From NCBI GenBank assembly GCA_020847555.1, contig JADLBT010000484.1:1-35640 (forward strand): a stretch of DNA of 35,640 bases. The letters are read 5' to 3'. This document shows positions 1 to 35,640 of this stretch, piece by piece. The stretch's first letter is position 1; the number at the start of each line of letters is the position of its first letter. The stretch comes from Gemmataceae bacterium. Its GTDB lineage: Bacteria > Planctomycetota > Planctomycetia > Gemmatales > Gemmataceae. The notes under the pieces were generated by a model. That model made no database searches, was not told the origin of the DNA, and saw nothing but the letters and a program-made list of their open reading frames with translations. A program made the position numbers and the translations under genes.

Positions 1-52
1 AGCGCCGGGCCGTTGTCGCGCCCGGCGCTGGCGCTCCGGGCTGGTCCGACGG
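1..52. repeat. GC-rich palindromic intergenic repeat, family B (cut by window edge)
   Basis: The first bases form an inverted repeat (AGCGCCGGGC at 1-10 pairs with GCCCGGCGCT at 20-29) followed by the tail CTGGCGCTCCGGGCTGG and TCCGACGG. The same right-hand block recurs at 20384-20416 and 27241-27275. The unit probably extends left of the window, because the copy at 20354 has a longer left arm. Confidence 0.75.
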
Positions 53-78
53 CGGTCCCCTGGACCAGGGACGGTCCC

Positions 79-684
79 ATGCAACCGCTGACGCTCGACG
101 ACCTGATGTCACTGGACGAGTACACCAGTCGGCGCGGCGAGTTCTTCGAGGCTCTGCAACAGTACCTCAACCGTTACCGCCGGGTGCGCATCGGCCCGCG
201 TCTGACGCTGGTGTTCGAGAACCGCCAGACGCTGTGGTTCCACGTCCAGGAGATTGCGCGGGTCGCCCGCCTCGCCGATCCGCGGCGCCTCACGGAAGAA
301 CTCCAGGTCTACAACCGCCTCCTCCCCGGCCCGGACCAGCTCCAGGCCGCCCTGCTGATCGAGATCGAGGACGAGCGGCGGTTGGGGGAGGAACTGCGGC
401 CGTGGCAGGATCTGCGGGGGGAGTACCTCGGCCTGCATGCCGGGGAGGTCCACGTCCCTGGGACGCTCGTCACCTGCCGGCCGGAAGACCGCTGCACCGG
501 CACCGCCCACTGGGTGAAGTTCGTGTTCGACACCGCCGCCCGGGCGCAGTTCGCCGACCTTCGCCAGCCGGCGTATTTCACGGCAACGCTTCCGTCCTAC
601 GCGCACCAGGGGCCGCCCCTGAGCGACGAGGTGCGCCAGAGCCTGCTCGACGATCTGGCGCTGTCCGACCGCCGCGCCGCCTAG
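79..684 (+). CDS. DUF3501 family protein
   Basis: A protein of 201 residues. The N-terminal half carries the pattern I associate with DUF3501: LTLDDLMSLDEY, then RRVRIGP, LTLVFENRQTL and VQEIARVARL, followed by a tract with EIEDERRL. Family members are small cytoplasmic proteins of unknown activity, often found near rubrerythrin and Fe-S oxidoreductase genes; no such neighbour is visible here, and the upstream flank is outside the window. The open frame extends upstream to a TTG at 13, but that part lies in a palindromic repeat, so the ATG at 79, preceded by AGGGACGG, is preferred. It is followed by 184 nt containing a hairpin repeat, so it may not belong to the downstream operon. The family call is fairly firm; the function is unknown. 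Confidence 0.8.
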   Translation: MQPLTLDDLMSLDEYTSRRGEFFEALQQYLNRYRRVRIGPRLTLVFENRQTLWFHVQEIARVARLADPRRLTEELQVYNRLLPGPDQLQAALLIEIEDERRLGEELRPWQDLRGEYLGLHAGEVHVPGTLVTCRPEDRCTGTAHWVKFVFDTAARAQFADLRQPAYFTATLPSYAHQGPPLSDEVRQSLLDDLALSDRRAA

Positions 685-725
685 CGCAGGTTCGAGGAGG
701 ATGGTGTGCGGAGGTTCCTTGCAGC

Positions 726-755
726 AAAGCGCACGGGTGACGTCCCGTGCGCTTT
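726..755. repeat. Hairpin repeat, family A (single hairpin)
   Basis: Perfect 12-bp inverted repeat AAAGCGCACGGG / CCCGTGCGCTTT around a 6-nt loop TGACGT. It is a variant of the CCCACGGG...CCCGTGGG family seen at five other places in this window. It lies between the DUF3501 gene and the small membrane protein gene and could also act as a terminator-like or mRNA-stabilising structure, although no T run follows. Confidence 0.8.
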
Positions 756-868
756 ACACAACAACTCCCTTCCCCCTGCCCGCCACAATTTCCCGTTGCA
801 CACTCCGGATGCGTGCGTTTGAATGAATTGCTCGGCATTCCGCTCCGCGCCCGCACCGGGGGAACCGT

Positions 869-1198
869 ATGTTGTGGCTGTTGCTGTTGCTGCTGCTGGC
901 CGCGGTCGGCGCGGGGTGGTGGTTCCTCTGTTTCCACCGGCTGTTCCCCCTCTGGCTGGCGCCGACCCGCCCGAACCCCCCGTGGCCCGGGATCGCCTTC
1001 CGCCGCTGCCTGGCGCTGTTCTGGCTGCTGCTGTCCCTGACGTTTGTCACCCTCTTCGCCCTGCTCGCCGACGAGCTGCTGGGCCGCACCCGCGCCCCGT
1101 GGCTCAGCCGCAACTGGCCGATGCTGGCCGCCCTGCTCCTCGGTCTGGGCGGCGCGCTGGTGATCTGGGCGCCGTGGCAGCGCGCCCGGGGGCAGTGA
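869..1198 (+). CDS. Small hydrophobic membrane protein, unknown function
   Basis: A protein of 109 residues that is mostly membrane. The first segment is residues 1-23 (Leu-rich, no charged residues at the start), the second about 46-68 (FWLLLSLTFVTLFALLAD) and the third about 82-100 (WPMLAALLLGLGGALVIWAP). A short proline-rich loop with basic residues lies between the first two. The ATG follows GGGGGAACC at a workable spacing. The gene ends 100 nt before the tubulin-like gene, with a palindromic repeat between them, and has the same direction, so it may be the first gene of that cassette and supply a membrane partner. I recognise no family. The coding call rests on the clean hydrophobic pattern and context. 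Confidence 0.6.
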   Translation: MLWLLLLLLLAAVGAGWWFLCFHRLFPLWLAPTRPNPPWPGIAFRRCLALFWLLLSLTFVTLFALLADELLGRTRAPWLSRNWPMLAALLLGLGGALVIWAPWQRARGQ

Positions 1199-1212
1199 GC
1201 GCGTCAGGCCCG

Positions 1213-1276
1213 CGGGACACGCCCCGTGGGTCAAGCGGCGGGGACTTCGCCCACGGGGCGCCACCCGTGGGCCTTG
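1213..1276. repeat. Palindromic repeat, family A (one degenerate plus one intact hairpin)
   Basis: The intact hairpin pairs GCCCACGGG (1249-1257) with CCCGTGGGC (1264-1272). The left part keeps only the right arm of the first hairpin (CCCCGTGGG around 1222-1230) and the spacer GGCGGGGACTTC, which also occurs in the copy at 5052-5125. The element ends about 25 nt before the start codon of the tubulin-like gene. Confidence 0.8.
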
Positions 1277-1298
1277 AGATTTGACAGGGGTTGATTGC

Positions 1299-4200
1299 AT
1301 GCCCGCCGACACGACCACGACCGCCCCCGAACAGATCGCCGCCTACGTCGCTCCCACCCTGCTCATCGGCCTGGGCGGTAGCGGCAAGGACGTCCTGCTC
1401 CGCATCCGCCGCATGTTCTACGAGCGCCACGGCCGGCGCGCGGACGGGTCGATCGGCTTCCCCATCGTCGGCTACCTCGCCCTCGACACCGACCCCGGCG
1501 CGTTCGAGCGCCTGGAGGGCGACAGCCCCGGCGACTTCGTCCTGCGCAACATCCAGTTCAAACGCGGCGGCACCCCCGAGGCGATCGACTGTACCGTCGA
1601 GCCGCGCCAGCTCGAAGATTATTTCCGCGGCGGCGAACAGAGCTACCCGCACATCTTCCGCTGGCTGCCGCCGGAGATGAAGCGCTTCGGCGCCAACGGC
1701 ATCGTCGGCGGGGCCGGCCAGAACCGGCTGTTCGGGCGTCTCGCCTTCTTCCACCACTTTCCGATCATCGCCCAGACGCTCCGGGCACGCATCAACCAGA
1801 TCGTCACTGACGCGACTCTACCGCAGCGCCGCGCGCAGTGGCAGGCGGAGCTGCGCCGCCCGCTGCGCGTCAATCCGCGCCGGCTGGAGGTTGTCCTCGT
1901 CTACTCGCTCGCCGGCGGCACCGGGGCCGGCATGTTCCTCGACATGGGCCTGCTCGTGCGTCACCTCGTCGAGCGCGATCTGAACCTGCCGGACGTGCAG
2001 CCATTCTTCACTCACTTCGTCCTCACGCCCGAGGCGTTCGTGCAGGAGGCGGCCGAGGGCACGCGCAACGTCGTCCTCACGCCCGACCAGCGCCGCAAGA
2101 TCCAGGAGAACGCCTTCGCCTGCCTGCGCGAGATGGAATACTTCTCGATGCGCCCCGGCCGGTCGTTCGACCTGTCGCTTCCGCCGCCTGTCTCCGGTCC
2201 CGGGGTTCCACTGAGCGACGCCGCCGAGCCGTGGTATCGGGTGCAGTGGACGCTCGACGGGCCGTGGCACGAGGTCCACAGCTCGCCGTGGGACACGTGC
2301 TACCTCGTCGGCGCCGGCAACGACAACATGGGCAGCGGGTGCCTGCCGCCGTCCGAGATCTATCAGATGGTGGCCGAGCGGCTGTTCCTCCACTTCGACG
2401 GCGGGCAGTTCGCGCTGAAGGACCACTCCGAGCGCAGCAACATCGTGGACCGGACGCTGCACGCGATGCGCGACAAGGTGCGCGACAACAGCAAGGACCG
2501 GCTCGGCGACGTTCTCTACAGTCACTACCTGAGCAAGCGCTTCAGCACGTTCGGCCTGGCCCAGGTGTATTTCGACCGCGAGCGCATGCGCCGCGCCGCC
2601 GCCCACCGCCTGGCGTGGAAGCTCGTCGCCGAATGGTGGCTGCGTCAGGCGGACCTGCCGCCGGTCGAACTGGCCCGGATGGCGACGGAGGATCTGGCCG
2701 GCGGCGTCGGTGGGCAGGCCGCGGCGGTGACGCAGACCGGCTATCCGGCCGACCCACAGGTGGGGCTGAGCTACTCCGCCCTGCGCAACCAGATCCTGCT
2801 GGAGAACCGCGAGTCGGACCGGCGGCGGACGTGGTTCCAGGTGTTGCAGGAGGACGAGAGCGTCCGCCAGCGCGACGTCGAGTCGGGCCGGCACGACGCC
2901 GACCCGGTCGGGGCCGTGCGGCCGTTCCTGCAGGCGCAGCTGCTGCGCCTGAAGCGCGAGCGGCAGAGCAAGGGCGAGACGGGTCTGGCGGTGCGCAGCT
3001 TCGAGCGCAACCGCCGCACGCTGGAGCCGGAGATCGACGCCCGGCTGCGCTGCCTGTTCCTGCATCGCCTCGATCAGCTGGGCGTGCGCGGAGCGCGGCA
3101 GCTGTTTGAGGAATACGCCAACCTCTACCGCGGCGAGCTGGAGCGGGCCGGGCAGATGGTCGAGCTGACGCGCTCGACGCTGCCGCCGTGGGAGGACCGC
3201 GTCCTCGACGCCCAGCGGCTGCCGCTGCAGTATTACGCGCGCGTGGCGGTCCGGGCCGAGTTGCTGCGGGCGACCCGGCAGGCGTGCGACCACCTGCAGA
3301 AGACGTTCCATCACGAGGCCATTGCCGACATCCGCCTGTGCCTGGAGCAGGTGCAGCGGCAGGTTGCTCCGGGCGACCGGCAACACTCCTGCGCCGACCG
3401 GCTGCGGCACCTGCAGGACATACTGGGCGGGCAGACCGACGCGGTGACGGGGGTGCAGCACTACCTGGCCCGGCGCTTCAACGAGCTGCGCGAACCGGCC
3501 GTCTCGCACGGGCGGACGATCGGCCTGCTCGATCACCTGACCGACGTGGCGTACGACGCCGGCATCCGCCAGCTGCTCGCCCCGCACAGCCGCAGTGCCG
3601 GCCTGGACATGGCGGAGGTCGGCCCCGAGATCGAGCGGCGCGTGCTGGAGCAACTCCGCGCCCTGCGCGAGGAGTGGCGGGACGCGAACGGGCTCGGCGG
3701 TCTGGCGCTGGCCCTGCTGCGCGGGGGCGAGCTGCCGCCGCAGACGGTCGTGGACGACCTGGCTCGCGACCTGGCCGTGGCGTGCGAGGCGCTGCTGACG
3801 AGCTTCGCCGCCGACACGTCCGCCCTGGAGCAGTTCAACAGGGACGCCGACCGCAAGAAGGTGCGCCTCGACTGCCTGCGCATCTACTCCGGCGTGTTCC
3901 TGCGCCTCGCGCGCACCGGCGACGCGCAGGAGATCGACGCGCCGACGGTCCGGCGGCTCGGCGTTGCGAGCAGTAAAAGCGCCGCCGCCGAGGCGTTCCG
4001 CCGCGAGCTGGAAGCCGGTGGTGGGCACGGGCTGGTCGGTCTGCAGCCGTTCGACATCGAGGACGACACGCTGGTTGTGTACCAGGAGAAGACGGGCATC
4101 CCGCTGTGCTACTACCAGGAATTGGAGGGGATGGCCCACCTGTACTACGACTCGCAGCGGCAGAAGGAGACGCACTTCGACTACAACTTGCTGCGCGGCC

Positions 4201-5033
4201 GGCTGCCGGACATCCGCCGCGTCGATCAGGACCGGCAGAAGCACCTGGCGGCGTGCCTGGAGCTGACGCTGTACGGCATCATGACGGGCATCCTGAGCTA
4301 CCGGGAGGAGCGCGGCCAGCGCTGCTTCTGGCTGGAGAGTCACAGCGAGTTCGGCGGGGCGCTGCCGCTGCCGCTGGGCGAGCAGTTCGAGACGGTCGTC
4401 AACCGGCTGGCCGAACACGAGGCCGACCGTGCCGATCTGCAGACGCAGCTGAACGACTGGCTGCGCCGGGCGGCCGCCCGGCAGGAAGGGCAGCAGGTCG
4501 TGCTGCTCTGGTGCGCCCTTCAGGAGCTGCACGACCTGGTACGCCGGCGCATCGCGGAGCGGGTAGCGCTGGCGGGGCCGACCGGACCGCGCGAGGAGCG
4601 CAACCACCCGATGTATCGCATCCTGACGGACCGCATGTTGCCGGCGGCGCATCGGCGCGTCGAGGGGTTGCCGAACGCGGCCGTCTGGCTGAGCAGCAAG
4701 CTCGATCTGCTGGCGCTCCTGCGCGAGCTGGAGGGCGAGGAGCGCGAGGCGGCGCTGCAGACGCGGCGCGAGCTGCTTGAGGAGTGTTTCCGACCGGTGA
4801 ACGAGGCGCTGCCGATCCCGGTGATCCTGCCGCGGGCTCAGCTGGAGGAGCGGGTGTTCGGACCGATTCTGCGCAGCCGTCACCACGTCGCCCAGCACCA
4901 CGCCCCGGCCCCGCCGGCCGCCCCCGTGCCGCGCGCCCCGTCGCCGCGGCTCGACCTCGACGCCCGCCCCTCGTCGCCGCCCGCGGAGGAGACGCCGTTC
5001 CGGTTCACCGAGGACTACGACGGGCAGGATTAA
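1299..5033 (+). CDS. Tubulin/FtsZ-superfamily protein (Tubulin_2-like), 1244 residues
   Basis: Predicted GTP-binding, possibly polymer-forming cytoplasmic protein. Seen: LLIGLGGSGKDVL at residues 21-33 matches the first glycine loop of the tubulin-like family; ALDTDP follows at 61-66; GGAGQNRLFGRLAF lies at 137-150; and the hallmark tubulin/FtsZ loop GGTGAGM lies at 206-212 after a hydrophobic strand (EVVLVYSLA). The nucleotide-binding domain occupies roughly the first 450 residues. The remaining 800 are charged and largely helical in appearance, ending in a proline-rich acidic tail (about 1195-1244). FtsZ is about 400 residues, so this is a large member of the superfamily. The ATG at 1299 after ACAGGGG is chosen over an in-frame TTG at 1281. 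It is followed after 120 nt by the Hsp70-like gene, in the same direction. Family assignment is good; polymerisation and the role of the C-terminal region are inference. Confidence 0.85.
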   Translation: MPADTTTTAPEQIAAYVAPTLLIGLGGSGKDVLLRIRRMFYERHGRRADGSIGFPIVGYLALDTDPGAFERLEGDSPGDFVLRNIQFKRGGTPEAIDCTVEPRQLEDYFRGGEQSYPHIFRWLPPEMKRFGANGIVGGAGQNRLFGRLAFFHHFPIIAQTLRARINQIVTDATLPQRRAQWQAELRRPLRVNPRRLEVVLVYSLAGGTGAGMFLDMGLLVRHLVERDLNLPDVQPFFTHFVLTPEAFVQEAAEGTRNVVLTPDQRRKIQENAFACLREMEYFSMRPGRSFDLSLPPPVSGPGVPLSDAAEPWYRVQWTLDGPWHEVHSSPWDTCYLVGAGNDNMGSGCLPPSEIYQMVAERLFLHFDGGQFALKDHSERSNIVDRTLHAMRDKVRDNSKDRLGDVLYSHYLSKRFSTFGLAQVYFDRERMRRAAAHRLAWKLVAEWWLRQADLPPVELARMATEDLAGGVGGQAAAVTQTGYPADPQVGLSYSALRNQILLENRESDRRRTWFQVLQEDESVRQRDVESGRHDADPVGAVRPFLQAQLLRLKRERQSKGETGLAVRSFERNRRTLEPEIDARLRCLFLHRLDQLGVRGARQLFEEYANLYRGELERAGQMVELTRSTLPPWEDRVLDAQRLPLQYYARVAVRAELLRATRQACDHLQKTFHHEAIADIRLCLEQVQRQVAPGDRQHSCADRLRHLQDILGGQTDAVTGVQHYLARRFNELREPAVSHGRTIGLLDHLTDVAYDAGIRQLLAPHSRSAGLDMAEVGPEIERRVLEQLRALREEWRDANGLGGLALALLRGGELPPQTVVDDLARDLAVACEALLTSFAADTSALEQFNRDADRKKVRLDCLRIYSGVFLRLARTGDAQEIDAPTVRRLGVASSKSAAAEAFRRELEAGGGHGLVGLQPFDIEDDTLVVYQEKTGIPLCYYQELEGMAHLYYDSQRQKETHFDYNLLRGRLPDIRRVDQDRQKHLAACLELTLYGIMTGILSYREERGQRCFWLESHSEFGGALPLPLGEQFETVVNRLAEHEADRADLQTQLNDWLRRAAARQEGQQVVLLWCALQELHDLVRRRIAERVALAGPTGPREERNHPMYRILTDRMLPAAHRRVEGLPNAAVWLSSKLDLLALLRELEGEEREAALQTRRELLEECFRPVNEALPIPVILPRAQLEERVFGPILRSRHHVAQHHAPAPPAAPVPRAPSPRLDLDARPSSPPAEETPFRFTEDYDGQD

Positions 5034-5051
5034 GTATCTGAAAAGGGAGTT

Positions 5052-5125
5052 AAAGCCCACGGGGCACGTCCCATGGGCCAGGTGCCGGGGACTTCACCCA
5101 CGGGCCGCCGCCCGTGGGCTTTAAA
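5052..5125. repeat. Palindromic repeat, family A (two-hairpin unit)
   Basis: Hairpin one pairs GCCCACGGG (5055-5063) with CCCATGGGC (5070-5078), one mismatch. Hairpin two pairs CCCACGGG (5097-5104) with CCCGTGGG (5111-5118). AAAG and CTTT flank the unit. It fills most of the 120-nt gap between the tubulin-like and Hsp70-like genes and contains an in-frame ATG (5073) that would give a false start for the Hsp70-like gene. Confidence 0.85.
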
Positions 5126-5153
5126 GGGCTCAGACCCGACCAAGGTGAAGGAG

Positions 5154-8100
5154 ATGGCTGACACGCCTGGCCCCCGCGCCTGCCCCGTCTGCGACGTCCG
5201 GTTGCAGGCGTGCTGGCCGTTCCGCGAGGACGACCAGCACTGCGCCCTGTGCGGCCTGCGCATCCTTCGCCTCGCCGTCCTCCCCACCGCGCCCGACGGC
5301 CACGCCTGGCTGTACCGCGAACCGGAGCAGGGGCCGCTCGTTCGCCTGGTCTGGGAGCGCGGCCTCGACGCCCGTCCGGACCGGCGCCAGGCCGTTCACC
5401 CGCTCGTCGATTTCTCCCGGTCCAGCGCGCACTTCGGCGGCGAGCGGCTCACCGGGCTCGATTTTTCTCTGGCGGAGGTGCCTGCGGCCGACGGCCCGCC
5501 CGCGGCCGTGACCGCCCGCCTGCTGCCGCGCTTCCGCGGCTTTGACCGGCTCGACCTCCCGCCGCGCGGCGTGCCCGGCCACCTCGTCATCGCGTCCGCC
5601 CTCGGGACCGAGACGCACGCCGCCCGCCTGCTCCCGCCGGGGCAACCGCCGATCCTCGACTCCCCCGACCCGAGCGTCGTCCAGCGTGAGGGCGGCATCT
5701 GGCAGGCGTACCAGCAGGAGGCCACGGCCGTGGTCCCCCTGCGCCTCACCGTCCCGGTCGCGCAGTGGCTTGTCGGCGTCACGCCCAACTCCGAGCCCGA
5801 CACGCAGAACCTCGTCACCCTGCACGGCCTGGCGGTCCCGCTGCTGCTGGAACCGGGCCGCGCGTACCCGTTCGAGCTGCACGTCAACGCGGCCGGCTGG
5901 GGCGCGTTCGCGGCTCGCGCGTTCACGTTCGTGCTTCACCGCGCCGCCCTCGGTCCGTACCCGCTGACCGGGCGCCTCGCGCTGGTGCCCGGCAGCCGGC
6001 TCCACTTCGGCGGCGGCAGCCCGCGCACCGTCGAGGTACGCCTCGGTCGCCGTGTCCCGGTCAGCCTGCCGCTGGCCGTCATTGACACTCCTGCCCCCCC
6101 TGCCCGGGAAGCCGCGCCGCAGCCGTCCAGCGCCGAAAGCAGCTTCGACCTGATCCTCGACAGCGCCTCGGACCTGGTCGTGCCGGTCAACACGTCGCTG
6201 GCCAACACGTCCCTGACGCTGGTCGAGACCCGGGACCGCGTCGAGGCCGGCATCACCATCACCGACTACGTCGTCCGCCAGGGACCGCCCGGCGAGGCGA
6301 ACGGAGCCGAATGGCTGCGCGTGACGAAGCCGCGGCGCGAGCACCTGCCGTGGCACCTGTCGGCCCAGGCTCCCGATCAGCTCGACCTGGAGGTGGACAC
6401 AACCCAGCTCGACCGCGAGCGCTACACCGGGGCGGTGCTGCGCGGGGCGGTCGAGCTGATCGACTCCCGCCACCGCCGGTGGGTGTGCGAGGTCCAGGCG
6501 AACGTTGGCCGGCCGCCGCGGCTGGCCAGCTTCGTCGCCATCGACTGGGGCACGACGAACTCGTGCGCCGCGTACCGCAAGAGCATCACCCAGGACGAGG
6601 CGCCGCTCTCCGTCTCGTTCGACGAGGAGCAGCGGCAGGCGCCGGAGCTGTTCCCGTCCGACATGTACTTCGAGGATCTGAGCGACCCGCACCACCCGGT
6701 CTTTCTCCTCGGTCACGACGCCGCCCGCCGCGCCCGCGAGCACCCCGAGTGCTGCCTGCGCAGCGTCAAGCGCAAGTTCCAGTTCCTCGACCGCGTTTTC
6801 GTCATGGACGAGCGCCAGCGCGGCCACACCTACCCGACCGCCGAGCTGGCCCGCCTCCTGCTGCGGCAGCTGATCGCGCTGGCCGAGAACACCCTCGGCC
6901 AGGAGATCCACAACCTCGGCCTGACGTTCCCGACCAAGTGGTCGGCCCGGGTCCGGGCGCGTCTGGAGGAGGCGACGCGCCGCCTCGCCGCCGACCTGAC
7001 GCAGGAGCGCAGGCCGTTCGCAGTCACGATCCTGCCGCCGACCATCGACGAGGCCAACGCGGTCGCGATCAACCTGATCGCGTCGGAGCACGGGCGCGAG
7101 GATCTGCCGGAGACGTTCCGCCTCATCGCGTACGACTTCGGCGGCGGAACGGTCGATACGTCGGTGCTGGAGGTGTACCTGCCGCAGGACACGACCGCAG
7201 TGCAGACCCGGTACATCGGCCTGGGCGGCCGCGGCGACTTCGGCGGCGACGAGGTGACGCGGGCGGTGATGACCCTGCTTCGCGATCGTGTCGCCGACGC
7301 CCTGCAGCGGCGCGTGGTCGTCCTCGACCCGGTGACCCACCGCTCGGCTCGGCTCCTGGGTATCCCGCTCGTCGCGGACGGTGAACCGCTGCGCACGGGC
7401 GGTCAGGGGGCGGCCCACCTGTATCAGCTCGGCCGCAAGAACTGGGACGCGCTGTGGAAGATCGCCGAACTGATCAAGATGGACCTGTGCGACACCGGCG
7501 TGCGCCCGGCCGGCACCTCGCCGCGCCCCCAGCACGGGGTTCCGACCGACGACGGGGCGCCGCCGCTCACCCTGAGCGACTTCTCGCTGGCGGCGGCCGT
7601 CGAGGAGGAGGAGCAGTTGCACCTTCAGCGCCAGGGGGACGACCGGCACCCGGTCGTCGAGCGGCTGCGGCCGCGGCTGGCGGAGATCGACTGCCGGGTA
7701 CTCGTCCAGCCCGGCCACGGCGAGGCGGCGGTAGCCCGCGAGGAGATCTGGACGCTCGACCGGGCCCTTGACCCGCTCGACGCCGACACCCGCGACGCCT
7801 TCTTCAAGGAGCTGCACTTCACCCTGGACGAGGCGTGCGACTTCCCGCTGGAGGACATCTTCGAGACGAACGCCGGCCAGCGCTACACGGTGCGCGAGCG
7901 CGTCGAGGACACGGTGCGCGAGCTGCGGACCCAGTGCGACGACCACGGCATCGCCCCGGACATCATCGTGCTGGCGGGCGGCGGTTGCCGGTTGCCGCTG
8001 GTCGCCCGGCTGATGCGGGACTACTTCCCGTCAGATCGCGATCTGCTCCACTACGACCCGACCTTCGCGAAGCGCCAGGTGGCGCACGGGATGGCGAGCT

Positions 8101-8606
8101 ACCTGACGCTGCGGCAGGTGATCGACCTCGACCACCAGCTGGCCCGGTCGGTCGATGTGACGCATCACCCGCTCGGACTGCAGCGGCTGGTGCTCGAGAA
8201 GCGAGTGGCCCGGACGGAGTTTCAGACTGTCGTGCCGGTCGGCGCGCCGCTGCACGACCCGTCCGCGGCCCACCGAACCCGGTTCGCGCCGGCCCAGCTG
8301 CTGACCGCGCCAGAGGGTGGCCGGCGGCTGACGCTGTTCGTGCGCGACTGGCGGCGCGGGCCGCTGGAGTTCGGCCACTTCGACGTGTCGCGCCCGCCGG
8401 CCCCGGGGGCGCCGCCGCTGCCGGGCGTGCCGGGGACAGCCTACGAGGGCGAGGTGCGGCTGCACGGACCGGGGCGGATCGAACTGACGGTCACCCACGA
8501 GGGCGGGCAGTACGGCCCATTTGTCCTGACGCTGGCGGTGCCGGACCCCGAGGCGACGCTGCAGAGCGAGGATCCGCTGGGCGCCGGCGGGCCTCCTCGC
8601 GTATAG
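5154..8606 (+). CDS. Hsp70-like ATPase with N-terminal zinc ribbon, 1150 residues
   Basis: Residues 10-33 hold a likely zinc ribbon (CPVC ... CALCG). Residues 40-455 are rich in beta-type hydrophobic patterns and match no family I know. The Hsp70 nucleotide-binding domain starts near 460: AIDWGTTNS (462-470, phosphate-1 loop), YDFGGGTVD (660-668, phosphate-2 loop) and VLAGGGCRLP (939-948, adenosine motif). All three ATP-binding motifs are intact, so activity is likely. The domain spans about 510 residues against about 380 in DnaK, because of an acidic, proline-containing insertion around 775-840. The last 140 residues look beta-rich and may stand in for a substrate-binding domain; there is no EEVD-like tail. 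The start ATG at 5154 follows GGTGAAGGAG; an upstream ATG lies in a repeat and is rejected. Only 21 nt separate it from the GrpE-like gene, implying a dedicated chaperone/exchange-factor pair. Confidence 0.88.
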   Translation: MADTPGPRACPVCDVRLQACWPFREDDQHCALCGLRILRLAVLPTAPDGHAWLYREPEQGPLVRLVWERGLDARPDRRQAVHPLVDFSRSSAHFGGERLTGLDFSLAEVPAADGPPAAVTARLLPRFRGFDRLDLPPRGVPGHLVIASALGTETHAARLLPPGQPPILDSPDPSVVQREGGIWQAYQQEATAVVPLRLTVPVAQWLVGVTPNSEPDTQNLVTLHGLAVPLLLEPGRAYPFELHVNAAGWGAFAARAFTFVLHRAALGPYPLTGRLALVPGSRLHFGGGSPRTVEVRLGRRVPVSLPLAVIDTPAPPAREAAPQPSSAESSFDLILDSASDLVVPVNTSLANTSLTLVETRDRVEAGITITDYVVRQGPPGEANGAEWLRVTKPRREHLPWHLSAQAPDQLDLEVDTTQLDRERYTGAVLRGAVELIDSRHRRWVCEVQANVGRPPRLASFVAIDWGTTNSCAAYRKSITQDEAPLSVSFDEEQRQAPELFPSDMYFEDLSDPHHPVFLLGHDAARRAREHPECCLRSVKRKFQFLDRVFVMDERQRGHTYPTAELARLLLRQLIALAENTLGQEIHNLGLTFPTKWSARVRARLEEATRRLAADLTQERRPFAVTILPPTIDEANAVAINLIASEHGREDLPETFRLIAYDFGGGTVDTSVLEVYLPQDTTAVQTRYIGLGGRGDFGGDEVTRAVMTLLRDRVADALQRRVVVLDPVTHRSARLLGIPLVADGEPLRTGGQGAAHLYQLGRKNWDALWKIAELIKMDLCDTGVRPAGTSPRPQHGVPTDDGAPPLTLSDFSLAAAVEEEEQLHLQRQGDDRHPVVERLRPRLAEIDCRVLVQPGHGEAAVAREEIWTLDRALDPLDADTRDAFFKELHFTLDEACDFPLEDIFETNAGQRYTVRERVEDTVRELRTQCDDHGIAPDIIVLAGGGCRLPLVARLMRDYFPSDRDLLHYDPTFAKRQVAHGMASYLTLRQVIDLDHQLARSVDVTHHPLGLQRLVLEKRVARTEFQTVVPVGAPLHDPSAAHRTRFAPAQLLTAPEGGRRLTLFVRDWRRGPLEFGHFDVSRPPAPGAPPLPGVPGTAYEGEVRLHGPGRIELTVTHEGGQYGPFVLTLAVPDPEATLQSEDPLGAGGPPRV

Positions 8607-8627
8607 CGGCGACAGGTGAGAGTAGTC

Positions 8628-10316
8628 ATGAGCACGCCCCAGGTTCCCGCTCCGCCCCCGACTGCCGTTGCCGAGGAAGTGCTGCTCCGCGCCTGCCTGC
8701 TGGTCCGCCGCTGGTCCGCGGGCGGCACCCCGGAGGACGACTGCACCGCCGCGATTCGCTGGCTGGAGGACGAGCGCGCGGCCGTGGCGCCCGGCCTGGT
8801 GGAGAGGCTGGTGAGCGAGTGCCAGGTCTACCGCCGCGACCTGTGGCTGCAGTACGTCACCGACCCGGCGACGCGCTGGGCGTGGTGGACCGGCGGCGAG
8901 CTGGAGCGGCCGGTCTACGAGGTGCTCCAACCACCGGGCGCGGACGCGAACAAGCTGCGGCTGCGCCGTCCGGCGGCCCTCGGCCCCGTGGAAGTACTCG
9001 ACTTCCTCACGGCGCTGGCCGCGGCCGAGGAAAGGGGGAAACTGGACGGCAAGGCCGCGGCGCTCCGCGGGGTGGCGACTGACCTGCTCTGGGAGGCGGT
9101 TCGCGGCGCGGCTGGCGACGCTGTGGCGCGGGGCGGTCTGCTGGAGCCGTTGCGCCGATTGCGCCAGCGGCACCGCGGCGATCAACTTCGCGCCGCCGTG
9201 GTGCCGCGCCTCGCCGTCCTCGACCAGCCGCCGCCGGACGGTCTGCGCGACTGCCTGCGTCAGCTCCTCACCGCGGCCGGCGAGGTCGAGGGGTGCCTCA
9301 CCCGGGCCTGTGAGGTACGCCTGTTCCGCCAGTTGCCCGAGGTGGTGGCGCCGTTCGTGCCGCAGACGATATTCGAGTCCGCGCGCGCCGCGGTGGACGG
9401 GCTGCGAGAGGAAGTGACGGGTTCGCAGACCCTCACGCTGCGCCAGGTGTGCGCGCAGCTGGACGGCCTGGGCGAGTTCGCGCGGCTCACCCAGCCGATC
9501 CTCGCTGGTCCCGCCGCCGGCGCGCACCGCCAGTGGGCACGCCGCCTGCTGGAGAACTTCGCCCGCCTCGGGCAGGTGGCACGCTGCGCGCTCGGCGACC
9601 CGCCACCCGTTGCAAGGCCGCCGACGACCGCGAACGAACCTGCTGCGGAACCCCCGCCTGCCTCCGAGGGGGCTGTGCCCGCGCCGGTGTCTCCGCCCGG
9701 GCCGCCGCCCCAGCCCCCGGAAGACGCCGCGCTCGCCGCGCTGGCCGCGACCAGTCCCGCCGCGGAGGCGTTCCTCGCACTGGCTCTGCTGACCGAGGAA
9801 CTGCTGCGCGCGCTGCGCGGAAGCTGGTCTGAGGCGGAGGACGCCGTCAAGGGGCTGCACTATCCCGGCACCCGGTTCCGGCAGAAGGCGGCGCGGGCCG
9901 CGCGGCTCCCCGCGGACGAGCGGGACCGCCAGCTGCGAGAGGCGGCACGGCAGCTCGCCGACGAGTTCGTCAACAAGATCCGCCGGCTCGACGCCCTGTT
10001 GCCCGGGATCGGGAACGCCGCGCTGCCGCCGAAGGCTCCGGCCCACGTCTCCGCGCAGCACCGCGAGCAGCTCAGGGCGGTGCGCGGCCGGGTCTTCCAG
10101 ATCATGCGAGACCACGGCGGCTACGAGGAGTACCCGGTGGCGGTCGGCGACTCGGTCCGCAAGCATGGTCCGGTGCTCGACGACGTTGTCTACGTGGCCA
10201 ACTCGCGCTTGCGCCCAGATGAGATCGTTAATGTCCTCGAACCTGGATACGTGCGCCGACGCGAGGACGGACGGGCGGAACTGATCCGCTCGCCGAAGGT
10301 GGTGGTGGCCCGCTGA
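8628..10316 (+). CDS. GrpE-like C-terminal domain protein, putative partner of the Hsp70-like protein
   Basis: A protein of 562 residues. The last 115 residues resemble GrpE: a helical stretch with NKIRRLDALLPGI (about 449-461), then VAVGDSVRKHGPVLDDV, and the signature-like end DEIVNVLEPGY (P539 G540 Y541) and SPKVVVAR. In GrpE the corresponding pattern is a Gly-Tyr turn followed by a final hydrophobic strand, in the beta wing that opens the Hsp70 nucleotide cleft. The N-terminal 320 residues are helical, charged and unrecognised; a proline-rich linker covers about 324-365. GrpE is normally about 200 residues, so most of this protein is additional. The ATG at 8628 is preferred to an in-frame GTG 12 nt upstream. 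Position directly after the Hsp70-like gene supports the exchange-factor role. The GrpE similarity was judged by eye, so certainty is moderate. Confidence 0.68.
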   Translation: MSTPQVPAPPPTAVAEEVLLRACLLVRRWSAGGTPEDDCTAAIRWLEDERAAVAPGLVERLVSECQVYRRDLWLQYVTDPATRWAWWTGGELERPVYEVLQPPGADANKLRLRRPAALGPVEVLDFLTALAAAEERGKLDGKAAALRGVATDLLWEAVRGAAGDAVARGGLLEPLRRLRQRHRGDQLRAAVVPRLAVLDQPPPDGLRDCLRQLLTAAGEVEGCLTRACEVRLFRQLPEVVAPFVPQTIFESARAAVDGLREEVTGSQTLTLRQVCAQLDGLGEFARLTQPILAGPAAGAHRQWARRLLENFARLGQVARCALGDPPPVARPPTTANEPAAEPPPASEGAVPAPVSPPGPPPQPPEDAALAALAATSPAAEAFLALALLTEELLRALRGSWSEAEDAVKGLHYPGTRFRQKAARAARLPADERDRQLREAARQLADEFVNKIRRLDALLPGIGNAALPPKAPAHVSAQHREQLRAVRGRVFQIMRDHGGYEEYPVAVGDSVRKHGPVLDDVVYVANSRLRPDEIVNVLEPGYVRRREDGRAELIRSPKVVVAR

Positions 10317-10322
10317 GGGGAC

Positions 10323-10330
10323 AAAGGAGG
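10323..10330 (+). promoter_or_regulatory. Strong Shine-Dalgarno-like sequence without a usual start codon
   Basis: AAAGGAGG is the best ribosome-binding-site match in this junction, yet no ATG, GTG or TTG stands at the normal distance. The codon seven bases downstream is ATC (10338), in frame with the following gene, and a hairpin repeat begins at 10332. The site may have lost its start codon when the repeat arrived, or it may use a rare start. Confidence 0.4.
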
Positions 10331-10331
10331 A

Positions 10332-10379
10332 AGGACGATCGAGACCCACGGACGGCGACTCGTGGGCTTTGATCGTCCT
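10332..10379. repeat. Hairpin, probable diverged family A repeat
   Basis: AGGACGATC (10332-10340) pairs perfectly with GATCGTCCT (10371-10379), and inside it CCCACG pairs with CGTGGG, giving 18-nt arms with three mismatches. The core matches the CCCACGGG...CCCGTGGG family, but the outer arms are unlike other copies. It sits between the GrpE-like gene and the zinc-ribbon/Ig-like gene. Confidence 0.7.
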
Positions 10380-10412
10380 CAGTACCGTGCCGGCGAGCGA
10401 ACGGGGACCGAC

Positions 10413-12443
10413 GTGCCGCGCTACTGCTTCTGTGCCCCCGATCAGCCCCCCTGGCCGGCGCGCCCGGACGACCGCTACTGCGCCCTGTGCGGACGCGAGT
10501 TGCTGGCCGTCGTCCCGCACACCCCTCTCCTGGGCGCGGGCTCTCCGCCCCTCGTCGTCGCCTACCTCCACGCCAGCGAGAGCTTCTGCGCCGGCACCTT
10601 CACTCTGGATCTGACCGGCCTGGTCGGCGCCGCTCCCGGCGTTCACTGGGAGCCGCTGCCGGGTCCGACCCTCGACCTGCTCGACCACCGCCTCGTTTCG
10701 CCGACCGCCCTGGAACTGTCTCTCTGGTCCGACGCCACGCCGGAGCCGAACGCGGGCTGCGCCCTGCTCACCGTGACGCTGCACGGGCGACGGTTCCCGT
10801 TCGAGGTCCGGGCGTATGTCGTGACCGAGCCGCGCTGCCGGACGCGCCTGAGCCTGGGCGGCAAGGACGAACCGTCCGGGTCGCTGCTGGTCATCGGGCG
10901 CGACCTCGGGCGGACGACGACATACCTGGAGTTCGAGCCGGGGCCTGGCGTCCCGGCGGCCTGGGGGGAGATCCACTGCGATCACCCGGCCGTCGCCGTT
11001 ACCCCGCTCTATCCGCGCAAGGCGCAGGCGCCCGCCCTGGCCGAGGTGCGCTGGGATCCGGCGTGGCTGCGGGCCGACGGCGAGGTCGAGGAGATCCTCT
11101 TCCGGGTGCGCCCGCGCGCGCTGCCGGAAACCGTCTTCCGCCAGCGCGTCTGCCGGCGGCTGCGGCGGCCCCTGCGCTTTCAGCCCGCCGTCCTTGCCAT
11201 TGACAGCCTTGCCGAGGACGCCCCGGAAACCCGCCTGGTCCGGCTGACCAACGAGGACACGCGCCCCGTGGTCATCCGCGAGGCCGTTCCGCAGGTGCCC
11301 TGGATCCCCGGCGTCGAACTCTCCCCCGCGACCCCGCTGCGATTGCTGCCGGGGGAGAGCGCGACGCTCCTGCTCAGCCTGCACTTCCAGGAACGCACCC
11401 ATGTCCCGCCGCCTTACGAGGGGACCATCGGGCTGGCACTCGCGGGGCGTGCCGGCCTCACCTACCCGGTCCGGGTCGAGGCCGTGCGTCCGCCGCAGCG
11501 GCTCGCCGGCCCGCTGCTGATCGACCCGGGGCCGCCGCGCGTCGTCCTGGCGAACTGGGAGGCCAGCTGCCGGCGCGTGGCCTACCTTCCGTCGTCGGGC
11601 GACGGTGGGATCGCCCCCGAGGATCTCGGCCTGTCCCGCCGGGACTACGCCGAGGCGGTCTACGGCGTGCGTCCGGCGGCCCCGGTGCTGCGCTTCCTCG
11701 TCGCCGCCGCGCGGACGCGCTGCCGGCTGCGCGATCGTCTGGAGGTCGGCGCGGTGCGCCTGTGCCGCCAACCGTGGGTGCCGGTCGATTTCGCCGCCGA
11801 CGGGGTGGAGGTGAGCGACCCACACGGGCACGCGCCTGCGGGGACGCGCGTCGTTCGGTTCGACGTGTGGAACAGCTACCTGTGCGCGGGACCGGGGTCC
11901 GAACCCGTCCCGCTGCTGCTGCCGGGCGAGGCGGCGCCGGCGCCGGGGTCCGGCGCGCTGCGCTGGCTTGGGCAGCGCTATGCCGAGGCACTCCGGACGC
12001 GGCGGCGGGCGGTGCCGGTCGAGATTGAGGCCGCCGCCCGGGGCGCTGACCTGCCCCCCCACGCCCTGTGGATGCGCCTGGCGTGCGAGGCGCTGGCCCT
12101 CGATTATCGGTGGGGGCCGGCCTACGCCTGGCGGCGCCTCCTCTGCGCGTGGCGGGCGGAGATGCCGGACCTCGGCCCACCCCCGTTCACCCCGGTCGTG
12201 GCCCACCTTCACCTGACCATCTGCGCCGCCGACTACGCGCGGCAGGTCGGCGCGGCCCTGCTCCGGCAGGGACTGGCGGAAGCGGCCGGCGGGGTGGCGA
12301 TCGTCGGCCCGCTTTTGCATGGGCGCCTTTTCGCCGACGTGCTAAGATCCATGCTCGGCTCGGGCGGGCTGGGCGCGGCGTGCGTCGCCGCCTCCTGGGC
12401 CGAGTGGTTCGCGCCGCCCGCGGCCGCCACGGAATCCGCCTGA
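10413..12443 (+). CDS. Zinc-ribbon protein with Ig-like beta region, unknown function
   Basis: A protein of 676 residues. The N-terminus has CFC (C5, C7) and CALCG (C23, C26), a probable zinc ribbon closely resembling that of the Hsp70-like protein two genes upstream (DDRYCALCGREL here, DDQHCALCGLRI there). Residues about 230-365 alternate hydrophobic residues in the manner of Ig-like or ASPM-SPD-2-Hydin-type beta sandwiches (LVRLTNEDTRPVVI; LRLLPGESATLLLSLHF). The C-terminal 300 residues contain helical, arginine-rich stretches and an Ala/Gly-rich end that I do not recognise. No signal peptide is seen, so it is probably cytoplasmic. The GTG at 10413, preceded by GGGGA, is taken as start, because the in-frame sequence upstream lies in a hairpin repeat. 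Given its position it is probably an adaptor within the tubulin/Hsp70/VWA cassette; that is inference. Confidence 0.75.
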   Translation: MPRYCFCAPDQPPWPARPDDRYCALCGRELLAVVPHTPLLGAGSPPLVVAYLHASESFCAGTFTLDLTGLVGAAPGVHWEPLPGPTLDLLDHRLVSPTALELSLWSDATPEPNAGCALLTVTLHGRRFPFEVRAYVVTEPRCRTRLSLGGKDEPSGSLLVIGRDLGRTTTYLEFEPGPGVPAAWGEIHCDHPAVAVTPLYPRKAQAPALAEVRWDPAWLRADGEVEEILFRVRPRALPETVFRQRVCRRLRRPLRFQPAVLAIDSLAEDAPETRLVRLTNEDTRPVVIREAVPQVPWIPGVELSPATPLRLLPGESATLLLSLHFQERTHVPPPYEGTIGLALAGRAGLTYPVRVEAVRPPQRLAGPLLIDPGPPRVVLANWEASCRRVAYLPSSGDGGIAPEDLGLSRRDYAEAVYGVRPAAPVLRFLVAAARTRCRLRDRLEVGAVRLCRQPWVPVDFAADGVEVSDPHGHAPAGTRVVRFDVWNSYLCAGPGSEPVPLLLPGEAAPAPGSGALRWLGQRYAEALRTRRRAVPVEIEAAARGADLPPHALWMRLACEALALDYRWGPAYAWRRLLCAWRAEMPDLGPPPFTPVVAHLHLTICAADYARQVGAALLRQGLAEAAGGVAIVGPLLHGRLFADVLRSMLGSGGLGAACVAASWAEWFAPPAAATESA

Positions 12444-12516
12444 CGGCAGCACACCCCGCGCCGCTTTCACTCCCCATCCGCCGGCGCCGCAGGTCGAGCG
12501 CCCCGACGAGGCTCCC

Positions 12517-15500
12517 ATGACGCGCATCTGCTTCTGTTTGTCCGGGCTGCTGGCGACGCTCGTCACCCTGGCAGGTTCCGCGTCCGCCCAGCAGCAGCCG
12601 GGGCCGAAGGACGAGCCCGACCGGCCGCACGACCTGATCCTGGCAGTGGACGTTTCGCGCAGCATGCTCGGCACGTACCGCAACGGCACCCTCCCGGCCA
12701 ACGACCCGGAGGGCATCCGCTGGGACGGCATTCAGTTCCTCATCGACGTGGCCCGCGACCACGACCGCATCGCCCTGGTCCTGTTCCGCGCCGAGAACGA
12801 GGTGCTCACACGTTTCATCGACGCGAAGACCGGGTTCGTCACCCTCGGCCGGCGGTACGACTGGGACGGCCAGCCGCGGACCGGGCGGGAACTCCTCAAG
12901 GAGCTGGTTGCGGAGGTCCAGCGGCGCGAGGCGAAGCTCGTCGCCCGTATCCGGGAGCGCGAGGCCCGCAAGGAAGTCATCACCGACGCGGACTACCGCG
13001 ATTACACCCTCGATTTGTTCGCCAGGCACCCGCGCGGCAAGAAGATCACCCTCGCCCACGGCACGGCATCGCTGCTGGCGCTCGAGCGGATCCGCAAGAC
13101 GCTCTTGCCGGAAGCCGGCAAGGACGGAGCCCGCGCGTGGACGATGCTGTTCACCGACGGCGAGGAGGAGGCGTGCGCCGAGGGATGGGGCACGCAGTAC
13201 GCGACGAAGGACTACGCCTACATCGACCAGCGCAAACCGCTCCGGGGTGAGCAGCTCGAGGCCTGGGTCGGCGAGCGGTGGGGTAAGCCGTTCCGCGACC
13301 GCGGGGTGCCGATCATCGCGTTCGGCCTCGGCAAGAGCTGCGACCGTCCGCTGCTGCGCAGCCTCGCCCGCACCTCGACCGCGGCCGAGCGCCAGCGCTA
13401 CGGCGCCAGCTACGAGCCGGAGACGAACCTCGACCTGCTGAAGGATCTGCAACACCTGCTGTGGGAGCTGCGCGAGGCGTGGCGGCTGGAGGTGCCGCGG
13501 CGGGTGCCGGCCCCGGGGCGGGAGATCTTCAGCGTGCCGGGGGTCGGGCTGTGGGACGACCTCGGCGTCCTGGTCTACCGCGAGCCGGTCGGACCGCGGC
13601 CGCGCGCCCTCGCCCCGGACCCTGCCCACATGAAACCGCCGTGGATCGGGACCGCGGAACTCGCCGCCCTGAAGCCGCGCGTCGGCCGTTCGCACTGGTA
13701 CTACGCCCTCTCGCGGGAGACGCTGACCGGCCTCGGCGCTCCGCGCGGCAGCCTGGAACTGAGCGTCGTCCGTCCGGCCGCGCAGCACGACGACTACGTC
13801 ACGCGCTGCATCGCGGCCATGCGCGCAGGGGTGGCGTTCCGGTACACCGGCCCCGGCCCGGACGAGCGCCCGCTTTACACGCCGCGCGACCTGATCCCGT
13901 TCGAGGTGGAGTTCACGCCGCCGCCGCTACCCGCCGGCGCCAGCCCGTTCCAGGCCGAGGATTTCAAGGTCGAGGTGACGGTCACCCCGGTCGGCGGCCG
14001 GCCCGAGACGTTCGAGCTGGAGTTGCAGCCGGCCGGCGCGGGACCGACGCGCACCTTCCGCAACACCGGCAAGGTGCTGGACGGGACCGCCGCCTCGTCC
14101 GGCGCCAGCCCGTTCGTCGGGTCGTGTCATGTCGATGTCACTGTCACCGGGGTGCGCGGCCCGCTCGCGGGCGCCCGGCGCCGCCTGATCCGCCGCACGC
14201 TGGAGATCGGCCCTTACCCGACGCTGCGCCTGCCCGCGGCGCTGGAGCTGACCAACGCAGCCGGCTCGGGCGAGGCCGCGCTCGATCTGACGCTCGCCCA
14301 GCGCACCGCCCCGGACGGACTGCTGACCGAGACAGATGTCGCCCTCAAGGAGTTGCCGTTTTCGAGCAAGGCGGCGGTGCCGCGCGCGGCCCTCCGACTG
14401 CCGACCGGCAAGCTGGCCCTGCGCGGCAAGGGCGAGGTGCTCAGGGTCGGGTTGACGCCCGAGGCGTGGGCGCGGCTGCCGGTCGGCGTCTACAAGTACG
14501 GCGTGATCGAGGTGCGGCTGCCGTGGGAGCAGAAGCCGACGCGGGTCGGCCTGATGGTGCGCAAGGATCCCTACCCGCTCGCGGCGCAGCCGAACGTGTT
14601 CCGCCTCGACATGGCGGCCCGGAGCCGGGGCAAGCCCGCGACAAAGGAGGGCGCCGGTCCTTCGCGCCGGATCGAGGTGGAGGTCGAGCTGAAAACGCCG
14701 CTGGCGACGGCCGAGCCGATCTGGCTCAGCGCCGCCCGCACGGAGATCTGGCAGGCGGACGCGGCCGAGTGGAAGGCCCGCAAGGAGCCGGACCGGGTGG
14801 ACTTCACGCAGGTCGAGGACGCGAGCGGTCGGCGGCTGAAGGAAGACGCGGGGACGCCCGCGACCATCCCCTTCCGTGTCGCGGGGCTCGGTCCGGATCA
14901 CGCGAAGCCGGCCCTCGGCGCGGGCGGGCGGCAGAAGGCGCTCCTGGCGCTGACGCTGGCCCCGCTGGCGGCGCTGCCGGGCGGCGGGTTCGAGCGCGTC
15001 TTCTACCTGGTCGGGCCGGGCGCCGTGCCGACGCCGGTGACGATCCGGGTGGTGGTGAACGCGGTCAGTCTGCACGACCGGACTGGCGAGCCGCTCGACC
15101 AGCTGTTCCTGCTCGGCCTGGCCGGTTCCCAGGTCCGGCACACCCTCACCTTCACCGCCAACCGGCCGGGCGCCCAGGTCAAGCAGGTGCGCGTCAAGCC
15201 GGGGTACGAACCGCTGCGCAACGTCTCCCTCAGGGGCTGGGACCGGCTTCCGCTCGCGGCGCACCTGGTCGTGGGGCGCCGCGACCAGGCGATGGTGGAT
15301 CTCGGGTCGGTGCCGTGGTGCGTGCAGCCGGGCAAGTACCGGACGGAGGTGACCTTCCTGGTGGACTACGCCGACGGTGGCGAGGACCGCTCGCTGGAGG
15401 TGGCGTTGCCCGTCTACACCGAGGTGCTGCACAAGGGGGTGCGCTTCCAGCACGGCGACCACGAACTCCACGGCCCGCTGCGGCTCCGCTTCCCGGCGGA

Positions 15501-17286
15501 CAAATGCGCCGCGTTCGCCGAGGCGCCGTTCCAGCTGCTGACCGACGCCCGCGAGATCCCGGTGCGCTGGCGAGCCAGGCGGGTGGCGGCCAAGGGCGGC
15601 GCAGGCAAGCTGCTCGGCGCGAACGAGGGCGAGCTGGATCTGCTGTTCGGCGGCGCGTCGGTACTGACGCGCGGCGGGCCGAGCGATCCGCTCAACCGCG
15701 ACAACCTGGTGTCGCTGACGGTGCGGCTGGCGCGGCGCGGGCTCGCTCCGGGCGTGTATCGCGCCGCGCTGGAGTTCCACTCGTTCGAGCACGACCCGAA
15801 GCTGCCGCTGGACAAGGCCGAGCCGGCCGGCGTGGCGGACACGCTGGCGATCGAGGCGGTCGTTCCGGGCCGCCAACTCGACGCGGTCAGAGCCGGCCCG
15901 AGCCCGTACCTGGGCGAGAAGGGCAAGGTCCACGCGACGCTGACCTGCCACGACTGCGACCCCGGGCCGGGCGAACTGCGAGCGCTCGACGGCGCCGGGA
16001 ACCCGACCGGCCCGCCGCTGCCGGTGGGCCAGGCGGAGCGGGTCGAGTCCGACCCGGCCGTGCCCGGCGTGAGGTACTACCACTACGCGATCGAAGTCGA
16101 ACCGGCGAAGGTCGGCAAGAACGGGTATCAGCTCTCCTGGCCGGGGCTGTGCCCGGGCGACCCGGCCCAGGCCCGCGCGGTGACGGTCGAGGCGTTCGGC
16201 GTGATCGAGGTCAAGCATGACGTGGTGTCCGTCGGCGAGGAGGTACTGATTCACGCCCGCATTGACCCCGCGAAGGCGCCCGAGGGCGGCTCGCTCGTGC
16301 TGCACGTGCTCGACACGGCCGACCGCGCGGCCGGGCCGGTGGAGGTGACCCTGCACGACGACGGCAAGACCGAGAGCGGCGACGAGCGGGCCGGAGACGG
16401 TGTCTGCACGGTACGGCACCGCTTCGCGGGGGCTGGCGTCTACGAGATCGTTTACCCCGAGGCGGGCGGGCCGGGGCCGCTCCGGCCGCGCACGGTGCGC
16501 GCCGATTACGAGCTGCAACCGCCGGACCGGCTTGGGATCCTGGAGTACGGCAGCGGCGACCGGCTGCGCTGGCTCGGCATCCGCGAGGATCTGTCCGACC
16601 CGTCGGCCGCGCGGCTGACGAATCGGCGATCGGAGCGGCTGCGCTGGAAAGCGCGGCTGCGCTTCCCCAAAGGCGGCGCCGAGGCGAGCCAGGTCACCGA
16701 ACGCAACATCGACACCCTGCCCGCCGCGCTCCAGCCCGATCCGCGCCACCACCTCGACGCGCGGCTCATCGCGGAAGGGGCTGGCAACGAGGCGGGCAAG
16801 GAGTGGAGCGCCGGCGGGGTGCTGGTACGCGACCAGACGCAGGAACTGGGCTTCGAGGTGAAGCTGCCGCAGCCGGCCCTCGACGAGGTGTACGGTGACA
16901 GCGCGGCGGGGGCATCGCACCCGACCCTCGGCAAGACGAGCGCGGTACTGCTGGAGGTCGAGCTGGAGTGGCTGGACAACAACGAGCAGGTGGTGGCGCG
17001 GCGGACGATGCGCATGCCGGTCGCGGTCGCGACGCGCCACTGGGCGATGAACCCGAAGCCGTGGATCCTGGGCGGGCTCGGTGTGGTGGGGTTGGTCGTG
17101 GCGGCGCGCCTGTTGCTGCGGATGAGGCGCCGGAGTCCGAAACTTGAACCGGCGACCGCTGCGGCGCCCGAGATGCTTCCCGCCGGTCCGCAGGCAGCGC
17201 CTCGGCCCGAACCGCCGGCTCCGGCGCCGCGGAAATACACGCTGCCCTCGTCGGGCGGCGACGACCTCCCGGAGCACATGCGGTGA
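12517..17286 (+). CDS. Large secreted VWA-domain protein with C-terminal membrane anchor
   Basis: A protein of 1589 residues. A signal peptide (residues 1-24, cleavage after SASA) leads into a VWA domain (about 38-330). Its metal-binding MIDAS motif is intact (DVSRS, D45/S47/S49), with TDGEE at 213-217 as the later acidic element. The long middle is beta-rich, with repeated sandwich-like modules. Residues about 1236-1320 resemble the choice-of-anchor X type module (VVSVGEEVLIHARI ... VTLHDDGKTESGDE). A single TM helix (about 1515-1537) is followed by RMRRR and a 50-residue proline-rich cytoplasmic tail, so most of the protein faces the periplasm. The ATG follows GAGGCTCCC, 73 nt after the previous gene. 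As last gene of the cassette it is the obvious envelope partner for the cytoplasmic tubulin-like and Hsp70-like proteins; ligand and binding partners are unknown. Confidence 0.88.
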   Translation: MTRICFCLSGLLATLVTLAGSASAQQQPGPKDEPDRPHDLILAVDVSRSMLGTYRNGTLPANDPEGIRWDGIQFLIDVARDHDRIALVLFRAENEVLTRFIDAKTGFVTLGRRYDWDGQPRTGRELLKELVAEVQRREAKLVARIREREARKEVITDADYRDYTLDLFARHPRGKKITLAHGTASLLALERIRKTLLPEAGKDGARAWTMLFTDGEEEACAEGWGTQYATKDYAYIDQRKPLRGEQLEAWVGERWGKPFRDRGVPIIAFGLGKSCDRPLLRSLARTSTAAERQRYGASYEPETNLDLLKDLQHLLWELREAWRLEVPRRVPAPGREIFSVPGVGLWDDLGVLVYREPVGPRPRALAPDPAHMKPPWIGTAELAALKPRVGRSHWYYALSRETLTGLGAPRGSLELSVVRPAAQHDDYVTRCIAAMRAGVAFRYTGPGPDERPLYTPRDLIPFEVEFTPPPLPAGASPFQAEDFKVEVTVTPVGGRPETFELELQPAGAGPTRTFRNTGKVLDGTAASSGASPFVGSCHVDVTVTGVRGPLAGARRRLIRRTLEIGPYPTLRLPAALELTNAAGSGEAALDLTLAQRTAPDGLLTETDVALKELPFSSKAAVPRAALRLPTGKLALRGKGEVLRVGLTPEAWARLPVGVYKYGVIEVRLPWEQKPTRVGLMVRKDPYPLAAQPNVFRLDMAARSRGKPATKEGAGPSRRIEVEVELKTPLATAEPIWLSAARTEIWQADAAEWKARKEPDRVDFTQVEDASGRRLKEDAGTPATIPFRVAGLGPDHAKPALGAGGRQKALLALTLAPLAALPGGGFERVFYLVGPGAVPTPVTIRVVVNAVSLHDRTGEPLDQLFLLGLAGSQVRHTLTFTANRPGAQVKQVRVKPGYEPLRNVSLRGWDRLPLAAHLVVGRRDQAMVDLGSVPWCVQPGKYRTEVTFLVDYADGGEDRSLEVALPVYTEVLHKGVRFQHGDHELHGPLRLRFPADKCAAFAEAPFQLLTDAREIPVRWRARRVAAKGGAGKLLGANEGELDLLFGGASVLTRGGPSDPLNRDNLVSLTVRLARRGLAPGVYRAALEFHSFEHDPKLPLDKAEPAGVADTLAIEAVVPGRQLDAVRAGPSPYLGEKGKVHATLTCHDCDPGPGELRALDGAGNPTGPPLPVGQAERVESDPAVPGVRYYHYAIEVEPAKVGKNGYQLSWPGLCPGDPAQARAVTVEAFGVIEVKHDVVSVGEEVLIHARIDPAKAPEGGSLVLHVLDTADRAAGPVEVTLHDDGKTESGDERAGDGVCTVRHRFAGAGVYEIVYPEAGGPGPLRPRTVRADYELQPPDRLGILEYGSGDRLRWLGIREDLSDPSAARLTNRRSERLRWKARLRFPKGGAEASQVTERNIDTLPAALQPDPRHHLDARLIAEGAGNEAGKEWSAGGVLVRDQTQELGFEVKLPQPALDEVYGDSAAGASHPTLGKTSAVLLEVELEWLDNNEQVVARRTMRMPVAVATRHWAMNPKPWILGGLGVVGLVVAARLLLRMRRRSPKLEPATAAAPEMLPAGPQAAPRPEPPAPAPRKYTLPSSGGDDLPEHMR

Positions 17287-17294
17287 GGGGGATT

Positions 17295-17329
17295 ACCAGC
17301 CGCGCGCGGGGAGACCGCACGCGGCTGGT
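17295..17329. terminator. Bidirectional terminator-like hairpin between convergent genes
   Basis: ACCAGCCGCG (17295-17304) pairs perfectly with CGCGGCTGGT (17320-17329), and the stem can be extended by GCG/CGC after one mismatch. It occupies the 50-nt space between the stop of the VWA gene and the stop of the convergent sigma-factor gene. There is no clear T tract on either side, so the terminator call rests on position and stem strength. Confidence 0.6.
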
Positions 17330-17336
17330 ACGCACT

Positions 17337-17975
17337 TCAGCTGTCCGAGCGGTGCAGCTCGGGGAAAACGTCGGCCGGCAGGCCGGCGGCGCGGATGCTC
17401 TCGCCGAGCTTCTTGACCGCGGCGAACCGATAGTTCGCCACCTGCTGTTCGCTGATGTGCAGCAGCGCCGCCACCTCGCGGTTTGGCAGCCCCTTCACGA
17501 ACAGCAGCTCCAGTACCTTGATGCGCAGGTAGTCGCCGCGCTCCTGCCACTGCCGCAGCAACTGCCCCAGGCACCGGACGACCGCCTCGACTTCCAGGTT
17601 TTGCCGCTCCTGGCTGCGGGCGACGCTCGACGCGGCCGGGTGTTCGTCGAGTTGCTGGTGCAGGACGTCACCGGGGCTGTCGGAGACGTGGTGCAGCGGA
17701 TGCCGGCCGGTGCGGCGCAGGTGATCGGTGAGCTTGTACGAGGCGATGGTGAACAGGTACGTTTGCAGCTCGCGATTCTCGTCGAAGTTTGGCAGGCTGT
17801 TGAGGAATCCGACGAAGGTTTCCTGAACGACGTCCTCGCTCGCGGCCCGGTCGTGCAGGCGCCGGTCCACGAACGCGAGCAGCCGCCCCTCGTAGCGCCC
17901 GATGAGGTGCTGCCACGCCTGGCCGTCGCCCTGACGGATCTGCTGAATCAGCAAGCGGTCACTTTCCGAGGGCAT
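17337..17975 (-). CDS. ECF-type RNA polymerase sigma factor
   Basis: A protein of 212 residues with sigma-70 region 2 at about 10-85 (AWQHLIGRYEGRLLAFVDRR, then DVVQETFVGFLNSLPNF and LQTYLFTIASYKLTDHLRR) and region 4 at about 150-200 (VLELLFVKGLPNREVAALL, then ISEQQVANYRFAAVKKL). There is no region 3, as in ECF factors. A charged linker of about 65 residues joins the two regions. The start ATG follows AAGGGAG. It is the last gene of a minus-strand set that also holds an FHA protein, a Ser/Thr kinase and a two-TM protein. Planctomycetes have ECF groups linked with Ser/Thr kinases, which suits this neighbourhood. No anti-sigma gene is visible, so phosphorylation by the neighbouring kinase is a plausible control route (inference). 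Confidence 0.92.
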   Translation of the reverse strand: MPSESDRLLIQQIRQGDGQAWQHLIGRYEGRLLAFVDRRLHDRAASEDVVQETFVGFLNSLPNFDENRELQTYLFTIASYKLTDHLRRTGRHPLHHVSDSPGDVLHQQLDEHPAASSVARSQERQNLEVEAVVRCLGQLLRQWQERGDYLRIKVLELLFVKGLPNREVAALLHISEQQVANYRFAAVKKLGESIRAAGLPADVFPELHRSDS

Positions 17976-18038
17976 CGGGCTCCCTTCGCGCTGTCCTGGC
18001 GGATATGCGTGCCCGCCGCTAGATCCGGGTCAACGCGC

Positions 18039-18095
18039 TGCCGCTTGCGGCTTGGCGAGACCGGACAGGGGGCTCTCGCCAAGCCGCAAGCGGCA
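18039..18095. repeat. Perfect 22-bp inverted repeat (strong hairpin)
   Basis: The arms at 18039-18060 and 18074-18095 are exact reverse complements over 22 bp, around a 13-nt loop. The core is TTGCGGCTTGGCGAGA / TCTCGCCAAGCCGCAA. It lies in the 131-nt gap between the two-TM protein gene and the sigma-factor gene. It could stop or attenuate readthrough into the sigma gene, or be a mobile palindromic repeat of a type not otherwise present in this window. Confidence 0.85.
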
Positions 18096-18106
18096 ACAAG
18101 AACGGG

Positions 18107-18730
18107 TCACGACCACCACCACAGCCCAACGCCGGCCGCCGCCAGCAGGCCAACCAGTCCGCCCTGCAGCCAGCGGGAGTAGGAACCCCTCGTCCACTCG
18201 TCGAGCTTGAGGTAGCCTACCACGCCGACCAGCAGCAGCACCACCCCGACCAGCACCTTGCCGAGCAGGAGCAGCCGCCCCTCGGCTCGCTCCGCCCGCG
18301 CGGCCTGGGCCAGCAGGTGCTCGGTCGTCGGGGTGACGGCCACCGGAAGCGTCCAGCACTCCAGCGGCAATTCGCGCTTCTGCCCGACGGGCTGGTCCTT
18401 CTCCTTGCGGCGGGTGGCGGGTCCGGTAACGAGGTGCTTGCGCACGAACGCGACCGATGGGGACCAGGAGAGTTCCGGGTTCCGCTGACGCAGGAAGTCC
18501 TCGACCAGCGACCGGGCCTTGCGCAGCGCCGCCTCCTCCGCCTCGGCCTGGTTGCGGCCCCAGCCCTCCACCTCCCACGACGCCAGCGGCTTGTGGGCGG
18601 TCGCCCAGACCTTCGCGCCGGCCTCCAGGAAGCGCGCCCGGGGCAGCCGAACCCCACCCTGCCCGCCGGCGCTGGCGGTCGCCACACCGAGGGCTGCCAG
18701 ACCGGCCAGGAGCATACTCGCGGTGCGCAT
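18107..18730 (-). CDS. Secreted/membrane protein with signal peptide and two C-terminal TM helices
   Basis: A protein of 207 residues. An N-terminal signal peptide (MRTASMLLAGLAALGVATASA, about 1-21) precedes a charged soluble part of about 125 residues with the helical run NQAEAEEAALRKARSLVEDFLR, then two TM helices near 155-171 (LLLLGKVLVGVVLLLVGVVGY) and 189-206. A short loop with KLDEW and RGSYSRW separates the helices. The soluble part should face the periplasm. The ATG follows GGAGGAG, an excellent ribosome-binding site, 22 nt after the kinase stop, so the two are co-transcribed and this may be a sensory or regulatory partner of the kinase. I recognise no family. The topology is read by eye. 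Confidence 0.75.
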   Translation of the reverse strand: MRTASMLLAGLAALGVATASAGGQGGVRLPRARFLEAGAKVWATAHKPLASWEVEGWGRNQAEAEEAALRKARSLVEDFLRQRNPELSWSPSVAFVRKHLVTGPATRRKEKDQPVGQKRELPLECWTLPVAVTPTTEHLLAQAARAERAEGRLLLLGKVLVGVVLLLVGVVGYLKLDEWTRGSYSRWLQGGLVGLLAAAGVGLWWWS

Positions 18731-18752
18731 GGGTTCTCCTCCCCGTTTCCGT

Positions 18753-20321
18753 TCAGGCGTACCGCAGCCGCAGCCGGCGGCTGCGCGGCGGCGGGGGTTC
18801 TTCCCACGGGCTGACCAGCTGAATGATTACCGCGCTCATCAGCAGCGCCACGAACCCGACCGGCGGGCTCGTGTGCGGCCAGAAGTACAGCAGCACATAG
18901 CCCCAGAACCCGGCCGCCAGCACCGCGAACAGGCTGAAGCGCTGTGGCCGGCGCCGGTCGGCCATCCGCCACCAGCGCAGCGCGAAGAGCGCCAGCCCGA
19001 AGTACGCCAGGTAGCTCGCCGCCACCGGCAGGTCCGGCCCCTGGCGGAACCACGTCCGCCACGACCACCGCGGCGGCGGCGCGGCGGCCTCCACCGGCGC
19101 GACGGCCGCCTGCGCCTCGGCGGCGCTCGCTTGCGCCGAAAACAGGTCCGGCAGGTCGTGCCCCTCCAGCCAGATCGCCCCAACTCCGATCAGCACGCCC
19201 AGGCACATCAGCACCACGCGGCGCCGCCACGAGTCCTCGACGCGCGTCGTCCACAGCTTGGCCGGCACCAGGACCGCCCAGCAGGTCGCGACCGTCAGGT
19301 AGAAGTAGCTGCCGATCTCGGCCAGGTCGTTCGTCCGCCGGACCGCCGCCCACAGGATGCACAGCAGCGCCGCGAGCAGGGCCGCCATCGCCATCGACCC
19401 GCACAACTCGGCCACGCGCTTGCGCGGCGGGATCACCACCGGCAGGGCGCTGGGGAGCGCCTCGGCCCGCGGCGAAACCGGCTCGGCCACCGGGATCGCT
19501 TGCCGCGGGACTGGCGTCCGGGCCGGCCCGGCGTCGGTCAGAGCGGCCACCTCCCGGGCCATCTCGCTTATCGTCCGATAGCGGTGCGCCGGGTTCTTCG
19601 ACAGCGCCTTGCTGACGATCGGGACAAACTCGAACGGCAGCCGGCTCAGGTCCGGGGGCGAGGTCAGGTGCTTCATCAGGATCTCGCCCGCGCTCTCGCC
19701 CTCGAACGGGACGCGCCCGGTCAGCAGCTCATACAACAGAATGCCGGCGGCGTAGATGTCGATCTGTTTGTTGTAGTTGCCGGTCGAGATCTCCGGGGCC
19801 ATGTAGTGAACGGTGCCAACGCTCTGCGTCTGGGCCGTGCGCTGGCTGTCGCTGATGAACTTCGCCAGGCCGTAGTCCCCGACCTTCACCAGCCCGTTTT
19901 CGATGAAGATGTTTCCCGGCTTCAGGTCGCGGTGAACGATGCCGTGGTCGTGCAGATAGCCGATGGCGGCCGACAGGCCGGCGAACCACTGCCGGGCCAG
20001 CTCGGACGGCACGCCCTGCGGATGGCGGCCGAGGATGACGTTCAGCGTCTCGCCGGCGACGTACTCCATGATGACCCAGTGGTCGCCGTTGCGGTCGGTG
20101 CGCAGGTCGTACAGGTTGACGAGATTCGGGTGTTTGAAGTTCAGGCACTGGCCGATGCCGCGCAGCTCGACGTCCAGGTTACTGCGCACCAGCTTGAGCG
20201 CGACTTCCTTGCCGCCGTCGCTGACAGCGTAGTAGACCTCGCCGAAGCCGCCCCGGCCCACGCCGCGCTTGAGTGCGTAACCGTCCAGGGGTCGCTGCCC
20301 GGAGTTGTAGGTGAACTTCAT
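18753..20321 (-). CDS. Membrane Ser/Thr protein kinase (Hanks type) with six TM helices
   Basis: A protein of 522 residues. The kinase domain covers about 15-265: glycine loop GVGRGGFGEV (20-29), catalytic lysine K43 (ALKLV), HRDLKPGN (130-137), the metal-binding triplet DYG (149-151, instead of the usual DFG), APE (175-177) and DIYAAG (188-193). All catalytic residues are present, so it should be active. A proline-rich linker (about 270-305) leads to six hydrophobic segments (starting near 308, 335, 362, 423, 453 and 478) and a basic tail. There are no PASTA, WD40 or TPR repeats, so any external signal must come through the TM bundle or a partner. The ATG follows AGAGGTG. It lies downstream of an FHA-domain gene, a typical phosphothreonine reader for such kinases, and upstream of a two-TM protein and a sigma factor. 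Confidence 0.93.
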   Translation of the reverse strand: MKFTYNSGQRPLDGYALKRGVGRGGFGEVYYAVSDGGKEVALKLVRSNLDVELRGIGQCLNFKHPNLVNLYDLRTDRNGDHWVIMEYVAGETLNVILGRHPQGVPSELARQWFAGLSAAIGYLHDHGIVHRDLKPGNIFIENGLVKVGDYGLAKFISDSQRTAQTQSVGTVHYMAPEISTGNYNKQIDIYAAGILLYELLTGRVPFEGESAGEILMKHLTSPPDLSRLPFEFVPIVSKALSKNPAHRYRTISEMAREVAALTDAGPARTPVPRQAIPVAEPVSPRAEALPSALPVVIPPRKRVAELCGSMAMAALLAALLCILWAAVRRTNDLAEIGSYFYLTVATCWAVLVPAKLWTTRVEDSWRRRVVLMCLGVLIGVGAIWLEGHDLPDLFSAQASAAEAQAAVAPVEAAAPPPRWSWRTWFRQGPDLPVAASYLAYFGLALFALRWWRMADRRRPQRFSLFAVLAAGFWGYVLLYFWPHTSPPVGFVALLMSAVIIQLVSPWEEPPPPRSRRLRLRYA

Positions 20322-20353
20322 GGTACACCTCTTTGGGAGGGTCGTTCGATCAA

Positions 20354-20416
20354 CCCGGAGCGCCAGCGACGGGCGCTTGTGGTGCCCGGCGCTGGCGCTC
20401 CGGGCTGGTCCGACGG
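20354..20416. repeat. GC-rich palindromic intergenic repeat, family B (complete)
   Basis: The left arm (20354-20374, CCCGGAGCGCCAGCG then ACGGGC) pairs with the right arm (20384-20404) with a single mismatch over 21 bp. The loop is about nine bases and includes TTGTGGT. The tail CTGGTCCGACGG follows, as in the copies at 1-52 and (with one change) 27241-27275. It fills the gap between the FHA gene and the kinase gene. Confidence 0.85.
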
Positions 20417-20424
20417 TCTCTCCC

Positions 20425-21777
20425 TCATGACCGCCGCACGACCGGCTCGAGCGTCAGCGAGAAATCATTGCCCGCCACCGCGGCGCCGGGTTCGAGGGCG
20501 GCCCGGTCGCGGCATGTGTGACCGTTGACGAGCAGGTTGCCGGCGTGCCGCACGCCGAGCCCGGCCTTCTGGCGGAACAGAACGACCGGCTCCCGCAGAT
20601 CCGGCATGACGACGTGTGCCTGCGGACTGGGGCCGAGCACGAGTGTGTCGGCCATCAGCAGGACGCCTTCCACCGCGAGCCGCAGGCGGTGGCCGCTCAC
20701 CAGGTCGAGTCGGGCGCTGGCGCTGACCGGGACCGGCTGGCGAAACTGGATCTGGCAGCACGTTCCCAGCGTCACCCGGTCCCCCGACCGCAGTAGTCCC
20801 TTGAGGACCGGCCTGCCGTTCACCTGCGCCGGCCGCAGCGCCTCCAGCAGGTAGCCCTCCGGGTCGCGCGTCAGGACGGCGTGCAGGCGCGACACGTCCG
20901 CGAACAGCGGCACATCGACCGTCGAGTCGGGCGTCGCCTGGCCGAGGGTGATGCGGTTGTCCAGGCAGACGAGGTAACCGCCCACGCCGTCGATCCACAA
21001 CAGGTACTGGACGCCCGCGTCGGCGGGCGGTTCGTCCCGGGGCGGCTCGCGCCTGGCCGGAACGGACACCACCGTCGCCGGCTCGATCGCCTTCCAGGCG
21101 CGGTTGCGCACTCGGCGCGCCTCGGCGTGCTGCGGCGCCACCGCCAGCACCTTCTCCGACAGGTCGAGGACGTCGCGCCAGCGTTCCTGCTCGGCCGCCT
21201 CGTGGAGGGCAGCCAGGAGCGCGGCGAACGGCTCGCGGCGCTCGTCGAGCAGATCGTGGAAGCGCTTCAGCGCGCCGGTCGGACCTGGCAGGAGCTTGCG
21301 CGCTCGCCCGAGCGTTTGTAGAGCCTGTGCGAACTCCCCGCGGTCCGCCAGTTCTCGGGCCAGCACCCAGTCCTTGGCAGCCTCCTCGAGCGGCTCCAGT
21401 TCGGGGAGGCGCGCCCCGCGGTCACGCAGCTGGGCGACCGCCTCAACCGCCCGGACCGGCTCGCCCGCCTCCAGCAGCGCCCGCACCTCCGCCAGCCCCA
21501 GCCGCGTCAGCGCCTGGCGCAGCCGCACCGCGGCCGGATCGCTTACCCTCGTCTGTTCGGCCCGCAGCAGGTCGGCCCACGCGGCCGCCGGATCCTCCAG
21601 CCGCAACTGCCGCTCGCCGCGCTCGGCGAAGGCGCGGGCGAGCTGTTGCAGGACTTCCCAGGAGCGCTTTTGCCCCTGCGCCGCCGGCTGGGCGAGGAGG
21701 CGCTGGGCCTCCTCCAGGCACCCCGTCCGGAGTGCTTCCTGTGCCTGCCGCAGCGTCAACCATCCGAAGCGGAGCAT
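20425..21777 (-). CDS. FHA-domain protein with helical N-terminal half
   Basis: A protein of 450 residues from the ATG at 21777 (an in-frame GTG at 21795 would add six). The first 235 residues look like alpha-helical repeats (LEEAQRLLAQ, LDLSEKVLAVAPQHAEARRV), possibly TPR-like. An FHA domain spans about 265-346: RITLGQ, DVPLFADVSRLHAVL (with the conserved S-R-x-H, 296-299), QVNGRPV and LRSGDRVTLG. FHA domains bind phosphothreonine peptides, and the gene directly downstream is a Ser/Thr kinase, so the two probably work together. A second stretch (about 360-445) has a similar layout (TLVLGPSPQAHVVM, then LLVNGHTC, then LEPGAAV) but lacks the S-R-x-H motif and may be a degenerate FHA copy. No signal peptide; cytoplasmic. 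Confidence 0.85.
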   Translation of the reverse strand: MLRFGWLTLRQAQEALRTGCLEEAQRLLAQPAAQGQKRSWEVLQQLARAFAERGERQLRLEDPAAAWADLLRAEQTRVSDPAAVRLRQALTRLGLAEVRALLEAGEPVRAVEAVAQLRDRGARLPELEPLEEAAKDWVLARELADRGEFAQALQTLGRARKLLPGPTGALKRFHDLLDERREPFAALLAALHEAAEQERWRDVLDLSEKVLAVAPQHAEARRVRNRAWKAIEPATVVSVPARREPPRDEPPADAGVQYLLWIDGVGGYLVCLDNRITLGQATPDSTVDVPLFADVSRLHAVLTRDPEGYLLEALRPAQVNGRPVLKGLLRSGDRVTLGTCCQIQFRQPVPVSASARLDLVSGHRLRLAVEGVLLMADTLVLGPSPQAHVVMPDLREPVVLFRQKAGLGVRHAGNLLVNGHTCRDRAALEPGAAVAGNDFSLTLEPVVRRS

Positions 21778-21845
21778 GATGCTGTCGTGAACCACCGGAA
21801 GACAGGGGCAATTCGGATGAGGTCGGGGTTGCCCCCATCCGCTTC

Positions 21846-21851
21846 ATTATA
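21846..21851 (-). promoter_or_regulatory. Possible -10 box upstream of the FHA-kinase-sigma genes
   Basis: Read on the minus strand this is TATAAT, a perfect -10 consensus in otherwise GC-rich DNA, about 69 nt upstream of the FHA start. No convincing -35 element is found 16-18 nt further upstream, where the palindromic repeat at 21868-21919 begins. The call is tentative. Confidence 0.35.
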
Positions 21852-21867
21852 CCCATTGCGAGGTGTG

Positions 21868-21919
21868 GGACAGGCATTCCTGCCTGCCCCAACAATCTGG
21901 CAGGCAGGAATGCCTGCCC
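21868..21919. repeat. Palindromic intergenic repeat, family D
   Basis: GGACAGGCATTCCTGCCTGC and the next base (21868-21888) pair with 21899-21919 (GGCAGGCAGGAATGCC then TGCCC) with one mismatch in 21 bp, around the loop CCAACAATCT. Both halves repeat the word GGCATTCCTGCC or its complement. It lies between the coiled-coil gene and the FHA gene, both on the minus strand, and could separate their transcripts. Confidence 0.8.
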
Positions 21920-21998
21920 CGCCTGCCGGGCCGTTGTGGCGGAACCCGGACCGGCCCGTGCGGGAGGCGGACCCGGCCCGGGTTCTCTGGTGCGTTCG

Positions 21999-22805
21999 TT
22001 ACTTGTTCTCGGCGACCGCGGGCGCCTCCGGGCAGCACGGCACGCCCAGGAACGTCCGGACCTCGTTCAGATCGACGGTCGGCGCCGCCGCTGTCGGCTG
22101 GCTCGCCGGCCGACCGCTGTAGCGCTCTTCCAGCGAACGCTTGATCGCCTCGATCTCCTGGCTCTTCTGCACGCCGTCCAGGGTGCTCTTGATCTCGGCC
22201 ACGCGCGTCTGATCCAGGCGGAGCGGGGTCGTGATTGCCTTGAGGTTCAGATCCTCCTCGGCCGCCTCCAGCTGAGCCAGGCGCACCTCGAACTCCGTCT
22301 TCTGCTGCATGATCCGGGTGAGCTGTTCGTGGGCCAGCTGCAAGGTCTTCTTCTGGGCGGCGAGCAGCTTCTCGCGGCTCTTCAGGTGGGCATCGTCCGC
22401 CTTGAAGCGAGCAAAGTCCAGGGCAAGGCGCGCCTTCGCCTCGGCGTGCGAGAGGCTATCGTTTTGGTGACTGATCTGCTGCTGACCGGCCTCGACCTTG
22501 CTCGTCAGCTGCAGCAGGGCGGTCCGGCGGGTGTTCAGGTCCGCGCGGGCGTTCTTGATCTGCTGCTCCAGCTGCGCGACGGCGTATTGCTTGGCGGCGA
22601 TCGGGTCGAGCATGTTGCGCACGTCGGTGTCGAGCTTCTGGATCTCTTGCCGCACCCGGTCGAGTTCAAACTGCCGCGGCACCTGCTTCTGGATCGCTGC
22701 CCGGCCGTTGTTCCAGAGAGTGCAGGCGTAACTACCGACGTTGGTTTTCTTCAGAACGAACAGGCCCCCAAGGACCAGGAGTGAGAGAACAATGAGCTTC
22801 TTCAT
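21999..22805 (-). CDS. Membrane-anchored coiled-coil protein, unknown function
   Basis: A protein of 268 residues. An N-terminal TM or uncleaved signal segment (MKKLIVLSLLVLGGLFVL, 1-18) is followed by long helical, charged stretches with heptad-like patterns (about 45-225; for instance QYAVAQLEQQIKNARADL and LTRIMQQKTEFEVRLAQLEA), then a proline/alanine-rich end with a Cys pair (GVPCCPEAP). It is therefore likely a coiled-coil protein tethered to the inner membrane with its rod in the periplasm. The ATG at 22805 is preferred to an upstream in-frame start because it follows AAAGGGG and begins the hydrophobic segment. It is transcribed toward the FHA/kinase set but separated from it by 221 nt with a repeat and a possible promoter. 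No specific family is recognised. Confidence 0.8.
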   Translation of the reverse strand: MKKLIVLSLLVLGGLFVLKKTNVGSYACTLWNNGRAAIQKQVPRQFELDRVRQEIQKLDTDVRNMLDPIAAKQYAVAQLEQQIKNARADLNTRRTALLQLTSKVEAGQQQISHQNDSLSHAEAKARLALDFARFKADDAHLKSREKLLAAQKKTLQLAHEQLTRIMQQKTEFEVRLAQLEAAEEDLNLKAITTPLRLDQTRVAEIKSTLDGVQKSQEIEAIKRSLEERYSGRPASQPTAAAPTVDLNEVRTFLGVPCCPEAPAVAENK

Positions 22806-23121
22806 GGCACTGAACCCCTTTCCAGCGAATGCGGACCCGGAGATTATTTGTTCGAGACGGCGCAGCAAAGGTCGCTACGCCCCCACCCGTTCTGTTCTTC
22901 GCTTGGGTTGGGCGAAGATTTACAAAAAAGTGGGAAGGAATGGTTCCGCCAAAGTCCACGGGTGGCGTCCCGTGGGCCAGATCCCCCAGCGCTTACCCCA
23001 CGGGCGCTACCCGTGGGCTTTCAGGGAGAACCCGGACCCACCTCGGCAGGAGGAATAAATCGTTCCGCCGGGGATCCGAATCAGAGGGTAGTGGGTGCTA
23101 ACGGAACTCCGCTGAGGAAGA
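22806..23121. other. 316-nt divergent intergenic region
   Basis: This stretch lies between the divergent coiled-coil and DUF2784 genes. It holds a two-hairpin family A repeat at 22951-23022 and, left of it, an AT-richer tract (TTTACAAAAAAGTGGG around 22920-22934) that could hold promoters. No gene is supported here. Confidence 0.6.
22951..23022. repeat. Palindromic repeat, family A (two-hairpin unit)
   Basis: Hairpin one pairs GTCCACGGG (22954-22962) with CCCGTGGGC (around 22969-22977). Hairpin two pairs CCCACGGG (22997-23004) with CCCGTGGG (23010-23017), followed by CTTT. The spacer CCCCCAGCGCTTA resembles that of the copy at 34681-34747. It is flanked by AAAG and CTTT like the other complete units. 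Confidence 0.85.
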
Positions 23122-24090
23122 ATGATGTTTTATCGCATCCTGGCGGATGTGACCGCCGCCACTCACATCACCCTGATGGCCTACGTGGTCTTCGGCCAGC
23201 TCCTCATCCTGGTGGGCATCCCACTGGGGTGGCGGTGGATCCGCAATCCGTGGTTCCGCTGGATCCACATGGCCGCCATCCTGACCGTGGCCGCCGAGGC
23301 GACCCTCAACGTCACCTGTCCGCTGACCGACTGGGAATACGACCTGCGTCTCCTCGCCGGCCAGAAGCCGAGCCAGCAGACGTTCACGGAGCAGGTGCTC
23401 GACCGCATCCTCTACCCATTCGAGGGGACCGGAGTGCCGGCCTGGGTGCTCCCGGCCTGTTATTTCGGGTTCGCGGGCCTGGTGCTGCTTTCCGGCGTCA
23501 TTGCCCCGCCGGGGCGCTCGGCCCCGCAAGGCCGGCTGGCGCTCCGGTTGGGTTGCGCCGGGGCAGGGGCGGCCCGCAACGGCGCCGCCGGGAGGAGAGG
23601 GCAGACGGTCGCGGAGGTGAGCGTCGCCCCATCCGCGAACGGAACCGACACCTATACGGTGGTTTGCCCGGTGTGCGAACAGCCCGTTGGGGTCCGGATC
23701 AAGAGCAGGGGGCGCTTCTGGCTGCAGGCCGGGGCGCTGGCCCTGGCGGGGGTCGCCCTCACCTGCCTGGGGCTGTTCCTGCCCGCGCTGGAGACCGCGT
23801 GGGGAGGCAAGATCGCGGAGGACCGCCGCCTCGCTCTGCAGGCGACCGCCGCCCACGCCCTGGCGCTGCCGGCGGCCGGCCCCGTTGTCGCGCAGAGCAC
23901 GGCGGCGGTGGGGGTGGCGCGTCAGCCGCGGCGGGAGATCGCGCCGACGGCGCGGCACACGACCGTGACGGCCATCGGGCTGCTCATTCTGTTCCTGGCC
24001 CCTTCCGGCCTGCTGATCCGCCGTGCGATTCTGAGACACGAACCGCGTGCGGAGGCGTCGCACGCCAGCCGACACCGCGTTCTCGTGTGA
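23122..24090 (+). CDS. DUF2784 membrane protein with extra C-terminal domain
   Basis: A protein of 322 residues. Residues 1-130 fit DUF2784: TM helices near 8-33 and 47-62, the conserved CPLTDWEYDLRLLAG (66-80), then FTEQVLDRILYPF and a third helix (WVLPACYFGFAGLVLLSGV). Family members are usually about 120-130 residues, so the remaining 190 are unusual. They comprise a low-complexity Arg/Gly/Ala linker (about 133-165), a CPVC half zinc-knuckle-like motif (about 179-182) and two further TM helices (about 200-216 and 285-303). The linker DNA contains a block like intergenic repeat family B, so the extension may have arisen by repeat insertion or fusion. GAGGAAG precedes the start; the second ATG (23125) is better spaced from it and equally possible. 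The function of DUF2784 is unknown. Confidence 0.8.
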   Translation: MMFYRILADVTAATHITLMAYVVFGQLLILVGIPLGWRWIRNPWFRWIHMAAILTVAAEATLNVTCPLTDWEYDLRLLAGQKPSQQTFTEQVLDRILYPFEGTGVPAWVLPACYFGFAGLVLLSGVIAPPGRSAPQGRLALRLGCAGAGAARNGAAGRRGQTVAEVSVAPSANGTDTYTVVCPVCEQPVGVRIKSRGRFWLQAGALALAGVALTCLGLFLPALETAWGGKIAEDRRLALQATAAHALALPAAGPVVAQSTAAVGVARQPRREIAPTARHTTVTAIGLLILFLAPSGLLIRRAILRHEPRAEASHASRHRVLV

Positions 24091-24159
24091 TCGGAGGCGG
24101 CCGGCGGTTTCGTTCACCCCTTACCACCCGCGCCCGGCAGGAAACAAAGCGGGAACATT

Positions 24160-24175
24160 TGTGCGGTTCCGCACA
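24160..24175. promoter_or_regulatory. Short perfect palindrome, possible operator
   Basis: TGTGCGG and CCGCACA flank a two-base centre (TT). It lies in the 137-nt gap between the convergent DUF2784 and methyltransferase-like genes. Being between convergent stops, a regulatory role is not obvious, and it may equally be a small hairpin. Confidence 0.25.
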
Positions 24176-24227
24176 GCGGCGAACGTCGGCAGTGCCGTTA
24201 CGGCTCACCGCCGCGGCGGACGGACGT

Positions 24228-24788
24228 TCACCAACCGACGCGCGGCACGAACATCCCGGTACGGCTGCGGTAAGCCTGGTACGCCGAGGCCAGCGGCCCG
24301 GAGAGCAGGTGCAGTTCCTCCAGGCGTGCGGTTCGGTAGTAGAGGACTCCCATGCCGGCAGCAGTGGCAAGCAACCAGAGTTGCCCCGTGGCGACCGGCC
24401 CGGCCAGCCACGCCAGCAGGTAGGCCGTGTAGATCGGGTGGCGCACCAGTCGGTATGGTCCGGAGGTCCGCAACCGGGCCGGAGTGACCGGCAGCAGAGC
24501 GAAGGCGGGCCGCTCCCGGCCATGCGTTGCCAGCGCCCACCAGAAGAGGGCGTTCGCCGTGGCGTAGGCGGCGAGTCCTGCCCAGAGCAGGGCCAGGTCG
24601 GAGGGACGCGCCAGCGCCAGTGCGGCCATCTGGGTGAGGGTGCAGGCGACGGCGGCGCGCGTGAGCCACGTCTTCGCGGCGGTGGCGCGACGTGCGCCCC
24701 GGAAGTAGCAGCGCATGCAAATCGCGAAGACGACCCAGGTGGAGTAGCCTGCCGCCAGGATCACTTCCTTGCTCAAGGTGTGCTGCAC
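24228..24788 (-). CDS. Isoprenylcysteine carboxyl methyltransferase-like membrane protein
   Basis: A protein of 186 residues. Several TM helices are visible (residues about 9-25, 43-60, 66-84 and 125-150), with the family hallmark in the C-terminal third: TSGPYRLVRHPIYTAYLLAW, followed by a helix and RLEELHLL. In ICMT and related phospholipid or cobalt-zinc-cadmium-associated methyltransferases this region binds S-adenosylmethionine at the membrane. The substrate here is not known; prokaryotic members rarely act on prenylcysteine. The long open frame upstream is not convincing. The GTG at 24788 is chosen because AAGGAG stands nine bases before it and the protein begins just ahead of the first TM helix. 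It is divergent from the DUF1559 gene and could share the regulatory palindrome at 24966-25011. Confidence 0.8.
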   Translation of the reverse strand: MQHTLSKEVILAAGYSTWVVFAICMRCYFRGARRATAAKTWLTRAAVACTLTQMAALALARPSDLALLWAGLAAYATANALFWWALATHGRERPAFALLPVTPARLRTSGPYRLVRHPIYTAYLLAWLAGPVATGQLWLLATAAGMGVLYYRTARLEELHLLSGPLASAYQAYRSRTGMFVPRVGW

Positions 24789-24965
24789 TCCTCTGGACTC
24801 CTTTCGCTCAAGGCGCTTCGGTATAGCACGGAGCCGCTCGCGGGTGCAAGGGAGAGGTCGCCGGGAGCAGGAATGCCCATCGCCTTTCAGGGGCAGTTCC
24901 CGGCGGTCGGAAAAAAATGGGTTCGCCCTTGCCGGGGAACCTGGCCTCTCTATCATCTCATCTTG

Positions 24966-25011
24966 TTGAGACTGAATCTCTATATCAACAAATGGAGAGA
25001 TTCAGTCTCAA
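24966..25011. promoter_or_regulatory. Perfect 16-bp inverted repeat resembling two Fur boxes
   Basis: TTGAGACTGAATCTCT (24966-24981) and AGAGATTCAGTCTCAA (24996-25011) are exact reverse complements around a 14-nt A/T-rich loop. Each arm is itself an imperfect palindrome, and the 15-mer TGAGACTGAATCTCT matches 10 of 14 specified positions of the 7-1-7 Fur core TGATAATNATTATCA. It lies 43 nt before the DUF1559 start and 178 nt from the divergent methyltransferase-like start. An operator is the best guess; a hairpin without T run is the alternative. Confidence 0.5.
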
Positions 25012-25053
25012 TCAGGCAGAGAACCCACCACACCCGCCTACCGGAGCACGACA

Positions 25054-26043
25054 ATGAATCGACCCCAGAACTATCTCAGAAAGGCTTTTACGCTGATCGA
25101 ATTGCTGGTGGTGATCGCCATCATCGCCATCCTGATCGGCCTGCTCCTGCCGGCAGTGCAGAAGGTGCGCGAGGCCGCCAACCGGACACAGTGTCTCAAC
25201 AACCTCAAGCAGATTGGTCTGGCCCTGCACAACCACGAGAACGCCGTGCGGAGCTACCCCCCGGCCGGGGTCTACCCCATTGGAGCTACCGGCACGTCCT
25301 GGTCGGTCCAGGCGCGCCTGCTGCCGTATCTCGAGCAGGCCAACCTGTACCGGCAGATCAACTTCGCCGCCGGGTACGCCACCCAGCCGCTCGTGACCCA
25401 GCAGCGGATTGCGGTGTACTTCTGCCCGAGCGATCCGAACGACCGGGCTCGGGCCGACGGCTCCCTCATCCAGTACCCGCTGACCTACGGCGCGAACTTT
25501 GGCACCTGGATGGTCTACAACCCCTCGGCGCGGCAGGGCGGTGACGGGGCGTTCGTGATCAACAACGCCCTCCGGCCGCGCAGCATGCAGGACGGAACCA
25601 GCAACACCGTGGCGTTCGCCGAGGTGAAGGCGTACACCCCGTACCTGCGCGACGGCGGTAGTCCGTCCGCCGCGGGTACCGCCGCCCCCGCCCCGGCGGC
25701 CGTGGCCGGCTACGGCGGGAGTTTCAAGACGGACTCGGGCCACACGGAGTGGGTGGACGCGCGCGTCCACCAGAGCGGGTTCACGGGGGCGTTCACTCCC
25801 AACACGATCGTGCTCTACGCCAGCGGCGGCGTGAACTACGATGTCGATTTCAACTCCAACCGGGAGGGGCGGACGATCGACCAGATCACATACGCGACCG
25901 TCACCGCGCGGAGTCACCATACCGGGATCGTCAACGTCCTGCTGATGGACGGCTCCGTGCGATCGGTGGACGACGGCATCGCGCTTACCCTGTGGCGGGC
26001 GCTCTGCACGCGGGCCGGCGGCGAGGTGGTGGGGAACTATTAG
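25054..26043 (+). CDS. DUF1559 pseudopilin-like protein
   Basis: A protein of 329 residues typical of the very large planctomycete DUF1559 family. The N-terminus has a type IV pilin-like methylation/cleavage motif (RKAFTLIELLVVIAIIAIL, residues 10-28), with Ala rather than Gly before the Phe, followed directly by PAVQKVREAANRTQCLNNLK and GLALHNHEN. The body is the usual DUF1559 fold region with a C-terminal HTGIVNVLLMDGSVRSV segment (the H-x-DGSV signature). The protein should sit in the inner membrane with the globular domain outside, or be assembled as a pseudopilus; its role is unknown. The spacing to the strong upstream palindrome suggests regulated expression. The stop overlaps the stop of a decarboxylase remnant on the other strand. 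Confidence 0.95.
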   Translation: MNRPQNYLRKAFTLIELLVVIAIIAILIGLLLPAVQKVREAANRTQCLNNLKQIGLALHNHENAVRSYPPAGVYPIGATGTSWSVQARLLPYLEQANLYRQINFAAGYATQPLVTQQRIAVYFCPSDPNDRARADGSLIQYPLTYGANFGTWMVYNPSARQGGDGAFVINNALRPRSMQDGTSNTVAFAEVKAYTPYLRDGGSPSAAGTAAPAPAAVAGYGGSFKTDSGHTEWVDARVHQSGFTGAFTPNTIVLYASGGVNYDVDFNSNREGRTIDQITYATVTARSHHTGIVNVLLMDGSVRSVDDGIALTLWRALCTRAGGEVVGNY

Positions 26044-26190
26044 CAGGCCGGGCGGCCGGCGTATGGGGCGACGTGCAGGAGCGTCTCGACGAGTTCCTGG
26101 CGCGTCGCCCCGTTGTTCAGCGCCATGCGGATGGTTAGCTCCAGGCCGAGCGAACGGTCCGGGGCGGCCAGCGTCGCACGGGATGGGGGT
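26040..26190 (-). pseudogene. Remnant of a carboxymuconolactone decarboxylase (CMD) family gene, 3' end only
   Basis: Read on the minus strand, the gap between the DUF1559 and CAP genes encodes RATLAAPDRSLGLELTIRM followed by ALNNGATRQELVETLLHVAP, then YAGRPAC and a TAA stop. This is the characteristic C-terminal end of CMD proteins (ALNNG-T-xE--E-L-H---YAG-P). No start, and no 5' part carrying the rest of the domain, is found. Upstream the frame runs into the CAP-domain gene end and loses similarity. It appears to be a truncated leftover. Confidence 0.7.
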
Positions 26191-26691
26191 TCAACGTGCC
26201 GGAGCGCCGAACACCTGGGTGAAGTAGAACGTGCCCCGGTCGTCGCGGGCGAAGCCGATGCCGGTCTCGACGAACGCCTTGTCGAGGATGTTCCCGCGGT
26301 GGCCCGTGGAATTCAGCCACCACTTCATGGCCTCGCGCGCCGCCGCCTCGCCCTGGCCGCGGGCGCCGCTGTAGATGTTTTCCGCCCAGCCGCGATACGC
26401 ATACCCGGCCGCCTTGAGGCGCTGGCCGGGGTTCTTGCCGTCAAGGACGTGTTCCAGTTTGCCCTGTCGGGCCATGTTCGCCGCGTGCTTGCGGGCCACC
26501 GCGGCGAGGATCGGGTTGACCTTCAGCGGCCGCAGCTTCTGCTCCTGGCGCGCCTCGTTGACGAGCGCCAGCACCTTCTCTTCCTCGGCCGAGAGCTTGA
26601 CCTTCCCCTTCGGGCCGTCACCCGCCTGGGCCGCCCAGCAGCCGAGGGTCACCAGGAACGCGGCCAGGCACGGACGGGATACGTCGCGCAT
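26191..26691 (-). CDS. Secreted CAP (SCP/PR1-like) domain protein, copy 1
   Basis: A protein of 166 residues. A signal peptide (1-23, cleavage after AQA) is followed by a CAP domain: EKVLALVNEARQEQKLRPLK, ARKHAANMARQGKLEH (CAP histidine), RGWAENIY, and GHRGNILDKAFVETGIGF. The HxxxM, ENI and HRxNIL elements are all there. Bacterial CAP proteins of this size are exported; most have no defined activity. The start ATG follows GGAGG, 15 nt after the stop of an homologous CAP gene upstream, so the two are translated from one transcript and are probably a tandem duplication (same HAANMA, ENxY/L and GHRxNxL blocks, but clearly diverged). Confidence 0.9.
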   Translation of the reverse strand: MRDVSRPCLAAFLVTLGCWAAQAGDGPKGKVKLSAEEEKVLALVNEARQEQKLRPLKVNPILAAVARKHAANMARQGKLEHVLDGKNPGQRLKAAGYAYRGWAENIYSGARGQGEAAAREAMKWWLNSTGHRGNILDKAFVETGIGFARDDRGTFYFTQVFGAPAR

Positions 26692-26706
26692 GGGAGCCTC
26701 CTTCCG

Positions 26707-27210
26707 TCATTGCGAGGGGTCGTTCGTCTCCGGCGGTTTGGGGGTGGCGAAGACCTGTGTGTAATAGATGACGTCCTTCGCGCCGGTCGCCAGGCCGACG
26801 CCGAGTTCGGTGTACTGCTCTCCCAGGAGGTTGGCCCGGTGGCCCTTGGATGCCATCAGACCCTGGATGATCATCTCGACCTCCACGTCGCCGCGGGCCA
26901 GGTTCTCGCCAGCGTAGCGGTAGCGGTAGCCGGCCCCCTTGATGCGCTGGAACTGAGTCTTGCCATCCAGTTCGTGCGCGATCTTCTGGTGTTTCGCCAT
27001 GTTCGCGGCGTGCGTCCGGGCGACCTGGCACAGCACCGGGTTAAGCCTCAGCGGCGGCAGCTTCTGCTTGACGCGCTCGGCGTTGGTTAGTTCCAGGAAG
27101 CGCTTCTCGGCAGCGGTGAGAGAGGAGGTCGCCTTGTCCGTGGGATCGCCGCCCCGGGCGAGGCCGCCAGCGGTCAGCGCGAGGGCGAGCAGGAGGGTAC
27201 GCCAGGTCAT
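26707..27210 (-). CDS. Secreted CAP (SCP/PR1-like) domain protein, copy 2
   Basis: A protein of 167 residues from the ATG at 27210, which follows GAGGAG and begins a signal peptide (MTWRTLLLALALTAGGLARGG). An upstream in-frame extension lies over a family B repeat and is rejected. The CAP domain has EKRFLELTNAERVKQKLPPLR, ARTHAANMAKHQKIAHELDG, YAGENLARG and GHRANLLGEQYTELGVGLA. It is the first gene of the CAP pair and sits 85 nt downstream of the efflux permease gene, with a repeat between. It may therefore be expressed from its own promoter or as the tail of the efflux operon. Confidence 0.9.
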   Translation of the reverse strand: MTWRTLLLALALTAGGLARGGDPTDKATSSLTAAEKRFLELTNAERVKQKLPPLRLNPVLCQVARTHAANMAKHQKIAHELDGKTQFQRIKGAGYRYRYAGENLARGDVEVEMIIQGLMASKGHRANLLGEQYTELGVGLATGAKDVIYYTQVFATPKPPETNDPSQ

Positions 27211-27240
27211 GGGAGACGTCTCCTCGGAAGGGAGCCGCAG

Positions 27241-27275
27241 GCGCCCGGCGCTGGCGCTCCGGGTTGGCCCGACGG
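27241..27275. repeat. GC-rich intergenic repeat, family B (half unit)
   Basis: GCGCCCGGCGCTGGCGCTCC followed by GGGTTGGCCCGACGG repeats the right arm and tail of the units at 1-52 and 20354-20416, with small differences. The left arm is missing. It lies between the efflux permease stop and the CAP gene start. Confidence 0.75.
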
Positions 27276-27295
27276 CGCCGGACGCGCGGTCGTTG

Positions 27296-28714
27296 TCACT
27301 CGTGGCGCAGGGCTTCAATCGGGTCGAGCCAGGAGGCGCGCAGCGCAGGGTATAGCCCGGACAGGACGCCGACAATGATCGCCGCGCCCAGCGACCAGAA
27401 GATCGACGGCACGTGCAGGCGCGCCGGCAGGGTCTGGTCGAACGCGAGCGACGCCACCCACGGCACGCCGAACACCAGCGCCAGCCCGACCAGCACGCCC
27501 ACCAGTCCGCCCAGACTCGTCTGCACCATCGCCTCGACCAGGAACTGCAGCGTGATGTCCCGACGCTTCGCCCCCAGAGCCCGACGGATACCGATCTCGC
27601 GCGTCCGCTCGGTCACCGTCGCCAGCATGATATTCATGATGCCGATGCCGCCGACCACCAGCGAGATCGACGCGATCAGCACCAGCAGCATCTTGTACCG
27701 ATCGCGCGCCCGCTCCGCCTCCTCCAGCCGATCGAGCGGGATCGTCACCGACCAGTCCTTCTTGTAATGACTGTTCTCCAGCTGCTCGTAGATGACCGCT
27801 CCGACCGCGCGCACCTTGTCCATGTCGCCGACGGTCAGCGTGATCTGGTGCAGCTCGACCTGCTCGGCGGACCGCGACCCGGACGCGCGGATGTAGATGC
27901 GCTCGCCGAACCTGGCCCGGCAGGTGCTGACCGGAACGTAGACGTCGCTGTTGAACTCCTCCGCCGCCGGCCCCGACCCGCCGGCCGTCAGCCGCTCGTC
28001 GAGGACGCCGATCACCGTGTAGTCGTGCTTGCTCAGCACCACCGTCTTGCCGACCGGGTTCTCGAACGGGAACAGCGCCTCGGCGACTGCCGCCCCGAGG
28101 ACGACGACGTCGGCCAGTTCCTGCACGTCCTTCTCGACGAGGAACCGGCCGCCGGGCAGGATGTTGAACTGGTTCACCTCCTGGTACTGGGGGGTGGTTC
28201 CAACTACCCGGCCGTTGTGCATGTGCTGATGACGGCGGATCTCCTGCGGGAAGATCCGCATCGGGACCATGCGCGTGACGGTCGGCATCTCTCCGTTCGG
28301 GCCGGGCTCGGCGAGGATCTGGAAGCGGTCGAAGTCCTTGTACGTCAGCCCGTAGGCCGCAACGAACGTGCGCCGCTGGTTGGAGGCATCGTCCGGCGGC
28401 TTGGCGCTCTTGATGATGATGTTGGTCGCGCCCTGGCGCTTGATGTCCTCCAGGGCGTCGTGCATGCTGCCCTCGCCGAACGCCATCAGCGAGATGACGG
28501 CCGCCGTCCCGATGATGATGCCCAGAACCGACAGCATCGCCCGCAGCTTGTGCAACCACAGGCTGCGCCCGGCCAGCACCAGGCTGCGCTGGGCTCGGTC
28601 CCAGAAGAGGAGGACCGGGTAGAACACGCCGCGCAGCCGGAACCGACCGAGCAGCAGCGGCGCCGCCGCGAGGCAGACGGCCAGGACGAGCAGAATGATC
28701 AGCAGCGGGGACAT
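27296..28714 (-). CDS. MacB/FtsX-type ABC transporter permease
   Basis: A protein of 472 residues. The family core begins near 45 with SLWLHKLRAMLSVLGIIIG and the first TM helix (AAVISLMAFGEGS). A periplasmic MacB-type domain of about 220 residues follows, then three TM helices near 345-365, 400-425 and 440-460, with the FtsX signature TERTREIGIRRALGAKRRDI between the first two. An additional hydrophobic segment at 3-23 precedes the usual first helix, which is not standard for MacB. The ATPase is a separate protein encoded 60 nt upstream. AGGAG lies 12 nt before the ATG. Together with the adaptor and TolC-like genes upstream it forms a tripartite pump or mechanotransmission exporter; the substrate is unknown. 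Confidence 0.92.
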   Translation of the reverse strand: MSPLLIILLVLAVCLAAAPLLLGRFRLRGVFYPVLLFWDRAQRSLVLAGRSLWLHKLRAMLSVLGIIIGTAAVISLMAFGEGSMHDALEDIKRQGATNIIIKSAKPPDDASNQRRTFVAAYGLTYKDFDRFQILAEPGPNGEMPTVTRMVPMRIFPQEIRRHQHMHNGRVVGTTPQYQEVNQFNILPGGRFLVEKDVQELADVVVLGAAVAEALFPFENPVGKTVVLSKHDYTVIGVLDERLTAGGSGPAAEEFNSDVYVPVSTCRARFGERIYIRASGSRSAEQVELHQITLTVGDMDKVRAVGAVIYEQLENSHYKKDWSVTIPLDRLEEAERARDRYKMLLVLIASISLVVGGIGIMNIMLATVTERTREIGIRRALGAKRRDITLQFLVEAMVQTSLGGLVGVLVGLALVFGVPWVASLAFDQTLPARLHVPSIFWSLGAAIIVGVLSGLYPALRASWLDPIEALRHE

Positions 28715-28774
28715 GGTGTCAACAGGCTCCTGGCGGGCCAGGCTCCCGGTCCGCGGCTCGCCGTGGCTGGCGGG

Positions 28775-29536
28775 TCAGGGCGTCCCGGACCGGATACCGT
28801 CGAGGACCGGCGGCAGAACATTCACGGCCGCCGTCGGCTGGTGGCGGTTGGCGTTGCGCTCGTCCGTCTCGATTATTCCGTCGCGCATGCGGATGACGCG
28901 CTTCGCCCAGGCGGCGATGTCGTTCTCGTGCGTCACCATGATGATCGTTTTGCCGGCGTCGTTGAGGCGCGTCAGCAGGCTCATGATCTCGTCGCTGGTG
29001 CGCGAGTCGAGGTTGCCGGTCGGCTCGTCGGCGAGGATCACGTGCGGGTCGTTGACGAGGGCGCGGGCGATGGCGACGCGCTGCTGCTGGCCGCCGGACA
29101 GCTGCAGCGGGCGGTGGTCCAGGCGATTACCCAGCCCGACCAGATCGGCCAGGTGGATGCAGTGCTCCCGCGTCGTCGCGTCGAGGCGGCGCCCCTGGTA
29201 CAGCAGCGGCACCTCGATGTTCTCCACGACGGTGTACTGAGCGAGCAGGTTGTACGACTGGAAGATGAACCCGAGGTAGCGGCTGCGCACCTCCGACAGC
29301 TCGTCGTCCGTCATCTGCGAGACGTCCTCTTCCCCCAGGAAGTAGTGGCCGCTGGTGCAGCGGTCAAGGCAGCCGAGCTGGTTCAGAAGGGTGGACTTGC
29401 CGGACCCGGACGGACCCATGAGGGCGACGAAATCGCCCTCCTCGACCGTCAGCGTCACGCCGTTCAGGGCGCGCACCGTGACCGACTCGAGGTAGTAGTA
29501 CTTCAGCAGGTCGATAACGCGGACAATCGGAGCCAT
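28775..29536 (-). CDS. MacB/LolD-type ABC transporter ATPase
   Basis: A protein of 253 residues with all catalytic motifs: Walker A GPSGSGKS (41-48), Q-loop (FIFQSYNLL), signature LSGGQQQR, Walker B VILADEPTGNLDS and the H-loop (MVTHEND). The overall pattern (AGLIFQ-type loop, DEPTGNLDS) is that of the MacB/LolD/FtsE branch. A 30-residue non-conserved tail follows the domain. The open frame extends far upstream in phase but overlaps the adaptor gene and a repeat, so the ATG at 29536, where homology begins, is the start. It pairs with the downstream permease. The Shine-Dalgarno match is weak (GAGACG). Confidence 0.93.
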   Translation of the reverse strand: MAPIVRVIDLLKYYYLESVTVRALNGVTLTVEEGDFVALMGPSGSGKSTLLNQLGCLDRCTSGHYFLGEEDVSQMTDDELSEVRSRYLGFIFQSYNLLAQYTVVENIEVPLLYQGRRLDATTREHCIHLADLVGLGNRLDHRPLQLSGGQQQRVAIARALVNDPHVILADEPTGNLDSRTSDEIMSLLTRLNDAGKTIIMVTHENDIAAWAKRVIRMRDGIIETDERNANRHQPTAAVNVLPPVLDGIRSGTP

Positions 29537-29592
29537 GTGGTGCGTCTCGTGGTCCGTCTCAGGCACGTCCCGGTTCGTGACGTCCGCCCTCT

Positions 29593-29620
29593 TCCCCCTC
29601 TCCCACGAGGGAGAAGGGGG
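29593..29620. repeat. Pyrimidine/purine hairpin between adaptor and ATPase genes
   Basis: TCCCCCTCTCCC and GGGAGAAGGGGGA flank the loop ACGA; the arms pair with one bulge. It lies in the 134-nt gap between the HlyD-like stop and the ATPase start, on the operon transcript, where it could modulate relative expression or stabilise the upstream mRNA. The same word type is a common intergenic repeat in large GC-rich genomes. Confidence 0.5.
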
Positions 29621-29670
29621 AGAAGGCCAGATGGGCACCACGCCCGGGTAGGCGATTTCGGGGGCGAAGG

Positions 29671-31815
29671 TCAGGTGATCGACGTGGCGGACAGGTTCGG
29701 AGACGGTTCGATGCGGGCCAGCGCCTCGCCGCGCGGCCACAGGGCGGACTGCAGGCGCGGACCGCCCGGAGCACCACCGGGAGCACCACCGGGAGCGCCC
29801 TGTCCGGGGGGCATGCCGCCCTTCCCGCCTGGCGCGCCGCCCTTCATGCCGCCGGCGCCGCCCTTGCCCTTGCCCTTGCCCTTCCCCTTGCCCTTGCCGC
29901 TGTCGGCACCGTCGGCACCGTCGGCACCGCGTTTGTTGCTGCCGCCGGCCGGCCGAAGCTTGCTCTTCTCGTTGAGGACGGCCCGCGGGTTGAGGACGAC
30001 CCTGTCCCCCTCGGCGAGGCCCTTGAGAACCTCGACCATCTTCTCGTTGCTGCGGCCGACGACGATCGCACGCGGCTCGGCCGCGCCGCTGGGGCCGACG
30101 ACGAACACCTGCCGCTTCTCCGCCATCGACACCGTGCCGAGGACGGCCTGCAGCGGCACCGCGAGCACCGGCGTCGTGTCCTGGTCGGCAAAGATCGTCA
30201 CCTCGGCGCTCATGTTCGGCTTCAGGCCGAACCCTTCCAGATCCTCGTCGATGACCACCATCGTCTGGTAGACCTTGACGTCCGAGGACAGGAAGTCGGC
30301 CTGCGACGCGACCGTCGAGACCGTCTTGACGTGGGCCTGGAACAGCTTGGTCGGGAAGGCATCCACCCGGACCAGGGCGTGCTGCCCCTTGCGGGTCACG
30401 CGGTATTCCCGCTGCCGATACCGCTCGCGCATCATCTCGTCGGCGGACCGGGATTCTTGCCGGACCAGTTCCTCGTGGCCCGCCCCCGTAGCCAGGCGAG
30501 CCAACGGATCCGGAATGAAGGTCAGATCCGGGGTGACCATCAGCGCAGCCTGAACATTCTCGCTGAAGTAGGTCTGGACATAGTCGTTGCCGCGGACCCG
30601 CGATACCAGCGCCTCGTGGACGCGGGTGTTGACCAGCATCTTCTTCAGGTTGGGGATGCGCATGACCTTCTGGCCCTCGGAGACCGGCTCGCCCTGCGCA
30701 ATCATGGAGGACCGCGATCCGCCCCAGCGCGACGACTCGGGGACGACGTACACGACCACGCCATCTTCCGGGGCGTACAGCACGCACTTCTTGATCTCCC
30801 CCTCGATTTCAACCTTGCGTGCATTCTCCTTCTGGTAGACCGACTCCTTCGTCCGCACCAGATCCTCGGCCTGCTCCAGCTTGGCCTTGTTCTGGATGAG
30901 CACCTTCTTCAGTTCGCGGTTGGCGGTATCGACCTTGGAATTTAGCTCCTCCACCATCTTCGTCTTGGTGAATTTGTCGAGAATGCTGTGTTCCTGCTCA
31001 ATCTTGTTCACCGTCAGGATGGCAGCTTCCAAACGGTTGCGATCGGCCTCGGCCTGAGTACGGCTCAGGTAACCCTTCTTGAGCATGCGCTGCGACCAGT
31101 TGGCCTTGTCGCGCCACTGCTCCAGCTCACTGCGGGCGATTTCCAGACGGGTCTTGATATCGGTCTTGGCGAGTTCGTAGTCGCCATTTTTGTACTTCTC
31201 CAGTTCCAGTTCCGCGAGGTTGATGTCGGTCTTGGCCTTCTCCAGGGCAATCAGGTTCTCGCTGGCCGTGATCTGGTACTGGGCGCGAGCGGCGGCGGCG
31301 GTAGACCGGGCCTCCTCCGTCTTGATCTGCTGGTCCTTGAGTTCCTTGTCCAGCGCCGAGTCGTCCAGCTCGATCAGCTTGTCGCCCTTCTTGACGGTGG
31401 TGCCGTCGTCGATGACCCACTTGATGGTCGTCGCCTGGGTGCTGCCGCGGTTGGTCGCCTTCACCCGGCAAACGATGTCATTGTTGTTGGTCGCCTCCAG
31501 GGCGCCGCGCTCGATGATGGTCAGCCGCAGCGGCTCGCGCCGGGCGACCCAGACGGGGCCGGTGTAGGCCTCGACCCCGCCGCCGCCGAAGAGGAAGAAC
31601 CCACCCGCGACCGCTCCCCCCCCCAGGAGCAGCAGGAGCGCCAGCACGCCCAACCGGCCGCCCTTACTCCAGCGGCGGGGCCGCGGGAGCCGGGAGGGGG
31701 CGTGGCTCAGGGAGCCGTTCGGGCCGGCCGTCCCGTTCGCCCCCAGCGGGTGGCTGGCGACCGGGGCCGGCAGTTCCGGTGTCTGCAGCGGGGCGCTCAC
31801 GGGTTGCGAGTTCAT
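29671..31815 (-). CDS. HlyD/MacA-like periplasmic adaptor of a tripartite exporter
   Basis: A protein of 714 residues from the ATG at 31815, which follows GAGGAG. A proline-rich cytoplasmic N-terminus (1-55) precedes one TM helix (about 57-78), then the adaptor part: first lipoyl half near 135-155 (DDGTTVKKGDKLIELDDS), a long coiled-coil hairpin (about 160-345), second lipoyl half (CVLYAPEDGVVVYV), and beta-barrel/membrane-proximal regions (VFVVGPSGAAEPRAIVVG, LAEGDRVVLNPRA). This is longer than usual (350-450 residues); the coiled coil and an inserted segment around 430-475 account for much of it. The C-terminus is low complexity: Gly-Ala-Asp repeats, alternating Gly-Lys, then Gly/Pro/Met-rich repeats (about 607-680). 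Its start overlaps the TolC-like gene by 152 nt. It should bridge the MacB-type complex and the TolC-like protein. Confidence 0.9.
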   Translation of the reverse strand: MNSQPVSAPLQTPELPAPVASHPLGANGTAGPNGSLSHAPSRLPRPRRWSKGGRLGVLALLLLLGGGAVAGGFFLFGGGGVEAYTGPVWVARREPLRLTIIERGALEATNNNDIVCRVKATNRGSTQATTIKWVIDDGTTVKKGDKLIELDDSALDKELKDQQIKTEEARSTAAAARAQYQITASENLIALEKAKTDINLAELELEKYKNGDYELAKTDIKTRLEIARSELEQWRDKANWSQRMLKKGYLSRTQAEADRNRLEAAILTVNKIEQEHSILDKFTKTKMVEELNSKVDTANRELKKVLIQNKAKLEQAEDLVRTKESVYQKENARKVEIEGEIKKCVLYAPEDGVVVYVVPESSRWGGSRSSMIAQGEPVSEGQKVMRIPNLKKMLVNTRVHEALVSRVRGNDYVQTYFSENVQAALMVTPDLTFIPDPLARLATGAGHEELVRQESRSADEMMRERYRQREYRVTRKGQHALVRVDAFPTKLFQAHVKTVSTVASQADFLSSDVKVYQTMVVIDEDLEGFGLKPNMSAEVTIFADQDTTPVLAVPLQAVLGTVSMAEKRQVFVVGPSGAAEPRAIVVGRSNEKMVEVLKGLAEGDRVVLNPRAVLNEKSKLRPAGGSNKRGADGADGADSGKGKGKGKGKGKGGAGGMKGGAPGGKGGMPPGQGAPGGAPGGAPGGPRLQSALWPRGEALARIEPSPNLSATSIT

Positions 31816-34537
31816 CAATCCACACTCCTCGGGGGTCCACCGGCATCAACTCGAGATCCAGGTATAACTGAAGGCGGGTTAATAAAAAGTTAATCCAGAA
31901 GGTGTACAGCTGGTTTTGCTGCCGAACCAGGCTGGCTTGCTGCTGCAGCAGCTGGTTCGTCAGGGCAACGGGATCGTTCTGTTTGCCGCCCGGTTCGGGG
32001 GGGGCGTTGAATGCTTCGAGCGCATTTTCCACTTGCTGGTAGGCCAGGTCCACCGCCCGCTGCTGGATCTTGTAGTTCGCCAGCAACACGCGCAAGGACC
32101 GCAATTCCGAGCGGACCGCGTTGGCGATCTGGTCCTCCACTGCCATCAGGTTACGTCGCTCGCGCTGGTAGGCAATCAGGCTGGCGCGGTAGTTGTTGCG
32201 CTCCACCTTGCGTACGAGCGGCAATTCGGCGTTGAAGATCAGCTGATGCCGCGTGCGCGAACCACTGAAGGCCAGTGGTTTGGCCTGGTTGGGTGGAGTC
32301 CTGCCATCTAAATGATAAGCGACATCGAAGGTTCCGAGCAAGGCATTTGCAAAAATTGCGAGCTGTCGCCAGGCATCGGTAACGACCGCGCGGGTATTCA
32401 TCAGATCCAGGCGATCGGTCAGGGCCGTCCCGACCACGGCTTGCAGCGTCTCGTCGAGGTCGCCGTCGAGCAAGTTGCGCCCATTCAGTTCCACGGGTGG
32501 AAGGTTCGGCCATTGCTCGCGCAGGGGGTCGAAGCGCTCGCGGCGTGCCTCGTTGAGAACGAGTTCAAACGCATCCGACAGGCGCTGGAAGCGGTCGCCA
32601 TGCAGTTGCTTGCGGCGCCGCTTCACCTCCTCCTGCAACCCGGCGGCGATCTCGGGAGAAAGGGGGAGGCGATCCGGAGTCTGGATCAGGTCGCGTAAGA
32701 AGACAGCAAGTGCGCGATCGGGATCGCTCGCCAGTGCCATCACCAGGTTCAGGGCCAACTCTTCCGGGAGGTTCTTCCACGGCTCCAGCTGATAGCGGCG
32801 AACGGCCACTTCCAGCTCGCCCGCCTCGATCTGCTCGTCGAGGCGGCGGATCTGTTCCTCCTCGGCCGGGGTGAAGGATTTGCCCTCATCCTCGATGCGC
32901 TTCTCCTTCTGTTCCACCAACTGGCTCCGCTGCTGCTTCAGCAACCGCAGCCGTGGCTCCAGCTCCTGGTAGCCGATGCGCTCCGGCGCCCACTGCTGCC
33001 AACGGGCCAGGAAGCTCTCGCGGAACTTCGTCTTCTGCACTATGGGAGCCTCTACCAGGAGACGCTGCAAGCGCTCGCGCATGCGCGTCCCTTCATTGGG
33101 AGAGCTGATTTTTTTCAGCTGTTCCATCGAAGCAGTGAACTGGCTGAAGACGTCCTCGTAGCGCTTGAAATGCTCCAGAATGGGGCGGATGGCGGTCTGG
33201 TCGAGTTGCAGGGGCACGTTGACGGGCAGGCCGAGCTGGAGCTTGAAATTGTCCAGGCCGTTGCGCAGATCGAGTTCCCGCTGCAGGACCGTGCTGCGGC
33301 TCTGCAGGAGCTGCGATAGAACCTGGCTGACCTGCAACGGCGGAATCCGCCCGGCACGCTCGAAGAACTTGAACAGATCCAGATACTGCTCCAGGCTGGC
33401 CACGTTCTTCTGTTCGTTGGTCAGCAGCGCGGCACGCAGCAGATTGGGCAGGAAACCTTCCGCCGGAGCCAATCCGGCCAGGCTGAGATCGATCCGACCA
33501 GCGGCCCCCGGGTTGAGTTGCGGACTGGGAATGTTCGCCCCCGAGGCGGCGACGGCCCCGGGGGAGATCGCGCTGCCGCCGACCCGGCCGAACGCGCCGG
33601 CCAGCGAGGGCAGATCGAACCCGCCGGCGACAAAGGTGTAAAACTGCTTGCGGAAGCGCGCGTAGCTGCGGAGTTCGTACACCAGGTTGCGCTCGACCTG
33701 CGTCAGCGGTTCGAGCGTGACCGCCTTGCCGCCGCCGCGCAGGAACGGCTGCACGAAGTCGAGGTTGATGGTCGAGGTGCTGACCGTGTGGCGGTCCTTG
33801 CCGGTGAGGTTGACGACGGTGTCGTTGGCGAACCGGACGAGCAGCAGCGCGCCGGTGGAAAACAGCTTGCTGAAGCCCGCAGAGGAGAGGCTCTGCCAGC
33901 GGTTGCGGGAGCCGACGGCCGACTCGCGCCCGGCCCACTCGCGGATGGCTGTATCCAGGGCGAAGAACTGAGCGGCGAAGGCGAACCGTTCGAGCGTCAC
34001 CGGCAGGGCCGTCAGGTAGACGTTCTCGCGGCGCGTCTGGAATTCGCGGCTGTTGATCAGCCCCAGTTCGGCCGCCTGCTCCAGCGTCAGCAGGAACGGC
34101 CTGAGCGCCTGGTCGTCGGCGGCGCACTGGGCGATGGTCGGATCGGTCCCGCGGTTCTGGGCGTCCCAGAGTCGCAGCAGATCCAGGTAGCCGGTGCCCT
34201 CGACGCGGGCGATGCCGGGCTTGCCGGGCTTCTGCGGGCGCGGCGCCAGGTTCGCCGCGGCCGGATCGTCCGGCGGCATCGGCGGGTGGTCGGGGTCGGT
34301 GGTGTCGGCGAAGCGGGCGCGGGGGTCCGGGTAGGCGTGGTAGTTCTCCAGCTTCCACTGCGGGCAAACGTCCTTCTCCTTGAGGATGGCGGCCACCTCG
34401 TTGTCGGCGCGCTGGCGGAAGAACCGCCGGGTACACCCGCCGAAGCCGGCGAGCAGAACGGCCAGCATGACACAGAGCCCGCTGCGGACGAGCCGACGCC
34501 GAACCCCCCGATTCCCTGCGCTGCTGTGATCTTCCAT
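31664..34537 (-). CDS. TolC-like outer membrane efflux lipoprotein, 957 residues
   Basis: An N-terminal lipoprotein-type signal (VMLAVLLAGFGGC, cysteine at 35) is followed by a long protein with TolC-like segments: LLTLEQAAELGLINSREFQ (about 149-167, the outer membrane efflux protein start), NLDFVQPFLRGGG, and near the C-terminus RNNYRASLIAYQRERRNLMA, a helical run and LLTRLQLYLDLELMP, the typical end of the second repeat. TolC proteins are usually 420-550 residues; here a helical, charged insertion of several hundred residues (about 430-690) lies between the two repeats. The final 50 residues past LMPVDPRG are proline-rich and overlap the adaptor gene in another frame. It is the first gene of the efflux operon. 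The Shine-Dalgarno match is weak, so the start is less certain than the family. Confidence 0.85.
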   Translation of the reverse strand: MEDHSSAGNRGVRRRLVRSGLCVMLAVLLAGFGGCTRRFFRQRADNEVAAILKEKDVCPQWKLENYHAYPDPRARFADTTDPDHPPMPPDDPAAANLAPRPQKPGKPGIARVEGTGYLDLLRLWDAQNRGTDPTIAQCAADDQALRPFLLTLEQAAELGLINSREFQTRRENVYLTALPVTLERFAFAAQFFALDTAIREWAGRESAVGSRNRWQSLSSAGFSKLFSTGALLLVRFANDTVVNLTGKDRHTVSTSTINLDFVQPFLRGGGKAVTLEPLTQVERNLVYELRSYARFRKQFYTFVAGGFDLPSLAGAFGRVGGSAISPGAVAASGANIPSPQLNPGAAGRIDLSLAGLAPAEGFLPNLLRAALLTNEQKNVASLEQYLDLFKFFERAGRIPPLQVSQVLSQLLQSRSTVLQRELDLRNGLDNFKLQLGLPVNVPLQLDQTAIRPILEHFKRYEDVFSQFTASMEQLKKISSPNEGTRMRERLQRLLVEAPIVQKTKFRESFLARWQQWAPERIGYQELEPRLRLLKQQRSQLVEQKEKRIEDEGKSFTPAEEEQIRRLDEQIEAGELEVAVRRYQLEPWKNLPEELALNLVMALASDPDRALAVFLRDLIQTPDRLPLSPEIAAGLQEEVKRRRKQLHGDRFQRLSDAFELVLNEARRERFDPLREQWPNLPPVELNGRNLLDGDLDETLQAVVGTALTDRLDLMNTRAVVTDAWRQLAIFANALLGTFDVAYHLDGRTPPNQAKPLAFSGSRTRHQLIFNAELPLVRKVERNNYRASLIAYQRERRNLMAVEDQIANAVRSELRSLRVLLANYKIQQRAVDLAYQQVENALEAFNAPPEPGGKQNDPVALTNQLLQQQASLVRQQNQLYTFWINFLLTRLQLYLDLELMPVDPRGVWIDELATRERPAADTGTAGPGRQPPAGGERDGRPERLPEPRPLPAPAAPPLE

Positions 34538-34639
34538 GACCCACCCACGTTCGCAGTGGCAGAAACGATAAACCCGGCTAATCCGCTATCGGCAGCATCG
34601 TCGGCAGCACTTGAACCTGGAGGGCGGTGGACAGCGTTT

Positions 34640-34750
34640 GCCCCACGGGATGCCACCCGTGGGCTTTACCAATCTGGAAAGCCCACGGGTGGCGTCCCGT
34701 GGGCCACGTTCCCGGCGCTTGCCCCACGGGATGCCACCCGTGGGCTTTGG
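34640..34750. repeat. Palindromic repeat, family A (one and a half tandem units)
   Basis: A single hairpin (CCCACGGG / CCCGTGGG, about 34640-34664) is followed by CTTTACCAATCTGG and then a complete two-hairpin unit (34678-34750, AAAG ... CTTT). The second hairpin is nearly identical in the partial and full units. It fills most of the gap between the TolC-like gene start and the DUF1080 gene stop, both on the minus strand. Confidence 0.9.
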
Positions 34751-34762
34751 AGGGGCCAGGCG

Positions 34763-35440
34763 CTACCGCGTCTCCTTGAACTTCACGTTCCGGAACTCGA
34801 TCCAGTAGCCCTCCGCCTCCATGCCGAGATAGCCGCGCGGCACCGGGCAGCTGTCCCAGACGGTGGTCACCGCCCCGTTCACCCAGAGGGTGACCGTCTT
34901 GCCCTTGCAGGTGATCTCGTAGGTGTTCCACGCGCCCGCCTCCTTGCCGCGCTGCGGACCCTTGCCGCCCTCGCGGAACCGCTTCAGCGCGCCGTCGGCG
35001 AGCGTCTGGCCGAACAGGAAGCCGACGTTCTTGCTGCCGACCTGGGCCTGGTGCCACACCTTGCCGTCGGCGGAGTTGCGCACGTACACGCCGCTGTTGT
35101 AGCCCTTCTTGCCGTCCAGTTTCTTGAAGCGCCACTCGACGTGAAAGACGCCGTCGGACAACTCCCGGTCGTACCGCAGCATCTCGTGGACGCCGACGCC
35201 GTCGCAGACCAGGTGGCCGGTGGTCCTGTCGATGGACCACGGATCACGCTTGCCGAGCTTGCCGCCCGGCGGGATCGCGACGCGCTTCCAGTCCTTCAGG
35301 CCGCCCGCCAGCAGGTCGGTCCAGCCCTTCGGGTCACTCGCCAGCGCGCTTTTCGTCTCCTTCGTCTCGCCGGCCGGTACACGCAGCAGTACGGCAGGGG
35401 ACACGGCCAGCACGCCCAGGAGCAGCAGTTTCCCACCCAT
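34763..35440 (-). CDS. Secreted DUF1080 (3-keto-disaccharide hydrolase-like) protein
   Basis: A protein of 225 residues. A signal peptide (MGGKLLLLGVLAVSPAVLL, 1-19) precedes a DUF1080 domain: GWTDLLAGGLKDWKRV, HLVCDGVGVHEMLRYD, FHVEWRFKKLDG, KKGYNSGVYVRNSADGKVWH, WNTYEITCKGKTVTLWVNGA and GYWIEFRNVKFKE. The family has a concanavalin-like beta-sandwich; characterised members cleave 3-keto-disaccharides, and the family is greatly expanded in planctomycetes. The ATG at 35440 follows GGGAGG directly before the signal peptide; an upstream in-frame start is less likely. It is separated from the efflux operon by family A repeats and probably independent of it. Confidence 0.92.
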   Translation of the reverse strand: MGGKLLLLGVLAVSPAVLLRVPAGETKETKSALASDPKGWTDLLAGGLKDWKRVAIPPGGKLGKRDPWSIDRTTGHLVCDGVGVHEMLRYDRELSDGVFHVEWRFKKLDGKKGYNSGVYVRNSADGKVWHQAQVGSKNVGFLFGQTLADGALKRFREGGKGPQRGKEAGAWNTYEITCKGKTVTLWVNGAVTTVWDSCPVPRGYLGMEAEGYWIEFRNVKFKETR

Positions 35441-35541
35441 GACAACCTCCCTCGGAACACGCACCACCGCCGCGCCGGTGCGGCAGGTCCGGGTGCGCCG
35501 GAGGGATTGTAGCGAGAGGGGCGGCGAGCGGACGCACGTCA

Positions 35542-35640
35542 TCAGGTGGTGAGGCGCGGGCGCAGGGTGCGCGCCAGGGCGAGTCCCTTCTCGGTGATCT
35601 GCACGGCCAGCGGGTCGCCGGCCCGGTTGTAGTAGACGAT
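35542..35640 (-). CDS. 3' end of an unidentified gene (partial), possibly winged-helix
   Basis: The last 32 codons and TGA stop of a minus-strand gene that begins outside the window. The visible residues include YYNRAGDPLAVQITEKGLAL followed by ARTLRPRLTT. A short beta hairpin followed by T-E-K-G-L-A-L-A is typical of the wing and final helix of winged-helix regulators, but this is only a weak hint. The gene is 101 nt upstream of the DUF1080 start. Confidence 0.5.
   Translation of the reverse strand: MVYYNRAGDPLAVQITEKGLALARTLRPRLTT

Follow-up and report, generated by a model that had tools for sequence, protein, structure and literature searches.

A Gemmataceae operon that places an FtsZl1-family tubulin beside an Hsp70-type ATPase, a GrpE-like protein and an anchored vWA protein

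The tubulin-like proteins of the FtsZl1 family are encoded alongside vWA proteins, GTPases and kinases as well as OmpA and TM proteins, and a role in membrane remodelling has been proposed for it (Makarova & Koonin 2010, PMC2875224); according to the portions of that text used here, some of the partner GTPases carry a DnaJ-type cysteine-rich domain (PMC2875224). In systems with GAP1-N2 and DO-GTPases, tubulin together with vWA makes up one theme (52%) and Hsp70 together with GrpE another (14%), the two being described as non-overlapping (Kaur 2020, PMC7159879). The overview of the same paper presents a class uniting GTPases, tubulin homologs and an Hsp70, its detailed section places the tubulin and Hsp70-GrpE themes in actinobacteria and firmicutes, and the DO-GTPases are described as bearing zinc ribbons (PMC7159879). 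In Synechocystis, mutants of sll0445 (Tubulin_2), sll0446 and sll0447 were impaired in phototaxis, the encoded proteins were placed in putative complexes with pilus assembly proteins, and sll0446 and sll0447 were called FtsA-like and DivIC-like, respectively (PMC9880817, in the passages on these genes); this impairment is the sole Tubulin_2 phenotype that we met in the literature looked at.

We analysed a stretch of 35,640 nucleotides from a Gemmataceae bacterium (hereafter the window), in which six genes lie in a row on one strand (+, 869–17286), with intergenic gaps of 10–83 bases between the longest open frames and coding-like codon composition in 6 of 6 genes. A preliminary description made from the sequence had named five of them, and this composition (Tubulin_2, Hsp70-type, GrpE-like, zinc-ribbon/beta, and a secreted, anchored vWA protein with MIDAS residues) was borne out; the sixth, a three-TM gene directly before the tubulin, had been overlooked. 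The genes are, in order:

869..1198, + strand: small membrane protein of 109 aa with three TM-like segments, candidate anchor/coupler (hydropathy; GC3 0.96)
1299..5033, + strand: Tubulin_2/FtsZl1-family protein with intact GTP-loop signatures (ORF opens at 1281)
5154..8606, + strand: zinc ribbon, beta region and Hsp70-type ATPase (ORF opens at 5073)
8616..10316, + strand: helical protein with a predicted GrpE-type C-terminal domain at residues ~451–566
10362..12443, + strand: zinc-ribbon and beta protein, apparent paralogue of the N-terminal part of the Hsp70 protein, without the ATPase domain
12517..17286, + strand: giant secreted vWA protein of 1589 aa with a signal-like N-terminus, MIDAS, a C-terminal TM segment (1515–1536) and a short inside tail

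Gemmataceae bacterium relatives show 79% identity in the tubulin and 62% in the GrpE-like protein, and relatives of 65–79% identity lie on metagenome contigs. A DUF3501 gene (window 1–684; E 1.8e-38) stands immediately 5′ of the operon. Minus-strand genes at 17337–21795 converge on it from the other side and comprise an ECF sigma factor, a gene of 207 aa, a Ser/Thr kinase and a TPR-FHA protein; since kinases are known FtsZl1 partners, this group may or may not belong to the operon. A 52-base direct repeat (90% identical; 1–52 and 20365–20416) flanks the operon and its kinase neighbours. Elsewhere in the window, the minus strand of 27296–34537 holds a MacB/FtsX permease with weakly HlyD-like and OEP-family genes, resembling an ordinary tripartite efflux set, and 25054–26043 encodes a DUF1559 protein with a type IV pilin-like N-terminal methylation motif.

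The window tubulin matched the Tubulin_2 profile (PF13809) at E 1.7e-51 (176 bits against a cut-off of 27), and its predicted structure is the tubulin/FtsZ fold with the GTP-loop present, in agreement with the tubulin-type fold that the preliminary description had proposed for 1299–5033. The T7 loop, which drives GTP hydrolysis, was not identified in these tubulins; the stretch inspected contains one invariant Asn. In the Hsp70-type protein (5154–8606) all three Hsp70 nucleotide-binding motifs are intact, and its ATPase domain aligned profile to profile with DnaK at E 1.9e-22 (hhalign); as a single sequence the protein scored slightly under the Pfam cut-off. It is not DnaK itself, given 37.1 bits against a cut-off of 822.55 for the NCBIfam DnaK equivalog. 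The 16 Hsp70-type sequences compared (window included) span six phyla (Planctomycetota, Latescibacterota, Gemmatimonadota, Caldifarciminota, Acidobacteriota and Pseudomonadota), and all 16 keep the four zinc-ribbon cysteines and the two phosphate-loop motifs unchanged. A DnaK-type substrate-binding domain was not detected when the C-terminal profile was compared with the C-terminal part of DnaK (2 of 100 shuffles scored as high), leaving unsupported the earlier claim that a chaperone pair acts on the tubulin. A by-eye reading that had such a domain present was dropped, its alignment to that part of DnaK being no better than shuffles. No relatives of the Hsp70-type protein were found in viral contigs, and Pfam gave no DnaJ match in the five long window proteins.

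The C-terminal fold of the 8616–10316 protein is by prediction GrpE-type, and its N-terminal ~350 aa are helical. Pfam GrpE did not match the window protein, and matched 3 of 95 neighbour genes of relatives at E ≤ 0.01; the L008 protein exceeded the Pfam cut-off of 25.8 with a score of 26.3, although its match lay in the coiled N-terminal part. Profile A3, built on this GrpE-like family, aligned weakly on its own (hhalign E 0.012), and a PDB profile search with it returned no GrpE among its matches. With a local profile of canonical GrpE, the score of the window protein was reached by 21 of 790 background genes; the proteins of L001, L002, L012 and L044, taken singly, did not rise above this background, their scores being reached by 215, 46, 317 and 574 of the 790. 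The top three background scores (L054, L008 and L070) belong to genes placed after an Hsp70. The input to our pooled GrpE test was 11 proteins from the operons together with 5 of the 11 A3 relatives, with the L002 stretch stopping 25 residues before its end; left out were the motif-less downstream genes of L005 and L041 and one ORF of L007, another L007 ORF than that one having the GrpE motif.

Over its first 390 residues the 10362–12443 protein can be aligned to the zinc-ribbon/beta region at the N-terminus of the Hsp70 family (30.2 bits), and its zinc-ribbon DNA is 81% identical over 42 bases to that of the Hsp70 gene (repeat D4). From these alignments it looks like a copy of the Hsp70 zinc-ribbon/beta module without the ATPase. 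We found no homologues of it in loci L001–L146, where most modules have a ZnR-beta-propeller protein that the window lacks, so that its earlier casting as a zinc-ribbon/Ig adaptor is unsupported. The propeller label comes from above-cut-off Pfam PQQ matches in L054 and L070, and the planctomycete ZnR proteins of L001–L003 matched a propeller-family profile built without them (E 6e-14, 2e-8 and 4e-11). The window operon itself encodes beta-rich proteins, and there were no Pfam FN3 matches in its five long proteins.

The giant vWA protein of the window has a signal-like start, DxSxS at 45, T183, TDG at 213–215 and a single TM segment at 1515–1536, and the MIDAS residues (DxSxS/T/TDG) are present in 4 of 4 window-type giant vWA proteins. 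Its assignment rests on this motif pattern, on its topology and on a PDB profile search in which a TRAP-type vWA matched weakly (E 0.0063), since none of six proteins scanned singly (window, L001, L003, L008, L012 and L044) had a Pfam vWA match above cut-off. Other phyla have a different vWA protein of 516–632 aa that precedes the tubulin, usually with the TM gene in between; it carries MIDAS residues and a C-terminal TM segment (11 of 11 for each). A relaxed vWA pattern, which misses this TDN-type family, matched 7 of 1,077 genes. Homologues of 869–1198 lie directly 5′ of the tubulin in L001, L002 and L003 (E 1.2e-8, 3e-4 and 2.7e-5), and a related 3-TM family takes the equivalent place in other phyla, making the 3-TM protein, on its position and predicted topology, the best candidate for the membrane coupler. 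In L008 the member of this family carries a trypsin-like domain (PF13365), and L004 and L010 have a similar layout. The envelope link drawn in the preliminary description gains support from the anchored vWA protein together with the 3-TM gene next to the tubulin.

A module of ZnR-beta-propeller, vWA-TM, 3-TM, tubulin, ZnR-Hsp70 and GrpE is kept across five phyla (Planctomycetota, Latescibacterota, Acidobacteriota, Pseudomonadota and Caldifarciminota). The giant planctomycete vWA gene comes after GrpE, whereas the other phyla have theirs 5′ of the tubulin; in L041 and L070 the Hsp70 is at the opposite end of the gene set. Among the carriers of the module, L044 belongs to an Azospirillum isolate. 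Its retention as a unit by relatives in several phyla makes the set look like a genuine envelope machine, not a chance cluster. On the earlier question of whether all five genes co-occur and keep their order, the linked set is conserved across phyla; the 10362–12443 gene is unmatched in L001–L146 and the vWA position varies. Independent scattering of the homologues, or a protein at 1299–5033 without the tubulin fold, had been named beforehand as grounds for rejecting the cassette; neither came true, since the linked set is conserved and the tubulin fold is real.

We tabulated components over the 17 loci with the special Hsp70 (window, L001–L005, L007, L008, L010, L012, L019, L033, L041, L044, L054, L070 and L171), counting the window TM and vWA proteins by their own sequences, planctomycete vWAs by that of the window and the rest by profiles for which most of those rows had supplied training sequences. 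GrpE was called in 13 of the 17 (uncalled in L005 and L041; L004 and L033 end before its position), vWA in 16 (missing in L007), the small TM protein in 14 (missing in L005, L041 and L007, which starts inside the tubulin) and the ZnR-propeller in 15 (missing in the window and L007); these absences are soft because many of the genomes are fragmented draft assemblies. A longer stretch of the L041 contig, L173, gave a GrpE match at 0.01. L171, from genome G661 and outside the training of the component profiles, has all six genes on a single strand in the sequence ZnR-propeller, vWA, TM, tubulin, Hsp70 and GrpE (E 3.6e-11, 1.7e-32, 0.0021, 1.5e-103, 5.4e-68 and 2.7e-9), with one additional small ORF separating tubulin from Hsp70. 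Other untrained matches were the TM protein of L002 (5e-6) and the GrpE of L007 (7e-5). A second tubulin operon of G661 (L172, G661:C16) has ZnR-propeller, vWA, TM and tubulin, with no full Hsp70 adjoining.

The wider sample comprised 80 tubulin loci from GTDB genomes; these were the best 80 of 463 relatives and included many from Janthinobacterium and cyanobacteria. An Hsp70 was called immediately downstream of the tubulin in 11 of the 66 loci with at least 2.5 kb downstream, by a profile trained on several of those loci; an earlier profile, A2, made from the window Hsp70's own relatives, recovers 10 of the 11 (E 3e-4 or better), and the eleventh, L019, joined through clustering. The other 55 of 66 had no such call, yet three of them do have an Hsp70: L007 carries it in an overlapping frame, and L041 and L070 at another place in the locus. 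These counts bear on whether Hsp70-GrpE is a mere folding aid with no part in the work of the tubulin. Very large proteins are hard to fold and Hsp70s are common helpers, and this operon encodes two very large proteins, of 1,250 and 1,589 aa. We nevertheless regard this explanation as very unlikely, as most other FtsZl1 loci show no Hsp70 immediately downstream and the Hsp70 here bears a zinc ribbon and beta region of its own, with a DnaK-type substrate-binding domain undetected.

Linkage was also followed genome by genome. Among 95 genomes of the family of G001 (the L001 genome, a Fimbriiglobus MAG), Tubulin_2 is common (76 genomes at E ≤ 1e-10), and a close Hsp70 (E ≤ 1e-100) was found in G001, G002 and G003; a close tubulin (E 0) occurs in exactly these three, adjacent to the Hsp70. 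Only the Hsp70 side of this linkage is independent, because the three genomes had been found by their tubulin. A fourth Hsp70 match, in G388, was weaker (9e-13), and 73 further genomes have distant tubulins alone (3.4e-41 or weaker). Over 294 planctomycete genomes, none of 12 weaker Hsp70 matches lay beside a tubulin in the fetched stretches (4.8–19.9 kb), except in G046. In Acidobacteriota (297 genomes) Tubulin_2 is rare (12 genomes), and the search with profile A7, scoring two candidates per genome, returned mostly ordinary DnaK (293 of 297 at E ≤ 1e-30). The Hsp70 matches listed that start before profile position 300 came from G009, G680, G661 and G640, all of them among the 12 Tubulin_2 genomes and three with the match on the same contig as the tubulin; G009 (L054) and G680 (L041) had contributed training rows, G661 and G640 had not.

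A quick tubulin tree was made from 54 tubulins, with 27 of the 80 loci dropped as near-duplicates and kinase-fused paralogues absent; long branches make it unsure. The window and L001–L003 form a starred group on it. In a starred set of 16 tubulins, 13 have an adjacent Hsp70, and the remaining three (L006, L009 and L025) sit on short contigs, L025 with 3 kb downstream of the tubulin free of Hsp70 and the other two showing less. The Hsp70-bearing L054, L041 and L070 fall outside this 16-member set. The Hsp70 label is clustered, taking 7 changes where shuffled labels took 14.6 (none of 200 shuffles reached so low a number), and on this tree the Hsp70 link is not a single gain (at least 4 changes). 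Elsewhere among the Tubulin_2 loci, L141, L142 and L143 are tandem pairs of other Tubulin_2 genes outside the module, from three G001-family genomes. Genes that are MotA/ExbB-like and OmpA/MotB-like and match ZorA and ZorB occur at L008:15735–18020, L010:17542–20016 and L024:13264–15495 (two Latescibacterota and a cyanobacterium), a pairing of Tubulin_2 with an ion motor.

The spread of the Hsp70 in the G001 family is patchy (at E ≤ 1e-10 it matched in 4 of the 95 genomes, strongly in 3), as might suit a conflict (defence) system. The vWA protein and variable beta domains would there detect an invader, with the NTPase setting a threshold and the tubulin/Hsp70 assembly acting as effector. Kaur 2020 counts GTPase systems with tubulin and with Hsp70-GrpE among conflict systems (PMC7159879, sections used here), and ZorA-like and ZorB-like genes follow the module in two Latescibacterial loci (ZorB1 E 3.5e-22 and 6.2e-23). 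However, the ZorA and ZorB profiles are of MotA- and MotB-type, which ordinary relatives can match, and PADLOC found no ZorA/ZorB motor genes among P0001–P0005 of the window operon. PADLOC over 95 neighbour genes (25 of 90 families listed, many unspecific) was used for ZorA/B alone. The five window proteins gave no PADLOC match at E ≤ 0.1 and no recognised nuclease or toxin family (Pfam), and we consider the conflict explanation unlikely.

Cluster c1 of the neighbour genes (26 of 80 loci), common to cyanobacterial and Latescibacterial tubulins, looks MotA/ExbB-like. Together with the phototaxis defect and putative pilus-assembly complexes of sll0445–0447 (PMC9880817), this could speak for a surface-motility, pilus or transport machine, in which a surface vWA adhesin would be linked to an envelope motor or pilus through the tubulin assembly. 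We judge this quite unlikely for the window, where Pfam recognised no pilus or motor genes in the operon; the passages of PMC9880817 on the Synechocystis genes likewise name no Hsp70-GrpE.

Our preferred reading, held tentatively and at somewhat less than an even chance, is an envelope-anchored tubulin assembly switched by a dedicated pair of Hsp70-type ATPase and GrpE exchange factor. The tubulin would assemble against the membrane's inner face, where the 3-TM protein and the cytoplasmic vWA tail would hold it. The Hsp70-type protein, docked onto the complex by its zinc ribbon, would serve as a nucleotide switch altering the assembly state of the tubulin, and the GrpE-like protein would reset this switch via ADP release. 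On the outside, the vWA protein would sense or bind a target through its metal site and relay the signal inward; the resulting output may lie in membrane remodelling, adhesion, transport or defence. Hsp70-GrpE may in this way stand in for the DO-GTPase and GAP1 of the related published systems; a switch is preferred over a folding helper because the zinc ribbon of the ATPase echoes those of DO-GTPases. A bolder version, which we find doubtful, has an ancient cytoskeletal machine in which ATP-driven Hsp70-GrpE, not a GTPase, builds or breaks a membrane-tethered tubulin assembly in response to an external, metal-dependent vWA receptor, with a MotA/OmpA-type motor in some phyla. The role of FtsZl1-type tubulins has been a guess since 2010, and a compact module in which outside sensor, membrane coupler, tubulin, ATPase switch, exchange factor and propeller scaffold each have their slot makes it directly testable. 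If true, the preferred reading would give an example of a tubulin-related protein driven by a dedicated Hsp70 machine.

How new is this arrangement? The preliminary description knew of no described system with this composition, which holds for the whole and not for its parts: operons with FtsZl1 and vWA are in print, as are tubulin or Hsp70-GrpE systems centred on GTPases, and in the main texts of the open full-text literature we found no paper that puts Tubulin_2, vWA, Hsp70 and GrpE into a single operon. Some of these families may figure in the supplementary gene lists of the 2010 paper. We found no DO-GTPase/GAP1 Pfam match at E ≤ 1 in P0001–P0005, P0010 and P0014, nor in ten further genes of the window at E ≤ 0.01; for the 95 neighbour genes, the Pfam tally covers the top 25 of 129 families. 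In the module genomes, GAP1-N2 (PF20013) occurred in 1 of 9, G003 alone (contigs C269 and C31, the operon being on C120), and DO-GTPase2 (PF19993) in 1 of 10, G001 alone (contigs C240 and C183, the operon being on C116).

Compared with the DnaK-GrpE pair, the proteins here share the Hsp70 nucleotide-binding domain and the predicted GrpE-type C-terminal fold, and differ in the extra zinc ribbon and beta region, the undetected substrate-binding domain and the 350 aa helical N-terminus of the GrpE-like protein. The sll0445–0447 genes resemble the window in having Tubulin_2 with adjacent genes, whereas Hsp70-GrpE is not named in the passages on them (PMC9880817). With the Kaur systems, as described in the sections used here, the operon shares tubulin-vWA, Hsp70-GrpE, an N-terminal zinc ribbon on the NTPase, and membrane and beta-rich partners; it differs in that both themes stand in one operon, in other phyla, and in that no DO-GTPase/GAP1 was found beside the window operon. 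Given this last difference, the operon would work like the Kaur kind with a different switch, while by its tubulin it belongs to FtsZl1. Within the FtsZl1 operons the window tubulin is a clear member, and common to both are a secreted or anchored MIDAS vWA partner and lineage-specific TM proteins; OmpA-type partners occur in some FtsZl1 genomes and likewise in relatives of this lineage. A word search of the main text of PMC2875224 gave no Hsp70, DnaK or GrpE, whereas in the window both an Hsp70-type and a GrpE-like gene follow the tubulin. Judged by gene content, this lineage joins the published tubulin and Hsp70-GrpE themes in one operon and is a variant of the FtsZl1 envelope systems.
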